Positions 1 to 64,000 of a stretch of 64,000 bases of DNA are shown here, piece after piece. Source of the DNA: a virus; the IMG/VR virus record IMGVR_UViG_3300012003_000002, positions 1 to 64,000 of that record. The stretch is one strand, 5' to 3'. How positions within the stretch are numbered: the stretch's first letter is position 1; each line of letters starts with the position of its first letter. Made by a program: the position numbers and the translations under genes. The notes below the pieces were generated by a model. That model was not told the origin of the DNA and made no database searches. It saw nothing but the letters and a program-made list of their open reading frames with translations.

Positions 1-783
1 GGATATATAGGAAGAACTAAAAATTTTTTAAATAAACGATTAAATGGTCATCTATCTAAAGCTAAAACAAATAAAATAAAAACACATAAAGATAATTGGT
101 TATTATCTTTATCTTCAAAACCTGCAATAGAACAACTTACAACAGTAATGGGTTGGAAAGAAAGTCATATTTACGAACAAAATCTGATTAAAGAATATCT
201 TGAAAAAGGATATAATTTAACAAATTTAGATGATCGTGGTGAAGGAGAAGTTAATAAAATTATAAGTAAGGAACAAAAAATTAAAATTTCTAAAAAAGTT
301 AAAGAAATGCACGACAATAATCAACTTTCGTGCAATAGAAAAGCTGTAGATATTTATGATTTAAAAGGTAATTTTATAATTTCAAAAAGAAGTTATAAAG
401 AAGCATCTGAATTTATTGGAATTAGTCAAAAACAATTTCAATCTTCTATGCGAAGAAATGCTAAAAGAATTAAAAATTATCAGGTAGTTTTGAAAGATTC
501 ATTAAAACCTAATGAATGGAAACAACGAACAGGAGAATTAACTAAAAATTTTAAAAAGATTTATTTATATAATATTGAAACTAGTGAAATTATTGAATTT
601 GAAGCAATAAAAAGATTTAAAGAGTTTTTTAATACTGGGGCAAGTACGGTTAATTATTATTTAAATAGTAATAAATTGTATAAAAATACATTTTTAATTA
701 CCGATGCCCGTTTAAAATTGGATGAATTCAGGGAAACTCCAGAAGTGGACAATCCTGAGCTAAGTACTAATCTAAATGATTAG
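1..783 (+). CDS. GIY-YIG homing endonuclease, intron-encoded (5' end outside window)
   Basis: The frame is open from base 1, so the gene begins before the window. The first visible residues contain YIG followed by RTKN and RLNGHL, the core of a GIY-YIG nuclease, and a Glu follows in the EQNLI stretch near residue 57, the expected metal-binding position. Two NUMOD1-like DNA-binding modules follow (around residues 115-160 and 185-230 of the visible part), each with a YDLKG or YNIET strand and a helix-turn-helix-like segment. The last ~20 codons overlap intron core sequence. Its likely role is to cut intronless ribonucleotide reductase genes and so spread the intron. The Met at 148 is an internal residue, not the start. 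Confidence 0.85.
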   Translation, partial: GYIGRTKNFLNKRLNGHLSKAKTNKIKTHKDNWLLSLSSKPAIEQLTTVMGWKESHIYEQNLIKEYLEKGYNLTNLDDRGEGEVNKIISKEQKIKISKKVKEMHDNNQLSCNRKAVDIYDLKGNFIISKRSYKEASEFIGISQKQFQSSMRRNAKRIKNYQVVLKDSLKPNEWKQRTGELTKNFKKIYLYNIETSEIIEFEAIKRFKEFFNTGASTVNYYLNSNKLYKNTFLITDARLKLDEFRETPEVDNPELSTNLND

Positions 784-824
784 TAAAAGTGCAACGACTA
801 GATATTGAAACTAAAAACATTAAA

Positions 825-1052
825 ATGAAAAATATAATATTATATAAACATTCAAGATTTATTCAATTAGGAACTAAAAATAAATTAAAAAATTATTTTT
901 ATAAAAATAAAAACATAACTTCTTATGAGTCTGACTTTATTCAACCAAAAGGTATTTATTGGAAAAGACAATCTAATAAAAAAGTTAGAAAAACTAATTG
1001 TTATAATGGAATGTATTATAAAAAATTATATGGATGGTTTGAATGGAGTTAG
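825..1052 (+). CDS. Small basic protein inside the intron, unknown function
   Basis: A 75-codon frame starting at ATG 825. A GTG at 789 in the same frame would start inside the conserved R element of the intron, so I prefer 825. The product is Lys-, Tyr- and Asn-rich and basic, with no motif I recognise; a C-terminal stretch of aromatic residues (YYKKLYGWFEW) stands out. It fills an insertion between the P7 and P8 segments of the group I intron. It could be a remnant of a second endonuclease, a splicing helper or a chance frame in AT-rich DNA. I cannot distinguish these. Confidence 0.35.
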   Translation: MKNIILYKHSRFIQLGTKNKLKNYFYKNKNITSYESDFIQPKGIYWKRQSNKKVRKTNCYNGMYYKKLYGWFEWS

Positions 1053-1171
1053 AATATAATATATCCAAGAGCGTCCAACATCTCTGCGAGAGATGATGAT
1101 ATAGTCTGAACTATATATAACAAAATAAAATATAGAAGTAGTAATTAAAAAAGCTACGATAACAAGCTGTG

Positions 1172-2695
1172 GTCGGTTACAGCGTACAAAATCATCATAT
1201 TGATAAACTACCTGAGATAATTAAACCTAAATATACTCGTAAAAAACGATATGTTGTACAAGATAGCATTATAGGTTGGGCAGATGCTATTAAAGTATTA
1301 TTTAAATCATATACAAGTGGTATTACATCACATATTGAATTTGATTTAAGTGATATTAGACCTAAAGGTGCATTATTAGTTACTGCTGGAGGAAAAGCTC
1401 CTGGACCCGAACCTCTTAGAATAACATTAGTTAAAATTGAAGCTATTTTACGTGAAAAAAAAGATGGTTCTAAATTAACAGATATTGAGTGTCACGATAT
1501 TCAATGTCATATTGCAGATGCTGTATTAGCTGGTGGAATTCGCCGTGCTGCAATGATTAGTTTATTTGATTTAGATAGTGATGCTATGTTAAATTGTAAA
1601 GCTGGTAATTGGTGGGAAAATAATCCACAAAGAGGTAGAGCTAATAACTCTGTAACATTATTACGTCATAAAATTGATAAAAAAACTTTTGATAAAGTTT
1701 GGGAAAGAATTGAAGCATCTGGATCAGGTGAACCAGGTATTTATCTTACAAATGATAAAGATTGGGGAACAAATCCCTGCTGTGAGATCGCACTGAGACC
1801 TTATCAATTCTGTAATCTTGTTGAAATTGGAATGGGTGATATTGAATCTCAAGGAGATTTAAACAGACGTGCAGAAGCCGCATCTTTTATAGCAACATTA
1901 CAAGCATCTTATACTGATTTTCATTATCTTAGAGATATATGGACTAAAAATACAGAAAAAGATGCTTTATTAGGTGTTTCTATGACAGGTATTGCTTCAG
2001 AATCTAATTTAGAATTAGATTTTATTCAAGCTTCTGAAATTGTAAAAGAAGTTAATAAAAGTTTAGCTTTAGAAATAGGTATCAATCCTTCTGCTAGAAG
2101 CACTGCTGTGAAACCAGCAGGAACAACTAGTTTAGTATTAGGTTCATCATCAGGCATTCACGCTTGGCACGCACCATTTTATTTAAGAAGAATGCGTATT
2201 AATAAAAATGAATCTTTATATCAATATTTAGCTATTTATCATCCTGAATTAGTTGAAGATGAATATTTTAGTCCTAAAACTACAGCTGTTATTACAGTAC
2301 CACAGAAAGCTCCAATAGGAGCAATTACTAGAACAGAATCTACAATTGATTTACTTGAAAGAGTTAAATTAATTTCTAGAGATTGGGTTAAAAATGGACA
2401 CGTAAAAGGAGAAAATACACATAATGTATCCTGTACAGTTTCTGTTAGACCTAATGAATGGAAAATTGTAGGTGAATGGATGTGGGTTAATAAAGATTAT
2501 TATAATGGTTTATCTGTACTTCCTTTCGACGGAGGAACTTATAAACAAACTCCATTTGAAGATTGTACTGAAGAAGTATATAATAAAATGATGGAAACAT
2601 TAAAAGATGTTGATTTAACTAAAGTTATAGAAATTCAAGATAATACTGCATTTGGGGATAATATAGCTTGTGGAGGAGCTGGATGTGAAATATAA
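1172..2695 (+). CDS. nrdJ: Adenosylcobalamin-dependent ribonucleoside-triphosphate reductase (class II), last exon
   Basis: Reduces ribonucleotides to deoxyribonucleotides using adenosylcobalamin as radical source, supplying DNA precursors. The NPCCEIALRPYQFC segment places Cys, Glu and Cys at the spacing of C408, E410 and C419 of the Lactobacillus leichmannii enzyme, and the protein ends CGGAGC, matching the C-terminal redox pair C731/C736. The exon begins at VGYSVQNHH, a conserved early-domain segment, directly after the intron. The N-terminal exon, including the expected partner cysteine of the active site, is outside the window. A GTG at 1169 is only the intron/exon edge and not a translation start. 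Class II enzymes work with or without oxygen but need B12, which fits a gut Bacteroidota host. Confidence 0.93.
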   Translation, partial: VGYSVQNHHIDKLPEIIKPKYTRKKRYVVQDSIIGWADAIKVLFKSYTSGITSHIEFDLSDIRPKGALLVTAGGKAPGPEPLRITLVKIEAILREKKDGSKLTDIECHDIQCHIADAVLAGGIRRAAMISLFDLDSDAMLNCKAGNWWENNPQRGRANNSVTLLRHKIDKKTFDKVWERIEASGSGEPGIYLTNDKDWGTNPCCEIALRPYQFCNLVEIGMGDIESQGDLNRRAEAASFIATLQASYTDFHYLRDIWTKNTEKDALLGVSMTGIASESNLELDFIQASEIVKEVNKSLALEIGINPSARSTAVKPAGTTSLVLGSSSGIHAWHAPFYLRRMRINKNESLYQYLAIYHPELVEDEYFSPKTTAVITVPQKAPIGAITRTESTIDLLERVKLISRDWVKNGHVKGENTHNVSCTVSVRPNEWKIVGEWMWVNKDYYNGLSVLPFDGGTYKQTPFEDCTEEVYNKMMETLKDVDLTKVIEIQDNTAFGDNIACGGAGCEI

Positions 2696-2711
2696 TTAAC
2701 AAAGTGTGAAA

Positions 2712-2906
2712 AAAGGTTTATATTAGCACTAATTTAAGATACCTCAGAAACCTTGAATCTATATAAGCCCCGTAACTGATAACTCGGTAGGCTATAGAGT
2801 AGACCCAAAATACACAATTAATAGCGAAGTTAGAGGCTTCGAGGTGTTTTTGAAAAAGGCTCCCACGTTTTGATAGTGAGTGTATAGTGAAACTGTAAGG
2901 TATCTT
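2712..2906 (+). ncRNA. Candidate structured RNA downstream of nrdJ
   Basis: About 330 bases between nrdJ and the helicase gene carry no convincing frame but many helices. AAGATACCT (2736-2744) is perfectly complementary to AGGTATCTT (2898-2906), extended by CAG/CTG. Inside lie a TATAAGCC/GGCTATA hairpin with an inner CCG/CGG stem (2762-2796), an ACAC/GTGT stem enclosing CGAAG/CTTCG (about 2811-2847) and a TTTTTGAAAAA hairpin. AAGGTTT (2713-2719) can pair with AAACCTT (2748-2754), which would cross the long helix and make a pseudoknot. I match it to no family: not a tRNA, and it lacks the group I core elements. It could be an untranslated-region regulator or a free RNA. Confidence 0.5.
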
Positions 2907-2914
2907 TTAATAAT

Positions 2915-3010
2915 AGAGAGAAGTTCTAATTTATTAGAATCGTCATCCATGAAGTTCGTATAGACGTATACCTACGATGTCACAATGAGGCACTTCTCTC
3001 TTTATTTTAA
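2915..3010 (+). terminator. Branched stem closed by a 10-bp helix, possible terminator or RNA domain
   Basis: AGAGAGAAGT (2915-2924) pairs perfectly with ACTTCTCTCT (2992-3001), followed by a T-rich run. Inside are a TTCTAA/TTAGAA hairpin, an ATCGT/ACGAT helix (2939-2943 with 2974-2978) and a GTATA/TATAC hairpin (2958-2971). The multibranched form is more elaborate than a simple intrinsic terminator. It may be the 3' domain of the RNA just upstream. It has no T-arm sequence, so it is not a tRNA. Confidence 0.45.
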
Positions 3011-3026
3011 TAAATAAAAATATTGA

Positions 3027-4112
3027 ATGATTAGAAATGAAATTCAAAGAATAATAATTGATAAAATTAAAAAAGCTTATTTTAGAGGAATTATATTAGC
3101 TTCTGTTCGTAGTGGTAAAACAAGAATTCTACTTACGGCAATTAAAGAATTATCAGATAATGACTTAAATATCAATATATTAGTAAGTACACCTCAAGTT
3201 GATATAATGCATAGTTGGATTTCAGAATGTGAAAAATTAGAATATTATCCTAAAATTGAATATTGTAATTTTAAATCTTTACATAAAATTCAAGATAATA
3301 AATATGATTATATAGTATTTGATGAAAGTCATGCTATACCGTTAGTTAATGTATTACCAATTGTAGCTAAAATTACTAAAAATAACAATAAAGTTATATT
3401 AGCATCGGGTACATATAGCGAAGAAACTCTTTTAAATTTAAAGTTTTCAACAGGTTTACAACAAATTGTAGATTATAGTACGGATGATGCAATTAACGAT
3501 GGAATAGTTAACAATTTTAAAGTTGAAATACATTTATTTAAATTAGATAATACTAAATCTGTACAATTTGGAGGATTAAAGAAATGGTATTCAACAGATT
3601 ATAAAGAATGTTTAAGAATGTCTAAAAAAGTAGAAGAATCTTTTGGGCAAGATAAAATGTTTGCAGCTTTATTTAGAATGAAAATGATAAATAGTTGTCA
3701 ATCATTAATTAGAAATGTGCAAAAATGGATTAAAGATAATCCTGATAAACGATTTATATTATTTACAGGAGATGAAAAAGTTGGTATTAATTATAATATA
3801 CCAATGTTTAATTCAAAGAGTAAGAATAACGACGTTTTAAAGGACTTTCAAGAATATCGTAGTAATAAGTTATGTCTTATCAAAAAAGGTGGCACAGGAG
3901 TGACATATGAAGGTCTAGATACTATATTGATTACAGATATTAACTCTAATTCTGAAACATTAGAACAAAGATGTGGTAGAAGTTTATTATTTGAAGAAGA
4001 TAAGGAATCTATAATTCATATATTCTGTAGTACAGAATTGTTCCAGATGAACTGGTTGGAGAAATCTCTAAAATCTATAAATCCTGAAAGAATAAGTTAT
4101 AAATATATATAA
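3027..4112 (+). CDS. SF2-family DEAD/DEAH-type helicase
   Basis: ATP-driven nucleic acid helicase of the replication and recombination module. Motif I (Walker A) is ASVRSGKT at residues 25-32, motif II is the DESH box at 99-102, motif III is the ASGTYS segment near residue 126, and motifs V-VI are GGTGVTYEG and QRCGRS near residues 290-327. At 361 residues it is a compact two-RecA-domain helicase without accessory domains. It starts at ATG 3027 immediately after the structured RNA region, and a short gap of five bases leads to the next gene. Whether it acts on DNA or RNA cannot be told from the sequence. Confidence 0.88.
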   Translation: MIRNEIQRIIIDKIKKAYFRGIILASVRSGKTRILLTAIKELSDNDLNINILVSTPQVDIMHSWISECEKLEYYPKIEYCNFKSLHKIQDNKYDYIVFDESHAIPLVNVLPIVAKITKNNNKVILASGTYSEETLLNLKFSTGLQQIVDYSTDDAINDGIVNNFKVEIHLFKLDNTKSVQFGGLKKWYSTDYKECLRMSKKVEESFGQDKMFAALFRMKMINSCQSLIRNVQKWIKDNPDKRFILFTGDEKVGINYNIPMFNSKSKNNDVLKDFQEYRSNKLCLIKKGGTGVTYEGLDTILITDINSNSETLEQRCGRSLLFEEDKESIIHIFCSTELFQMNWLEKSLKSINPERISYKYI

Positions 4113-4117
4113 AAAAT

Positions 4118-4327
4118 ATGATAAAAGAAGAAATTAAAAATGATATTTCCGTAAGTAGTAGAATAAAACATATTACAACAGAACAAGATAATAAAATTAT
4201 TGATTTTATTATAGACTATAGCTTCAAAGATGAAAAAGAATTTTATACAAATGGTACAATATTAGTTCCGTTATTTAGAGTATTAGATGCTATAAGTCAA
4301 AAAGGACAAAGTTACTGTGAAGGATAA
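4118..4327 (+). CDS. Small protein of unknown function
   Basis: 69 codons, in the early-gene run directly after the helicase and before a 241-codon gene. The product is charged, with no Cys pair, membrane segment or motif I recognise. The tight spacing on both sides (5 and 11 bases) supports a translated member of the same operon. Confidence 0.6.
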   Translation: MIKEEIKNDISVSSRIKHITTEQDNKIIDFIIDYSFKDEKEFYTNGTILVPLFRVLDAISQKGQSYCEG

Positions 4328-4338
4328 ATATTAAGTAA

Positions 4339-5064
4339 ATGAAAAAAATTAAAGAATTACAAAAAAGATCTAAGCTTAGTGAAGGTAGAAATTATGGTGT
4401 AGGATTTACTATCTTAAATAAAAAAGGTAGTAAATTTGAAACTTATTTATCATTTACAGCTTGTCGAGATTATTTAAATGATTTTGCTTATGTGGAATCT
4501 ACTAAAAAAGAAATTGGTAAAATTTATGGATATGATCACAAATTATTAAACTGTTTTGATAATAAAAATGTTGTATACTTTGGTGTAAAAACTTTACATT
4601 ACAATAATAATAATGGTAACTATGATAAATTTGATGAACTTCAAAATATTTTAATTAATAAATATGAAAATCTTCAAATATTTTTAAATAAAATTGAAGA
4701 TGATTTGAATATTAATGTTAAATCATCTATAGAATTAGACGAAGATACTTTAATTATAAGATGTTCTAAATTTTGGGTTAAATCGATACCATTAATTAGT
4801 GTTTATACATTATTAATTAGATGTTATTTTAATATTGATTTGATAGATGACAAACCTACTATAGATATTCTTAAAAATAATATACCATTTATCAATGATG
4901 ACTCTATGATGAAAAAACCTTGTATTGATTTTTATGAAATGTATTTGAATAATAAAGATAAATTTATCAATCCTGATTATAAAGGTTATAATTTAGTACA
5001 ACAAGGTAACCCTAGTTTAATTCATAATTTTGGAATAGATGGATTTATTAAAAAAATTAGATAA
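4339..5064 (+). CDS. Unknown early protein, 241 residues
   Basis: A soluble-looking protein with an N-terminal Lys/Arg-rich segment and a GVGFTILNKKG strand. The middle is rich in Asn and Tyr and there are no transmembrane segments. I recognise no catalytic motif or family. It lies between a helicase-linked small gene and a MITAEEF-type phage gene in one operon, so a role in replication or takeover of the host is possible, but only by position. Confidence 0.7.
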   Translation: MKKIKELQKRSKLSEGRNYGVGFTILNKKGSKFETYLSFTACRDYLNDFAYVESTKKEIGKIYGYDHKLLNCFDNKNVVYFGVKTLHYNNNNGNYDKFDELQNILINKYENLQIFLNKIEDDLNINVKSSIELDEDTLIIRCSKFWVKSIPLISVYTLLIRCYFNIDLIDDKPTIDILKNNIPFINDDSMMKKPCIDFYEMYLNNKDKFINPDYKGYNLVQQGNPSLIHNFGIDGFIKKIR

Positions 5065-5065
5065 T

Positions 5066-5371
5066 ATGATAACAGCAGAAGAATTTTTAATAGAAAATAA
5101 AGTAGTTGGGATGACACATTTATTAAGTTCTATTATGATAGAATTTGCAAAATTACACGTAGAAGCAGCTTTAAAAGAAGCTAGTGAAAAAGCTAAATTA
5201 TCAAAAGCTTATAATTATGGAAATTATAATGAATCAACCGCAATTTTTAAACTAATAGAAACAAAATGTTTTGTAAAAACAGAACATGGTCATGGTGATT
5301 GTGGTTATGAAGCAGTTAAAATAAATGAAGATTCCATATTAAAAGCATATCCACTAGAAAATATTAAATAA
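5066..5371 (+). CDS. Small conserved-type phage protein (MITAEEF N terminus)
   Basis: I place the start at ATG 5066, two bases after the upstream stop, giving MITAEEFLIEN, a start typical of small Bacteroidota phage proteins. An upstream in-frame ATG at 5039 lies wholly inside the preceding gene and is less likely. The product has an Ala/Glu/Lys-rich helix in the middle and a His-Gly segment (EHGHGDCGYE) near the C terminus. Function unknown. Its stop overlaps the next start (TAATG). Confidence 0.65.
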   Translation: MITAEEFLIENKVVGMTHLLSSIMIEFAKLHVEAALKEASEKAKLSKAYNYGNYNESTAIFKLIETKCFVKTEHGHGDCGYEAVKINEDSILKAYPLENIK

Positions 5372-5568
5372 TGAATGTAATTTATAAATTTAATAATGGT
5401 ACAGGAGGAACTATCTGCAATAAATGTAGAACAATAATAGCTACTGGTAAAAGAGTAGAAAGATTTTATTGTGATAAATGTCAAAGTAAATTAAATGAAG
5501 CTTTAACTAAACATTATGAAATAATGGATAAAGAAGTTCATAATAATAGAAACAATTTAAATAAATGA
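5371..5568 (+). CDS. Small zinc-ribbon protein
   Basis: 65 residues with two CxxC pairs (CNKC near residue 16 and CDKC near residue 34), the arrangement of a treble-clef or zinc-ribbon fold, followed by a charged helix. The start overlaps the upstream stop and the end overlaps the next start, so it is translated with its neighbours. It may be a small nucleic-acid- or protein-binding factor. No specific function can be assigned. Confidence 0.7.
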   Translation: MNVIYKFNNGTGGTICNKCRTIIATGKRVERFYCDKCQSKLNEALTKHYEIMDKEVHNNRNNLNK

Positions 5569-5828
5569 ATTTAGAAGATAAAATAGAATTAGTAGCTTCT
5601 GAAAGAGATTTAACATTTTGTTATCAAAAAGTAGCAGAAGAGATGTTTGAATTAGGTGAAATAATTATGAAACAAATTACTAAACCTAATGGTAGTGATG
5701 AAAGAATTCCACATTTAATTGAAGAATGTGGAGATGTTATATTAAATGTTAAAATTTTAACTTCTAAATTATATATTGAAGATGAAGTTAAAAAAAGAAT
5801 TAGTGATAAATTAGAAACATTACTATGA
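5565..5828 (+). CDS. MazG-like nucleotide pyrophosphohydrolase
   Basis: Predicted to hydrolyse nucleoside triphosphates to monophosphate and pyrophosphate, or to clear unusual nucleotides. The all-alpha NTP-PPase signature is visible: EEMFELGE near residues 25-32 and IEECGDV near 54-60, which supply the acidic magnesium ligands (EExxE and ExxD). At 87 residues it is a minimal single domain. It sits in the nucleotide-metabolism run, one gene away from an Nmad1-like gene, and overlaps the next small gene by four bases (ATGA). Confidence 0.8.
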   Translation: MNLEDKIELVASERDLTFCYQKVAEEMFELGEIIMKQITKPNGSDERIPHLIEECGDVILNVKILTSKLYIEDEVKKRISDKLETLL

Positions 5829-5953
5829 AAGAAGTTTTAGATAGATTAAAATTAATGTTAAAATGGTCTGATAGAATTGGTTCAGATGAAATAAATGAAA
5901 TTGAAGAACTTATTGAAATTCTTGAAAATCAAATAAAATATGACAGAAAATAG
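5825..5953 (+). CDS. Very small charged protein, 42 residues
   Basis: Starts at ATG 5825 within the ATGA overlap with the MazG-like gene and ends at TAG 5953, fourteen bases into the next gene. The product is predicted helical and acidic at the C terminus (EINEIEELIEILENQ). The double overlap with neighbours is typical of translational coupling and supports a real gene. Function unknown. Confidence 0.55.
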   Translation: MKEVLDRLKLMLKWSDRIGSDEINEIEELIEILENQIKYDRK

Positions 5954-6281
5954 ATTTGAACAAATTGTTGATGAAACTTTAAATCAAATTAGAGAAACTC
6001 TTATCGTAAAAGGTAAAGAATATCGTAGGAATCAAGATCCGTTTCATAATTTTAATCAAGGTGGTATTAGGTCACAACAACATCCATTAAAAGTTTTAGA
6101 TGGATTTTTATTAAAACACGAAGTTTCAATTTCAGATATTTGTGATGATATTATATATTATGATAAAAAACCTAAAATTGAAACAGTTGATGAAAAATTA
6201 GGAGATAATTTAATATATTTAATATTAAAGAAAGCAATGTTAATTGATATAATTGAAAATGAAAAATTGGAAAATAATTAA
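5940..6281 (+). CDS. Nucleotide modification associated domain 1 (Nmad1/DUF1599)-like protein
   Basis: The KGKEYRRNQDPFHNF segment (about residues 24-38) followed by a helical region matches the pattern of the Nmad1 family, found near phage genes that alter nucleotides. The acidic EKLGDNLIYL near the C terminus is also in keeping. The biochemical role of the family is not well defined. It lies in the same operon as a MazG-like enzyme and a ribonucleotide reductase, which fits a nucleotide-pool role. The 3' end overlaps the start of the phosphoesterase gene. Confidence 0.6.
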   Translation: MTENRFEQIVDETLNQIRETLIVKGKEYRRNQDPFHNFNQGGIRSQQHPLKVLDGFLLKHEVSISDICDDIIYYDKKPKIETVDEKLGDNLIYLILKKAMLIDIIENEKLENN

Positions 6282-7002
6282 ATTTTTTAAAAGTTTATTT
6301 TATAAAAAAGTAGTTAAACTTAAAAGAATTTGGCACATTTCGGACACTCATAGCTATCATAGATTATTAACTATTCCTGAAAATATAGATATTGTAATCC
6401 ATAGTGGCGATGAATCTAATTCTAAAGACCAATATACTAATGAACCTGAATTTAGAGATTTTATACTATGGTTTGCTAATTTAAAGATTAAACATAAAGT
6501 TTTTGTAGCTGGAAATCATAGTTCTTTTATATTTCACAATAAAAAAGAAGTTAATAAAATTTGTAAAGATTTAAATATTATATATTTAGAAGATGATTGG
6601 ACACTTGTTGATGGAATATCAATATGGGGAAGTCCAATCACTCCAAACTTTGGAAATTGGTGGTTTATGAAAGATAGAAGTAAAATGGATAAATTATATT
6701 CATCTATTCCTGATTGGATAGATGTGGTAGTGTCTCACGGACCTCCTAAAGGAATATTAGATCTTTCTTATGATAAGGATGGTAAATTAGAATTTTGTGG
6801 CTGTAAAAGCCTTAGGAATCATATGTTAAATAGAGTGCAACCACAGTTATGTCTTTTTGGACACATTCACTCTACTGAAGATATTATAAATGCGGGAACA
6901 GTTAAATTATCTGGTTATGAAACTATTTTTAGTAACGGTTCAGTTGTTACAGATAGAAAATTTGGAAAATTAAGTAGTAATGGTAATATATTTGAAATAT
7001 AA
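6259..7002 (+). CDS. Calcineurin-like metallophosphoesterase
   Basis: Two-metal phosphoesterase. The ordered motifs are all present: HISDTHS (D, H), HSGDES (GD), GNHSS (GNH), SHGPP and FGHIHS (GHxH). The start is taken at ATG 6259; an upstream TTG at 6253 is possible but less likely. A basic N-terminal extension of about 25 residues precedes the fold. Substrate unknown: in phages such enzymes act on nucleic acids or cyclic nucleotides. A second, unrelated-looking phosphoesterase is encoded at 34603-35529. Confidence 0.87.
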   Translation: MKNWKIIKFFKSLFYKKVVKLKRIWHISDTHSYHRLLTIPENIDIVIHSGDESNSKDQYTNEPEFRDFILWFANLKIKHKVFVAGNHSSFIFHNKKEVNKICKDLNIIYLEDDWTLVDGISIWGSPITPNFGNWWFMKDRSKMDKLYSSIPDWIDVVVSHGPPKGILDLSYDKDGKLEFCGCKSLRNHMLNRVQPQLCLFGHIHSTEDIINAGTVKLSGYETIFSNGSVVTDRKFGKLSSNGNIFEI

Positions 7003-7011
7003 AATTAAATT

Positions 7012-7191
7012 ATGGAAGAAATATATAAATTAAAATTTGGAGAATATTTTACAGTTGATGAATTTTTAGATGTTTTAAGAGTTCCAGGTGGATGGATTTA
7101 CGCATTTAGAGAAATGGTTGATGGTAAAGAAACTGAATATTTTTATCAAAAAGTATTTGTACCATTTAATGCTGAATTTATGACTTTTTAA
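7012..7191 (+). CDS. Small unknown protein, 59 residues
   Basis: ATG at 7012 to TAA at 7189-7191. The product begins MEEIYKLKFGEYFTVDEFL and has a GGWIYAF segment, which looks like a compact beta-rich fold. It lies nine bases after the phosphoesterase and two before the next small gene, so it belongs to the same transcript. Function unknown. Confidence 0.6.
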   Translation: MEEIYKLKFGEYFTVDEFLDVLRVPGGWIYAFREMVDGKETEYFYQKVFVPFNAEFMTF

Positions 7192-7193
7192 TT

Positions 7194-7337
7194 ATGATAA
7201 TAGAAAGTTTAGATTTAGAGGAAGGTACAATTGCAATAGAATGTGAAAATTGTAATAAAATAGTAAAAGTTGAAATTCATACTGGAGATAGTTGTCCCAA
7301 TTGTAATGAATGGGTAGATACTCCGTTTGGAGATTAA
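7194..7337 (+). CDS. Mini zinc-ribbon protein, 47 residues
   Basis: Last gene of the plus-strand run, ATG 7194 to TAA 7337, ending just before the terminator. Two CxxC pairs (CENC and CPNC) separated by about 15 residues form a zinc ribbon. Function unknown; it resembles the small zinc-ribbon gene at 5371 only in its metal-binding pattern. Confidence 0.6.
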   Translation: MIIESLDLEEGTIAIECENCNKIVKVEIHTGDSCPNCNEWVDTPFGD

Positions 7338-7344
7338 ACACAAA

Positions 7345-7389
7345 AAAGCCACAGTGACCTTAATTGGTTACTGTGGCTTTATTTTTTTT
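7345..7389. terminator. Bidirectional intrinsic terminator between convergent operons
   Basis: AAAGCCACAGTGACC and GGTTACTGTGGCTTT form a near-perfect stem with a TTAATT loop, with a T tract on the plus-strand side and an A tract on the other. It can end both the plus-strand early operon and the minus-strand cargo operon. Confidence 0.88.
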
Positions 7390-7396
7390 AGACCCT

Positions 7397-10300
7397 TTAA
7401 TTTTGTTTTCCAAATTCTAAACCATATCTTTGTTTATAATTAATACCTACTTGTGGTATAATTGGAATAAGTTTAGATAAATGTTTAGACATTTTATTTT
7501 GACCTTTAGAATTTTCATCTAAATATCCAAATACAGATTCACCTTTACCTGGAACTAAATTAATTGGTGTTGCAACATCATATATAAAATTAAGTCCATT
7601 TTGAATAAATCTAATACCTGCAACTGGATTTTGAATCATTCTAGTTGCTTCTATTGGATTTCTAAATTGAGCTAACTCTTGAGTTAATCTCCTATTGGTG
7701 TACATAGCAAACCATAATAATTTATTATCTTTATCATCTCCACCAGCAGCACCTAATAATAATCCAATAGAAGGTAATATTACCATTGTAAACATTATTT
7801 CTAAGGTAGCTTTTTTTAAATTAGCTTTTTCATATTCAGTAAGATTATCATAATTCATATACATTGTTTGTAACATCTGTAAATTAGGAACCCCTGTTTC
7901 TCTTAAAAATCTTATTAATGTTGTATATGTACCTTCAATATATTCTTTTTCAGCAGAATTATAAAATCTATCATCATCTGTTAAATCTGATTTCTTTTTG
8001 TAAGAAGTTGTAAATCCAGTATATCTATAAGCAGCTGCTACTAAAAAGAAATTCTTAAACATCATTACAGATTTACCCCACCAAGCCTTAGATATTTCAT
8101 TTTTATATTTAATATCATAAACTCCAAATAATTGAAATACTTTAGCTTTAATTAAAAGTTTAATTTGAGATTTACCACCTTCGTGATATTTAGTAGTTAA
8201 ATTAAATCCAGAATAAGCAACTTTAGAATTCATTTGCAATTGACCGTGTTCATCAAAATATAACATATCTGCTAATGAAGCACCTTTATCTTCTGTAGTA
8301 ATATTACCATCTTTATCTAAGTAATTATTATTTTCATCCATTGCTTTAATACCATCTAATATAGATTGTGTTAATATTGAATGCATCATATGTTCACCAG
8401 ATTCATTTATAAAATTACCTGTTTTTCTACTACCTAATTTTCTTATTATATTATTACGTAAAGCATCTTGTTCATTTTGACCAAGACCACCAAACACATC
8501 AAACATTTCAAGTAATTGATTAAAGTAAGAAGTTTTAACAGATCTACCCATATCTTTAAGTAAATTACCGTTCATCATTTCTTTATTGTATTTTAACTCT
8601 GCTTTAGCAAAAGTTTCAACATCAAATCTATGACCTCCTACAGCTTCAGTAAACACTTGAGTTAAACCATTTGCAATATTTACAGTACCAGATGCTAAAT
8701 TAAAAGTCATTGCTAAACCTGCAGCATATCCATTTAAAGCATTAGTTATTTTATTAATATCTGCAGAACCAAATGTTCCACCGTGAGTACTATAAATATC
8801 ATAAACATTACGTTCCATCATACCTACTAATTTCTTATAAGTATTACTTAACTCACCTTTAACTTCAATTTTACTTTTACCAGTATAATATGTATTACTT
8901 TTAGCAATATCTGTAACTAATAATAATTTAGGTTCAATTGCAGTTTTTTCTTTAAAATTTTGACCATTCCAATATTCATTTCTATACATTGTTTCTAAGT
9001 CTAAAGATTGTTCTTTAGGATCAATTTGACCTCTATAAGCTGTTTTAACACGTCTTATAATATCACCTTGACTATTTTTTTCTTCAGAACCAGAATCTAT
9101 ACCAATATCATCAGATTTAATTTTGGTTAAATCAGTCCATTTATCTTTAGTTAGACCTTTTACATCTGTTTCTAAAACTCTCTCTAAATCAGATTTACTT
9201 TTTGAAGGTAATTTGTGAAATTCAGCTCCCATTAAAGTAGTTACTAAAGAATCAAAACCTTCAATTTGATCGTTATCTTTATCTATTTTTTTATAACTAT
9301 CTAAAACTTCTTTTTCAATTCCAGTTAATTCTTTATTTAAAAATTTTGGATGAGGTATTGTTTTACCTTTTTCATTTTTAATAGTATTTTCTTTAAACCA
9401 AGCTTTATACATTTTATTCCTATTTTTAAATGTAGTAGATGTTTTAGAATCTTCTTCCACTTTAACATAAGATATAATATCCATTGAACCAGAATTATTT
9501 ATAAAATTATAAATTTCAGGATACATCTGAGATTTTTTAGAATCTTCTTTAGCATAATCATTTGAATTTTTAAAATCTTCAAAATCTTTATAATTACCTA
9601 CAGCTTTTGCAAAATCATTTTTACGTTCATCACTTAAACTATTAAAATTATTAAAAGTTTTGATTTGATCTATTTGAACTTTTATACCCGTATTAATACC
9701 ATTAACAGTAACTACAGCTATATCATTATCAATGAAATTATGTTCACCAGATTTACGTAAAGAGATAGTTTTCTTATCTTTTCTTAAAGAATCTAAATTA
9801 ATATCTTGAACTTGTAATTTTTTAAAACTATTTTCATAAGAATCTTCAATATCATTTAAAAGTTTAGTAAAAGATTCTTTAAATTTAATACTGTATTTAC
9901 CTTTTAAATATACTTGACCTTCAGAATCTTTTTCAATTAAATTTTTATTTAGTTCAGATAATTTTTTATTACCTTTTTCAGCAACAAATTTATCAAAAGT
10001 TTTACCCATTTGATGAATTTTACTAATAACTAAAGTTTTAACTTTATCAAAAGATTCGGCATAAATTTGATTTACAATTTGAATAGTTTTACTTTTAATA
10101 TTAAGAGGGTCTTCAAGTTTTTGAGACATCATTGTAATATCTTTAGATGGATCATTTAAAATCTTTTCAGCAGATGCTTTTAAATCAGCTTTATAATCAG
10201 CTAAATCTCTTGTTGCTAACATTTTAGATATATATTGATCTGCTGATAAACCTTGTTTATCTGATAATTGATTATATTCTTTAAGTAATTCATCACGTTG

Positions 10301-12175
10301 TTTAGTTTCAACCTCTGTATTATACATAGGATTACTAAAATCCTGTAATACTTGAGCTTTACTAATTGCTAAAAATTTACTTTCAATAGAATCATGTTTT
10401 TTAGATGCTTCAGATAAAAAATCTTTTAATTGTTTATAATCTTCTAATTCTTCTTCAGTTAATTCAAATTGTTTTAAATCAGCTTGACTCATTAATTCTT
10501 TAATTTCAGGAAGTAGATCATAAGCAGATAAATAATCTTTATATCTTTTAAGTAAATCATCCAATTTATCTTCATAAATATTTTTAGTTTCTAATAAATT
10601 ATCTAATAATGAATTTACATGATTAATAGTTTTATCAAAAGATTGAGCATATCCTATTACAGCTTTCCATTTTTGACTTTTTTCATATTTATCTAAAGTT
10701 TCTAATAATTCTTTATTACGAAGTATATGTTCTTCTTTAGAGGGTGTACTATTTTTATTATTAGATTTAATTGTACGATCTTGAATAGATTGAGTTTTTG
10801 TCTTAGCTTTATCTATAATATTAGCTAATTTAGATTGTAAACTACTATATTTAGAATCATCTTCAATTCTTTTTTCAAAAATTAAATCTTGAGAGTTAAG
10901 TCCTGTGTAATGTCTTTTATCAGATTCAACAAAATCTATAATTTTTTCTATTAATAAATCAGATTCTTTAGTTTTAGCTAAACCAATTTTTCTTCTTATA
11001 AAATTTTTTATAAGATTAATAAATTTTTTAAAATATGAAGTATTATTTTCTTTATCTAAATTTTTTAATTCTTGTCTAAATTCTTTATTTACATATATTT
11101 CAGCTACAAATTCAAGTTTATTAGTAAATCCATATTTCATTAAAGATTTTAATTTTTTTTCAAAATCTTCAATTATATCAGAATGGTCATTACCTGTTTT
11201 TTCAGATTCAGATTTTAAATTTTCAATAGTATTTTTCAAACTTGTTAAAGTTGAATCTAAACTTATTTTTTTATCTTTATAAAATTTAAAATATTTTTCA
11301 ACATTATCATTAAATTGATGTTCATCAAAACTTTGAGGATTTTTTAATGCTTCAATTGTTTGAGCATGAGATATTTCATGTAAAATCCCTCTAATAACTG
11401 TTTCTATATTACGAGTATTTATAATATCTCTACTTACTTGAATAGTATTTGTTTTAGTTTTAATATGCATTAATGCCGTTTTACTAAATTCTGATTTATC
11501 TACAATTTCAAATTTAGCTCCAGTTTTACCAACTAATCTTCTAGATTTTTCTAATAATTCTTTACCTATTGGTGATAAGTTTTTATAATTATTTAGAATA
11601 TTTTCAAGAATTTCATCTATTGTAAATTTACCTCGTTTATTATTAAATAATATACTATTATTTTGTTCTTCATATGGTCTGTTTCCAGATTCAATAGGAT
11701 CTATATCTTCTTCAACTAAACTTTCTTTAATATTTGATTCGTATTGAAATTTACTTATAGTTCTATCATTTACAGTATTATCTGGTCTAAATATATATCT
11801 AAAAGTACCATCTTCATTTAAAAATTTAAAATAGATTCCTTTTGGAGTAAAAATTCTATATTGTTGACCACTAAAAAGAGCATGTTCTTTATAATCACCA
11901 ATATCTTCTCTTCTACCCCTATATTCTTTTTCTTTATTAAGAATATCAGATTCTAATTCATTTTTTTTAGACCCTATAAGATCATTAAAATCTATTTTAT
12001 TTTCTAATTTATTATTATCTGTTTTAACTTCTTCAAATTGAATATTATTTTTATAATAACTATTAGGAACATTACCATTATATTCAGTCCATAGAACGTA
12101 AGCTTTATTTTCTCCTACATTCTTGACTAAATTCTTCCATGCAACTAATCGCTTATTCGGGCAAGATATACTCAT
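7397..12175 (-). CDS. Giant virion cargo protein with zincin-like HEXXH motif, 1592 residues
   Basis: Last gene of the cargo operon. An HEISH motif at residues 266-270, followed by LEFVAE around residues 354-359 as a candidate third metal ligand, marks a zinc metallopeptidase-like domain of the kind found in large polyvalent phage proteins. Long Lys/Glu-rich coiled-coil segments occupy the middle. The C-terminal third has hydrophobic stretches (near SVMMFKNFFLVAAAY and IMFTMVILPSIGLLLG) that could enter a membrane. By position next to the RNA polymerase it is probably packaged and ejected. The peptidase might process other cargo or digest a host target; both are inference. It starts one base after the ferritin stop. 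Confidence 0.8.
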   Translation of the reverse strand: MSISCPNKRLVAWKNLVKNVGENKAYVLWTEYNGNVPNSYYKNNIQFEEVKTDNNKLENKIDFNDLIGSKKNELESDILNKEKEYRGRREDIGDYKEHALFSGQQYRIFTPKGIYFKFLNEDGTFRYIFRPDNTVNDRTISKFQYESNIKESLVEEDIDPIESGNRPYEEQNNSILFNNKRGKFTIDEILENILNNYKNLSPIGKELLEKSRRLVGKTGAKFEIVDKSEFSKTALMHIKTKTNTIQVSRDIINTRNIETVIRGILHEISHAQTIEALKNPQSFDEHQFNDNVEKYFKFYKDKKISLDSTLTSLKNTIENLKSESEKTGNDHSDIIEDFEKKLKSLMKYGFTNKLEFVAEIYVNKEFRQELKNLDKENNTSYFKKFINLIKNFIRRKIGLAKTKESDLLIEKIIDFVESDKRHYTGLNSQDLIFEKRIEDDSKYSSLQSKLANIIDKAKTKTQSIQDRTIKSNNKNSTPSKEEHILRNKELLETLDKYEKSQKWKAVIGYAQSFDKTINHVNSLLDNLLETKNIYEDKLDDLLKRYKDYLSAYDLLPEIKELMSQADLKQFELTEEELEDYKQLKDFLSEASKKHDSIESKFLAISKAQVLQDFSNPMYNTEVETKQRDELLKEYNQLSDKQGLSADQYISKMLATRDLADYKADLKASAEKILNDPSKDITMMSQKLEDPLNIKSKTIQIVNQIYAESFDKVKTLVISKIHQMGKTFDKFVAEKGNKKLSELNKNLIEKDSEGQVYLKGKYSIKFKESFTKLLNDIEDSYENSFKKLQVQDINLDSLRKDKKTISLRKSGEHNFIDNDIAVVTVNGINTGIKVQIDQIKTFNNFNSLSDERKNDFAKAVGNYKDFEDFKNSNDYAKEDSKKSQMYPEIYNFINNSGSMDIISYVKVEEDSKTSTTFKNRNKMYKAWFKENTIKNEKGKTIPHPKFLNKELTGIEKEVLDSYKKIDKDNDQIEGFDSLVTTLMGAEFHKLPSKSKSDLERVLETDVKGLTKDKWTDLTKIKSDDIGIDSGSEEKNSQGDIIRRVKTAYRGQIDPKEQSLDLETMYRNEYWNGQNFKEKTAIEPKLLLVTDIAKSNTYYTGKSKIEVKGELSNTYKKLVGMMERNVYDIYSTHGGTFGSADINKITNALNGYAAGLAMTFNLASGTVNIANGLTQVFTEAVGGHRFDVETFAKAELKYNKEMMNGNLLKDMGRSVKTSYFNQLLEMFDVFGGLGQNEQDALRNNIIRKLGSRKTGNFINESGEHMMHSILTQSILDGIKAMDENNNYLDKDGNITTEDKGASLADMLYFDEHGQLQMNSKVAYSGFNLTTKYHEGGKSQIKLLIKAKVFQLFGVYDIKYKNEISKAWWGKSVMMFKNFFLVAAAYRYTGFTTSYKKKSDLTDDDRFYNSAEKEYIEGTYTTLIRFLRETGVPNLQMLQTMYMNYDNLTEYEKANLKKATLEIMFTMVILPSIGLLLGAAGGDDKDNKLLWFAMYTNRRLTQELAQFRNPIEATRMIQNPVAGIRFIQNGLNFIYDVATPINLVPGKGESVFGYLDENSKGQNKMSKHLSKLIPIIPQVGINYKQRYGLEFGKQN

Positions 12176-12176
12176 A

Positions 12177-12680
12177 TTAATCTAATAAATTTTTACCAAT
12201 ATAATTATCAATAACTAACATATCGGTACTTAGTTTATAAATATCTAAATTAGTAATAGATTTACCAATTTCTTCTTGTTGTTCACTACAATATCTTAAA
12301 GCAAGTTGATATAAGACATGATTACCTTCTTTAAGAGCTAAAGTAGCTAAATCTTCACATTGTTTAGTAACAATTAATTCATGATCATATGCAGCTTCTA
12401 ATACATCAAGTAAATCATCTACCTCCATTTCTGGAGAAGGAAGTGATTGTAAACATGGTGTAAGACCATAATCTAATAAATAACTTTTTGAAAATCCCGC
12501 ATGAACTAATTCTTCATTTGAATAATTTTTAAATAATTTTGCAAAATTTAAATAACCTTTATTATTTAACCATAAAGATAATTGTTCATATATTCTTGAA
12601 GAATGCTCTTCTTGTTGTATTCTATAATTTAAAGTTTCTACAACTTTATCATTTAATAATTGTTTTCTTTGATCTTCCAT
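12177..12680 (-). CDS. Ferritin (non-haem, with complete ferroxidase centre)
   Basis: 167 residues, the usual length of bacterial ferritin. All ferroxidase ligands of the E. coli FtnA type can be placed: E24 (EEHSS), E57 and H60 (EELVH), E101 (DHE), and E133, Q134 and E137 (SEQQEE), in four helices of correct spacing. The helix C pattern (LEAAYDHELIVTKQ) is also typical. It should therefore oxidise Fe(II) and may form a cage. Its start overlaps the RNA polymerase stop (TAATG), and the 1592-residue cargo gene follows directly, so it is translated with virion proteins. Whether the product is packaged, protects against oxidative damage or withholds iron is unknown. Confidence 0.9.
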   Translation of the reverse strand: MEDQRKQLLNDKVVETLNYRIQQEEHSSRIYEQLSLWLNNKGYLNFAKLFKNYSNEELVHAGFSKSYLLDYGLTPCLQSLPSPEMEVDDLLDVLEAAYDHELIVTKQCEDLATLALKEGNHVLYQLALRYCSEQQEEIGKSITNLDIYKLSTDMLVIDNYIGKNLLD

Positions 12681-15088
12681 TATTTACATATTTTTTTTAA
12701 TAATTCTCCTATTTCATCTTCTGATTTATTACTTAAATCTTCAATACTATTTATTCCCAATTCATTAAATTTATTTAACATTAATCCTTGTTCAAACATT
12801 TCTTTTAAATTATTCATTACTTTAGATTCTTGAATATTATCAATTATTGAAGTAGTATTAACATTTTTAATTTCATTATCAACTTTTTTAACATTATCAT
12901 CTTTAACTTCATTTGAAATAACTTCATTATGATATTCAGCATCTCTAGATATTACAGCTAAATCATTTAATATCTTTTGACCTCTTACAGTTGCTAAATT
13001 ACCAATAGCTTCTGAAGATGGTTTTAAAATAATACCTTCTCTACTATAACCATAAATACGATTACCTTTCTTATCTCTTCTATTAAGAGGTTGAACGTCA
13101 ACATATTTACCTTCAGTATTTTCAATAAATCTAGTATAAACACCTTTACCTTCACCTGTATAACCTAATAATTTATAATAACTTATACCAGAATCTGTAG
13201 ATTTAACTTTAAAATAACTTTGTTTACCAAGTTTTTTCATTATAAAACCATTATTTCTAATACTAATACCATGTGGAAATTCTACAGTTTTAACAAGTGT
13301 ATCAATTTGACCTTCAGTTACATTTTTAACATATTTAGTATTATCTATATTTGATAAATAAAATTGATCAATCATATTAGAATCATTAAAACCTTGATTA
13401 TTATAATTATCATTAGTATCAATAATATATCTATTTATGTTATTTCTCATCATCCATTGAGATGGTATATGAGTAAAAAACTGATTAGGATTCATTGAAA
13501 ACCCTGATGTTAAAAATGAATATTTAATTAATTTTTCAGCAAACTCAGGTTCTTTATCTAGTAAGTCTGAAAATGAATTAGTTAAAGATTCTTCAATTTC
13601 TGGACTTTTAATTCTATTATTTAATGTAATATAATCAATTTTACCAGCTCCAGGTTTAACAACTAAAGTATCTACAATAGAATATAATTCTTTATTATTT
13701 TTTTGAAATTCTTTAAATTGATTTACAAAATTTGTAAGTAAATCTGTTTTATCAGCAATTGATATATTTAAAGGTTGAAATCCTGACATTAAATAACTGT
13801 AAGCGTGTTTTTCTAATTCATCACCTAATTCATTATCTAAAAGTTTATCACCACTTAAATCATATGCTATTTCATTAAATGAATTTTGTATAATAGAATT
13901 TGCAGATAAAAATAATTTAGGATTAGCTTTAACAATTTTATCAACACCTAAAATTACATTATTATAATATCTCAAAGCCATTGATTTACTACCATTAGGA
14001 TTTTGAAATATAGTTTGAAAACCTTTTAAAACAATATTTTTATCATTAGGATTTTTATCAAACTTTTCTTCATTTTCACGTATAGAATCTACTAAATTTT
14101 TAGATATTTGCAAATCTGTAATATTCTTACCATTACCATTAACCATATATTTAGTAGCATTAACAACTTTCTGTAAAACTTTAGAACCATCTTGAAAATA
14201 TAGAAATGAATATAATGTATTCATTCTGTGTTCAATAGAACCTTTTTTACTAATTTGATCTCTTAAAGATTCTAATGAATTATTTAAAATATTTCTTTTA
14301 TTATAATCTTTATAAGTATCTTTACCAAATTCTTGTTCAATAAAAGCATCTAAAGTACTTAAACTTTGGTTATCTGATTTCTCGTATTGTTGACTAAATT
14401 TAACATAATCTTGAATTACAGTTTGTGATAGTAAAGCATTAACATAAAATGGATGTACACCATATCTTAATAATAAGTTACCTGTATTAGTAGTCATTGT
14501 TGTCCAACCACCTTCTGTAATATATGGATCTTTTGCAATATCTACAAATGCATTTAATACAGCAGATAATGAATTACTAATTTTAATAGAAGTTAATTCC
14601 TTAACTTGTTCATCTGTAAATTTTAAAACTTTTTTATAATATTTAATATCTTCATTTGATAAATCATTAGAATATTCAGAATCTAATTTATTATTTGAAT
14701 TAGGTACACTAAAGTTAGTTAATGACTGTTTAGACATGCTACCTAATACATAAGACATTAAAGCGTTTGCTTGTTGTCCTACACCAGCTTGACCAGCTAA
14801 AAATCCATATCTAGTATCAATATTTTTTATTGGATTAAATAAGCTTAAATTAGTTATTGCAGATTGTTTATGAATACTCCTAATATCATTCTTCATAAAA
14901 TCAAAGTCAATAGGTGTCATAACCTCTGGAATAACTTTTTCATTTAATAAAACAGATTTGTATAATTCAATTAATCTATTTTGTAAACCTTCTTTAGTTT
15001 TATTTTCAGAATTATAATTAATATAATTTAAATTATTAGATTCTTTATCATAATTAAATGAAGGAAACATTATATACATTTTATCAAT
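12680..15088 (-). CDS. Virion RNA polymerase, exon 2 (C-terminal part)
   Basis: Continues the polymerase after the intron: the first codons read IDKMYIMFPSF, completing the DFD-I-D-KM catalytic motif begun in exon 1, comparable to DFDGDQM of cellular beta-prime subunits. The ATG at 15091 is the last three intron bases and not a normal start. The remaining ~800 residues include conserved-looking segments such as AGQAGVGQQANALMS and LLLRYGVHPFYV, and a Lys/Asn/Glu-rich tail. Spliced, the protein is about 2149 residues, the size of known crAss-like phage polymerases. The stop overlaps the ferritin start. Confidence 0.88.
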   Translation of the reverse strand: MDKMYIMFPSFNYDKESNNLNYINYNSENKTKEGLQNRLIELYKSVLLNEKVIPEVMTPIDFDFMKNDIRSIHKQSAITNLSLFNPIKNIDTRYGFLAGQAGVGQQANALMSYVLGSMSKQSLTNFSVPNSNNKLDSEYSNDLSNEDIKYYKKVLKFTDEQVKELTSIKISNSLSAVLNAFVDIAKDPYITEGGWTTMTTNTGNLLLRYGVHPFYVNALLSQTVIQDYVKFSQQYEKSDNQSLSTLDAFIEQEFGKDTYKDYNKRNILNNSLESLRDQISKKGSIEHRMNTLYSFLYFQDGSKVLQKVVNATKYMVNGNGKNITDLQISKNLVDSIRENEEKFDKNPNDKNIVLKGFQTIFQNPNGSKSMALRYYNNVILGVDKIVKANPKLFLSANSIIQNSFNEIAYDLSGDKLLDNELGDELEKHAYSYLMSGFQPLNISIADKTDLLTNFVNQFKEFQKNNKELYSIVDTLVVKPGAGKIDYITLNNRIKSPEIEESLTNSFSDLLDKEPEFAEKLIKYSFLTSGFSMNPNQFFTHIPSQWMMRNNINRYIIDTNDNYNNQGFNDSNMIDQFYLSNIDNTKYVKNVTEGQIDTLVKTVEFPHGISIRNNGFIMKKLGKQSYFKVKSTDSGISYYKLLGYTGEGKGVYTRFIENTEGKYVDVQPLNRRDKKGNRIYGYSREGIILKPSSEAIGNLATVRGQKILNDLAVISRDAEYHNEVISNEVKDDNVKKVDNEIKNVNTTSIIDNIQESKVMNNLKEMFEQGLMLNKFNELGINSIEDLSNKSEDEIGELLKKICK

Positions 15089-15342
15089 CATTACTACCTT
15101 ATATTTCTATAAGGATTAGACTATATCATAATTATTACAACTGTGTAACAATCCTCTCCGCTTCCACCTGATTAGGTGTACTCTACTTGGTTATTCAGTT
15201 AAACTAAGTTTTAACTTATCCGTTCGATAGTCGTTGAACGTTCCTTAATAAATTAAGGCTTCGCTGCTGATTGTCTTCACTATTATGTGGTCAGAGTTTC
15301 CAGCAATTCAAAGAGTTTTACTTCGACTGTGATTAAATGTTA
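15089..15342 (-). ncRNA. 254-nt group I intron inside the RNA polymerase catalytic motif
   Basis: P1 is clear: exon bases ACTTCGAT (15350-15343) pair with intron GTCGAAGT (15327-15320), with a U.G pair at the splice site. An R-like element (GTTCAACGACTATCG, about 15239-15225) and S element (GATATAGTC, 15127-15119) can form P7. The intron ends with G at 15089. Removal joins GAT (Asp) to ATT-GAT (Ile-Asp) in frame and restores DFDID. It contains no endonuclease frame. Without splicing, translation stops at the intron's first codon (TAA). Confidence 0.9.
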
Positions 15343-18300
15343 ATCGAAGTCACTACCCGTCTTGGTAGTGATACCTGTATAGGCTACAATAGTATCTCCA
15401 TTTTCTTCAGGAAGGATACCTACAATCTGTAAAGCATCATTAGAAGATAAACCTTGATTAGGAATTCTATATCCTATAATATTGTTAAGAATTTTATCAT
15501 CAATTATACCTTTAACAAATTCACCATTTTCATTTGTATAACCAAATAATTCTTTATCAGATTTTGTAGCATAATCAGGAATATATTTTGCAATAAATGA
15601 ACCCGATATTAATACACCACCTGGTCTAACAATTTTTTTACCATTTTTAGATAATATAAATTCACCTTTACCGTCTTTTAAAAATTGTGGTTCGTGTGTA
15701 GTAGCTAATGCATTTGGACTCCAAATTACATTCTGAGCTTCAGCATTTTCACTATTTAAACCATAATTAGACATTTGTATAAATGAACCACCATTAGTTT
15801 GAATCTTTAAAATACGTTTAGTCATAATAGCACCAAATATATTCTGTAACTTCTTTTGAACTTGTGGTAATCCGTAAATAGAAACTTCAGATTCTAAAGC
15901 TCTAATTACATTTCTAGAACCATTTCTAGATTTTAATTCAGAAATTATTGATTTGTAAAAAGTATCTAAGTTATTAATTTTACCATTAGAGTCAACTCCA
16001 AATTCTTTTAATACACCATTATAACCTAAGTCAGATAAATCTCCTACAACATTTGCAATATTTTCAATCATTTGATCACCAGTAAATAATTCTTCACCAT
16101 TTACTTCAAATTCATTGTCTCTATTAAAAGCTAAACCTTGAAATATATTTTTTTGCAATTGAGAACCTAATTCAGTATCCTTCATTGTCTTAGTTGGTAA
16201 GTCTTGTTGTAACTTCCAACCATTAGAAGGTAATATCATTGGATTTAAGACAAAATCTTCTAAAAGAGTACCATTATCATCATAAGTACGAGTTGGTTTA
16301 TTAGAACCCACTTTAATTGCATCAAATGTTAATAATTCATCAACTTTTGAATTAACCATTTTATTGTAAAGTTTTTCTAAATCATTACCTTTACGTAATC
16401 TTGGTGTTAAAACAGCTTGTGAATATTTTAAAAACACAGGTTGTCCATTTATTAATTGACCATATTGACCTTTAATTGGTTGCGCAGCTTTTTTCAATTC
16501 TTTTTCTGTAAAAGGATCTGTGTTAATACCTTCCATTTTATCATAAGTAGATTGGTATATCATATTCCATTTACCTGTACTTTGAATTAAATCTTTCCAT
16601 CGTTTTGGAGTTATCCAAGCTTGAGCATCTGCAGAATTAATATTTGTATAATATTTCGCAATCTTTTCACCAACCAATTCTTCAATATCTGAATGAAACG
16701 GGCTAGCAATATTTATACTTTCAATAACTGCAATTGTAAAATTTTTAGTTTCTTCGGTAAGTCTTTGATAATTACCATCTCCATATGTCCAAGGAATACG
16801 TTTTTTATAATCAACTCCATTTTTATAATAAGCTACATCTCCAGCAAACATTTTAGAATATTCAACTTGTGCGATTAAAGAGTTAATGTAATAATCGGTA
16901 GCTACTTTAAGTTCTTGGTCTTGACCATATTTATCCCACACTTTAGAATTGATTCCTAAATTCTTATAAGAAGTATCAGCGTTTTGTTCAAATAATTTAA
17001 TTTCTACTAATTTAGACATTGTATCATTAATATCTTGAACTAATGCTTGTTTAATATAACGTTTAATATCTGCTTCAAATTCAGAACCTTTTAAAGTTTC
17101 TAAATAAGCATTACCATTTTCATATATTAAATGAAAATTACTACCAAAACTTTTAGCAACATTAGCAATTTTATTAGGACTTAAAGATGGAAATAACTGT
17201 GATTTAAAAGCATTTCCATCATCTAAATGATAATAAGTAGTTAATTTATCTTTATTATTTTCATCAACCATAAAAGCATTCTCAACTCTCATTCTTCTAT
17301 ATTCAGAATCAAAGTATTCAAATATCACATCTAAAGCTTCTTCATTAAAATCTATACCAAATTCACCACCATATCTTGCATTTGTGGATATATTTCCACC
17401 CATAGATATTTCATACTGAGTACCTTTATCTGCTGGTGGAGCTGTTTTACTATATGTCAAACCTCCATTAATGAATGCTATTGTTTTATTAACATCATCT
17501 AAAATGTATTGATTTTCATTTATTTCTTTAACATTTGCAGATTCTGTAGTATTTTCTTTTTCTTCTTGAAATACATTAAAACTACCTAAACTAATAGCAT
17601 CGATTCTTTTATTAGATTCTTCAATTCTAGCTGCTTCTTGAGCTTCTGATGAAGTTAATTCATCAACTTCATAAGTATCTCCAAATGCTAATAGATATTT
17701 CATTTTATAAGAACCTGAATTGTATTCAGATGCTTGATAATTATTTAATAATATATTTCTATCTTTTTTCCAAGCTTCTATTGTATTAGATAAATATGAT
17801 GGATATGAAAATGTCCACTTTTGTTTATCACCTGTAAATACAGAAAAATCTGCATTTTCAGCCATATAGAATACTTCAGCTCTAGCTAAATTTTTAAATA
17901 TAGGATTACTACTAAAAGCTTCTTCTAAATTCTTAACTTTATTATTTTCAATATCTAAAAAGAAATATTTTAAATCTGTTATAGTTTTATTAAATATTTT
18001 ATCAGATAACTTAGAATCATTTCCAATTAATTTTAAATTATCTAAATAATGATTAAATCCTTTTACTGTTGATTCAATACCTAAATCTCTTAATAATTGA
18101 ACAAATTTGTTTATAGCATCAGGTTGAGAAATATTAAATTTATCAAGTTTATCAGAATAAGATTTTAATATTTGTTTATCTTGATCACTAATTATTAATT
18201 TATCACCATCAACAGTAACGAAATCAGTTTTAAAATTACTTCCCCAAACATATAGAACATCATTTTCTTTCTTAGCAGATTGTGCAGCATTAATATTAGA

Positions 18301-19383
18301 CCATTCTATATTACCATCTTTACCTCTTTTAAATTTAGATGTATTTAAATTACCTTGATGTAAATTAAACGCCGATGAAAATTCATTTTTAATTTCTTCA
18401 GATAATTCTGGATCAGATAACATTCTATAAAGTTCTTTAAAATAAGGTTTTTTACCTACAAATTTTAAAACTTCAGATTTTAATAATTCAAATCTATCTT
18501 CTTGAATACCATCTTTTTCTAATGCTACAATGTTTGATAATTGACTTAATAAATCATTATGAATTACATTAAAATCAATATATACTTTATCATTTAAAAA
18601 ATAGTCTGAATTTTCAACATCTTCAATTAATGATAGTCTAAATTTAATATTAGCTGTAACACCTTCTTTACTACTTTTTTCATTTGATTGAGTATTATAT
18701 GAAGGGTCTTTCTGATTTTCTATAATTTCAATTTCAGATAATTCAGAATCTTCATCAGAATTTAAATTATCTTTAGTTTTAATTTTATTTTGTTCAAAAA
18801 CAGTTTTAACATTATCAACAATTTCATCTAAATTTTCTTTTAAAGAGGTTTCTAATTTATCAGCTACATCTTCAAAATAAACATCTCCTGAAGTTCTTAA
18901 AAAATCAATTCTTTCTCTTAATTTAGAAATAACTGCCATTTTAATTGTAGTAGTTTCTTTTTCTAAATCAATATTGTTAAAATCAACTTTTAAATGATTT
19001 TTAAAATAATCATTAATTAAAACTTTGGTAAGTTGTTGAATTTCTTGATATTCAAATAAAGAATTTAAACTTTTCTTATTCTCAACAAGAACCACTTTGT
19101 TATAATCTTTATCTAAATAATACCAATCACCTGTTTTATCATTTTGATATAACATAGGTTCTCCATTATCTTCAGTTCTGTCAATATAAGATAAATTATC
19201 ATTCAAATTCTCGTAACTATTTTCATAAGCTTTCTTCCAATCACCAAACTCTTTAATGAATTTATCATCTTTAGCAAAAGAAGAATGAAGAGTTTTTGAC
19301 AACTCCTCATCTCCATTAAATGCTGTTAATATTTTATTATACAGTTTTGATTCTGTACCGTTTACTATAAACTTACAACTCAT
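15343..19383 (-). CDS. Virion RNA polymerase, exon 1 (N-terminal part)
   Basis: DNA-dependent RNA polymerase of the crAss-like type, related to cellular beta/beta-prime and to eukaryotic RNA-silencing polymerases, packaged and injected to transcribe early genes. The 1347 residues end in RIPNQGLSS...GSDFD, the double-psi beta-barrel leading into the metal-binding loop; three Asp (1345, 1347 and, after splicing, 1349) coordinate magnesium. The N-terminal ~600 residues are Lys/Asn/Glu-rich and helical. The start ATG 19383 lies two bases after the upstream gene. Unspliced, the product would stop after Asp1347 and lack the third aspartate. Confidence 0.9.
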
Positions 19384-19385
19384 AA

Positions 19386-22300
19386 TTATTTACATTTTTT
19401 TACGTATTCTTCTCCGTATTTATCTTTAAGACTTTCTAATTGTTTAAGATTAGCTTCAGTAGCAGTACCTTTTTCAACTTTATCTTTCAACATAGTTATT
19501 GTTTTAGTATCTTTCTGGCCTTCTAAACCTTTAGGTTCTTTAAATACTTGATTTTGTTTATCCATTTGCTGTTTATTTTCAACTGTATTTGGAATATCTG
19601 AAGATGATACAAATTTATTAGAATCGCTTAAATCTTCTATTACAGTTGTTGATTCTGGCAAAGATACGGAATTATTTTCAATATTCCTAGTATTATTTGA
19701 TTTATTTTCTAAAGCTTTTAATTCTGCATTATATTTAGCATTAATGATATTTTCAAAATTATCTATTATTTCATAAGATTTAAAACTTGGTAATTCCTCA
19801 TTAGTTTCAAAATTAAATTTAATAAAACTATTTGTATCTGTTTTTGAAAAACCTTTACTAAATGTATATTTAGCATTAAAATATTTTTTTAAATATTCTT
19901 GAAACTCGTTTAAAACGTCATCTTTTATTTCAATATTATTTTTATCATTATAAATATACTTAAAGGAAATTGTAATATTAGCTTTTGGATTTTTACTATT
20001 TAATAATAAATCAGTTTGTTCTATTCCTGTATTAATATTTCCAGATTCTCCAACTTTACCACTATGATAATGTTTCTCATTAATAAATTTTTGAATTAAT
20101 TCTTTATTTGAAATTTTTTTAAATTCATCAACAGCTTCTTGTCTTCTTTTTTTAATATCAGCAATTTTAGATTTATTATCTACTTTCTTATTATCACCAA
20201 AATCTAAACCTTCAAAATTATTATTAGCTATTTCAACACCTGCATCAGATACTTTAACTTTACCTTTATTTTCTATTTCAAGTTTTTTTTCTGTAAATAG
20301 AGGTTTATATAAATCCTGGTCTTTATTATTTAAACTTTTAAAACCTTGATATAATTCATCAATAGTTCTAACACCTTTAAGTCTATCTTCAATTTCTGTA
20401 ATAGATTTAGTTGGTTTAGATTTTTTATTAACTTTTTCAGAACCTTTAGTTGTAACTGTGGGACTTATAAATAAATTAGTATAACCTTGAAAAGCTGGTT
20501 GATTAATAACTGCGTTAGTAGATAATATTTTACTTTCTACTAAATATTTAATATAATTAGCAGAATTAGAAGATAAATTAGTTCTTTGATTATCTTCAGC
20601 AGATTTAGGTCTAATCTTAATTTGATGTCTTTTTTGAGTATGTAAGAAATGCATAATCTCTTCTTTTAAAGCATCAATTTCACCAGAATGTGCAGATTTA
20701 TCACCAAAGTATAAAATACCTTCTGTAACATTAATTCTAGATTTAACTTTATCAGATTCATAAACTAATAAATCTATAATTTCACCTAATTTAATATCCT
20801 TTTGTTTAGCAGGTGTTGTAATTACTTTTAATTGTTCACCAAATATATTTTGGATTATAGATAATAATTCAGGACTAATTTCAGATAATGTTGTATTAGA
20901 ACCTTTATCTTGTGTTAAAATTTCTTTATATATTTCAAATAAACCTTCAGATTCTTCAATAGATAATTTACTAATATTAAGTTTTAAAGGAAATTGAGAT
21001 ATACCGTCTGCTTGTGGAATCATTAAATAGATTTCTCCAGCAGCATAAGCTTTAGTTCTATCGTTAACTTTAGTAAACTTGTTTTGAAAGTTTTCAAATT
21101 TACCAGTTAACACATTTTCTAATTGACCGTGAATATTTACAAAATAAGTATTCTCTTTAATATACTTTAAATCTGTAACACCAGCTAAATTTAAAAGACT
21201 ATTTTCAGCAGTTGGTGATTCAACTTGTAACACACCTTTATATTGACCTGTTATAGTAGAATTCATACTTTCAATAGGAACACCAGTAATAAGATTTGCA
21301 ATTATTGATCTTCTTAACATTTCTGTTTCAGGATTCATTTCACCATTAACACGTCTTGTTTCAATAGGTAAATAAGCTCCCTCAGTTAACTTAATATTAA
21401 TTGGAAGGTAATCTATCAAAAGATTAACATCTTTTAAATTACCAGCTTTAAATTGCTTTAGAGCTTCTTTAACGTTATCACTTACTGCACCAGGATTTTC
21501 ATTAATTTCAAAACTAACTTCTGTTCCTACTTTATTAACTGGATTTCTTTCAAACGATAAACCTTTTGGAAATTGTTTTTCAATCCAATCTAAAACTTTA
21601 TTTTTTACTCTATCATAACTAATAAGTTTAACACCTTTACCTTCTGTAGGATTTATTTTTTTAGCTTCTTCTAAATCTCCTGGTGTTTCATTTTCTCCTG
21701 TAACAGGAGTTAAATCATCAGATATATCAGAACCTTCTGTTGAATGAGTTTCTGTTGTAGAAGTGCCATTAAAATCATTATCATCTTCTTTAGCATTAGC
21801 TATAGTATCAGCTTCTTCAGCATCTTTAACTGCTTTTAATTCAGCTTTTTTATCAATTACTTTTTGTTTAAGTGTTTGATATGTTTCTGGATTTAATTTA
21901 TAATTATTATCTAATTTTGTTTTTGATTTTGGTGAACTTGGTTCAATATGTTTAGAATTTAAATCATTTAAATCTTCAAGATTATCAATATTTTTAATTT
22001 TATCAGTTAATATACCAGCTTTAAACTCATCAAATGTTTTTTCAATAGTATTTTTAATAGGTGAATTATTAATAAAATCTTTATTCTCATTACGAACATT
22101 ATCAACTTCTTCTATATTATCATAATTTATATTATCAAGTTTAGATGACATATCTAAAAGTTTTGCAGTATCTTTTGATTTTTTAATATCTGAAGTTACA
22201 ATTTTAGATAATATAGGTTTATCAGTTAACATATTATAATGTTCTTTCAATTCATCATGTAAATCTCCTAAATTTTTATTTTCATTATTTAAATGTTTTA

Positions 22301-24365
22301 TTCTATCAATACTTTCATTATTATCATGCCATACTGAATTTTCTAATGAAGTTATTTCATTATTATTTCTTTCAATTTGAGTTTTTACAAATAATTGTCT
22401 AGCTTTTGTATCATATAATACTTTTTTAACTGTATTTAATGTATTTAAAGCATTTTCATGGTCTTCTGATTTTATATCTAAAGCATCAGGTAATGAAATA
22501 TTTTGATTATTTACACTATTATATGTTTTTCTTAATTCTTTAACATATTTTTTTAATGATTCAGCTTTTTCCGCTGGAGTAATTTCTTCTCCAGTTATAA
22601 GATTATTATCATTTTTCCTATTAGGATCTGCTTCTTCTTTTTTCTTTTGAGCATCAATAAAATCATTAACATATTCAAAACCACCTTGTTTATCTAAAAA
22701 ATCATGAGCTAATCCTGCAATAGCTTCATGATCTGCCCAATTTGCTATTAAATGATCGTTATTAGTACTTCCTAACATTTTATCATCAAAATTAGATTTT
22801 TGTCCAATTTGACCAACAATAGCATTTATAACCTTTTGTTTATCTAATATAGGTTTACCAGTTTGTTTATCTATTTTAGGAGTTATACCATCCGCTTCTT
22901 TAACGTTATAATCTGTTAAAACATTTGAATGATTTAAATTAGCAGTTTCTATTAAATTTTGAAGTTGTTTAATTTTATCATGTTCAGAGGTTTGTTGACC
23001 ACTAGCAATACTTCTATAATGATTAAATGAATGAAATGCACTTTCAAGTATTCCTTGAACAGTTCCTAATAACATATTATTACCCATATTTGGGTCTTCA
23101 TTCCAACCATCTACATATGTTTTTACAAAATCTTTAAAACCATTGTCTTTAAGTTTTCCTTCTCCCCATAATTCATTAGTTCTACCTATTGCAACTTGAG
23201 TTGTTTCATTTAATCCTCCTTCTAAACCTGTTAAAAGAGATTTACCTACTGCTTTTCCAAATTTTTCTAAACCTGTTTCTGCTATTAAAGTTATTGGATT
23301 TAAATTACTATCAACAGCTTTTTCAAATAAATTTTTAGCTCCATTAAAAGAACTATACATTTGTTTTGCAGCTATAAAAGCTGTAGGAATAGCTGTTAAT
23401 CCTGCTTGCCAAAATGCACTATCTGATGCAGCTTTAGCTTTTTCATCAATTTGTTCAGGAGATAAATGTAAAAATTGACCATCTCCTTTAGTATAATAAT
23501 CTCTAACAGCATCTTCTGCTGGTTTAGCAGTAATTGCCATTTGAGGTATTGCTCCTCCTAAAACTTGTTCTACTCCTTTTAAACCATCTACAAATTTTGT
23601 TGCAACAGGATTTAATCCTAATTCAGATTTACCAGCAGCAGTAGCTGTATATCTTTTGAGAAATTGAAATGATTTATTAACATCTGCTGCACCAAAACCA
23701 GCTTTTTCTGCTAATCCTGTTGCATCTAATGCCTCACCTACACCTGCACCAACAAGTCTACTTAATCCAAAACCTTCACCAACAACAGCTCCAGGCATAA
23801 ACATTCCCGCAACTAATGCCGCTCTATCTATACCTTCTTTTAATAACCATTGTGCCCTACCTTTACCATATAAGTTTTCTAACCAAGTATTATTTTCAGC
23901 TTCTCTAGTACCATATAAAGGCATTACTTTTTCTGCCCACTTATTCATATCTTCACCTGCTTTTGCAACAGGATTATCCCATATTTTTGAAGCATCCCAT
24001 GTAGCTAATGCTGGTAATACAGCTCCTAATTGTCCAACAGTAGTTGTTAAAAATCCAGCAGTTTTAACTCCAAAATTACCTAATGCATTACCTAATCTAT
24101 CTAATGTTGGTTGTACTTGACCTCTATGTTCATTAAGATCTGCTTGAACATTATTCCCTATTTCAGCATCCCAATTTAAAGATTTATCATAATCAGAATT
24201 ACCATATCCTGTACCAAAACCACGAACAATACCTCCTGAATTACTAAATGTTTTTTGTAATTCTGTTTGTGGTGCTTTATTTTTACTAGGATCTCTTACA
24301 GGTATTAACATATCTGGATCAACATGAGGTGTTCTTACTGGTATTTTGTTATCTTCTTCTTCCAT
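19386..24365 (-). CDS. Giant virion cargo protein, 1659 residues
   Basis: Immediately upstream of the RNA polymerase. The N-terminal ~350 residues contain Gly/Ala-rich hydrophobic stretches (for example around GAVLPALATW, LVAGMFMPGAVVGEG and LTAIPTAFIAAKQ) that could form membrane-active segments. The remaining part is largely charged coiled coil with several Thr/Ser/Glu-rich linkers. No catalytic motif recognised. The hydrophobic head with a long helical tail resembles phage ejection proteins that make a conduit through the cell envelope. That role is inferred from layout and neighbours. Confidence 0.75.
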   Translation of the reverse strand: MEEEDNKIPVRTPHVDPDMLIPVRDPSKNKAPQTELQKTFSNSGGIVRGFGTGYGNSDYDKSLNWDAEIGNNVQADLNEHRGQVQPTLDRLGNALGNFGVKTAGFLTTTVGQLGAVLPALATWDASKIWDNPVAKAGEDMNKWAEKVMPLYGTREAENNTWLENLYGKGRAQWLLKEGIDRAALVAGMFMPGAVVGEGFGLSRLVGAGVGEALDATGLAEKAGFGAADVNKSFQFLKRYTATAAGKSELGLNPVATKFVDGLKGVEQVLGGAIPQMAITAKPAEDAVRDYYTKGDGQFLHLSPEQIDEKAKAASDSAFWQAGLTAIPTAFIAAKQMYSSFNGAKNLFEKAVDSNLNPITLIAETGLEKFGKAVGKSLLTGLEGGLNETTQVAIGRTNELWGEGKLKDNGFKDFVKTYVDGWNEDPNMGNNMLLGTVQGILESAFHSFNHYRSIASGQQTSEHDKIKQLQNLIETANLNHSNVLTDYNVKEADGITPKIDKQTGKPILDKQKVINAIVGQIGQKSNFDDKMLGSTNNDHLIANWADHEAIAGLAHDFLDKQGGFEYVNDFIDAQKKKEEADPNRKNDNNLITGEEITPAEKAESLKKYVKELRKTYNSVNNQNISLPDALDIKSEDHENALNTLNTVKKVLYDTKARQLFVKTQIERNNNEITSLENSVWHDNNESIDRIKHLNNENKNLGDLHDELKEHYNMLTDKPILSKIVTSDIKKSKDTAKLLDMSSKLDNINYDNIEEVDNVRNENKDFINNSPIKNTIEKTFDEFKAGILTDKIKNIDNLEDLNDLNSKHIEPSSPKSKTKLDNNYKLNPETYQTLKQKVIDKKAELKAVKDAEEADTIANAKEDDNDFNGTSTTETHSTEGSDISDDLTPVTGENETPGDLEEAKKINPTEGKGVKLISYDRVKNKVLDWIEKQFPKGLSFERNPVNKVGTEVSFEINENPGAVSDNVKEALKQFKAGNLKDVNLLIDYLPINIKLTEGAYLPIETRRVNGEMNPETEMLRRSIIANLITGVPIESMNSTITGQYKGVLQVESPTAENSLLNLAGVTDLKYIKENTYFVNIHGQLENVLTGKFENFQNKFTKVNDRTKAYAAGEIYLMIPQADGISQFPLKLNISKLSIEESEGLFEIYKEILTQDKGSNTTLSEISPELLSIIQNIFGEQLKVITTPAKQKDIKLGEIIDLLVYESDKVKSRINVTEGILYFGDKSAHSGEIDALKEEIMHFLHTQKRHQIKIRPKSAEDNQRTNLSSNSANYIKYLVESKILSTNAVINQPAFQGYTNLFISPTVTTKGSEKVNKKSKPTKSITEIEDRLKGVRTIDELYQGFKSLNNKDQDLYKPLFTEKKLEIENKGKVKVSDAGVEIANNNFEGLDFGDNKKVDNKSKIADIKKRRQEAVDEFKKISNKELIQKFINEKHYHSGKVGESGNINTGIEQTDLLLNSKNPKANITISFKYIYNDKNNIEIKDDVLNEFQEYLKKYFNAKYTFSKGFSKTDTNSFIKFNFETNEELPSFKSYEIIDNFENIINAKYNAELKALENKSNNTRNIENNSVSLPESTTVIEDLSDSNKFVSSSDIPNTVENKQQMDKQNQVFKEPKGLEGQKDTKTITMLKDKVEKGTATEANLKQLESLKDKYGEEYVKKCK

Positions 24366-24371
24366 ATTTTT

Positions 24372-26162
24372 TTATTTTATAAAGGAATCATTTTCAAATT
24401 CATCTAAACTTATTCGCTCTGGTTGTTGTCCTGGTTTTGTTAAAATAATAGGTTTACCATCTGTAATATTACTATTATATCTTACTCTAGAATTATATAA
24501 TTTACTATTTTTATCTTGTATTAGTACATTCTCATTTACATGATTTAAAATTCCATTAAATACATTATGTGCACTTTTAACTTGTTTAAAATTAGGACTA
24601 TTTAATTCACTACCTGTTCTACCAATATATACTTGTGATTTTTTACCATCACCATCTGTCATTATACCATAAATTGGTGATATTTTTTGGTCATAAGTTG
24701 CACCATTCATTTTTTGATTACCTAAATTATGAGGACTTCCTATTCCATACAGAGATAAGGAGGTGCCTTTTTTACTAATATCATCTTTTGATATTGGGTC
24801 ACCTGTTTCAACATCATATAATACTCTATTTCCAGAAACAGCATCATTATACATACTATTTCCAATACTATTTAAATCTGAATCTTTTTGTACAGAAGGT
24901 ATTAATGCCCCAATACTTTTTGAAGTAGGTTTTAATATTACTGGTGAAAAAGTTGCAATATCATTAGTAGCTTTTTTAGCAATTAATTTATTTTGATCTT
25001 CTTTTGACATTTTATCAAATCCTGGAGTATTTTTACTAATATCTAATTTAGCATTATTATAAATAGATAATTCTGTTGGATTTAATACATCTTTAGGTTG
25101 AATTCTAGCATTTTTTCTTGCATTATCAAATTCTTCTTTTGTTTGAGCTTGTGGTATTTTACCAGAAAAAACATTTGCTGAATAATTTAATGCTGATTTA
25201 ATTGAATTTGTACCAATACTATTTATTTTATCGCTCAAGTCTGTTGAACCACTAGTATTAGAAGCACCCTGTGGTATTTTATCAAATCCTAAATTTCCTT
25301 GTTTTTGTCCATCATTTTTATAACCAATTATATCATGAGTATCATGCATTGTATTAATGTTACCATATTCAGACTTCATACCAACAGCACTTAATATTCT
25401 ATCACGAATATTTTCAGGACTCATTCCAGCAAATTGTGCAGATTTATAACCTTCTCCATTAGGAGATAACCATTTTGAACCAAAGTTTAATATAGCTGCT
25501 TTTTGTTGTTCGTCATTTGTAGTAGTTAATACTTGACCTGTTCCTGTAGTAGTACTAAGACTACCATCTGGATTATGTACTACATGATAACCATTATTTA
25601 TCATACTAGTTACTTGATTTTTACCAAGTTTAATATTTTTTAAATCTTCATCTAAATCTTGATACTTAGGAGCTTCCATTGGTTGTATATTTGTAACAAC
25701 TCCATTATTTTTAAAATCATTATTGTAATCACCAACATGTTGCGACCATCTTGCATTTGCAACTTGTGTACCATATTTTTTTGCTTCATCAGAAGCCATC
25801 CATTGTTTATAGTTTTCATTTTGAACTGCAGCAGCTTGATTTATTTTACCAATTTCTCCTGTTGGAGACACTAAATCATTATATTGTCTATTAAGTTTTT
25901 GAATATTTTGAAATGTAGTTGGATTATAACCTTCTTTATTTAAAGTATCAACATTTTTAGCAATTTCATTATCCATTTGATTTTTTAATTCTGTTGCTCT
26001 ATTTAAATGAATATCTAAAGGAGTTGCTTGAACCCTAAGCGCTTCAGCTTGTGCAATACTAGCATCGTGTTTTTGACGCATCATCATAGGAGCTATTGAT
26101 AACTCTTGAAATGATAATGGTTGAAAATTGGATATTGAGCCAGTGTCGTATCTATTAGCCAT
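24372..26162 (-). CDS. Virion structural or cargo-associated protein, 596 residues
   Basis: Starts MANRYDTGSISNFQPLSFQELSIAPMMMRQKHD and continues with a long helical, Gln/Asn/Lys-rich N-terminal third, then a beta-rich Ser/Thr/Gly segment and a C-terminal part with GDGKKSQVYIGRTG. No enzyme motif. It lies between the Gly-rich 761-residue protein and the 1659-residue protein with gaps of one and six bases, so all are translated from the same transcript and probably assemble together. Confidence 0.7.
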   Translation of the reverse strand: MANRYDTGSISNFQPLSFQELSIAPMMMRQKHDASIAQAEALRVQATPLDIHLNRATELKNQMDNEIAKNVDTLNKEGYNPTTFQNIQKLNRQYNDLVSPTGEIGKINQAAAVQNENYKQWMASDEAKKYGTQVANARWSQHVGDYNNDFKNNGVVTNIQPMEAPKYQDLDEDLKNIKLGKNQVTSMINNGYHVVHNPDGSLSTTTGTGQVLTTTNDEQQKAAILNFGSKWLSPNGEGYKSAQFAGMSPENIRDRILSAVGMKSEYGNINTMHDTHDIIGYKNDGQKQGNLGFDKIPQGASNTSGSTDLSDKINSIGTNSIKSALNYSANVFSGKIPQAQTKEEFDNARKNARIQPKDVLNPTELSIYNNAKLDISKNTPGFDKMSKEDQNKLIAKKATNDIATFSPVILKPTSKSIGALIPSVQKDSDLNSIGNSMYNDAVSGNRVLYDVETGDPISKDDISKKGTSLSLYGIGSPHNLGNQKMNGATYDQKISPIYGIMTDGDGKKSQVYIGRTGSELNSPNFKQVKSAHNVFNGILNHVNENVLIQDKNSKLYNSRVRYNSNITDGKPIILTKPGQQPERISLDEFENDSFIK

Positions 26163-26163
26163 A

Positions 26164-28449
26164 TTATTTTACTTTATTTTTAATTAAATAACCACCTAAT
26201 GCTTGTTGTTTAACAGTTCCAGATGATTGTAATTGTTTTAATTTATCTATAGTCATAGGTTTTTTAGTATCAGGATCTGTTACAATATTTCCATCAGGAC
26301 TTTTAACATATTCACCATCCCATTTATAACCAGTAGTTTTAGCAATTATCTTTTTCTCAACTTGTTCTTTACCAACATCTCCAACATCATTACCAATTGC
26401 AGATATATATTTAGATTTCTCATTACGGTAAGCTGCAGAATTTCTGTCATTAATATCTAATTCATTATTAGATTGTTGTAAATTAACTTGATCTATACCT
26501 AAATTAAATTGTTGAGCTCTATCATTAGTAGCTCTATTTTGAACTGCAGCTTGACTATAAGCATCAGATATAGCTTTAGTACGTTGTAATTGAGAACCTA
26601 TTATAGAAGATCTTAATTGACCTTGTGATGCACCAGATTGACCAATAGCACTAACTGAATTATTCATACTATTATTTGCAATGTTTTGTAATGATGCTTC
26701 ATCTACATATTCAGGTTTGTAACGATTAGATAATCTATCTAATCTTTCACCTTGAGGTTTTTTAAGTTGTGATAATTGAAAAGCATTTGCTGCAATTGGT
26801 GCATATCTTGCAATATTACCAGCATTTTGATTTACATAATCTCCAACTTTTCCAGTATTATATTTTAATATATCTAAATTAGAAGGTCCTGGTGTAAATT
26901 GTTTATTTACATTTGAAATATTAACAGTTGGTTGAGTTCCAATTGTATAAGGAACTGTAGTTATAGCAGATTTTAAATTATTTACAGATTCAATAGGTGC
27001 AGTATTTCTAGGAGTTAATTTTAAATCTTCATAATAACCATTATTTGTTTGATTGTTATTTAATTGATTATTAGGTCCTAAAATAGTTCCTGGATTTGTC
27101 ATAAAATAAGGTTTGTTATTTTCATAATAATCACCACCATTATACATTTGATTCGTTTTACCACCCATTGCAAATTGTTCAATTGGTTGTGTAGTTTGTG
27201 TTTGTAAATTATGTCGATACTGTTGTCCTTGTGGAGATTTCATATATGTATCATAACCACCTTGATTTACAAACTCTCTATTTACATTAGGATTAAATCC
27301 TGAATCACCTGGTTTTTTACCATAATATAAATAATGACCTTGTTCACCTGATGAACTATGTTGTATACCACCTTGTTCTCCTACAGCATATCTAAATCTA
27401 TCTGATTGATTAGATATATTTGCTCCTGGAATTATAGTTGTATTTGCTAAATTATCTTTAGTAATTAATGTAGGATCTCCAGACATTAAATTACCACCTA
27501 ATGCATATTGATCTGAAAATTTTCTATTTGTATTTAATGCAAAATTATTTGAATTTGTTAAAGCAGCATGTTTAGCTTTATTCGCACCTAATATCCCAGC
27601 TCCTGCACCTATTACTGCACCAGCAGCTGCACCCCAAGGTCCAAATGCCATACCTGTTTGAGCCCCTTTCATTGCACTACCTGTAATTATATTACCTTTA
27701 TTAACTTCTGTAGATGCATTTAATCCAGAAGTATCTTGTGCAGGTTTACCAAACGCAACTTTGCCTAAATCTAAAGCAGTTGTTGCTGCAGATACTACTC
27801 CTCCTGTACTTATTCCTCCAACAGAAGATCCTCCTGTTAAATCACCTGTACCAGTAGTACCTTGACCATTTGTTAATATTGAAGGTTGTGTTAATACAGA
27901 ATTACTTGTCATTCCAGTAGGTTTATAATTATAACCAATACCTATATTAGGATCTAAACCATACTGAGCAAATCCACCTACATCAAATTTTTTAGTATAA
28001 CCACCAAAAGCCATTTGTTGTTGATCATTTTGATTATTTTGAGGAATACTTTGTTGTTGCATTTCGGGTTGAGGTTGTTCTTGTTGCTCTTGTGGTTGCT
28101 CTATTTCAGGTTCTGGTGGTTTCATAGATTCCTGAGCTTCTGCAACTTTAGATAACATTGAATTTTTAGTAGATTGTGAAATTTTATCATTTCTACCTTT
28201 AAATTTATTATCAATTAATTTACTAGCATCTGCAACAGATTTACCAATTAAAGATTTAGGTAAATTATATTGAGATACAGTATTAGCATCTAGAAATATT
28301 CTATTACTATAAACAAAATTATTTTGTTTTGTTTCGTTTTCTTCTACACTATTATTATTTCCTATATTTACCCCACCATTTGGATTCTGGGAGTGAGTTC
28401 CTCCTGTATCAAATCGAGTAAGACCTCCATTTTGTGCATATTTTGTCAT
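26164..28449 (-). CDS. Gly/Gln-rich virion protein, first gene of cargo operon, 761 residues
   Basis: The protein has repeated short GG motifs (NGGLTRFDTGG, AFGGYTKKFDVGG, YALGGNL, FAMGGK, YNGGDYY, ALGGYL) scattered from end to end. It also has a Pro/Gln-rich low-complexity stretch near residues 110-145 and a glycine-zipper-like hydrophobic segment (AAAGAVIGAGAGILG) near residue 280. The C-terminal half is Asn/Gln-rich. Such composition is common in phage virion proteins that must unfold or pass a narrow channel. A promoter lies about 40 bases upstream of the start. The specific role is unknown. Confidence 0.72.
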   Translation of the reverse strand: MTKYAQNGGLTRFDTGGTHSQNPNGGVNIGNNNSVEENETKQNNFVYSNRIFLDANTVSQYNLPKSLIGKSVADASKLIDNKFKGRNDKISQSTKNSMLSKVAEAQESMKPPEPEIEQPQEQQEQPQPEMQQQSIPQNNQNDQQQMAFGGYTKKFDVGGFAQYGLDPNIGIGYNYKPTGMTSNSVLTQPSILTNGQGTTGTGDLTGGSSVGGISTGGVVSAATTALDLGKVAFGKPAQDTSGLNASTEVNKGNIITGSAMKGAQTGMAFGPWGAAAGAVIGAGAGILGANKAKHAALTNSNNFALNTNRKFSDQYALGGNLMSGDPTLITKDNLANTTIIPGANISNQSDRFRYAVGEQGGIQHSSSGEQGHYLYYGKKPGDSGFNPNVNREFVNQGGYDTYMKSPQGQQYRHNLQTQTTQPIEQFAMGGKTNQMYNGGDYYENNKPYFMTNPGTILGPNNQLNNNQTNNGYYEDLKLTPRNTAPIESVNNLKSAITTVPYTIGTQPTVNISNVNKQFTPGPSNLDILKYNTGKVGDYVNQNAGNIARYAPIAANAFQLSQLKKPQGERLDRLSNRYKPEYVDEASLQNIANNSMNNSVSAIGQSGASQGQLRSSIIGSQLQRTKAISDAYSQAAVQNRATNDRAQQFNLGIDQVNLQQSNNELDINDRNSAAYRNEKSKYISAIGNDVGDVGKEQVEKKIIAKTTGYKWDGEYVKSPDGNIVTDPDTKKPMTIDKLKQLQSSGTVKQQALGGYLIKNKVK

Positions 28450-28487
28450 ATTTTGTATTGTTATTTAAAATTATCTTTGTTGAATTA

Positions 28488-28520
28488 CAAAGATAAACAA
28501 TTATTCATTTTATTCCTAGT
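28488..28520 (-). promoter_or_regulatory. Promoter of the cargo operon
   Basis: On the minus strand TATCTTTG (28495-28488) matches the Bacteroidota -7 box TAnnTTTG, inside AATTGTTTATCTTTG, which is identical to the sequence at 35.56 kb. An inverted copy of TTATCTTTG on the plus strand 15-20 bases away makes a short palindrome. No clear -33 element is visible. Confidence 0.65.
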
Positions 28521-28543
28521 AAATTATTGTATATTTTATAATC

Positions 28544-28589
28544 AAAAAAAGGTATAGATTATATTTTTTAAAATATTACCTATACCTTT
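28544..28589 (-). terminator. Intrinsic terminator after the tail gene block
   Basis: AAAGGTATAG and CTATACCTTT form a perfect 10-bp stem; read on the minus strand it is followed by a run of seven T. It lies just after the stop of the 1341-residue tail protein and before the cargo promoter. Confidence 0.88.
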
Positions 28590-28599
28590 ATGTTGTTTT

Positions 28600-31500
28600 T
28601 TACATAGAATATGAGATTATCACATCGTGTAATATTAATTTATAATTAGAAGTATTATCAAATTGTAATACTAGTTTAACCCAAGGATTTCTAATCCTTT
28701 CTCTAGAATTTTGATTTCGAGGTAGAATAGCATTCCAATTTCTAAATTTTCTTCTAAGATTTGAATTTCTACCTACTGTTAATGGTACTAAACCAGAATC
28801 TTGATATTCATTATAAAGTCTAACTTTAGTTAATGTTTTATCAGGTTGATCAATATCATTTAAATATACTTCAGATTTATACATTATATTGTCAAATACT
28901 GTATCCATATCTGCTTCAGGATTAACATTTAATATAATATAAGAAGGATAATTTATTCCATAAAAATTATTATAATTTCCTGCATATTGACGATATAATG
29001 ATTTTAAATTAGGATTAGTTGTAATAAAATAATTACCATTTCCTATATATATACTTGGTAAATAATCATAAGAAGATATAAATTCATTACGTCTTTCATT
29101 ATATGAAATAGTAAAAGATTCATTTTCTTTATGAAATGTCATAAATATATCATCATTAATTTGATCATAACCTGAAGAAATTCCTTGTTTAATTAAAGGA
29201 TTATCTATTTTAAGATAATTTAATTCTGTATTTTTTATAAAATAAGAATGCATATTTTTTTCATCAGAAATATTATGTATTTGACCATTAAATAACATAA
29301 ATGCTTTATTTAATAAATCATAATAATAAACACCTTTAGATGTTGGTATAATACTCCATTTATTAACTGTACCACTTTCAGTACTTGCATATCGATATTC
29401 TTGTAATACTGAACCATATCCTAACTCTACAGCAATACCATCACTACCTTGTACCTGAACTCTAGGATTTATAGATATAAAAGCAAATGCTTTATTTTGT
29501 AATGTATATAATTGATCATTAAAACTTGTCAAACCATTTATAGAACCATATTTACCATCTAAAGTTAATACTTCATTTTGTAATATATCTGTCCAACTAT
29601 CTATTAATTCTCCAGATAATTTTAATTTTGAAGAAATAATATTAGTATCAAAACTATTTAATTTTTTAATATTATAATTAATATCTCTATTTTTAATTAA
29701 ATTTGACATTTGAGAATATACTCTATTATATTTATGATATTCTTTATCTTGATATTGAAATTTAGAATCCCAATTATTAATACTTATATCATTTCTATTT
29801 TTTAAATCTACAGTAGTTTCACATAAAACTTCTATAATTTCTTCATATTTATATACTCCTTGTGTTAAAATATCAGTATCTGTATTAGTAATTCTTAAAA
29901 ATTTAAAATTTCTAACAAAAGTATCTCCTGGACTATCAATTATATTAGATAATTGAGATAATGTTGAAGTTATAGATAAATTAATTAAATTACCAATTTC
30001 AATATAATTAGTTCTTTTTTTATCTTCATATGTATTTCCACCATATATATTACCTAAATATATTTCATCATCAGATTTTACAAATTCTCCAATTATAGCT
30101 TTATTATCTCCTCCATTACCAGTATTGGAATATAATGTTTCTAATTTAGTTCTATCCCAACTATTTATACTACTATTAGAATTTAAAACAAAAGTAAGAC
30201 ATTTGTTACCATAACTATTTATAGATATAATTTTTCTATTATATAACCCATCCTCCTTCCAACTACTATCTCCATCTGAATAAAAACTTTGTAAAGAATT
30301 TGAATATCTATATTTTGGATCATTATTATATGTTGTAAAATCCTGACCTTTTTCAGTAATTTCTGGAATACCATAAACATCATAAGTAACTTTATTATTA
30401 GGAGTAGAAAAGATAAGACTATTATTACTCATATCGTCTTGTGAATATTTTCTATAGAATAACGTATGTATTACTTTATTAGCATCACTACCTCCTGGAT
30501 GAGCAATTAAACCGTAACCATATACATTATTTACATCTCCTACAATTGATTCTTTTGATCCAGAATAAAATGAAGATATACCATTAAATACTTTACCTTC
30601 TTGTAAAATAGTACTAGTTAAAGGTTCAATAACTCTACCCCATGAATCATTAGATTTATTTGTAATAATTCCTTTTATTTTAAATTTTAAATTTTGAGAT
30701 AAAGGAATACTTTCATTAAATAATATTTCAGGAGAATATAGTTGCATCATTGAATTATATTGATAAAATCTACCTGCAGTATCTTTATTTCCATAAAAAG
30801 CTCTTTGAATCTCTGTATTTGGATCTTCTGTAAGATTGTTCATTATATCAAGATGACTACATTTCCTTAAAGGTTGTGTATTACCATATAAATTAGTATT
30901 ACAATTTCTAGCTAATATATTTGGTAATTTAGGTAAAGTATCTGTAATACTTTTAGTAGCTAATAATATAGAATCTGCATATTGATTTGTAGTTTTATAA
31001 TTAATCATCATAGATGTTAAAAATCCATTTGCAACAATTGTTTTATCATTAATGGTTCTTTCAGCAATTAATATTTTATAACCTACTGGTATATCATATT
31101 CTGTTTGAAAATTAGAACTTGTATTTAACCAAACTAAAAATTCATTTTTAAAATCTACTTTTAAAGTATTATATAAATTTTTTAAATTACCAGAATTACT
31201 TTTAAAATCAGCCATCCATTTTGGTAAAGATTTTTGTCCATATTTATTATAAAATATAACTCCTAATCTATAAATTTCATCATCTTTAAAATATTTATTA
31301 TTTTTATTATAGTTATTACTTTGAGTAAGTGTATATTTTAAATATTTACCTTCTCCTCCTTGTATTGAACTGTTGTATTGATAACGTCTAGTATCATAAT
31401 TAAGATTAATAGAATCATGATTTTCAGGAACATTATAATCTGCAAAAACAGTTAATGATGTTCCATCAGGATTTCCATTATTTAATATTAAATCTTTATA

Positions 31501-32625
31501 TATTAATGTACTTGTACTATTTAATGGAAAACTATATGCTTTTGTATCTAAAGTTACATCAAAATTTATTTCTTGATAGTTAGCAAAAAATAATCTATTA
31601 TGTTTACTATTTATATGTTTAGGAATTATAATATCAGAACCTAAAAATATAAATTCTTCTAATGATAAACTACTAATAATAGAACCATCATCAAATACTT
31701 GAATTGATTTATTATTAGGAATAAGTCTATCTTCTATTATATTTATAGAAGGTATTTCATTATAAGATGTATATTTTATTGCATAAACTCTAATATTAGT
31801 ATAATTAGAATCTATATTATCTATATTAATTATTGGTAATGTTCCTACAACTTCATTTATATCTCCACCTTGATTACTTTTACCTAATGAAATTAAGTCA
31901 GTTAAAGGGCTAATTTTAGTTTGAGAAGAATTTAATCTATATAAATTGTATGCATATTGTATAACCCCTGATGTATGATTTCCTCCAGAAATTACACTAG
32001 ATATAATAGGTTGATTTAAATTATATTTACCAACCATATCAATCACATCAATAGAAATATCTATTAATTCTTCAATATCTTTATTATTTATAGAATGATA
32101 AATATTTATAAATCTCATTTGTGATTTAGAATCAACCCAATATACCTTATCAACATCTTTATTTTCAAAATTATTAATTGTTTGTATAGGATTATTTTCA
32201 GAGAATCCCATATTTCTAATATATAATAATGTTAAATCATATGTATCATAAGTTAATTTCCAAATACAATCAAAACCATTATTATCTGTTGTAAATAAAA
32301 TTACATGATTTCTACTATTAGAATGACCTATAATTATCTGTTCTCCACTCATAGATAAATTATCAATCTCAGAATTTTTATAAATTAATTCTTTATTATT
32401 ATAAAGAATCTTTTTTAAATTAATATTTGAATTATTAATAACTGGAGTTGGAATTGTTAAAATTAAAGAATTACCTTTTTCATTTGTAATTGCCGTTGTA
32501 CTTTGTGAGTCAGTTGCATTAATCCTAATATTTCGTCCTTCATAATAAAAATTTTGTTGAGGTTTAGATGCTGAAATATCTTGAGACATCCCTCCATAAG
32601 AATGACGTATATTTTTATTTTCCAT
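28600..32625 (-). CDS. Large tail protein (tail stabilisation/nozzle-type), 1341 residues
   Basis: Beta-rich protein with very many Tyr, Asn, Ile and Ser residues and almost no predicted helix, beginning MENKNIRHSYGGMSQDISASKPQQNFYYEGRNIRI. This N-terminal pattern (remodelled 'GGM..D.s...p...yyegrNirI') and the size are those of the tail stabilisation protein of crAss-like phages, comparable to P22 gp10, forming the distal tail tube. It follows the tail-tubular-like gene, as in related genomes. The identification rests on pattern and position, not on a search. Confidence 0.72.
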   Translation of the reverse strand: MENKNIRHSYGGMSQDISASKPQQNFYYEGRNIRINATDSQSTTAITNEKGNSLILTIPTPVINNSNINLKKILYNNKELIYKNSEIDNLSMSGEQIIIGHSNSRNHVILFTTDNNGFDCIWKLTYDTYDLTLLYIRNMGFSENNPIQTINNFENKDVDKVYWVDSKSQMRFINIYHSINNKDIEELIDISIDVIDMVGKYNLNQPIISSVISGGNHTSGVIQYAYNLYRLNSSQTKISPLTDLISLGKSNQGGDINEVVGTLPIINIDNIDSNYTNIRVYAIKYTSYNEIPSINIIEDRLIPNNKSIQVFDDGSIISSLSLEEFIFLGSDIIIPKHINSKHNRLFFANYQEINFDVTLDTKAYSFPLNSTSTLIYKDLILNNGNPDGTSLTVFADYNVPENHDSINLNYDTRRYQYNSSIQGGEGKYLKYTLTQSNNYNKNNKYFKDDEIYRLGVIFYNKYGQKSLPKWMADFKSNSGNLKNLYNTLKVDFKNEFLVWLNTSSNFQTEYDIPVGYKILIAERTINDKTIVANGFLTSMMINYKTTNQYADSILLATKSITDTLPKLPNILARNCNTNLYGNTQPLRKCSHLDIMNNLTEDPNTEIQRAFYGNKDTAGRFYQYNSMMQLYSPEILFNESIPLSQNLKFKIKGIITNKSNDSWGRVIEPLTSTILQEGKVFNGISSFYSGSKESIVGDVNNVYGYGLIAHPGGSDANKVIHTLFYRKYSQDDMSNNSLIFSTPNNKVTYDVYGIPEITEKGQDFTTYNNDPKYRYSNSLQSFYSDGDSSWKEDGLYNRKIISINSYGNKCLTFVLNSNSSINSWDRTKLETLYSNTGNGGDNKAIIGEFVKSDDEIYLGNIYGGNTYEDKKRTNYIEIGNLINLSITSTLSQLSNIIDSPGDTFVRNFKFLRITNTDTDILTQGVYKYEEIIEVLCETTVDLKNRNDISINNWDSKFQYQDKEYHKYNRVYSQMSNLIKNRDINYNIKKLNSFDTNIISSKLKLSGELIDSWTDILQNEVLTLDGKYGSINGLTSFNDQLYTLQNKAFAFISINPRVQVQGSDGIAVELGYGSVLQEYRYASTESGTVNKWSIIPTSKGVYYYDLLNKAFMLFNGQIHNISDEKNMHSYFIKNTELNYLKIDNPLIKQGISSGYDQINDDIFMTFHKENESFTISYNERRNEFISSYDYLPSIYIGNGNYFITTNPNLKSLYRQYAGNYNNFYGINYPSYIILNVNPEADMDTVFDNIMYKSEVYLNDIDQPDKTLTKVRLYNEYQDSGLVPLTVGRNSNLRRKFRNWNAILPRNQNSRERIRNPWVKLVLQFDNTSNYKLILHDVIISYSM

Positions 32626-32634
32626 ATTTATAAT

Positions 32635-33342
32635 TTAGTTATGTCTTTTAACAACTTCTCTAATTCCAAAATTTTTATAGAATGTTTCTTGAGGATTAAC
32701 ATCTACAATCATTCTATTAATTGCATTCATCATAGTTTCCATTTGATCCATATTTTTAATAGTCATTGAATTAGTAGATTGTGCTGAATAATAATGACGT
32801 TTTTGCTCATAATATTGAAATACTTTATCTGTAATTTTACCCATTGACCATAATCCTTCAAGTGTTCTATGAATAATATAATATTCTAAAGCAACTTTAA
32901 ATGATTCATTATCAGGTATTAAAGGATAACCAAACTCATCTGTAGCTAACGCACTAAATGAAATATTAACCCATCCATCTTTCATTGAAGTAGTTACAAC
33001 ATTATTTTGAGTTATATATGTATATTCTTGATTACCAATAGAATTTCTATCAATATCAGTATGATAAATATCACTAGCATATCTCATTGCAATACCACCA
33101 TCACATTCAGAATCAGTATATTGAATACCTTTTATATTAATAAGATTTACTGGTAATAAACCTTTATAATTACTAAGTTTAATACGTTCAACTTTATCTT
33201 CAAAAGTTAAAGGAGCTCCTATTAATCTTAGATATTCAATTGCATATTCTGCAGCATCTTCATATTTTAAATCTTGAACTATTGGTTGTTTTAATACTTT
33301 CCATAGTATATTCCCGACACTTATATTTTTTCCTGAGACCAT
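32635..33342 (-). CDS. Tail tubular/adaptor ring protein
   Basis: 235 residues with a helical N terminus (DAAEYAIEYLRLIGAP) and a central beta region, then a helical C terminus (HYYSAQSTNSMTIKNMDQMETMMNAINRM). This helix-beta-helix arrangement and the place just upstream of the tail stabilisation gene match tail tubular or head-tail adaptor proteins of the P22 gp4/T7 gp11 type used by crAss-like phages. It would connect the portal or upper ring to the tail tube. Confidence 0.65.
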   Translation of the reverse strand: MVSGKNISVGNILWKVLKQPIVQDLKYEDAAEYAIEYLRLIGAPLTFEDKVERIKLSNYKGLLPVNLINIKGIQYTDSECDGGIAMRYASDIYHTDIDRNSIGNQEYTYITQNNVVTTSMKDGWVNISFSALATDEFGYPLIPDNESFKVALEYYIIHRTLEGLWSMGKITDKVFQYYEQKRHYYSAQSTNSMTIKNMDQMETMMNAINRMIVDVNPQETFYKNFGIREVVKRHN

Positions 33343-33351
33343 TTTTTATAT

Positions 33352-33873
33352 TTAATATTGTTTATATGCTTCATAATTGTCTAAATTTGGATTTAATATC
33401 CTTTTAGCTAAAGTTCTTTGAAAAGAACGTGGTGGTTTATATCTAAAAAATCTTTTATTTAAATATGAACCTTTACCTTTTAACATTAATATTCTAAATA
33501 CATATTTAGAAGTATGATTATTTAAAAATCTAATAATCAACTTTTTTTCTCTAGCCTCTTCATCATTTTCCCATAATTGAGTTGTTGTTTTCCAATCAAT
33601 TGGATGTGTATTTACAACTTTATTATCTACTAATTTAATACCTCGTTTATTTTTTCTAATACAGAATGTAAATTTAGTTTTAACTGGTGTAAATTCCAAA
33701 TCTTCATTAATTATCTTTTCTACAATTCTTTTATTAAAGTCGTAAACTACTTTATCAAATAAAGTTTTAGATTTAGGTTCTTTAGATTTAGACTTGTAAT
33801 AATTGTAATAATCTTTAATACCAAAATCCGTATTTATCCTACCCTCAGATCTGATATTAATCATTAGCGTCAT
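33352..33873 (-). CDS. Conserved-type basic virion-block protein, unknown
   Basis: 173 residues, strongly basic, with a dense conserved-looking segment (residues about 85-160: GIKLVDNKVVNTHPIDWK and RFFRYKPPRSFQRT). It overlaps the upstream gene by 17 bases and lies between two probable ring proteins, so it is likely a small tail-completion or assembly component. No motif tells its function. Confidence 0.62.
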   Translation of the reverse strand: MTLMINIRSEGRINTDFGIKDYYNYYKSKSKEPKSKTLFDKVVYDFNKRIVEKIINEDLEFTPVKTKFTFCIRKNKRGIKLVDNKVVNTHPIDWKTTTQLWENDEEAREKKLIIRFLNNHTSKYVFRILMLKGKGSYLNKRFFRYKPPRSFQRTLAKRILNPNLDNYEAYKQY

Positions 33874-34537
33874 TAATATTATCTTCAGGAAGTTTTAAAG
33901 TTCCTATAAGAGTTTGTATAATCTCAGAACGAATTGCATCAATGTGATGAGCTTGTAATGGATATTCTGTTTCATCTTCATCAAAACAAGGTTTAGAATC
34001 TTCACAATTACAACAATTTTTATAATTTTGTAATTCTAAAGGATCTTCAAATATACCTGTAACTGTAATACAATCAATTAATTTAACTGTTTCAGATTTA
34101 CTTATTAAATAGATTTTTTTATCTGTATCTAAAAAAGCATAGATTGAATTTGCAAAAGGTGAGTACTGACTCCAAACAGCTCGTTCTTTATTAACAAAGT
34201 TAAATGGTTTAGTTATTTTAACAGAAGGTTTAACTTCTGTTATAGCTGATTTAAGATGTAATTCTAATGGAATGGGAATAGTATTCTTAGAACGCATTAT
34301 AGTATCGCAATCGTAGTCTAAACCACATTCATTAACAGATACTTCTTCCATATCCATACAGAATTTCTGTAATATTGAAGTATCTATTAATTTTTGTAAA
34401 TTATTTGCGTCATTACGCAGATATTTACTACGTTTTAAATTATATAGATATATAATATATCTATTGGAAAACTTCTGATCGTCTACAGTATCTCTAATAG
34501 CTGTTCTGACATCGTAAATTAATTTGGAAATTACCAT
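33857..34537 (-). CDS. Probable tail ring/knob structural protein
   Basis: 226 residues, first gene of the tail block after a terminator. N-terminal helices (KLIYDVRTAIRDTVDD, YIIYLYNLKRSKYL) precede a beta-rich centre and a short Cys cluster (CCNCEDSKPC) near residue 175, then a C-terminal helix. The helical start resembles phage head-tail adaptor proteins. The cysteine cluster is unusual for a virion ring protein and might bind metal. Confidence 0.6.
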   Translation of the reverse strand: MVISKLIYDVRTAIRDTVDDQKFSNRYIIYLYNLKRSKYLRNDANNLQKLIDTSILQKFCMDMEEVSVNECGLDYDCDTIMRSKNTIPIPLELHLKSAITEVKPSVKITKPFNFVNKERAVWSQYSPFANSIYAFLDTDKKIYLISKSETVKLIDCITVTGIFEDPLELQNYKNCCNCEDSKPCFDEDETEYPLQAHHIDAIRSEIIQTLIGTLKLPEDNINDAND

Positions 34538-34552
34538 ATATTTGTGTATATA

Positions 34553-34580
34553 AAAAAAGCCACCCTTACGGAATGGCTTC
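34553..34580 (-). terminator. Intrinsic terminator upstream of the tail block
   Basis: On the minus strand AAGCCATTCC-GTAA-GGGTGGCTT forms a stem-loop followed by seven T. It separates the phosphoesterase gene from the tail gene block. Confidence 0.82.
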
Positions 34581-34602
34581 GATTTGTTATTATTATATTT
34601 TA

Positions 34603-35529
34603 TTATTTTAAATCCATTACTTCTAAATAAGGATGTAAACCTTCAATTACTACACCACAACTAATTACAGGTTTTGGAAAATTTCTTCCATATTCCATAG
34701 CATAAGATTTCATATCAACTCCACACCCTACCTGAAACCCAAAGATTCTAGATTTAGCTCCAACATAAAATTGGACACCTGCTTGCGAATGAAGATGACC
34801 TTGAACTGTGGACATTAAATTTTGCTTAGCTTTAGTATAAGCATTTGTAGTTCCATGTGTATATAATACATCGTCAATTACAACATCTGTAACCCATTCC
34901 CAACCTGGAGTTCCTAAAACTTGTGAATAATTTTGAATCCATCTTTTAGAAATACCTGCACTCATTGCTTTTCTATATATTAAAGCATCATGGTTACCAA
35001 TTGTTACATAAGCTTTCGGAAATGCTTTATACCATTTTCTTAACATTTCTACTGATAAATCATGCTCTTGTGTAGCACCATAACCTTCTGTAGAAGTCTC
35101 ATGGTATGATGTGAAATGGAGGTCTAATATATCACCTATAAAAATAACAGTGTCACAATTATATTTTTTATAAACTTTAATACAATGTTCTAAATAACCA
35201 TCTAATGTAAAAGGTAAATGTAAATCTCCAATAACTAAAACATTTTTACCAGATTTAAATTTTTTAACAAAACATTCATCTGTAGTCATTGGGTATTCTT
35301 GATATTTAAACGCATTCCCAAATACATCTTGAGAAGATTTAAAATTTTGTTCAATAATATCTCTAGTTTCCTTATTTTCTTTATATTGTTTAAATTCTTT
35401 ACGAATTTCACCTAATGCTTGATAACATAAATCTTCATTACAATCTAATATTGTAGATAATTTATAAGCTCCAAACTTGATGTATCCATTTTTTTCCCTA
35501 AGAAAGTTTTTTATATCTTCCAGCTTCAT
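34603..35529 (-). CDS. Calcineurin-like metallophosphoesterase (second copy)
   Basis: The motifs run in order: VIGDLHLP, GDILDLH, GNHD, a THG-type His near residue 235 and GHLHS, forming a two-metal site. A helical N-terminal extension of about 100 residues precedes the domain. I place the start at ATG 35529 because an upstream in-frame ATG at 35556 overlaps the promoter -7 box and would lie before the transcript start. It has its own promoter and terminator. The family acts on nucleic acids or phosphomonoesters; its role here, next to lysis genes, is unknown. Confidence 0.85.
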   Translation of the reverse strand: MKLEDIKNFLREKNGYIKFGAYKLSTILDCNEDLCYQALGEIRKEFKQYKENKETRDIIEQNFKSSQDVFGNAFKYQEYPMTTDECFVKKFKSGKNVLVIGDLHLPFTLDGYLEHCIKVYKKYNCDTVIFIGDILDLHFTSYHETSTEGYGATQEHDLSVEMLRKWYKAFPKAYVTIGNHDALIYRKAMSAGISKRWIQNYSQVLGTPGWEWVTDVVIDDVLYTHGTTNAYTKAKQNLMSTVQGHLHSQAGVQFYVGAKSRIFGFQVGCGVDMKSYAMEYGRNFPKPVISCGVVIEGLHPYLEVMDLK

Positions 35530-35553
35530 ATATAATATATTGATTAATAATTG

Positions 35554-35580
35554 CAAAGATAAACAATTATTTTGTAAAAA
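35554..35580 (-). promoter_or_regulatory. Promoter of the phosphoesterase gene
   Basis: TATCTTTG (35561-35554, minus strand) is a Bacteroidota -7 box within AATTGTTTATCTTTGCAATT; TTTTACAAAA lies about ten bases upstream, as at 63.46 kb. The surrounding 15 bases equal those at the cargo promoter. Confidence 0.7.
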
Positions 35581-35616
35581 CCTAATAAAATTGCAATTAT
35601 TTTATAATTATTTTTA

Positions 35617-36228
35617 TTATAGTTTCAAATTAATTAAATATCCAATTTGAATTGATTTATCAAATATCCCATAAGAACCCAATATAAGATCTCCATTTTT
35701 ACGTTGAATACCTAAATTTGCATTAAAATTAAATTTGTCTAATTTAACAGTATTTGATATACTACCACCTAATAATAAATTTATTGTTGGTTTATTAATT
35801 TTAACTGGTATATCAAAAGTTCTTTGTTTAATTGTCCAATTATATGTTAAAGATTTTAATTCACCTTGAACTTCTACATCTCCTACAATTTTAATAGTGT
35901 CATTTTCAAAAGGGATTTGATATTTTCTAAGTTCTATTGATTTTATAAATTCTTTTAAACGTTCTGTTTCAGATTCTAAATTAACATATTTATCCGCTAA
36001 TTCTTTATTAAAAGGATTCTCTGTGATAATTAAACTGTCTTTATATATCAAACTATCTTTAATTTGTATTAATGGTTTAGGATTAATTATAATAGGTGAT
36101 TTACCAGATAATTCTGGTATAGTTACTTTAATAGTTTTAATTTCTTTAGGTGATGTCCATCTACCTATAAAGAAAGATAATATTAAAACAACCACTCCGA
36201 TTATAATATATTTTATAGTTGAGATCAT
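35617..36228 (-). CDS. Membrane-anchored lysis-cassette protein, 203 residues
   Basis: An N-terminal transmembrane helix (residues about 5-24, IKYIIIGVVVLILSFFIG) is followed by RWTSPKEIKTIKVTIPE, a short coiled region and a C-terminal half of alternating beta strands rich in Asn and Gly. The gene overlaps the endolysin stop by four bases. Proteins with this N-terminal plan accompany endolysins in Bacteroidota phages. It may bridge inner and outer membranes, like a spanin, but this is inference. Confidence 0.6.
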   Translation of the reverse strand: MISTIKYIIIGVVVLILSFFIGRWTSPKEIKTIKVTIPELSGKSPIIINPKPLIQIKDSLIYKDSLIITENPFNKELADKYVNLESETERLKEFIKSIELRKYQIPFENDTIKIVGDVEVQGELKSLTYNWTIKQRTFDIPVKINKPTINLLLGGSISNTVKLDKFNFNANLGIQRKNGDLILGSYGIFDKSIQIGYLINLKL

Positions 36229-36734
36229 ATATTTATATATTTAATATTATTTTCTAAAATATAATCTTCATTATCTATTTTAGATTTCATTTTTTGCCAA
36301 GTTAATCCAAAAGATTTTTGAAGATGAGGATAATCCTTAAATGATTTCCAATCACCACCCCATTCATAACCTTTTGATTTAAAATAATTAATTACTTCCA
36401 TCCAATCAGCAATTTTATCTTTATCAAAATCTTTATTCATATCCCATGAGGTAGTTTCAAATGTACCATTATTATCTAAATCATATAATAATACAATATC
36501 TAAAGCTAAACCATAGTTATGTATAGATTGCCAACTTTTAGCATTTGTAACTTTAGGTTTTTGATTAAATAGTTTATTTTGCTCCTCTGGTGAACGATAT
36601 GTAGAAGTAAATCTTAATCTAATACCTTTTCCTAATAATTTTTCATTAACATAACTATATATCTCCAAAACTTCTTCTCTAATCTTAGGATGTAAAGTTT
36701 TAATTTTACCAAGTGTAATAATATCTGATGCCAT
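36225..36734 (-). CDS. Endolysin, M15-type peptidase (VanY / L-Ala-D-Glu peptidase family)
   Basis: Cleaves peptide bonds of peptidoglycan at the end of infection. Zinc ligands of the M15 fold are visible: H72 and D79 in SIHNYGLALDI and H137 in YPHLQ, plus the Arg of TYRSPEEQ near residue 47 and GYEWGGDW before the last His. It is 169 residues, a single domain without signal peptide, so it would need a holin for release. Its neighbours are holin- and spanin-like genes. Confidence 0.9.
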   Translation of the reverse strand: MASDIITLGKIKTLHPKIREEVLEIYSYVNEKLLGKGIRLRFTSTYRSPEEQNKLFNQKPKVTNAKSWQSIHNYGLALDIVLLYDLDNNGTFETTSWDMNKDFDKDKIADWMEVINYFKSKGYEWGGDWKSFKDYPHLQKSFGLTWQKMKSKIDNEDYILENNIKYINI

Positions 36735-36736
36735 AA

Positions 36737-36925
36737 TTATTTAATTTTATATTTATAATAAGGGTCATTTAAAATTTTATTAATTTCAATTAATCCTTTT
36801 TCTGTTTTATCTAAACTTTTTTTAATTTGTAAAGTTTCTTCTTCTAAACTTAATTTGATATTTTGATTATAACTTGTACATATTAAAAAAGTAAACAATA
36901 TAAATAATATTTTTAATCTTTTCAT
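36737..36925 (-). CDS. Small signal-peptide protein, possible outer spanin
   Basis: 62 residues: a basic start, a hydrophobic stretch (LKILFILFTFLIC) and a Cys at about residue 16, then a charged helix. The Cys could be lipid-modified, although the preceding residues do not form a textbook lipobox. Its start overlaps the stop of the coiled-coil membrane gene by four bases, the usual relation of an Rz/Rz1-type pair. Confidence 0.5.
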   Translation of the reverse strand: MKRLKILFILFTFLICTSYNQNIKLSLEEETLQIKKSLDKTEKGLIEINKILNDPYYKYKIK

Positions 36926-37293
36926 TGTCCTAATTTTTTACGTATGTTGTTTAAATCTCTTTCTAATTTATTAGCTTTTTCTTTTAATTCTTTATTATAA
37001 TTATCTCTCAAATTATCTAATTCTACTTTATTTTCAATATCTTTGTTTCTTTCAGCTTCTCTAATTGCCTTTAAACAATCTTTACTGTCTGATAGATTTA
37101 AAGTTTTTTGAACTTCTAATTTTTGGTATGTATTCGATTCTCTATTTTCAGCATTATTAGCTCTAGAATAAAAAAAGAAATTACCCGCAGCTAAGATAAT
37201 GATTATTATTAAAGATAGAACCCATGATCTATTTCCAGGTTCTGTATCAATAACTTTAACTAAAACATCTTTAGCATCTCCACTATCTATCAT
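36922..37293 (-). CDS. Membrane protein with coiled coil, possible inner spanin
   Basis: 123 residues with one transmembrane helix (about residues 25-42, VLSLIIIIILAAGNFFFY) and a long Lys/Glu/Asn coiled coil to the C terminus. This layout is that of an i-spanin, which with an outer-membrane lipoprotein joins the two membranes at lysis. It is located between a holin-like gene and the endolysin. Confidence 0.62.
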   Translation of the reverse strand: MIDSGDAKDVLVKVIDTEPGNRSWVLSLIIIIILAAGNFFFYSRANNAENRESNTYQKLEVQKTLNLSDSKDCLKAIREAERNKDIENKVELDNLRDNYNKELKEKANKLERDLNNIRKKLGQ

Positions 37294-37314
37294 ATTTTAT
37301 TTTATTTAGTTATT

Positions 37315-37506
37315 TTATAATTTATTTTTTAATTTTAATATAGTTTCTGTTACTTTTGTTGATCCTATATAGGCAGTTGCAATTACAGTCCACTCACTAC
37401 CTGTTAACTTAGAACCAAATAAAGCGGTTGTAGCAATTAAAAAAACTGTGAAAGTTTTACTAATTGCTTTTCCTAAATATTTATCTATATATTCTTGTCT
37501 ATTCAT
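37315..37506 (-). CDS. Holin-like small membrane protein
   Basis: 63 residues with two hydrophobic segments (about residues 18-32 and 37-52) separated by a short polar turn, and a Lys-rich C terminus (ILKLKNKL). Position at the head of the lysis cassette, before the spanin-like pair and the endolysin, supports a holin, which would release the endolysin to the periplasm. Confidence 0.6.
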   Translation of the reverse strand: MNRQEYIDKYLGKAISKTFTVFLIATTALFGSKLTGSEWTVIATAYIGSTKVTETILKLKNKL

Positions 37507-37576
37507 ATTTATTTATTTAAAGATTAATTATTTGGGTTTGAATATTCAACTTCTAAATTTATTTATTAATTTTAAT

Positions 37577-40500
37577 TTATAAAGCTGCTGGTTGCCAGAT
37601 TATATTCCCATAAGTTGCATTAATATCTCCATTTCCCCCAGTTGCACCGTTAGCTGTGCCAGTTATTTTTAGAATCGCTGATGCTGAAAAAGTCAGTCCT
37701 GTTAAAGGAGTATAATTCGTGTAAGACGCTGTACTTGCACCTGGTGTAGAAATATTTACCATTGCTCTTGCAGTTGTTGCTCCAGTTCGTATAATTGAAA
37801 CATTCACTATCCATGCGCCTGTAACGCTCATTGTTAATGCTCCCGTATCTGCTATTACTGAACCTGCATAGTACACTCTCAATTGACTTGTTGCGGTTGC
37901 ATCATTGAAAATACCTCCATAAATGGCTACTAATTTTTCACCTGGTGCATTTAGCCTATTTGTACCTATAGTGTAAGTGAGTAAGTCTGTTTCGTTAATA
38001 CCTATATTTGCCGCGGAATCTGGGTAAAAGTCTTTTAGTTGGATAGGAGCTGTCCCCGCAGTTGATGTACTACCATCAGCCATTAAGAATTGAGAAGATG
38101 TACCTCCTGATTTTATGAGTGCTGTTGCCGTAACACTTGAAGAGAAGGTGGCTGCTCCTGCCTGAATTCCTCCGTTATCTGTAATAGTTAGTTTATCTAC
38201 TCCATTTTTTTGGATAGTAAACGGAATACCAGTTGCTGCTGTTGTGTTATTAATAACAACGCCTTTACCCGATGAGGTATTATAAGTAAAGAATCCCGTC
38301 CCTGTTGAATCATTAGCAGAATAGAGTCCAATTCCTGTTGAGGAGTTACCGGAATAGAATCCCGTACCTATTGAGGTATTAGAGGAACTTATCCCGATAC
38401 CCGTTGATGAGTTTCCAGAAATTATACCACCAGTAAATGTTTTTTCCCCCGTTATACTTTGATTTCCAGTAAGTAATACTGCATTTGAAGGTGGATTAGC
38501 CAATACAAAAGCAGTTGTCGCTATCTGTGTGGTGTTTGTTCCTGCTGTGGCCGTTGGTGCTGTTGGTGTTCCTGATAATGACGGTGAATCTAAAGGAGCA
38601 TATACCGTAGCATCTAAACTCCCATCTCCTTTTACAAATTGACTTGCTATACCGCCTGTTGTTACGTGTGATGCTGACGTTACACTTGAAGAGAAGGTGG
38701 CTGATGTTCCGTTTAAAGCACCGCTTAAAGTCCCTCCCGTTAATGGCAAATAAGCAGTAGAGTTATAAGCATTAGAACCTAAAGTTCCTCCCTCTACAAC
38801 TGTCCCCGCTATTGTTCCAAAGTTTTTATTGAATGCAGTATTCTTAGTAAATGCAGTTTCATAACTTCCTGATGCTTGTTTCCCATTTAACTGAGTTTGA
38901 ATACTACTCGTTGCATCAACATAAGCCATAGTAGCTGCACTCACTCCATTAGTAGAAGTAGGTGTAATAGCTCCTAATCCTATAACTGGTGTTGTTGTTC
39001 CAGTTGCTACGGTTACCCCGTTTGTGCCTGTTACAGAGGTTACTGTGCCGCTTCCTGTACCATATACTGTGCTATCTACGCTTCCATCGGCTTTTAAGAA
39101 TTGTGATGAAGTTCCTCCTGATTTTATTAATGACGTTGCCGTTACACTTGAAGCGAAGGTGGCTGTTGTCCCATTCAAACTACCATCTGAATTTAATTTG
39201 AAACCTGTATTAACATAACTAGATCCGTTAAAATGCCACAAGTCTAGCCCGTTACTGGCATTCAATTGGAATAAAGTTTGTCGATTAGATGCTCCTGATA
39301 GTCCATTCCCAAAGTTTATAAGTGAACCTCCACCTATGGTGTTAGATGCTCCTTTAAGGGTAGTAAAATCAGCATACGTAATAAACGCTCCTGTTGCCGT
39401 AACACTTGAAGAGAAGGTGGCTGCTCCTGTTTTTGATACAGTAAAATCATTTTGACCAACACCCGCGACCTGATGTCCTAATCTAAAAAAATCATTATTT
39501 GGCACATCGTAAGTAATCCCCATTGAGAATAAAGTCGGTGAATTGACATTAATACTTCTATCTAAGATTATGCTCTGATATACATCGCGTAATATTTTTA
39601 TATCTCCAAAAGTTCCATTCCCATTAACCCACATATTAGCAGATTGAGTAGAAGCATTTTGATTTTGAATGTAGTTTGCGGAACCTGTTGCTGGAGCAGC
39701 TCCTAAACTTGATAAGGTTGGGAGTGCAATATCTCCTGTACCTAAAACTGTAGTTCCTCCAACTGTTTTAATGTTTGTGTTTGAAACTAAAGTAGGTTGT
39801 TTCCCGTTCAATTGTGTCTGAATAGAACTCGTAGCATCATTATTAGTTCTTTGAGCAGGTGTCTGAAATACTCTTGTGGCGGTTTCACCTATCTGGTCTG
39901 CATTGTAATCATTTGTCTGAGCTACTACCCCACCATTTCTTCCAAATACAGTAGTAACTGCGCTAGTAGGTGTTAGTAATTCTTGCCAATCTGAAAGTAA
40001 AGTTGGGTCGGTACCTTTTAGAATAAATGATTTATTTAAGTCTGTACGTACAGATATATCTCCTGTTTGTGCTATTAAGGCTAGCATTGTAGCCTGTGAA
40101 ACAGTCACAAAAGTATCTGATATAGTAATGCTCGGAAGCTGGGAATATATTAATTTTCCGTCAACTCCTAATCCTGCATAGCCACTTGCTATATTTTTGT
40201 TGGCTGTGTTTTCTGGTGTGAAACCTAATGCAGATTGCTTCCCATTCCATATTACTTTTTCAGCATCCGTAACAAATCTATTGCTCACATCTTGAGTGAT
40301 GATACTCGGAGGATGATTTGCTGGATGTGTATAATTAGCCAATGTTGCTAATCTTGTAATTTCAGTATCTAAGATTAAACTTTTACCTGTAACTTTATCA
40401 ACTTTACCCGAAATATCAACGTTTGAAACTCCTGCTAATCTTGTGATTTCTGTATCTGAAATTAACGACTTGCCTGTTACCTTATCAACTTTCAAAGCCA

Positions 40501-42061
40501 ATCCAGAATTTATTGCATCCACAGTAGGAAACTTAACCCCTGTTCCATCAATTGCTAATGAGTTTTGTTTGTTTACCGTGTTTTCTTTACTTGAAATATC
40601 CTGGTCTCCTGTATTACTTCCTGATAGAGTAGTAATCCCAAGTTTAGTCTTAATTGTAGATAAAGTTTCATCACCTGTATTAGTTCCAGTTGAATTACCT
40701 GAACCACTTGGTGCGCCTACTTGTGTAGCAGTATAATCCCCTGTTTGAGCAGTAACCGCTCCGTTTCTACCAAATACAGTTGTAACAGCACTTGTGGGTG
40801 TAAGTAGTTCTTGCCAATCAGTGAGTGTAGAATAAAGATTTCCTTTTAAAATAAACGATTTATTTAAGTCAGTTCGTACTGCTACATCACCTTTATCTGC
40901 CAAGGTTAATCCTAACATTTCAGCCTGAGAAGCTACTACATAAGTGTCTGAAATAGTGATACTAGGTAGTTGTGATGAAATTAATTTTCCATCTGCGCCA
41001 AGTCCAGCATAACCACTCGCTATGTTTTTATTAGCTGTATTTTCTGGAGTGAACCCTAAATCATTTTGTTTAGCATTCCATGTTGCCTTTTCAGCGTCAG
41101 TGACAAATCTATTACTAACATCTTGGGTAATAATACTTGGAGGATGATTAGTAGGGTGTGTATAGTTAGCGAGGGTTCCTAATCGTGTGATTTCAGTATC
41201 TAAGATTAAACTTTTACCTGCAACTTTATCTACTTTCAAATTCAGTCCAGAATTAACCGCATCTACCGTAGGGAACTTAACTCCTGTTCCGTCAACTGCT
41301 AATGAGTTTTGTTTATTTGAAGTGTTTTCTTTTCCTGATAAATCTTGGTCGCCTGTATTCGTTCCTGACTGATTAGAAAGCTTGGTGATTTCAAGAGCAT
41401 TAATAAGTCTTTCACCTGTAACTTTGTCTACCTTACCTGAAATGTCAACGTTTGAAACACCTGCTAATCTTGTAATCTCTGTATCTGAAATAAGGCTTTT
41501 ACCTGTTACTTTGTCAACTTTGCTCGCTAAATCAGTCACCAATCCTGTCACCTGACTTTCAGTAATATTTCCTGTAATAGTTGACGCAGTACCTTCAATA
41601 CTTAATGAAGTTGCTGTTCCAGTTAATCCTGTACCAGCGCCTATAAAATTTGAAGCAGAAATAGAACCTATTCTTGAAATATTTTCAGTTTTTGTATTTC
41701 CTGCGTCAGTTGTTGTTCTAGTTAAATAGAAATTAGATAATGATTGTATTGTTTTTGTTATATATGTTAATGTACTACTATTATAAACCCAAGTTGATGC
41801 ATCACTTCCTATATATAAATTATTAATATCTATTTTTAATAAATTATCATTTATTGTTGGAGGATTATTTAAATCAAATATTGTTGCTATTGTTGGTGTT
41901 AGTGCATTTACATAAACAATTTTAGAATAGTCAGTTGGTACTCCATTTTCTAAAACATCAATTCTAGTATCTAAATCTTGTGCATTTCCTATATAAGTGG
42001 ATTTATCTAGTTTTAATTCTAAAGATGATGTACTTACAAGGGTAGTTGTTATTTTTGCCAT
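37577..42061 (-). CDS. Mosaic tail fibre, 1494 residues, probable receptor-binding protein
   Basis: Low-complexity, Thr/Ser/Gly-rich fibre. It contains T4 long-tail-fibre-like segments (APLDSPSLSGTPTAPTATAG with TTQIATTAFVL) and several ATFSSSVTAT units. A ~300-residue block occurs twice in tandem (segments beginning near KQNSLAVDGTGVKFPTVDA, through THPxNHPPSIITQDVSNRF and FILKG to TTVFGRNG). The C-terminal ~150 residues form a non-repetitive domain likely to sit at the tip. Base composition is visibly richer in G and C than the neighbours, with different codon choice, which suggests import from another phage or prophage. No C-terminal chaperone motif was recognised. Confidence 0.82.
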   Translation of the reverse strand: MAKITTTLVSTSSLELKLDKSTYIGNAQDLDTRIDVLENGVPTDYSKIVYVNALTPTIATIFDLNNPPTINDNLLKIDINNLYIGSDASTWVYNSSTLTYITKTIQSLSNFYLTRTTTDAGNTKTENISRIGSISASNFIGAGTGLTGTATSLSIEGTASTITGNITESQVTGLVTDLASKVDKVTGKSLISDTEITRLAGVSNVDISGKVDKVTGERLINALEITKLSNQSGTNTGDQDLSGKENTSNKQNSLAVDGTGVKFPTVDAVNSGLNLKVDKVAGKSLILDTEITRLGTLANYTHPTNHPPSIITQDVSNRFVTDAEKATWNAKQNDLGFTPENTANKNIASGYAGLGADGKLISSQLPSITISDTYVVASQAEMLGLTLADKGDVAVRTDLNKSFILKGNLYSTLTDWQELLTPTSAVTTVFGRNGAVTAQTGDYTATQVGAPSGSGNSTGTNTGDETLSTIKTKLGITTLSGSNTGDQDISSKENTVNKQNSLAIDGTGVKFPTVDAINSGLALKVDKVTGKSLISDTEITRLAGVSNVDISGKVDKVTGKSLILDTEITRLATLANYTHPANHPPSIITQDVSNRFVTDAEKVIWNGKQSALGFTPENTANKNIASGYAGLGVDGKLIYSQLPSITISDTFVTVSQATMLALIAQTGDISVRTDLNKSFILKGTDPTLLSDWQELLTPTSAVTTVFGRNGGVVAQTNDYNADQIGETATRVFQTPAQRTNNDATSSIQTQLNGKQPTLVSNTNIKTVGGTTVLGTGDIALPTLSSLGAAPATGSANYIQNQNASTQSANMWVNGNGTFGDIKILRDVYQSIILDRSINVNSPTLFSMGITYDVPNNDFFRLGHQVAGVGQNDFTVSKTGAATFSSSVTATGAFITYADFTTLKGASNTIGGGSLINFGNGLSGASNRQTLFQLNASNGLDLWHFNGSSYVNTGFKLNSDGSLNGTTATFASSVTATSLIKSGGTSSQFLKADGSVDSTVYGTGSGTVTSVTGTNGVTVATGTTTPVIGLGAITPTSTNGVSAATMAYVDATSSIQTQLNGKQASGSYETAFTKNTAFNKNFGTIAGTVVEGGTLGSNAYNSTAYLPLTGGTLSGALNGTSATFSSSVTSASHVTTGGIASQFVKGDGSLDATVYAPLDSPSLSGTPTAPTATAGTNTTQIATTAFVLANPPSNAVLLTGNQSITGEKTFTGGIISGNSSTGIGISSSNTSIGTGFYSGNSSTGIGLYSANDSTGTGFFTYNTSSGKGVVINNTTAATGIPFTIQKNGVDKLTITDNGGIQAGAATFSSSVTATALIKSGGTSSQFLMADGSTSTAGTAPIQLKDFYPDSAANIGINETDLLTYTIGTNRLNAPGEKLVAIYGGIFNDATATSQLRVYYAGSVIADTGALTMSVTGAWIVNVSIIRTGATTARAMVNISTPGASTASYTNYTPLTGLTFSASAILKITGTANGATGGNGDINATYGNIIWQPAAL
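38125..39421 (-). repeat. Near-identical short DNA repeats in the tail fibre gene
   Basis: The sequence ACACTTGAAGAGAAGGTGGC (plus-strand reading) occurs near 38131, 38680 and 39397, with a one-base variant near 39142. All encode the ATFSSSVT unit. Synonymous positions are conserved too, so the copies are recent or kept alike by recombination. Confidence 0.8.
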
Positions 42062-42063
42062 TA

Positions 42064-42459
42064 TTAAATAATTACAGTTTCAATTATATATTCTACAGAT
42101 ACTTGACTACCCGCCTTCACTGTAAATGTTACAGAAGTTTGATTAAGAGTTGTTACTTCTATATTTTGAGTTGTACCTGCTGGAAATGTAAATGAATTAT
42201 ATATAATACTTCCACTTATAACAATTATGGTTATTGAGTGAAATGTATTTACTGGATATGTAACTATTTGATCTGTTATTGGAGAATATGAATTCGTAAC
42301 TAACGTATTATAATTTGGACCACCATTTTGACAAGTATTAACCGCAGATACTAATTCTACCAATCTTCTTAAATCAGAATTTTTTATTTTATTACAATCT
42401 TGAAAAGCGATTAACAGTTCGTTAATATTTTGGGAAATTGTATTACATTCTATTACCAT
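42064..42459 (-). CDS. Small appendage-associated protein
   Basis: 131 residues: a helical N-terminal half with two Cys (CNTISQNINELLIAFQDCNK) and a beta-rich C-terminal half of hydrophobic/Thr alternation (TVTFTVKAG-like). It starts three bases before the giant fibre gene. It may attach or cap the fibre. Function is unknown. Confidence 0.6.
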   Translation of the reverse strand: MVIECNTISQNINELLIAFQDCNKIKNSDLRRLVELVSAVNTCQNGGPNYNTLVTNSYSPITDQIVTYPVNTFHSITIIVISGSIIYNSFTFPAGTTQNIEVTTLNQTSVTFTVKAGSQVSVEYIIETVII

Positions 42460-42479
42460 ATTTTATATTTTTAATCTTC

Positions 42480-43328
42480 TTAAACAGAAGGTGTTGTTGT
42501 ATCATTATTATTTAATGTTCCTATATTATTACTTAAATTATAAGTAAGTGTTGCAACTCTTTCGCCTGAACTAGTTGATTTATCTCCAGTAGGAGCTAAT
42601 GTAATCATTTTACCAACAGAACTTATTTGAAAAGCATCTGTTGCTGTAGGATTGTCCCATAAGAAACCATTCTTAATTGGTGAACCGCCTTTCCATAAAG
42701 TAGCAGCTACATTTACAGGTGTTGTACCTACTGTATTATACCAAAAACATCTAGCATCAATTACTAAAATATTTTCTAAAGGATAAGTATTTTTAAATAA
42801 ATTTATATTAAATAAAACAGATTCGTACCCTGTTCCTGTATTATCACCACCCCAAGTTTCATACGGAGTTCCTGTGATAGGATATTGAGTTTGTCTTCCC
42901 CATCCTAAATATGTAGTTTGTGTATTTTGTCCTACATCTGGTGTAACGATTCTAGTTCTAGTATCTAAATCCATTCCAGTTGTAAATTCATAAGTTAACA
43001 TTATATAATCAGCATTAAATTGAAATGATGATTCACCTAAATTAAAATTAATTAATTTTTGACAACCTTCTTCAAAATCATCTTTTACTACAATAGTATA
43101 TGCAGTAGCAGCGGTTAATCCTATAATAGTAAATGGAGATGATAATACTTGATAAAATGTACCATTATTTATATTATATGATATATTTCCCTGATTACCA
43201 GAATAGGTTATTGTTGCTGTACCATCATCACCAGTTTGATTTGTTGGATTTGTAGTAGTAATTACTAATGGTCTAAGATTACAACTCCTATTATCTAATT
43301 TATATATGTTTTTTTTAAAAGCTCTCAT
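42480..43328 (-). CDS. Appendage protein with Ig-like/SprB-type repeat
   Basis: 282 residues. After a basic start, residues about 35-80 (GTATITYSGNQGNISYNINNGTF) have the strand and Gly/Asn pattern of the SprB-type beta domain common in Bacteroidota surface proteins. The rest is beta-rich with many aromatic residues (TYLGWGRQTQYPI, ARCFWYNT), compatible with carbohydrate or host-surface contact. It lies within the fibre gene block. Host-recognition function is inferred from this. Confidence 0.6.
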   Translation of the reverse strand: MRAFKKNIYKLDNRSCNLRPLVITTTNPTNQTGDDGTATITYSGNQGNISYNINNGTFYQVLSSPFTIIGLTAATAYTIVVKDDFEEGCQKLINFNLGESSFQFNADYIMLTYEFTTGMDLDTRTRIVTPDVGQNTQTTYLGWGRQTQYPITGTPYETWGGDNTGTGYESVLFNINLFKNTYPLENILVIDARCFWYNTVGTTPVNVAATLWKGGSPIKNGFLWDNPTATDAFQISSVGKMITLAPTGDKSTSSGERVATLTYNLSNNIGTLNNNDTTTPSV

Positions 43329-43333
43329 TTATT

Positions 43334-44623
43334 TTAAATTTTAGTATTACCTAATAGATAATAAATATTTGTATTTAATTTCTTTTCAATGAAAGTTTGT
43401 TGACCATATCCTTTTATTTTATAACCGATAGAATTTATTAATGTTACACCTGATGTTAAATGAGTTACTATACCTGTACCTTCTTGAATAAATCCTACTG
43501 AAAAATTTGGAATATTCACTCCTGAATCAATTGTAATTGATACATCTACAGTACCATTATTTATAAAGATAATATAATTATAATCACTATTTGTTATTGT
43601 ATAATTTGTACCTGTAAAATCTGCAGGATAAGTTATAATTTTTTGTAAATTATCTCCTATTTGAATATTTCCAATACCAACTATAGATTCTCCATTAATT
43701 GTCTTGAGTATTGGAGATGTGATAATTGGGTTTAAAGGGTCTGTATTATCTATAATATTACCAGTAACAGATTGAACACTTATTGAATTTATTATATAAG
43801 GGGTATTAACATTACCATTTCCAGTAATATTAATACCAGTTCCTTGGTTTATATAAGTTGGAGGTGTATTAATAACAGCTTCAATTGTATAAGGACTTAA
43901 AACTGTTCCTGAACCTACTATTGTAACATTATTTCCAGCATTTAATTTAGTTTCTGAACCATCTGGTACTGAAGGAATTATACTTTGTACATATTCTTTT
44001 GTAGTTAATACTTTACCAGTAGTCTCATTATTTATAATTAATAATGACTGTGCTGGAGCTATAACTTCATTACCTACTGTTTTAACTATACCTAAATCTG
44101 TTAAATTTGCGTTAACAATATAAGGAGTTAGTGTTGTACCTGTACCAGTTATAGTAATATTAGTACCTTGATTTATTTTAGTCTCAGAACCATTAGCTAC
44201 AGTATCTGTACTATTTATAACATATGGGGAAGCTATTGTTCCAACTCCTGTTACTGTAGTATTTGTTCCTGCATTTATTTTAGTTTCTGAACCATTAGCT
44301 GGTGTTGTATTGGAATTTGATACTAAGAAAAAATTAAAAGATTTTCCAGAATAGTCAATACCATCTACTGCCGTATAAGTTGGATATACAAAGTTTGAAG
44401 TTAATAATCCTGTTTCAAGATCTACAACTTGTCTCCAAACATATTCAGTTTTTTCATCTTTACAATAAACTTTTAAACCTTCATAATATTTAAATGCTAG
44501 GTTATTACCTACTCCTAAATCTTTAAGAGTTAATTCATTTTGAATACCTGTTATAGAATCTAATCTAACCTGTTTAGGTACGTTAAAACCTTTAGGTATA
44601 TCTGCACTATATTGATTTGCCAT
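43334..44623 (-). CDS. Fibre-type appendage protein with repeats, 429 residues
   Basis: A unit of about 30-35 residues (DGSETK[IL]NxGTNxTITGxGTxxxPYxI) recurs at least four times between residues 105 and 290, the pattern of a trimeric beta-helical fibre shaft. An N-terminal globular segment with Cys/Trp probably docks to the virion, and the C-terminal ~90 residues are non-repetitive. It is located between the other appendage genes, so it may be part of the same host-binding complex. Confidence 0.7.
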   Translation of the reverse strand: MANQYSADIPKGFNVPKQVRLDSITGIQNELTLKDLGVGNNLAFKYYEGLKVYCKDEKTEYVWRQVVDLETGLLTSNFVYPTYTAVDGIDYSGKSFNFFLVSNSNTTPANGSETKINAGTNTTVTGVGTIASPYVINSTDTVANGSETKINQGTNITITGTGTTLTPYIVNANLTDLGIVKTVGNEVIAPAQSLLIINNETTGKVLTTKEYVQSIIPSVPDGSETKLNAGNNVTIVGSGTVLSPYTIEAVINTPPTYINQGTGINITGNGNVNTPYIINSISVQSVTGNIIDNTDPLNPIITSPILKTINGESIVGIGNIQIGDNLQKIITYPADFTGTNYTITNSDYNYIIFINNGTVDVSITIDSGVNIPNFSVGFIQEGTGIVTHLTSGVTLINSIGYKIKGYGQQTFIEKKLNTNIYYLLGNTKI

Positions 44624-44627
44624 TTTA

Positions 44628-45290
44628 TTATATTATTTTTTTAAATTTGAAAAATATATCACTAGGTGTATAAAAATCTTTAGATATAAACAAAGTATTA
44701 TTTAAAGTAGATGAATAATTGGTATCAAATATGTCTGTAACATTATTATTTAATATATCTGTAATTATAAAATTTTTATTATCTGATTCTGTAGCATAAA
44801 AACAAATTCTACCTAAATAAGGATAATTTATAGTTTTACCTATATTTTCAAAATTAATATAACTATCAAATAATTTATTTGTAAAATAATTTGTAGTAGT
44901 TAATAATGGAATTATATCACTTATTGTAGTAAGATAAGATTGTTCTTGCCAATAATATATTTTATTTACTTTTGGTTGTATAGGAATATTATTAGCATCT
45001 GTTTTTTGAGATTGTATGAATTTATCCTTTTTAGTCATTTGATATATTTCTTGATAATTATTATTACAAATTACTTTAGAACTATGTAAAATAGTATTAT
45101 ATATTTTTAAAAGTTGTTTTATTTCTATATCACTTAATACTAAATGAGTTCCATATAAAAAATCATATACAATATCTAATAAATAAATATCATTTGGTAT
45201 TATTGTTTTACCAATTTTAGTTTTTTTATATTCTTTATTTAAAGAACTAATTATTGTAGCATTATGTGATTTTTCATTTATTTGTTGCAT
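44628..45290 (-). CDS. Unknown virion-block protein, 220 residues
   Basis: Ile/Asn/Tyr/Thr-rich, with an N-terminal helical half and a beta-rich C-terminal half. No known motif. It starts five bases before the fibre gene and follows the Cys-rich 193-residue gene, so it is probably an accessory of the appendage complex or its assembly. Function unknown. Confidence 0.6.
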   Translation of the reverse strand: MQQINEKSHNATIISSLNKEYKKTKIGKTIIPNDIYLLDIVYDFLYGTHLVLSDIEIKQLLKIYNTILHSSKVICNNNYQEIYQMTKKDKFIQSQKTDANNIPIQPKVNKIYYWQEQSYLTTISDIIPLLTTTNYFTNKLFDSYINFENIGKTINYPYLGRICFYATESDNKNFIITDILNNNVTDIFDTNYSSTLNNTLFISKDFYTPSDIFFKFKKII

Positions 45291-45297
45291 AATTTAA

Positions 45298-45879
45298 TTA
45301 TTGTTGTATAAATTTACTACAAGAACTACAAGTAACTGTTTCACAATTTTTACATTTAGATATGTTACAAAGTTTTTTAAGATTATTTAACATTTCAATT
45401 GCTTGTAAATAATATCCAATACTTAATGATTTTTCAATAGAATCTATTAATAAATTTACAGTAATTGTTAAATTATTTGAATAAACAGTTGTAGAATTAT
45501 AATCTATAGATTTTTCTGACTCTAATAAATAATTTAACATACACTTATAATAAGGTTGTAAATTATAAGTAATAGCTAAAGCAGGATCTTGACAATTTAC
45601 ACAACCATCTATACCTATATAATTACTTTGAATTTCTACAAACCAAATATCAGTAAAGGAATAAACACTTACTTCTTTAGCATCTATTATAAAAACTTCT
45701 TTATTATTAATTTGTTGTAATTTATAATTTAAATTAATACTTAAAGAATCATCTTTAAAAGTATCAATATTCCATAATTTAATTGAAGTTATTATACTTC
45801 CTGCAACAGTTTCTGCGTCAATTGCAAGTTGTTGTCCATCATTTAAAATTTCAAAGTTATTTACGATAACTGCTGCCAT
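45298..45879 (-). CDS. Cys-rich unknown virion-block protein, 193 residues
   Basis: The N-terminal half is beta-rich; the C terminus carries a dense cysteine cluster (CNISKCKNCETVTCSSC, about residues 172-188) plus a CVNC near residue 95. That is six or more Cys in CxxC-like spacing, suggesting metal binding. First gene after the terminator at 45.9 kb, so it begins the appendage transcript. Function unknown. Confidence 0.62.
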   Translation of the reverse strand: MAAVIVNNFEILNDGQQLAIDAETVAGSIITSIKLWNIDTFKDDSLSINLNYKLQQINNKEVFIIDAKEVSVYSFTDIWFVEIQSNYIGIDGCVNCQDPALAITYNLQPYYKCMLNYLLESEKSIDYNSTTVYSNNLTITVNLLIDSIEKSLSIGYYLQAIEMLNNLKKLCNISKCKNCETVTCSSCSKFIQQ

Positions 45880-45894
45880 ATTTTTTATATAAAA

Positions 45895-45936
45895 AAAGGC
45901 TGACTGTGTACAAATTAATGTTTACAATCAGCCTTT
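45895..45936 (-). terminator. Intrinsic terminator downstream of the 335-residue structural gene
   Basis: AAAGGCTGA and TCAGCCTTT form a stem with an additional TGT/ACA pair inside; read on the minus strand it is followed by T residues. It ends the capsid-side transcript before the appendage genes. Confidence 0.85.
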
Positions 45937-45959
45937 AAGGTTATTATTTATTTATTTTA

Positions 45960-46967
45960 TTATATTACTGCGAAATTAGCTGGTACTACAGCAAAAGTAT
46001 CTACTGCTGTTCTAATAGAAGTAAGAATTGCATTTGTAGCAGCATTGTTTGCTAATGTATCAGCAACTTTATCTACTGCAATAGTTAAAACTTTATATTG
46101 ACGTTCTACAGAAGTTTCTGTACGTGGCATATAATGTTTAATATGAATAAGATTATAAACACCTGATCCAGATGCATATGTTGGAGTTAAGTTTCCAAAA
46201 TTAGCTGGAAAACCATATTCTCTTGCTGGATCATATTTAAATCCTTTAAGAACATATTCTGCATTAGTAACCCATTTTCCAGTACCTGTTCCAGTATATG
46301 GTGCAGTTATTTGAGTAGTAGTTAAAACATTAAGGTTTGAACCATTATCTCCTGTTGGTACATTTTCAAAAACTTTACCTTTAATAGTAAATCGTAATTT
46401 ACGACCAGTATCACGTCCAACACGATTAGCTTGATATTTTTCAGTAACTAAAATTCCAGTACCATCTGCAACTGCAGTGAATTCTTTTCCACCACGATTA
46501 GATAGATTTTTATTTAAAGATACTAAAACACCATCTCTTACAGTTGTTGCTGTATCAGAACCTAGTACTTGACCTGTTACATAATATCCTTGAATAGTTG
46601 TAAAATTTTCAGGAGATAATTGATCTTCTAATCTAATTTCAACTTCATAAGTTCTTTTAGCTGCTACAACACCTGCTGTGTTGAAACCATCTACTTTATA
46701 AGAACCTAACACTTCAGCAGAATAAGCTGTAACTGTAACTTTATCTACATATTTAGGATCTACTTTATCAGAGAATTCAAATCCTCCAGGAATTCCATCT
46801 GCCTTTTGTAAAATATAAAAGGGTTTTTTTGCTGCAACATCACTACCATCTTTAGATAGTACTTTTAATTCTTTGTCTGATGCTGTTGCAATAAAAGTAG
46901 GTACAGTTGTTTCTATAGCTACTGCGTTTCCAATCATCATTTCACCCACTTGATTTGGTGTTATCAT
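45960..46967 (-). CDS. Virion structural protein, likely abundant (head-decoration or fibre-type)
   Basis: 335 residues, beta-rich, with Gly/Thr/Val/Ala composition and higher G and C use than the small genes nearby. The spacing and terminator directly after it suggest strong expression. The N-terminal MITPNQVGEMMIGNAVAIETTVPTFIA and the block GKWVTNAEYVLKGFKYDPAREYG look like conserved Crassvirales structural segments. Whether it is a head fibre, an auxiliary capsid protein or a tail component cannot be decided from sequence alone. Confidence 0.62.
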   Translation of the reverse strand: MITPNQVGEMMIGNAVAIETTVPTFIATASDKELKVLSKDGSDVAAKKPFYILQKADGIPGGFEFSDKVDPKYVDKVTVTAYSAEVLGSYKVDGFNTAGVVAAKRTYEVEIRLEDQLSPENFTTIQGYYVTGQVLGSDTATTVRDGVLVSLNKNLSNRGGKEFTAVADGTGILVTEKYQANRVGRDTGRKLRFTIKGKVFENVPTGDNGSNLNVLTTTQITAPYTGTGTGKWVTNAEYVLKGFKYDPAREYGFPANFGNLTPTYASGSGVYNLIHIKHYMPRTETSVERQYKVLTIAVDKVADTLANNAATNAILTSIRTAVDTFAVVPANFAVI

Positions 46968-47001
46968 TCTGTTTTAATTTTTAATTAATAATAATTTTTG
47001 T

Positions 47002-47589
47002 TTATAAATATCTGAAATCAGATTTATTTGGATTTTGACCGTTTAACCACGCAATCAATGTGGATTTTTTAATATTATTTTGTTCAGCACAATTTGCTGC
47101 ATAATCCCAAATTTCTTTGGTTTTAGTATTAATTACTTTTTTAGCATTGGGATTATTTTCTCCTGTATTAAGTTTTGAACCATAAAAATAATTATCTTTA
47201 CCATATCTAATAGATTTTGGATTCTTTTTACCTTTCATAGGACTAATTCTACCAAGATTCTTACCTTTTAAAGCTATAGATAATTTATTTCTAGTTTCTT
47301 TTGAAGGTTTACATCCTGGTGAACCATCTCCACCATCTGTAAGATTAACTAAATTTCCTAACCCTAAATCACGTCTTCCATATAATTTAATTAATTGAAT
47401 TTCTGCTTCTTGTGCACTTTCCCAATTTAAATTATCTGATAATATTTCTATTATATAATCGTGTTTATTAACTTCATTTTTCCAAAAACTAGATCTTGTA
47501 CTTTTTATATATGGTCTTTTATTGTTTCCAATACCTATATAAAATATTTCTTTATCTGATTTTCTTTTATGTATATATAAACAATACAT
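47002..47589 (-). CDS. Free-standing GIY-YIG homing endonuclease
   Basis: The nuclease core is visible: YCLYIHKR at the start and FYIGIGNNKRP at about residues 16-27, with an E at EAEIQLIKLYG as metal ligand. A NUMOD3-like basic motif (SKETRNKLSIALKGK) and a NUMOD1-like helix-turn-helix C-terminal part provide DNA binding. It stands between two virion genes with no flanking intron core, so it is a free-standing homing gene. It might also move the endonuclease-free intron in the RNA polymerase gene. Confidence 0.85.
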   Translation of the reverse strand: MYCLYIHKRKSDKEIFYIGIGNNKRPYIKSTRSSFWKNEVNKHDYIIEILSDNLNWESAQEAEIQLIKLYGRRDLGLGNLVNLTDGGDGSPGCKPSKETRNKLSIALKGKNLGRISPMKGKKNPKSIRYGKDNYFYGSKLNTGENNPNAKKVINTKTKEIWDYAANCAEQNNIKKSTLIAWLNGQNPNKSDFRYL

Positions 47590-47591
47590 GT

Positions 47592-48341
47592 TTATTCATT
47601 TGTTTGACTCATCTGAGCCTTTACTTGTAAATTTTGAGGTCTATAGTCTACTAGTGCAAGCATTACTGCACGATCTAATATTTCTCTACAGATTTCTGTA
47701 TTTAATTCACAAGGTGTTTCTACATAAATTCCATCAATTGTTAAATTATCTGATGGAAAAGCAGTATTTAAATTTGTAATAATAATTGGTTTTGGATATT
47801 TAATATATCTAATTCTATACTCTAATGATCCTAAAACATTATATGGTGATATAATTTCAACAACTTTAACATTATTAATATTTGATAAATCTAATCTCCA
47901 AGCAATTTGTTTATTTGGTTTTTCAAAAGGATTATCATTTTGAATATTATATTCATCATAAGATATTGGTTTAATATTTTTTAAAAAAGTATTATTATAA
48001 CAATCTTCAGAAATTATTTTAGCTGTTTCATTAACAATTAAAAATAAATCATCAGGTACAGTATAAAACTTTGCTTCTGGTTCAATATTAAAAGAATTTA
48101 AAATAGTATTAGTTGTTTTATAATCTTTTACTAATTGATTTAAATCTCTACGTCTTTTTTCAGTAGCTTCAAAACCTTTTTGTTTACGATTACTTAAAGG
48201 ATCATAATAATTTTTAATAATCTCAAGTTGAGCTTTTGTTAAATAAACGCTTAATTCGTAATCGTCAATTCCTGGTGAGCTCATAGAGGCTATTGCATTA
48301 TATGCTAAATTGAACTCATTTTTGAACTCTAAATTGGTCAT
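47592..48341 (-). CDS. Structural protein, likely ring/adaptor, 249 residues
   Basis: The N-terminal ~100 residues are helical (FKNEFNLAYNAIAS, DYELSVYLTKAQLEIIKNYY), followed by a beta sheet and C-terminal helix (EICREILDRAVMLALVDY). This layout resembles a head-tail ring protein. It starts close after the 285-residue gene and the GIY-YIG gene inserts directly after its stop. Confidence 0.6.
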   Translation of the reverse strand: MTNLEFKNEFNLAYNAIASMSSPGIDDYELSVYLTKAQLEIIKNYYDPLSNRKQKGFEATEKRRRDLNQLVKDYKTTNTILNSFNIEPEAKFYTVPDDLFLIVNETAKIISEDCYNNTFLKNIKPISYDEYNIQNDNPFEKPNKQIAWRLDLSNINNVKVVEIISPYNVLGSLEYRIRYIKYPKPIIITNLNTAFPSDNLTIDGIYVETPCELNTEICREILDRAVMLALVDYRPQNLQVKAQMSQTNE

Positions 48342-48343
48342 AA

Positions 48344-49201
48344 CTATTTAATTTTATTTATCTTAGCTTCAATCAACGATCTTACATCTTGATTTTTTAC
48401 ATTGTCTAAATAAGCAATTGCATTATCAAATGTTGCAATTTCTCCTGAATTACAGAGATCTAAACCATCTTCTGTTGAATATTTATTTGATTTTTTTACA
48501 ATTATACCTTTATCAAGTCCTGTATTAATTAACATTTTTGTATAAAGAGTTTTATCATTCATTACATTAACAAATTTAGCAGCTTCATTATCAATAAATT
48601 CTTCAACTTTATGTTGTAACCAATCTAATTTAGATTCTGGTGAAATAGGTTTATTTGTAAGTAATTTAAGAACACTAAGTAATTTATCCTTATCATCTTC
48701 AATTTTACCATACATTTTAAAAGCTTCTTTCTTAGAATCATATTTACCTTTATTTTCTAACATCTCTTCGTTTTCTCTACAGATTGCAAATTGATAAGTT
48801 TGTTTAGTATTACGACTTGCCCAAGAAGGAGCTATTTCATTTTTTAATGATTCTAAAATTTTTAAAGATATAAAATCCATTGGATTACTTGTATCTAATC
48901 TATTATTAGCATCTTCTTTATGTAATGCAATTCTAAATGTATTCCAAAAATCACCATATACAGATAAATTTAAACCTGTAACAGATTCTAAATATTCTTT
49001 TTCTTCATTACTTAAAACATTAGCAATTGATCCATTTCTCATAAGAGGTGTACAAAATTTACGAACTGCTTTTGATAATAGACCACCTGCTATTACGTGG
49101 TTTTTATCTACATTTGCAGCCATTCCTCTATTTCTATGAATATATCTAAGTGTAATAATTTCTTGTGGTAATGTAAAATTACCTTTTAATGTTTTTTCCA
49201 T
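48344..49201 (-). CDS. Capsid-proximal conserved-type protein, 285 residues
   Basis: Located just downstream of the major capsid gene and separated by about 135 bases with a stem structure. Begins MEKTLKGNFTLPQEIITLRYIHRNRG, with a KAVRKFCTPLMRNGSIANVLS segment and Lys-rich helical remainder. The position is that of an auxiliary capsid or head-completion protein. No catalytic motif. Confidence 0.58.
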   Translation of the reverse strand: MEKTLKGNFTLPQEIITLRYIHRNRGMAANVDKNHVIAGGLLSKAVRKFCTPLMRNGSIANVLSNEEKEYLESVTGLNLSVYGDFWNTFRIALHKEDANNRLDTSNPMDFISLKILESLKNEIAPSWASRNTKQTYQFAICRENEEMLENKGKYDSKKEAFKMYGKIEDDKDKLLSVLKLLTNKPISPESKLDWLQHKVEEFIDNEAAKFVNVMNDKTLYTKMLINTGLDKGIIVKKSNKYSTEDGLDLCNSGEIATFDNAIAYLDNVKNQDVRSLIEAKINKIK

Positions 49202-49246
49202 TCTTCTTTTTATTTGTCTTCTTCCGAAAGATTTTTAATTTATTAT

Positions 49247-49328
49247 AAAAATAGAAATGGGGAAATGACCCAGAGACAATACTCACCTATGATCCAATCC
49301 CACACGTCCTAAACGCAACCTCTATTTT
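49247..49328 (-). ncRNA. Stem-closed RNA element after the major capsid gene
   Basis: On the minus strand AAAATAGA (49328-49321) pairs with TCTATTTT (49254-49247), enclosing about 65 bases that include a CGT/ACG hairpin (TTTAGG loop) and a GGG/CCC hairpin (TCATTT loop). G+C content is higher than around. It is followed by TTTTTATAA. It could be a partial terminator, an mRNA-stabilising element for the capsid message or a cleavage site. There is no tRNA T-arm. Confidence 0.45.
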
Positions 49329-49336
49329 AATTTATT

Positions 49337-50848
49337 TTAGTTTAACAATGATGGAATCATTGATGCAGTTCTAGAAGCATCTTTTACCAATGAACCAACT
49401 CCTTCTACAAGAGCAGTCATTGTTGCAGAATCTTCCATTAATTGCATTGTTCCACCTCTACGACCTGTATAAGGATCTCTAATACCTGCCATATATCCAC
49501 GTAATTCGTCAGAACCTCTAACTTTTACTTTTTGAATATTTGGTTCTTCCATTGAACCGATATAAAGAATATCGTATCTGTAAGATTCAGCTACACCACC
49601 ATCTGGGTGAAGAATTTTATTACGAACTTTATCATCATACATTGGATCGACTTCTAACATTACGTGAATGTTATTAGGAGCTCTATATTCAGTAAATTGG
49701 AATCCTGCACTAAATGCATTATTGTGGAATTTAGAAGATACTTGTTTAATTGCATTTTGGTTTGTATTATCAAATCCTAATGAAGCCCAACCTGAAGCAA
49801 TTTCTGATACAGCTCTATGAAATTGAGCAGCTCCTCTTTCACCTGTACGTAACATAAATTTACGTTGATCCCAATCTAATTTACCTTCTGATAATTCAGA
49901 TAGTAAATCTTCCAACATACGAATAGAAAATCTATTGTAATAAGTGGTATTAGAAACTTCCATTTGTTCACGAATTCCTGAACCAGCTTTAATTTCAATA
50001 TTAGCATTACCTTTATTCAAGAAACGTCCATTTTCATCACGGTTTGTTTTACCAAACATGATAGTACGAGATTTAATACGAGATAAAGCTTTTTCAAATT
50101 GCCAGTAAACTTCCTGCATCCAAGTTGTAGAACTATGTACTTTTCCTGTGTTAGGATCTCTTGTTTCAATACCTGCATGATATACTGGTTGAATTTTACA
50201 ATCAATCATTGCACCTGAAACTTTATGTTCCATACGAATTGAAGTAACAGAATTTCTCATTAAGAAAGGAGAGGTAAATTGAATACCTGCACCTTGAATA
50301 GAAAGTTCATCTTCAACAGGAGCACCCTCAATAGAGAATCTATTTCCTGGTAAAAATTCATCTCCTGGAATACCTAATAGAGATTCTTGACCACCCCATA
50401 CTTCACAAGTATAAACATAGTTAGAACCTTCTTCATAAGGATCTTCAATAATTCTCATTTGATATGTATCTGGTCTATGACCTGCTATCAAATGCATTTT
50501 TGTAAACCATTTTTCAGCGAATACCATTTCAAATGTTGCTCTAGCAGCTCCAACACCGACAGTGTTAGCATCTACAACAGCTCCATTATATCTAGATTCA
50601 ACTAATGCAATACTACGTTCATCAGAACCAACAACTTTCCATACAAAATCATCTGCAGTGGCTATAATTTTTTCAGGAAATAATGATAAGGTTGTATCCA
50701 AATTTTTCATTCCTGAGTTTTGCAACAATACAGTTGTTAATGGTGAAATTAATTGTGGTTGAGAACCAAACAATTGAGAGATGTGATTTTTGAGACTAAG
50801 GCCGCTCCAAGCTTGACTTTTCGTCATAATAAATTTGCCTGCTGACAT
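49337..50848 (-). CDS. Major capsid protein (HK97-fold, crAss-like)
   Basis: 503 residues, starting MSAGKFIMTKSQAWSGLSLKN, a start I associate with crAss-like phage capsid proteins. It runs through LTTVLLQNSGMKNLDTTLSL, a beta-rich central part (FVWKVVGSDERSIALVE, FLPGNRFSIEGAPVEDE) and GYMAGIRDPYTGRRGGTMQLMED near the C terminus. The length fits that group. Gene order portal, scaffold-like, capsid supports it. Compared with neighbours it uses more G and C, as expected for a strongly expressed gene. Confidence 0.88.
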   Translation of the reverse strand: MSAGKFIMTKSQAWSGLSLKNHISQLFGSQPQLISPLTTVLLQNSGMKNLDTTLSLFPEKIIATADDFVWKVVGSDERSIALVESRYNGAVVDANTVGVGAARATFEMVFAEKWFTKMHLIAGHRPDTYQMRIIEDPYEEGSNYVYTCEVWGGQESLLGIPGDEFLPGNRFSIEGAPVEDELSIQGAGIQFTSPFLMRNSVTSIRMEHKVSGAMIDCKIQPVYHAGIETRDPNTGKVHSSTTWMQEVYWQFEKALSRIKSRTIMFGKTNRDENGRFLNKGNANIEIKAGSGIREQMEVSNTTYYNRFSIRMLEDLLSELSEGKLDWDQRKFMLRTGERGAAQFHRAVSEIASGWASLGFDNTNQNAIKQVSSKFHNNAFSAGFQFTEYRAPNNIHVMLEVDPMYDDKVRNKILHPDGGVAESYRYDILYIGSMEEPNIQKVKVRGSDELRGYMAGIRDPYTGRRGGTMQLMEDSATMTALVEGVGSLVKDASRTASMIPSLLN

Positions 50849-50901
50849 ATTATATATATATTTAAGTATATCACTTCATTGTAATATACAAAGTTTTCCA
50901 T

Positions 50902-51501
50902 TTAATCTTGGAAGGAGATTTTATTTATAAAACATTCATTGTAACCTCCAAATGTTTTTTGTGGAATATATTTTTCTACATTATTTAATAATTCAATTTC
51001 TTTATAAATAGCGTCGTATTTATTTAACATTGTTAATTCTAGAATTTCTGCAGTATATGGAATATTCTTTAATCTAGTTTTAATATCTTTTGTTAAACCG
51101 TATTTATAAAATTCAAAACCATTATCTTCGATTAATTTAAGATGATAGAAATAAAGAGTTTCAGTTAACCATAATTCTTTATTTCTTTCTGCAAGTGTTA
51201 AATTATATACTCCAGGAGCTTTTATTCTTTCAACACCTTCTCTAGCTTTTCTATTTCTTTTGTTTTGACATTCGTTAATTTTATCCCTATTATTTTTTGT
51301 ATAAAGTTTTCTTTTTTCTTTTAAGAGTTCTTTATTTTTATCATAATATTCTTTTCTAGATTTAGATCTATCTCGACTTCTATCTTTTTCACGAATTTCT
51401 TCTAGATTATTTAATCTCCATTGTTTTTTACGAGTATTAATACTTTCTTTATTTTCTTCGTAATATTTTTTATAAGTCTCTGGATTATATTTACCTCCCA
51501 A
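50902..51501 (-). CDS. Homing-type endonuclease, T5orf172/GIY-YIG-like
   Basis: The N-terminal ~95 residues are very basic with repeated K-x-YY-x-x-NKE-x-I units, typical of DNA-binding tails of mobile nucleases. The C-terminal part (about residues 130-195) has FYKYGLT, a conserved Arg in DIKTRLK, AIYKEIELL and KTFGGYNECF, a pattern of the T5orf172-type GIY-YIG-like fold. It is inserted between scaffold and capsid genes, 53 bases before the capsid start. Nuclease activity is inferred. Confidence 0.6.
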   Translation of the reverse strand: MGGKYNPETYKKYYEENKESINTRKKQWRLNNLEEIREKDRSRDRSKSRKEYYDKNKELLKEKRKLYTKNNRDKINECQNKRNRKAREGVERIKAPGVYNLTLAERNKELWLTETLYFYHLKLIEDNGFEFYKYGLTKDIKTRLKNIPYTAEILELTMLNKYDAIYKEIELLNNVEKYIPQKTFGGYNECFINKISFQD

Positions 51502-51507
51502 AATTTA

Positions 51508-52590
51508 TTATAAATTTAACACATGACCTGAGAAATTACTATATGTATTTTCATCTTGTGCCCATAATGGAGTACCATTATCTTTTAATTTTGTTTTACG
51601 TGCAATTTGTTCTAAATCTTTTACAGCACTTGATTTAGCACTTATTGATATTTTACTTAAATCTTTAAAACCATTTGTAAGTTCATAAAAATGATACATT
51701 CTAATTTCAAATTCTAATGGATTTTCTCTTCGTTCTTTCATGAATTTATTTTCAAAAGTTCCATCTGGAGATTTACCAACAATATCATTAATTGACTTAT
51801 AAACTTTATCTTGTAAAACTTTATTAGGTTTTAATCCTGAAATTAAATCTTTAGATTCATAAATGGTTTTTTTCATTTGTTCATTTAATCTAGACTGTTC
51901 TAACTTATCTGATTCTAATCTTTCTTTATAAGAATTAGTTTCTTTTTCAATTTCACGATTCTTAAATTCTTTAAGACTTTCTAATGATTCTTCTGCATCT
52001 TCCAATATAGCATCATCACCTAAATCAACTAATCGATTTAACATCCTATTAGCTTTTTTTTCATCTAAACCCTGATTAAGATAATCATCGTAAATTATAC
52101 GTTTGGCTAAATCAATATCATTTTTTAATAAAGAAATATCAATAGAATTTAAATCATTAATTTCTTTTTTAACAGTTCCTATTTTATTTAAATCTAAATT
52201 TGCTAAATAATCATTTAGTCTTAATTCTGCTTGGATATCTAGTTCTTTATTAAAAACATTTGCAAAATCATCAGCAGATTTAATATCTTTTAAATCGATG
52301 TCAAGAGAAGGTAGCAATCCTTGTTCGTGAACAAAAGCGGCTAAAGAAGAATATAGGTTGGAAGAAGACTCACCGCCTTCACTACCTTCATCTTCAACAT
52401 CTTCCTCGTCTACTTCCTCTGAACTATTGTCCTCAACGTGGTTATTATTTTCTAATGTAGTATCTTCTACATTTGTGTTATTATTATTTTCTTCTTCATT
52501 GGTATTGTCATCTTCAGGTACTGCAAAATTAAAGTTTAATTCTTGATTTCCTTCAAATAAACCCATACCTAATTCATTATCGTCTTCCAT
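51508..52590 (-). CDS. Scaffolding-like protein
   Basis: 360 residues. The first ~75 residues are extremely acidic and Asn-rich (many Glu, Asp and Asn), followed by continuous charged helices, and an ordered C terminus (GHVLNL). Position between portal and major capsid genes and this composition match phage scaffolding proteins, which guide procapsid assembly and leave the shell. No protease motif is visible. It has its own promoter just upstream. Confidence 0.75.
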   Translation of the reverse strand: MEDDNELGMGLFEGNQELNFNFAVPEDDNTNEEENNNNTNVEDTTLENNNHVEDNSSEEVDEEDVEDEGSEGGESSSNLYSSLAAFVHEQGLLPSLDIDLKDIKSADDFANVFNKELDIQAELRLNDYLANLDLNKIGTVKKEINDLNSIDISLLKNDIDLAKRIIYDDYLNQGLDEKKANRMLNRLVDLGDDAILEDAEESLESLKEFKNREIEKETNSYKERLESDKLEQSRLNEQMKKTIYESKDLISGLKPNKVLQDKVYKSINDIVGKSPDGTFENKFMKERRENPLEFEIRMYHFYELTNGFKDLSKISISAKSSAVKDLEQIARKTKLKDNGTPLWAQDENTYSNFSGHVLNL

Positions 52591-52629
52591 TCGATTATTT
52601 ATTATGTTTATGTTTTATTATAATTAATA

Positions 52630-52660
52630 CAAATATAATAAATTTTATGGTAAAAGTCAA
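52630..52660 (-). promoter_or_regulatory. Promoter for scaffold/capsid genes
   Basis: Minus strand: TATATTTG (52637-52630) as -7 box and TTGAC (52660-52656) as -33 element, 18 bases apart, about 40 bases before the scaffold-like gene start. Confidence 0.68.
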
Positions 52661-52686
52661 CTAAAAATTACAATATTCTTAGTTGA
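52657..52686 (-). terminator. Inverted repeat between portal and scaffold genes
   Basis: TCAACTAA (52657-52664) and TTAGTTGA (52679-52686) form a perfect 8-bp stem with a 14-base loop. The last bases overlap the TTGAC promoter element. With only a short T run behind, it may be a weak terminator or an operator. Confidence 0.45.
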
Positions 52687-52690
52687 TTAA

Positions 52691-52710
52691 TTTTCGTCCA
52701 TAGCGTTTAT
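52691..52710 (-). repeat. Short repeated motif TTTTCGTYCATAGCGTTT near gene ends (copy 1)
   Basis: TTTTCGTCCATAGCGTTT at 52691-52708, just after the portal stop. A copy with one change lies at 55187-55204, and a shorter relative (CTATAGCGTTTATGTTATT) at 63521-63539. All three are at the 3' ends of minus-strand genes. Confidence 0.6.
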
Positions 52711-52714
52711 CTTA

Positions 52715-55102
52715 TTATTTTTTCTTAATTCTAGCAATTTTATTTGCTTCTTCTCTTAATTTTACATTATCTGTATGTTTTTTCATATCATCATTTAATG
52801 CTTTTAATTTAAGATTATAATCCTTTCTAGCTTCAGTTATATTAAATTGAAGTTTTTCTTGTGCTAAAGGATCTTTAATTCCATCATCAATAACACTCAC
52901 TCCGTTAATATCTGCAGATAATTCTGCAATATAAACTTTAGTATCATTATCTCTTTGATTTTTTACATCTTCAAGTTCAAGTTTTCTATTTTCTAAATCA
53001 GCAGAAGTAGCATTTGCTTCTTGTTGTGTTTTATTAGCATCTTGTGCTTGTTGAGATTGATTTTGTTGCATTTGTTCTTCCGCCATTTCTAACTTACGTC
53101 TCATATCCATTAATGAAGGACTAAAATAAATATCCATTATTGTAGTCATTGAACCACCATTTTGAATAAATGCTTGAGCATATTGTTTAATAGCATTTTC
53201 AAGTTCCATTATTTTAGGAGTATTTGATACTAATAAACCGTAATCAGACTCTGCAAAAGTTTCACCTTCCATATTTAAAATCTCAATAGTTTGATCATCT
53301 AGTATATACTGCACTTTTTTATTTTCAACATCTTTTAATGCTATTTTAGCAGTTTCTAAAAATGCTTCTAATACTCTAATTTTAACAGCTTCGTGTTGCA
53401 TAAACCAATATTCAGTAATATGACTTGATTGATTTACAGAACGTTCTACACCACCTACAGTTTCACTATTTGAAATTTGTCCTTCACGTTGTCTTGATAC
53501 ACCACAAAGTTCACCCATTTCAACTTTAATAAATTCTAGTAATTGAATATGTTGTTGTATATAAGCACCTGTTTCCATATCAATAGCTCTTCCACCAACA
53601 GTATTCATATTACCTGCAAGTTTACCTGTAGATTGACCATGTTGACCTTCTTTGAATGAATCTACTACAGCAATCTTATTTACTACTGCAAAATGCATCC
53701 ATTTTTCAATTTCCCAGTTAGCTGGTACTTTTGCTAAATCAAGTTCTAATATTTTACCATAGTTTGTAGATATTGCTTTATTAAGTCTATCAAACATTAC
53801 ATCATACATATATTGAAAGTTTTTAGCTCTATCTACTAAAGATACAGATTTACCTTGATTAGTATTATATATTTGACCAATTACACCTAAATGACCTTTA
53901 GATGGGTTATTAGCTTTTACATACTGAACTTGTAAAGGTCTCATTTTAAGATAAATATCTCTACCTAATTTTACACCTTCCCAACCTTCGGATACCCAAA
54001 AGTCTGTAGATTCTTCACCTAAATTTTTATCTACTTTATATTCTTCAGATTCAAATCTAAATTGTTCATCACCATATTCATCATAGAATTTAATCTTTTT
54101 AACTTTACGTAATGATTTCCATCTAACTTTTAATTCTCTAATATTACCATTTTCATCAGTATAGTTAGTATTAAAATAATGACCATTTAATTCAGCCATT
54201 TGAGTCATACTATCATATAATCCAGCAGCATCAGTTCTATCTCTAAATAACGTATGATTATCATAATCTTCAGAGTAAGTACCTCTACTTGTTCTTGTAG
54301 AGTATTCTAATAAATGATCAATTTCATCAGGTTTAAGTTCATCGTAATATTCATCTACTAATTGATTAGGAGATTTATGATCTTCCATAATAATAATATC
54401 AGCATCTTCAAATCTATTTGAATTACCCGTTCTAACAGAATGAACTTTTAATGGATTTAATTTTTGAAAAGTAGGTTCACCATGAGATATATTAACTAAA
54501 TATATTTCTTCTGCAACAAGTAAAGCGTCTTTAAATCCTTCTGTAAATTTCTCAGAAAATTTTAATTCTTGCCAATAATGTCTAAGAATTTGATTTGCCA
54601 TTTTTTCACGAATGTCTTTCCAAGTATATTTCATATATTTACCTAATTCATCCATTTTTTGTTTTAACTCATCATCTTTATAATTTTCTTGTAACATTTG
54701 ACTAAGTTTTTGAAAAAGAAATGTTTTTTTATCTTCTTCTTTCTTAGTAATTGCATCTGGATTAGTTACAATAACAGACCAATCAAATCTACGTTTAATT
54801 TCTTCACCTACTAATAAATCAATTTTAGGAACAATGATAGGTATATGTGGTATCATTTTAGGTACATAACTTGCTTCTAAGTGATGTGGATTAACAACTT
54901 CTGTTAAATCCTGCATATCTAAAATACCATTATAAAGATTATAATTAATAACTTTATTTTTAAATGTACGTCTAATTCTATCATCATGATAAAATGAATG
55001 TTTATCTGAAAAATCTAAATTATCTTTTCTCCATTCTTTATCTTTTTTACTATAAGGTAATCTTTGTCGTGGTTGTTGTATTCTTAAATTACGTACTTCC
55101 AT
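52715..55102 (-). CDS. Portal protein
   Basis: 795 residues, forming the DNA-entry dodecamer at one capsid vertex. Between TerL and the scaffold-like gene. The N-terminal part (PHIPIIVPKIDLLVGEEIKRRFDWSVIVTNPDA, in pieces) is the conserved portal clip/stem region of crAss-like phages, and the segment VSRQREGQISNSETVGGVERSVNQSS is a typical portal motif. A Gln/Asn-rich coiled coil (residues about 680-795) forms the C-terminal barrel. Confidence 0.88.
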   Translation of the reverse strand: MEVRNLRIQQPRQRLPYSKKDKEWRKDNLDFSDKHSFYHDDRIRRTFKNKVINYNLYNGILDMQDLTEVVNPHHLEASYVPKMIPHIPIIVPKIDLLVGEEIKRRFDWSVIVTNPDAITKKEEDKKTFLFQKLSQMLQENYKDDELKQKMDELGKYMKYTWKDIREKMANQILRHYWQELKFSEKFTEGFKDALLVAEEIYLVNISHGEPTFQKLNPLKVHSVRTGNSNRFEDADIIIMEDHKSPNQLVDEYYDELKPDEIDHLLEYSTRTSRGTYSEDYDNHTLFRDRTDAAGLYDSMTQMAELNGHYFNTNYTDENGNIRELKVRWKSLRKVKKIKFYDEYGDEQFRFESEEYKVDKNLGEESTDFWVSEGWEGVKLGRDIYLKMRPLQVQYVKANNPSKGHLGVIGQIYNTNQGKSVSLVDRAKNFQYMYDVMFDRLNKAISTNYGKILELDLAKVPANWEIEKWMHFAVVNKIAVVDSFKEGQHGQSTGKLAGNMNTVGGRAIDMETGAYIQQHIQLLEFIKVEMGELCGVSRQREGQISNSETVGGVERSVNQSSHITEYWFMQHEAVKIRVLEAFLETAKIALKDVENKKVQYILDDQTIEILNMEGETFAESDYGLLVSNTPKIMELENAIKQYAQAFIQNGGSMTTIMDIYFSPSLMDMRRKLEMAEEQMQQNQSQQAQDANKTQQEANATSADLENRKLELEDVKNQRDNDTKVYIAELSADINGVSVIDDGIKDPLAQEKLQFNITEARKDYNLKLKALNDDMKKHTDNVKLREEANKIARIKKK

Positions 55103-55170
55103 TTATCTAATTTTATTTAACTTTACAATATACAACATTTTACTTTTAATTCAAAATGATTTATCATATA

Positions 55171-57444
55171 TTAATAGTATATTTGATTTTCGTTCATAGC
55201 GTTTGGTTTATTAAAATTTTTATTAAAGAATTTATCATTTGCTAAAGTTTCAACTTGTTTATCTTTATTAGCTATTGCAGATTGTGTTCTTTTATATCTA
55301 TCTTCTCGAAGTATAAATAACATACCACCTGCAGATACTCTATCAAAGTTACCATCTGAATTCCATTTAATACATTCTTCAATATATGCCAAACCTCTTA
55401 TAGTATGTAATTTTAATTTACCAGGATTTTCTTCATCTTCTACAGATGTATTCATCCAATCAGCTTGTAACTTTCTGCCCCATTTATTTACTTCAGCATT
55501 TGCCATTGTACCTTTTGATGTATTACCATAACCCATATCTTTAGTCATTTGCATATCTTTAAGAATTTGAGGTGTGTCACATAATCTAAACAATGCATTC
55601 TTTTTATCAAAGTAACTAAATAAACCTTTTAAGTTTTTTTCATAATTAGCTATAGCATTATAAAATTCTAATGTTCTTAATGCTATTTCATAAGCTTCTT
55701 CTGCCAATCTAGGTCTTCCTGAAAATTCTGCTACAATTCTATCTGTAAATAAATCCATAACTATTATTGAAAATAATGAAGTTCCTGAATCTGCATCGAT
55801 TGGATCAATTCCTGCAATATATCTACCATGTGCTATTTCACCATTTGCGTTTTCAGAAGGCATTTCAAATATTTCTAAACATCCTTCACGATTAGCATTA
55901 TCTTTATCATAACTTCTTAATGGAAATTTATCATTATTTAATCTCCATTTAAGTTTACCATCACTAGTTCTAACTATTTCTCCAACATAATGTTCAGCTA
56001 AAAAAGATTCTTTTCTTACCATTATAGTTTCTAAATAATCTTTAAGATCTGATACTGGAAATACAGTTCCCTCAGTACGCATAATAGCTTCTTGAGGAGT
56101 AATTGGTTCCTCAGCTTTCTTTTGAGTAATTGCAGAAGGATCTGACGAATTATATTTAATTTTATATCTATTCGTAAGAATTTGTAATAAAGCTTTAATT
56201 ACATCAGGTTCACCACATTCTTCATCATAACAACCATTACGATTTAAATATCCACCCCAAAAGAATCCACAAGTAGTATCTCCTCTAGTATTTTTATCAA
56301 ATACATTAGGAATACCATATATTTCATAAGCAGCAGTATTGTAAAATAGTTTTTCAGAACCTTCAAATGAACCTCCTTCAACTCCACCTGTTCCGCCTGC
56401 TAACATAAATCCAAAACCTACATCTCCATCCTCAACAGCTTTTAAATTCACATTCCAAGCTTTTTCAAGATTAGGAAATAAACCATCTTCTTCATAATGA
56501 ATAAGTGGTCCACGAATACCCCTAGCTTTATCAGGATTATCTTTTAATGATATTCCGTGTACAGAAGATAATAATCCTTGACGTACACCATATTCATCTT
56601 TAAATCCTAATTGTATTTCTAAAGTACTACCAGCTCTATCTACAGTTCTCATTCTAGGTAAAGGTGTATGTTTTGCAATCCAGTCAAGAGTATCTACAAC
56701 TTTACCCCAAATACCTTTATCACCAGCTAAGAAAGTTTTTTCAGATGCTAAGTGAAAATTAGGGTTTCCTGTTCCAGGATATACATACATATTACAAGGT
56801 GATATTGCTCCCATTTTAAACGAAAATCCAACCCCCCTTGTTTTAAGAAGTTTACCGTGCATACCACCATCTCTAGCTTGTTGCATATAATGATAGAATA
56901 AATAATCTCCTAACCAAGGTTTTGGAAATTTTTGTACACGTTCTCCTTTTTGTTTCCTGCCTGTACTTTCAGTTTTAACAATTTCAACTAACCATATTGG
57001 ACTATAATTCCAATAAAAATATAATTGACCTGGAATCCATTCACCATCACTTTCTCTAACTAATCCATATTTCCATCTACGTTGTTCTTCTTTCCAGAAT
57101 TCAGCATATGTAGATTTGGGATTTGGATTAGGTGTTAAATGAGTATATTTATTATGTTTTTCAAAGAATAATGCACGTTCTCTAAAGAAATCCATATCTT
57201 CTAAAATATGAGGATTTGTTAAATCTACATTAACTCTACTATCATTATAAAACTTAGTTTCTCTAGGTCTATTTTTAGCATAACCACGAATATCTTCAGT
57301 AGCTACTAATCTTCTAATAAATTCTATAGAAGATAAAAAGTCTATTAATTCCAACCAAACTTCTCTTGGGACTGAGTTTTTAATTTCATCAGTTAAAGGA
57401 GTTTGAAATTTATTCATTTTATAAAGGGATTTTATTTCATCCAT
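55171..57444 (-). CDS. terL: Terminase large subunit
   Basis: Packages DNA into the procapsid. The ATPase domain shows KTRGVGFSFKMG (201-212, atypical Walker A of crAss-like TerL) and LIHYEED (314-320, Walker B with catalytic Glu). The nuclease domain begins at IAGIDPIDADSG near residue 560, with VMDLFTDRIVAEFSGRP after it and a further acidic stretch. 757 residues is a normal length for the group. The start overlaps the chaperonin gene's stop by 13 bases. The 3' end carries the repeated TTTTCGT motif as coding sequence (NAMNEN). Confidence 0.92.
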   Translation of the reverse strand: MDEIKSLYKMNKFQTPLTDEIKNSVPREVWLELIDFLSSIEFIRRLVATEDIRGYAKNRPRETKFYNDSRVNVDLTNPHILEDMDFFRERALFFEKHNKYTHLTPNPNPKSTYAEFWKEEQRRWKYGLVRESDGEWIPGQLYFYWNYSPIWLVEIVKTESTGRKQKGERVQKFPKPWLGDYLFYHYMQQARDGGMHGKLLKTRGVGFSFKMGAISPCNMYVYPGTGNPNFHLASEKTFLAGDKGIWGKVVDTLDWIAKHTPLPRMRTVDRAGSTLEIQLGFKDEYGVRQGLLSSVHGISLKDNPDKARGIRGPLIHYEEDGLFPNLEKAWNVNLKAVEDGDVGFGFMLAGGTGGVEGGSFEGSEKLFYNTAAYEIYGIPNVFDKNTRGDTTCGFFWGGYLNRNGCYDEECGEPDVIKALLQILTNRYKIKYNSSDPSAITQKKAEEPITPQEAIMRTEGTVFPVSDLKDYLETIMVRKESFLAEHYVGEIVRTSDGKLKWRLNNDKFPLRSYDKDNANREGCLEIFEMPSENANGEIAHGRYIAGIDPIDADSGTSLFSIIVMDLFTDRIVAEFSGRPRLAEEAYEIALRTLEFYNAIANYEKNLKGLFSYFDKKNALFRLCDTPQILKDMQMTKDMGYGNTSKGTMANAEVNKWGRKLQADWMNTSVEDEENPGKLKLHTIRGLAYIEECIKWNSDGNFDRVSAGGMLFILREDRYKRTQSAIANKDKQVETLANDKFFNKNFNKPNAMNENQIYY
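55187..55204 (-). repeat. Short repeated motif (copy 2), inside the end of TerL
   Basis: TTTTCGTTCATAGCGTTT differs at one base from the copy after the portal gene. Here it encodes the TerL C-terminal residues NAMNEN; after the portal the same bases lie outside the gene. Confidence 0.6.
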
Positions 57445-58916
57445 TCTTCAGAATTTAATACTACAGCTTCAGTACTGAGTATAACTTTAGCAACTGATAC
57501 TGCATTTTCTAATGCACATCTAGTTACTTTAAGAGGGTCAATAATATTTAAATCAAAACCTATACCTGGAGTTTGATCTTTTATATTACAACCATTTTGT
57601 TTTATTGTATTTAATGGTGCAAAAAAACAACTATAAATAGAATCTATTAAATTTTTAGAATCAAAGGTATCATAAAAATTTAAATTAAAAACACATTGTT
57701 TTAAAGCTATTCCAGCACCTTCTACAATACCTTCTTCTAATGCACAAGCTACAGCTTTAACAGCATCATCATATCTATCAAAACGTTCTTTTACTTCAAG
57801 TTCTGATTTACCACCAACTTTAATAATAGATATTTTACCTTTAAGATATTCAATTCTTTGTTTAATTAAATCTTTATCGTGTTCAGCTAACTCTATATTC
57901 TTAGATAATTCAGTTAGAGATTCTAATTTAATAGAAACATCTACAGAATCATCTTTAACTAATATACTATTGTTTTTAGATATTTTACAAGATTGTAATT
58001 TACCAAGAATATCTGTGTTATAAGATTTAGATATATCTGTAATTAATGTACTCCCAGTAAACTCACATAGATCTTGCAATAGATCTTTACGGTGTTTAGA
58101 GAAGCCTGGCGACTTAATAATACATATTGGTAATGATTGTGATAGAACTAAAGTTTCAAGCTTTCTAAGAGCTTGTTCGTGAATATCTTCAACAATTATT
58201 AATAGTGAATTATTAGGTTGTTGTGTCAATTCTAATATAGCTCTAAAGTTTTCTAACTTTTCTAATTTACCATCAATAATTAAAGTGTTAACATTAGTAA
58301 ATTCACAAATACCTTTAGATTGATTTGTAATAAAATGTTTAGAGAAGTAACTCACTGGAAGTGCCATTCCTGGTAAAGTATCTAACACATCTTCTGTATT
58401 AGAACTCTCTTCAATTTTAACTATATCAGAATGGTTATAAGCCTGTTGAATAAGCTCACCAATCTGTAGATCGTTATTAGCAGATATGCTAGCAACGTGT
58501 TTAATATCTTCATGTTTTAATTCTCGTGAATTAAGTTTTAGTTGTTCAATAACTTTTGGTATAATCTCATCAAAAGCTTTGTTAATATCTACAGATTTAA
58601 AATCTTTTAAATTATTAACAAATGCTGTAGCTAATACTATTGATGTTGTTGTACCATCTCCCGCTTCATCAGCTGTTTTTTTAGCAACCTGTTTAATTAA
58701 GTTTGCACCAATATTCTTTAATGGGTCTTTAAATGTGATTTGTTCTGCAACGGATACTCCATCTTTAGTTATAATATATTCCCCATATTTGTTTTTATTA
58801 GGTATAATTACAGTAGCACCATTTGGTCCCATTGTAGAACTAACAGCTCTATTTAAATCATTAATACCTTCTATAATCTTATCTCTCGCTTCTTTTCCAA
58901 AATATAATTCTTCCAT
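57432..58916 (-). CDS. groEL: GroEL-type chaperonin (phage-encoded)
   Basis: 494 residues, shorter than bacterial GroEL (~545). ATPase residues are intact at the same numbers: MGPNGATVII (29-38), D52 in ITKDGVSVA and GDGTTT (86-91, with D87); YDDAVKA near residue 385 carries the equivalent of D398. The C terminus has DPLKVTRCALENAVSVAKVILSTEAVV in shortened form and lacks a GGM tail. The size loss seems to fall in the apical and intermediate regions. It overlaps TerL, so it is made with packaging proteins and may fold capsid or giant cargo proteins. A GroES-like gene lies 1 kb upstream in the same direction. Confidence 0.92.
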   Translation of the reverse strand: MEELYFGKEARDKIIEGINDLNRAVSSTMGPNGATVIIPNKNKYGEYIITKDGVSVAEQITFKDPLKNIGANLIKQVAKKTADEAGDGTTTSIVLATAFVNNLKDFKSVDINKAFDEIIPKVIEQLKLNSRELKHEDIKHVASISANNDLQIGELIQQAYNHSDIVKIEESSNTEDVLDTLPGMALPVSYFSKHFITNQSKGICEFTNVNTLIIDGKLEKLENFRAILELTQQPNNSLLIIVEDIHEQALRKLETLVLSQSLPICIIKSPGFSKHRKDLLQDLCEFTGSTLITDISKSYNTDILGKLQSCKISKNNSILVKDDSVDVSIKLESLTELSKNIELAEHDKDLIKQRIEYLKGKISIIKVGGKSELEVKERFDRYDDAVKAVACALEEGIVEGAGIALKQCVFNLNFYDTFDSKNLIDSIYSCFFAPLNTIKQNGCNIKDQTPGIGFDLNIIDPLKVTRCALENAVSVAKVILSTEAVVLNSEEWMK

Positions 58917-59077
58917 TATCGTTTTAATTTTAAATTAGCAACATCTATATCTAAAAAATAACCTAAATCTTCAACATATATTAATTTAAAAGGTCCTTTA
59001 TATTTTTCCAACTTATCTTTAAAAGCATTAAACTCTGGTTGTATATCTTTTAAAAAATCTTCTATTGTTATTTCCAT
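58916..59077 (-). CDS. Small unknown protein, 53 residues
   Basis: ATG at 59077, stop overlapping the GroEL start (TAATG). The product begins MEITIEDFLKDIQPEF and has a beta strand KLIYVEDLGYFLDID. Two bases separate it from the upstream 189-residue gene's stop. The overlaps support translation. Function unknown. Confidence 0.6.
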   Translation of the reverse strand: MEITIEDFLKDIQPEFNAFKDKLEKYKGPFKLIYVEDLGYFLDIDVANLKLKR

Positions 59078-59078
59078 A

Positions 59079-59648
59079 TTATTCAAATTTTAAACCTCCT
59101 TCGTATATTCCCATAGCCTGTTGACCTTTCATACGTCCTTCAGTTTCTATTTTCTCTTTAATTAATTCTTTTTCTGCTGCTTTTAAATCCTGCATCACAA
59201 CTTTAATTTTACTAATACCACCTACAATAGTTGTTAATGTAGTTACTGGTTTGTTTCTATCATCACGTTCTTCTAATAGCTCTTTAGTCTTAGTTAAGTA
59301 TTCTGATATATCATTAGCAGCTAATAAAGCATTTTTATACAATTTACCAATTACAGTTAAACTTCGTTCTTCATAGAAGTTAATTGCATCTTGCATTACA
59401 GAATCTATCTTCCAATTATCAGGAAGTTGTAAATCTTTTATAATTTCTTCAGTTCTAAATTTAATATCTATAATTAAATAATCAGATTTAATATCTGTAT
59501 AGTAATATATAAATAACATTTCTTTTAATGCTAAATCTTTATTACGACTCTTATCTCGTTTTAATATTTTTTTAAAGGGTTCTAATCCCCATATTTGGTC
59601 CTCAACAGTGAGAACTCCATCTTTTAATAGGAAACCATTCATCGGCAT
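59079..59648 (-). CDS. Unknown protein in TerL/GroEL operon, 189 residues
   Basis: Begins MPMNGFLLKDGVLTVEDQIWGLEPFKKILKRD; helical thereafter with two coiled segments, ending in GRMKGQQAMGIYEGG. It precedes GroEL and TerL after a terminator. Small, helical and next to TerL, it could be a terminase small subunit, but no helix-turn-helix is clear, and I leave it as unknown. Confidence 0.6.
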   Translation of the reverse strand: MPMNGFLLKDGVLTVEDQIWGLEPFKKILKRDKSRNKDLALKEMLFIYYYTDIKSDYLIIDIKFRTEEIIKDLQLPDNWKIDSVMQDAINFYEERSLTVIGKLYKNALLAANDISEYLTKTKELLEERDDRNKPVTTLTTIVGGISKIKVVMQDLKAAEKELIKEKIETEGRMKGQQAMGIYEGGLKFE

Positions 59649-59669
59649 TAATTTTGTTTTATACCTATA

Positions 59670-59709
59670 AAACCCAACTAGATTTCTCAGGTTGGGTTAT
59701 AGTTTATTA
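59670..59709 (-). terminator. Intrinsic terminator before the TerL/GroEL operon
   Basis: AACCCAAC and GTTGGGTT form an 8-bp stem; read on the minus strand it follows the small 57-residue gene and is followed by a T-rich run (TTTTAT). It may permit some read-through to the downstream operon since no clear promoter lies between. Confidence 0.78.
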
Positions 59710-59880
59710 TTTTTTAACTTTTGATAGTTCTTCTTTAACTTCTACAGGTTCTTGTAAAGCATTTTTAACTACATTTAAAGCTGCTAGAATTGTAGCAGAT
59801 TCTTCTAATTTAAAAGCACCTTTAGAATTTGCTAAATTTAAAGCTTGTTCAATAATTTGTATTCCTTGTTCTTTTTCCAT
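59707..59880 (-). CDS. Small helical protein, 57 residues
   Basis: ATG at 59880. Predicted mostly helical (EQGIQIIEQALNLANSKGAFKLEESATILAALNVV), with a basic, Glu/Val-rich tail. The pattern of two helices with a Gly turn is seen in small Bacteroidota phage proteins, but no function is known. Directly between the GroES-like gene and the terminator. Confidence 0.6.
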   Translation of the reverse strand: MEKEQGIQIIEQALNLANSKGAFKLEESATILAALNVVKNALQEPVEVKEELSKVKK

Positions 59881-59898
59881 ATTTAATTTAATTATAAT

Positions 59899-60279
59899 TT
59901 ATTCGTTTGTTTGTAAATCTTTAGAATTTGTAAATCTTGTTTTAATTAATCTATCTTCAATAATAGCAAATATCTTACCATCAAATTCAATAGGATCTAA
60001 TTTAATTGTGGTAAAATCTTCATGTGAATTATTAGGATTAATTTGTTTACTTAACATTTTATCTAAATCAAGTCTAATCTTATCACCTACTTCGATATTA
60101 TGACAGTTTGGACCTTTTGCTATAATGTATTGAAATTGACTCATTGCATTATCAGATAAATCTAAACTATCTAATGTATCTTCTGTATTTAAAGTAATTA
60201 CTACTTTGTTAAACATTGGTTGCTCCAACCATTCTTTACTAATCTCTAAAGCATCATATGCTGTTACGTTCTCTTTCAT
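59899..60279 (-). CDS. GroES-like co-chaperonin candidate
   Basis: 126 residues. After a ~22-residue N-terminal extension the cpn10 pattern can be followed: FNKVVITL (first strand), a flexible Ser/Asp/Leu-rich stretch (DTLDSLDLSDNAM) at the place of the mobile loop, YIIAKGPNCHNIEVGDKI (the AxGxG and VGD turns), and FAIIEDRLI at the C-terminal end, as in EDDILAI of GroES. No classical IVL tripeptide is seen. T4 gp31 is a precedent for a divergent phage co-chaperonin. Its presence 1 kb from a phage GroEL supports the call. Confidence 0.6.
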   Translation of the reverse strand: MKENVTAYDALEISKEWLEQPMFNKVVITLNTEDTLDSLDLSDNAMSQFQYIIAKGPNCHNIEVGDKIRLDLDKMLSKQINPNNSHEDFTTIKLDPIEFDGKIFAIIEDRLIKTRFTNSKDLQTNE

Positions 60280-60553
60280 CTTTTTCTTCCTTACTTTTTT
60301 GTAATCTATATTTATGTTTATCTACTATTTCTCCTGATGTATATACTTTCCCTAAGTATTTAAAAAAGAAGTTTGTTTTTAAATTATCAATCTCTTCCGC
60401 AGTCATTGTATCTAATAACATTTTCCTAATCTCCTCATACATAAACCTGAATTGTGATTCGACTATCTCTCTTACTTCACAATCTCTAAGATTATTATTT
60501 AAACCTATTGTATGAATAATATCATTTACTTTCTTTTCTTGAATTTTATCCAT
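60254..60553 (-). CDS. Unknown small protein, 99 residues
   Basis: Overlaps the GroES-like gene by 26 bases and the following gene by 8, so it is part of one translational chain. Helical N-terminal half with IVESQFRFMYEEIRKM; then NLKTNFFFKYLGKVYTS and a charged tail. The FFFKYLGKVYTS segment is the sort of short conserved stretch found in Bacteroidota phage proteins. Function unknown. Confidence 0.62.
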   Translation of the reverse strand: MDKIQEKKVNDIIHTIGLNNNLRDCEVREIVESQFRFMYEEIRKMLLDTMTAEEIDNLKTNFFFKYLGKVYTSGEIVDKHKYRLQKSKEEKDERERNSI

Positions 60554-60932
60554 CTATAATTTTAAAATTAATATTAATAGTAAATACTTTATTCTTTTTA
60601 TTCATTTGAGGAATATATACAGAAGATATTTCATTATCAATTATAACCTTATTTTTTCTAAGTTTTGTATATATATTTTCTAAACCTTGTGTTGTAATAC
60701 CTAATTCATCTGTAATTAAAATTTTAGTATCATAATCAAATACTGTCTTCCATAAAATTTTATTATTAGTAATCTCTTTAGAAAACTGATAATGATAATA
60801 TAATAACAAAGCAACTACTGTATATTGTTGTTTCTGAAGTTTATGAAAAGGTTGTAAAAACTCAATATATCTGAAAAAGAAATTTTTAACCTTTACATTT
60901 ATAGTTGCATTTTTAACATTCTCCACTTTCAT
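60546..60932 (-). CDS. Possible winged-helix protein, 128 residues
   Basis: The middle (residues about 35-100: VVALLLYYHYQFSKEI, LITDELGITTQGLENIYTKLRKNKVI) has the spacing of a winged helix-turn-helix, with a beta hairpin after it, and the ends are basic. It could regulate late transcription or bind DNA during packaging. This rests on pattern only. Confidence 0.5.
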   Translation of the reverse strand: MKVENVKNATINVKVKNFFFRYIEFLQPFHKLQKQQYTVVALLLYYHYQFSKEITNNKILWKTVFDYDTKILITDELGITTQGLENIYTKLRKNKVIIDNEISSVYIPQMNKKNKVFTININFKIIDG

Positions 60933-61095
60933 TTTTTTTTATAAAACCTTCTCTAACTACTTTAACTTCTGAATTTAATACATATTGTATTTCTCCTAAT
61001 TTTAATTTATAAGAATTACATTCATTAGTTTTATTTTCTAATTGTTGTAATAAATATTTAATTAAATCTTGATGTTGAATTATTAAATCTTCCAT
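60913..61095 (-). CDS. Small coiled-coil protein, 60 residues
   Basis: A short helical protein (LIIQHQDLIKYLLQQLENKTNECNSYKLKLGEIQY) whose stop lies inside the next gene. The heptad-like Leu pattern suggests a coiled coil. Function unknown. Confidence 0.55.
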   Translation of the reverse strand: MEDLIIQHQDLIKYLLQQLENKTNECNSYKLKLGEIQYVLNSEVKVVREGFIKKNESGEC

Positions 61096-61101
61096 TTATA
61101 A

Positions 61102-61428
61102 TTAATATTTAGGTTTAATCTTCTGTTCTTTATTATATTCAAATATGTTTTTATATTCTTTTACTTCGTTTACTGAATTACATCGTTGACATATTTCATT
61201 ACCATCATCATCTACTTCATATTGATTTGGTACAACTAATGTACCACAATGTTTACAAGCAAAGACTGGTTCGTTATCATAATCTTTCTTATTCATTTTA
61301 ATTTCATTTATTTTATCTTTTATATCTTGTTGCCATTCTGTATCATAGAATGGAAACGGGCTCATCTTATTATGATACTCCACATACTTATATAGTGAGT
61401 TAAGATGTTTGAGTATTTGTTTGTTCAT
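61102..61428 (-). CDS. Zinc-finger protein, 108 residues
   Basis: CKHC near residue 58 and CQRC near residue 80 form a four-Cys zinc-ribbon, preceded by a helical N terminus. The end of the upstream gene overlaps its start. No specific function; possibly a regulator of the surrounding small genes. Confidence 0.65.
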   Translation of the reverse strand: MNKQILKHLNSLYKYVEYHNKMSPFPFYDTEWQQDIKDKINEIKMNKKDYDNEPVFACKHCGTLVVPNQYEVDDDGNEICQRCNSVNEVKEYKNIFEYNKEQKIKPKY

Positions 61429-61603
61429 ATTTCGTTTTAATATTTAATAGTATTAACCATCCTTCATCTTCTTTACTTACATTTACAGTATAACTAAACC
61501 TTGGATATTTACCTGTAAATAATTCCATTTTAGTTTGAAAGGTATCTAATTGATCTAATGCTTTTTTTAAATCCTTTTCAAAGATTGTATATTCTTTATT
61601 CAT
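61400..61603 (-). CDS. Small unknown protein, 67 residues
   Basis: Starts MNKEYTIFEKDLKKALDQLD, helix then two or three strands (RFSYTVNVSKEDEGWLILLNI). Overlaps both neighbours. Function unknown. Confidence 0.55.
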   Translation of the reverse strand: MNKEYTIFEKDLKKALDQLDTFQTKMELFTGKYPRFSYTVNVSKEDEGWLILLNIKTKYEQTNTQTS

Positions 61604-61886
61604 TTATTTTATTATCTATTTTATATAATTCCCAATCTATCTTACTCATTAGATCTGGAAAACGATCCCCATTATTACAGGATTTACTAACGTACATTTT
61701 TCCTGGCACATCACATCCGCAGTATTTACATTGTTTTGTAATCATACAATCATCTTTACATTGTAGCATTCTATAAGATACTTGTTCTTGTAAGTGTTTA
61801 GATTCAAATCCTAATTTATTTAAAAACATTTTAGAATTACCTTCAATATATTGTTTTATATTATTAATAGTTATTTTATGCTTCAT
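61596..61886 (-). CDS. Cys-rich zinc-binding small protein, 96 residues
   Basis: Cysteines at CKDDC, CKYCGCD and SCNNGDRFPDL make a metal-binding cluster in the C-terminal half. The CGCDVPGKMYVSKSCNNG block is dense enough to look like a conserved family of Bacteroidota phages. N-terminal half helical. Overlaps the genes at both ends. Function unknown. Confidence 0.6.
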   Translation of the reverse strand: MKHKITINNIKQYIEGNSKMFLNKLGFESKHLQEQVSYRMLQCKDDCMITKQCKYCGCDVPGKMYVSKSCNNGDRFPDLMSKIDWELYKIDNKINE

Positions 61887-62121
61887 TACTAAGTCGACTA
61901 AGTATTAAACTTTTCTCCATTGAATCTAAATCTCTACTAATTAACTCTGGTACAATATTATCAATATTATCTTCTGTAACAGGTTCTGGTAATATTTTAA
62001 GATAATCAGATAATTCATTAATCTGTTTTAGTTTAGTATAAAATATTTTAACTTGTTTTTTAGTGTTAAGTTTATCTAAAACATTTTTCTTTCTAATTCC
62101 GTTTTTATTGAATGTATGCAT
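61876..62121 (-). CDS. Small unknown protein, 81 residues
   Basis: Helical, charged protein starting MHTFNKNGIRKKNVLDKLNTKKQ. No motif. Overlaps the Cys-rich gene by 11 bases. Function unknown. Confidence 0.55.
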   Translation of the reverse strand: MHTFNKNGIRKKNVLDKLNTKKQVKIFYTKLKQINELSDYLKILPEPVTEDNIDNIVPELISRDLDSMEKSLILSRLSNEA

Positions 62122-62123
62122 TT

Positions 62124-62327
62124 TTATAATCTATTAAATTTTAAATATTTAGGATTTTCTTTACTCCATCTAATTCTATATTCTTCTAATTCATTATCAG
62201 TTTTAGTTGGAAATATATTTCTCCAATATTCTAATTCTTTAGGATTGTTCTTATTATTCATAAATATTCTATTTTCGTATTTAATTTCTTCTTCAGTTCT
62301 TAAATCTATAAGTTCTCCGTTTCTCAT
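62124..62327 (-). CDS. Small unknown protein, 67 residues
   Basis: Charged helical product (MRNGELIDLRTEEEIKYENRIFMNNKNN), ends two bases before the next start and shares the last base of the upstream stop. Function unknown. Confidence 0.55.
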   Translation of the reverse strand: MRNGELIDLRTEEEIKYENRIFMNNKNNPKELEYWRNIFPTKTDNELEEYRIRWSKENPKYLKFNRL

Positions 62328-62599
62328 TAAAATGTAGTATTTAAAATTTTAGTATCTATTATTGTATCTCCAGCTTTATTAAATATTAAATGTTTCTTTA
62401 AGTATCCAGTCTTGTTTCTAGCAAAGATTTGAACTGTTGGTATATTACCCTCTCCTATAAAGATCCCTACGTTTAAATCATTAATTCTGTTACCTCTCCA
62501 TTTCTTAGTATAATGATTATACATATTGAAAATATCTTTTTGATTATCTATAATATGATTCTCTATCTCGGTAACTTTATTTTGTATATTTATTAACAT
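62327..62599 (-). CDS. Small unknown protein, 90 residues
   Basis: Mixed helix and strand: YTKKWRGNRINDLNVGIFIGEGNIPTVQIF is the most structured part. The overlap with the 55-residue gene upstream (23 bases) supports coupling. Function unknown. Confidence 0.55.
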   Translation of the reverse strand: MLINIQNKVTEIENHIIDNQKDIFNMYNHYTKKWRGNRINDLNVGIFIGEGNIPTVQIFARNKTGYLKKHLIFNKAGDTIIDTKILNTTF

Positions 62600-62744
62600 C
62601 TTTATCTTTTATTGGTTTAATTATTAAATTACAGTTTATACAATTTCCTGTAAAACTATTTGGTCTTGGTAAATTACATCTACATTCTAATTGTTGAAAA
62701 TTATTCCATTCTTCATTAAAATAAATTCTTTTGTCTTCTTCCAT
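62577..62744 (-). CDS. Small Cys-containing protein, 55 residues
   Basis: ATG at 62744, overlapping the stop of the upstream gene, to TAA at 62577. Two CxC/CxxC pairs (CRC near residue 21 and CINC near 35) suggest a mini zinc site. Function unknown. Confidence 0.5.
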   Translation of the reverse strand: MEEDKRIYFNEEWNNFQQLECRCNLPRPNSFTGNCINCNLIIKPIKDKDVNKYTK

Positions 62745-62986
62745 TATAAGGTTTCTTTAAATCTATTTACTAAGAAGTTAGTAAAATCATTATTTTTAAA
62801 TACTCCATTTAAATTAATATACATTCTAATATCTATTGAAGTCTTATCTGGTAAAGTTACTCTACATTTATTTTGTATTAATAACTTTGACCAATCTTCA
62901 AATCCAATAGGTTGTTGATCGTTATAAACAATCTCTATATTAAAATCACAATCTTGTTCTAGTTTATTACATTTAAAACCTGTCAT
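62744..62986 (-). CDS. Small unknown protein, first gene of the right-hand operon
   Basis: 80 residues, starting MTGFKCNKLEQDCDFNIEIVY, with a PDKTSIDIRMYINLNG strand pair and a C-terminal helix. Preceded by a well-formed promoter about 25 bases upstream, so this and the chain of overlapping small genes to 59.7 kb are one transcript. Function unknown. Confidence 0.58.
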   Translation of the reverse strand: MTGFKCNKLEQDCDFNIEIVYNDQQPIGFEDWSKLLIQNKCRVTLPDKTSIDIRMYINLNGVFKNNDFTNFLVNRFKETL

Positions 62987-63009
62987 TAAGCTTATTTTTA
63001 AATTCTATA

Positions 63010-63040
63010 CAAAGGTAATCAATTAAAATGACATATGCAA
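63010..63040 (-). promoter_or_regulatory. Promoter of the small-gene/GroES operon
   Basis: On the minus strand TACCTTTG (63017-63010) is a full TAnnTTTG -7 box, with TTGC (63040-63037) 19 bases upstream as -33 element. Confidence 0.75.
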
Positions 63041-63102
63041 GCTTTTTATCATTTATTTTACAAAAATATGTAAAATAATTTATTTAAATGACAATTAGAC
63101 AT

Positions 63103-63133
63103 AAAAAAACCCTTCTCAATTAAGAGAAAGGTT
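63103..63133 (-). terminator. Intrinsic terminator of the intergenic RNA
   Basis: Minus strand: AACCTTTCTC-TTAATT-GAGAAGGGTT forms a stem followed by seven T. It ends the transcript from the 63.45 kb promoter before the next promoter at 63.01 kb. Confidence 0.85.
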
Positions 63134-63447
63134 TATATATAAGTTACCCATAACCATAATATTGTAATTTACAAATAATTAGTTAATAATTAGTTAATAA
63201 TTAAACACAAAAGGGTTTCCCAAGAAATCTAATTCTTAGGAACCACTTGGCTTATATAGTTTGTTGAAGTCGTCATACCCTTAAACCCGTTATCTATTCA
63301 CATATCTTCTTTTGCCCTAGATTGTATATTAAATATACTGTGAAATAGCAACAACCACCTATATAAGTTGCGTAATTATGTCTTGTTATTAAATTGTCTA
63401 ATATTAATTCTGTTTAAAACTGTCTAAATTAATTATCTTTTTAATAA
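63108..63447 (-). ncRNA. Candidate structured non-coding RNA with own promoter and terminator
   Basis: About 340 bases without a frame longer than a few codons, between a strong promoter and an intrinsic terminator. Helices: CTTATATAG/CTATATAAG (63367-63359 with 63259-63251) stacked on TTGTTG/CAACAA (63354-63349 with 63266-63261); inside, CTATTTCACA/TGTGAATAG (63348-63339 with 63302-63294, one bulge); inside again, hairpin GTATAT-TTA-ATATAC. Then comes a hairpin with GGTTCC and GGGAAACC arms (about 63243-63213). GGGTTT near 63285 can pair with AAACCC near 63213, giving a pseudoknot. It is unlike tRNA, tmRNA and group I introns; the family is unknown to me. Confidence 0.6.
63175..63203. repeat. 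Short tandem repeat in the intergenic RNA
   Basis: AATTAGTTAAT-type 11-base units occur about 2.5 times in a row between the structured part and the terminator. Confidence 0.6.
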
Positions 63448-63452
63448 CAGTA

Positions 63453-63478
63453 CAAAGATACAACATTTATTTGTAAAT
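63453..63478 (-). promoter_or_regulatory. Promoter of the intergenic RNA
   Basis: Minus strand: TATCTTTG (63460-63453) with TTTACAAAT about ten bases upstream, the same extended form as the promoter at 35.56 kb. The next gene downstream starts only at 62986, after a terminator. Confidence 0.75.
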
Positions 63479-63534
63479 TCCTAATAAAAAGTAATTTATT
63501 TTACATAAATTGTTAATCACCTATAGCGTTTATG

Positions 63535-63864
63535 TTATTTCTTATTTAAGAACTTATCTATTTTATTAAATATCCAACCTGTTAAGTAAGCTTGCGATTC
63601 ATCATTATCAATATCTAACTCAACACATCTATCTTTAAATATATAATTAACTAAGTGAGTTACTTCATGTGCTATAATAGATCCTTCACTATATTCAAAT
63701 GCTATAATATATTCACTATGTTTATTAGGAACTCTCATTGTAACTGCACCATAATCTGATAAATCAATTGTTTTATACTTTTTAGTTATATACGATAAGT
63801 CTTTATCTAATATTATAGTTAATTTACATTGATAAATTGGTATTTTAATGGTTTTCTTTCTCAT
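63535..63864 (-). CDS. Small zinc metalloprotease-like protein
   Basis: 109 residues with HEVTH at 66-70 and a Glu in NDESQAYLTGW (E89) that fits the third ligand of a zincin. The sequence around the site (HEVTHLVNYIF, DESQAYL) looks like a small phage family of SprT/ImmA-type fold. No signal peptide. It stands alone between the RNA promoter and the HNH gene. The substrate is unknown. Confidence 0.78.
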   Translation of the reverse strand: MRKKTIKIPIYQCKLTIILDKDLSYITKKYKTIDLSDYGAVTMRVPNKHSEYIIAFEYSEGSIIAHEVTHLVNYIFKDRCVELDIDNDESQAYLTGWIFNKIDKFLNKK

Positions 63865-63868
63865 AGAT

Positions 63869-64000
63869 TTATATTATTTTGTTATATTTAGCTAAATTGT
63901 CTTTAGCCCATAATGGTTGTAGATTAGTATAATGATTTAACTTATATAAATCATCTATTGTTTGTGCTGATGATATAGGTATAATATGATCTATATGTAA
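63869..64000 (-). CDS. HNH endonuclease, C-terminal end only
   Basis: 43 codons to the window edge. The residues HIDHIIPISSA with LYKLNHYTNLQPLWAKDN are the HNH core (H-x-D-H, N and the later H/N), as in homing or restriction-type HNH nucleases of phages. Its start is beyond the window. Its stop lies four bases before the metalloprotease gene start. Confidence 0.82.
   Translation of the reverse strand, partial: LHIDHIIPISSAQTIDDLYKLNHYTNLQPLWAKDNLAKYNKII

Follow-up and report, generated by a model that had tools for sequence, protein, structure and literature searches.

A split virion RNA polymerase gene

The stretch of DNA analysed here (64,000 nucleotides, hereafter the window) comes from a virus record of 97,561 bases, which consists of one linear metagenomic contig. 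On its minus strand, two open reading frames, 15340..19383 (1347 aa) and 12680..15091 (803 aa), follow one another; they belong to one crAss-like virion RNA polymerase gene, which is split by a complete 254-nt group I intron (15342..15089, minus strand). Exon 1 (15343..19383, minus strand, 1347 codons) ends in GSDFD and exon 2 (12680..15088, minus strand, 802 codons plus stop) begins with IDKMY, so that the catalytic DFDID loop is divided into GAC TTC GAT (DFD, 15343..15351) and ATT GAT (ID, 15083..15088). The only PDB match for both exons is 6VR4, the RNA polymerase of the crAss-like phage phi14:2: phmmer aligns residues 8-1347 of exon 1 with residues 27-1377 of chain 6VR4_A (E 2.5e-144), and exon 2 matches the same chain with E 2.2e-51 over its main stretch, its residues 1-19 being aligned from chain residue 1378. 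The cut thus falls between chain residues 1377 and 1378, inside DFDID, and the spliced chain aligns with neither a gap nor a missing residue, in agreement with the initial annotation, which had placed the intron between the second and third Asp of the DxDxD loop (GSDFD|IDKM). Pfam and PHROGs recognise neither exon, and the polymerase assignment therefore rests on 6VR4.

In the unspliced frame, the first intron codon is TAA, as had been anticipated, and translation would stop directly after GSDFD. Removal of the intron yields a single open frame of 2149 codons (...TKTGSDFD|IDKMYIMF), the product of which is a homologue of phi14:2 gp66, a single chain with a DFDID loop. Splicing would hence be indispensable for an active enzyme. 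The virion RNA polymerase of phi14:2 is packaged in the virion, and by analogy the window polymerase is probably packaged as well. If it is, the virion polymerase of one infection cycle would depend on splicing in the late message of the previous cycle.

The intron is recognised by the Rfam group I model RF00028 (15374..15097, 85.1 bits at a cut-off of 50 bits, E 2.6e-22, model positions 1-253 of 253), which bears out the group I identity that had been assigned by eye. A whole-window scan of the 64 kb at the gathering threshold did not report this match, owing to the speed filters of that scan; a targeted scan and a whole-genome search both returned 85.1 bits, and long loci that lack an Rfam match are accounted for by the same filter effect. 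All elements of the core could be located, including the P1 with U.G, the R and S elements and the 3' terminal G mentioned in the initial annotation. P1 is a perfect 8-bp helix between the exon strand ACUUCGAU (15343..15350, including the splice-site U) and the internal guide GUCGAAGU (15320..15327), with a U.G at the splice site. P3 is formed by 15309..15315 and 15154-15160, P4 by 15300-15305 and 15265-15270, P5 by 15293-15295 and 15274-15276 (P4 and P5 from the RF00028 alignment and helix search), and the P6a hairpin spans 15243..15258. The R element GACUA (15228..15232) pairs with the S element UAGUC (15119-15123) to give P7, and P8 (15131..15152, from fold and helix search) and P9 (15097..15114) complete the core. 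A candidate P10 joins AUCA (15330..15333) to UGAU of exon 2 (15083-15086); its 4 bp are weak alone, and a similar P10 is seen in most relatives. The interval between P7 and P3 holds two hairpins of the P7.1/P7.2 type (15210-15215/15198-15203 and 15174-15178/15165-15169); P7.1/P7.2 elements in this interval characterise the Group IA type, to which the intron may belong. The interval of these hairpins (15165..15215, after R) is where related introns carry an endonuclease gene; the window intron shows no open reading frame in any part of its 254 nt. The minimum-energy fold recovers P1, P4, P8 and P9 unaided and is 2.7 SD more stable than shuffled sequences.

The ends of the intron are defined by the U.G of P1, the terminal (omega) G at 15089 and an empty site in a sister phage. 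Of the interval originally proposed, 15089-15343, the 3' end stands and the 5' end is one base too long, 15343 being the last T of the exon. Together, the P3-P9 core with its P7, the guide-made U.G of P1, the terminal G and the precise joining of the exons assign the element to group I. An intein was rejected: the insert has stop codons in all three frames and a ribozyme core.

Elsewhere in the window, a second, diverged group I intron is found at 725-1126 (plus strand), in which 725-802 corresponds to the P4-P7 half (41.4 bits) and the region near 1094-1126 possibly to the P7-P9 half. Its neighbours are a frame with a NUMOD1 domain (148-783) and a frame at 1169-2695 with weak similarity to ribonucleotide reductase.

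Related introns in the DxDxD loop

Searches with the endonuclease of a relative, RNA polymerase profiles and intron-end patterns revealed introns in the polymerase DxDxD loop of 27 crAss-like contigs or records, including the window, some of them near-identical; a spliced query of the Zeta type retrieved one locus only, and a query built from an alignment was more productive. Within the loop, the introns occupy each of the four boundaries between codons (D|F|D|I|D), and one further site lies at GS|D: (i) GS|DYDID in L179; (ii) D|FDID in L085, L086, L087, L088, L093, L094, L097 (= cr131_1), L098 and L099, and, in a variant loop GGDS|FDID, in L089 and L090; (iii) DF|DID or DY|DID in L103, L104, L144 (a human gut record) and L166; (iv) DFD|ID or DFD|VD (site B) in the window, L002 (= cr116_1), L091, L092, L102, L095, L096, L100, L142 and L311; and (v) DFDI|D in L101, a 171.7-kb contig in which TAG is a sense codon. 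In the variant loop (L089 at 2783, L090 at 1239), GGDS|FDID replaces GSD|FDID, and the first of the metal-binding Asp residues seems to have been shifted or substituted. The polymerase exons of several contigs read through TAG (L101, L179) or TGA (L103, L104, L144, L166) as sense, so stop-codon recoding and introns coexist in the same gene.

Exact ends could be defined for 22 of these introns, and in each of them splicing restores the loop in frame. Their P1 scores average 11.7. With shuffled exons the average falls to 3.3 (SD 0.65), and when exons are exchanged between introns it is 5.6 (SD 0.85); in 2000 trials of each control, the value of the real introns was never attained. At four different sites, the guides fit the exon in the respective register. 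For L166, the automatic scan found no P1 within 45 nt, and the P1 loop is likely longer there. In P9, 97.4% of the cells across the 22 introns are paired, all seven pairs show two-sided compensatory changes, and the covariation score, which none of 500 shuffles equalled, lies far above slid and shuffled controls.

These comparisons bear on whether the two frames might instead be translated separately, as halves of a split polymerase that assemble without any splicing. The reading frame of the unspliced message does end with the first codon of the intron, exon 2 is directly preceded by an in-frame ATG (15089-15091) with AAGG five bases upstream, and in the public annotations of cr116_1 and cr131_1 the parts appear as separate hypothetical proteins. 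However, the intron-final triplet is ATG in 14 of the 22 introns, ACG in six, GCG in one and TTG in one, which marks the ATG as an intron end, formed by chance with the terminal G, rather than a conserved start; this led us to reject separate translation. Moreover, the AAGG belongs to the covarying P9 helix, of which it forms the 3' strand, the in-register guides at four sites speak for splicing, and the catalytic Asp residues would be placed on two chains. Homologues in which the parts are two separate functional proteins, which would have contradicted the intron, were not seen: the homologues are one chain. We regard separately translated halves as very improbable and retain the spliced, single-chain polymerase.

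Most introns of the loop carry one related family of LAGLIDADG endonucleases (LAGLIDADG_2, PF03161, E about 1e-24). Against Rfam, these endonuclease-bearing introns score below threshold in each half (23-39 bits; 34.7 and 32.3 in one of them), as expected when a long reading frame separates the intron halves. In a tree, the endonucleases of the polymerase loop form one group (95/99), within which those from D|FDID and DFD|ID are intermixed, with partly weak inner support; the intermixing implies that the register changed more than once or that introns moved between registers. The DxDxD loop is a hot spot for many related introns at shifted registers, a point absent from the initial annotation.

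Two introns at site B can be compared directly with the window copy. L311 (IMGVR_UViG_3300035498_000142), which was retrieved by its intron end, carries a 256-nt intron, equally devoid of a reading frame, exactly at DFD|VD, which is 73% identical to the window intron over 242 nt and differs from it by compensatory changes in P3, P6a, P7.1 (two in each of these three) and P9. Its host gene is different, a distant polymerase resembling that of cr116_1 with 50% amino acid identity near the junction. The ORF-less form is thus persistent at site B. The L311 gene holds another insertion that resembles an intron (about 320 nt); it lies about 130-450 nt upstream of the loop intron, near the conserved GYRIP motif, and has a group I 3' end, and the L311 polymerase gene may thus carry two introns. 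The intron of cr116_1 (MT774389, Pamirivirus faecium) shares site B with the window intron and is 92% identical to it over 39 nt at the 3' end, but it is 873 nt long and encodes a LAGLIDADG_2 endonuclease. The L311 intron is also relevant to the possibility that the window insert is a degenerate intron unable to splice, or an error of assembly, and that it inactivates the polymerase gene of this contig. The window record being one linear metagenomic contig would leave room for an artefact, but none of the core helices is disrupted, the exons together are free of stops over 2149 codons, and the independent ORF-less homologue of L311, an unrelated contig, occupies the same site and shows compensatory changes; a remnant or artefact is accordingly hardly credible.

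Among introns in other genes, those of staphylococcal and other phages (e.g. 812, A3R and P4W; ORF-less or endonuclease-bearing) share about 69-70% nucleotide identity over 87% of the window intron and have the same core; they differ in gene, insertion site and guide. More distant relatives of the LAGLIDADG family are found in L109-L117, in introns located behind a conserved motif ('ISNTD' or 'IANTD') of a different phage gene. The polymerase gene itself also has insertions outside the loop: in L180 (4168-5560) and L183 (near 4165-5540), a phase-1 intron of another type lies four codons upstream of the DYDID loop, the insert of L180 containing a 370-aa endonuclease-like frame with HTH domains that differs from the loop family, and large insertions away from DxDxD are present in L064 (near 2077-5920), L078 (near 5328-5824) and L080 (near 6198-11585).

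Empty sites and probable exon co-conversion

Comparison with uninterrupted homologues, suggested at the outset, revealed the expected empty sites. The sister phage L005 (86% amino acid identity across the whole gene, 91% in the best segment) lacks the intron, and phi14:2 gp66 and nearly all of the first 80 polymerase relatives are uninterrupted. Between the window and L005, 12.8% of the conserved amino acids have synonymously different codons gene-wide, whereas directly before the intron the figure is seven of ten codons; only two of 2139 ten-codon windows reach seven synonymous differences, and both abut the intron. This stretch, the only one of its kind in the gene, is a likely co-conversion tract in exon 1 (15343..15375, minus strand). 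The altered flank ends in GGTAGTGACTTCGAT (15 nt), which is identical in L311. A synonymous tract next to the intron and a flank identical to that of L311 are what exon co-conversion during homing predicts, and this pattern suggests that the window intron arrived recently.

An empty allele and the signature of exon co-conversion, both typical of homing introns, are found for the window intron; an intron-borne endonuclease is absent from the window copy and present in relatives. A search of the whole 97.6-kb record for a local source found no member of the LAGLIDADG family of the loop introns. The Phe codon of the loop is TTC in all eight genes with an intron at DFD|ID (site B) and in 10 of 103 uninterrupted genes (Fisher p 1e-7, with kinship ignored). 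This excess fits P1 pairing, co-conversion or both.

Retention of the intron as a regulatory switch, through late-stage or condition-dependent splicing and not merely as a selfish element, appears unlikely. The protein is needed in the virion and splicing would gate the production of active enzyme, and the intron endonuclease in the virion RNA polymerase gene of PhiPA3 can benefit its phage (PMC11620839). The distribution argues otherwise, being patchy, with the sister phage and most sampled relatives free of the intron; so does the co-conversion signature, which points to a recent arrival, and no regulatory feature was found.

A probable mobile lineage specialised on a catalytic loop

Very probably, the insert is a self-splicing group I intron without a reading frame that entered the catalytic loop by homing and belongs to a mobile lineage specialised on DxDxD; splicing in vivo and homing by an endonuclease are what we infer from the sequences. 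The process could be envisaged in the following manner: The ribozyme guide would pair with GAC TTC GAT and the message would be cut after the U of the second Asp codon. Ligation to ATT GAT would restore DFDID in one chain of 2149 aa, the joined product being GACTTCGAT-ATTGAT. The late message would splice itself, and only the spliced message would place all three metal-binding Asp residues on one chain.

Related introns occupy the four successive boundaries of GAY-TTY-GAY-ATH-GAY, with a guide matched to each register. In a model with a single target and shifting introns, the endonuclease would cut in or near GATTTTGATATTGAT in all registers. For the endonuclease, the conserved metal-binding codons would be a target with little freedom to mutate, and the T that closes them would supply the U of the splice-site U.G; the loop may suit introns because its amino acids are hardly ever replaced and T is the last base of most of its codons. 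A precedent for a register shift exists in the thymidylate synthase gene, where related endonucleases (I-TevI, I-BmoI) and their introns are found at shifted sites. The window copy would have lost its endonuclease gene or never had one. Its entry may have been driven in trans by the endonuclease of a co-infecting relative, or by one that has since been lost, and a short stretch of the donor exon would have come along with it.

Group I introns at conserved catalytic sites are already known, including one in a virion RNA polymerase subunit (PhiPA3), and conserved sites of host proteins are preferred by group I introns (PMC2814812). The intron of PhiPA3 gp210 resembles the loop introns in that a group I intron with an endonuclease directly follows conserved Asp residues in a phage virion RNA polymerase gene (PMC11620839). 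It differs in residing in a beta-type subunit, encoding an HNH endonuclease, occurring in jumbo phages and occupying a single site, whereas the loop introns interrupt the DxDxD motif of a beta'-type polymerase and encode LAGLIDADG enzymes, the window copy being without an endonuclease. The PhiPA3 endonuclease targets the empty site of a competitor: it nicks the PhiKZ gene and impairs PhiKZ virions (Science 2024, PMC11620839).

For crAss-like phages, Yutin et al. (2021) described polymerase genes of the Zeta group in which DxDxD is interrupted by stop codons and frameshifts, and suggested that further, unknown mechanisms of expression exist; no intron was named at DxDxD, and the alpha-gamma group was stated to be without such insertions (PMC7886860). 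The cases described here concern the same gene and motif, but the breaks are group I introns with defined boundaries and extend beyond the Zeta group. A 2025 paper on the Zeta group mentions introns in passages that do not refer to the DxDxD site (PMC12386605). A search of the openly searchable literature, with subscription papers outside its scope, found no published report of an intron in the DxDxD loop, and the introns of this loop and their register shifts appear undescribed in the literature searched.

The element is thus of an ordinary type in an extraordinary place, its host being a crAss-like phage of the gut type. It offers a concrete mechanism for a published puzzle, the polymerase genes of crAss-like phages that are broken inside their most conserved motif: an essential gene would look 'broken' in many of these phages because of loop introns. 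We lean towards an extended reading, in which one LAGLIDADG lineage uses the loop as its dedicated landing zone, moving along it in steps of whole codons with its guide re-tuned each time, and in which many of the 'broken' genes are explained by such introns and not by an unknown mechanism of expression; ORF-less copies would move by means of endonucleases supplied by co-infecting phages, and these enzymes may also cleave the polymerase gene of competitors without the intron. For annotation, the polymerase gene should be read as spliced, giving one chain. Related introns at adjacent codons of one metal-binding loop further provide a natural series that is useful for studies of site shifts. If the endonucleases do cleave polymerase genes without an intron, they may be a driver of competition among the most abundant human gut phages, as in PhiPA3 and PhiKZ.
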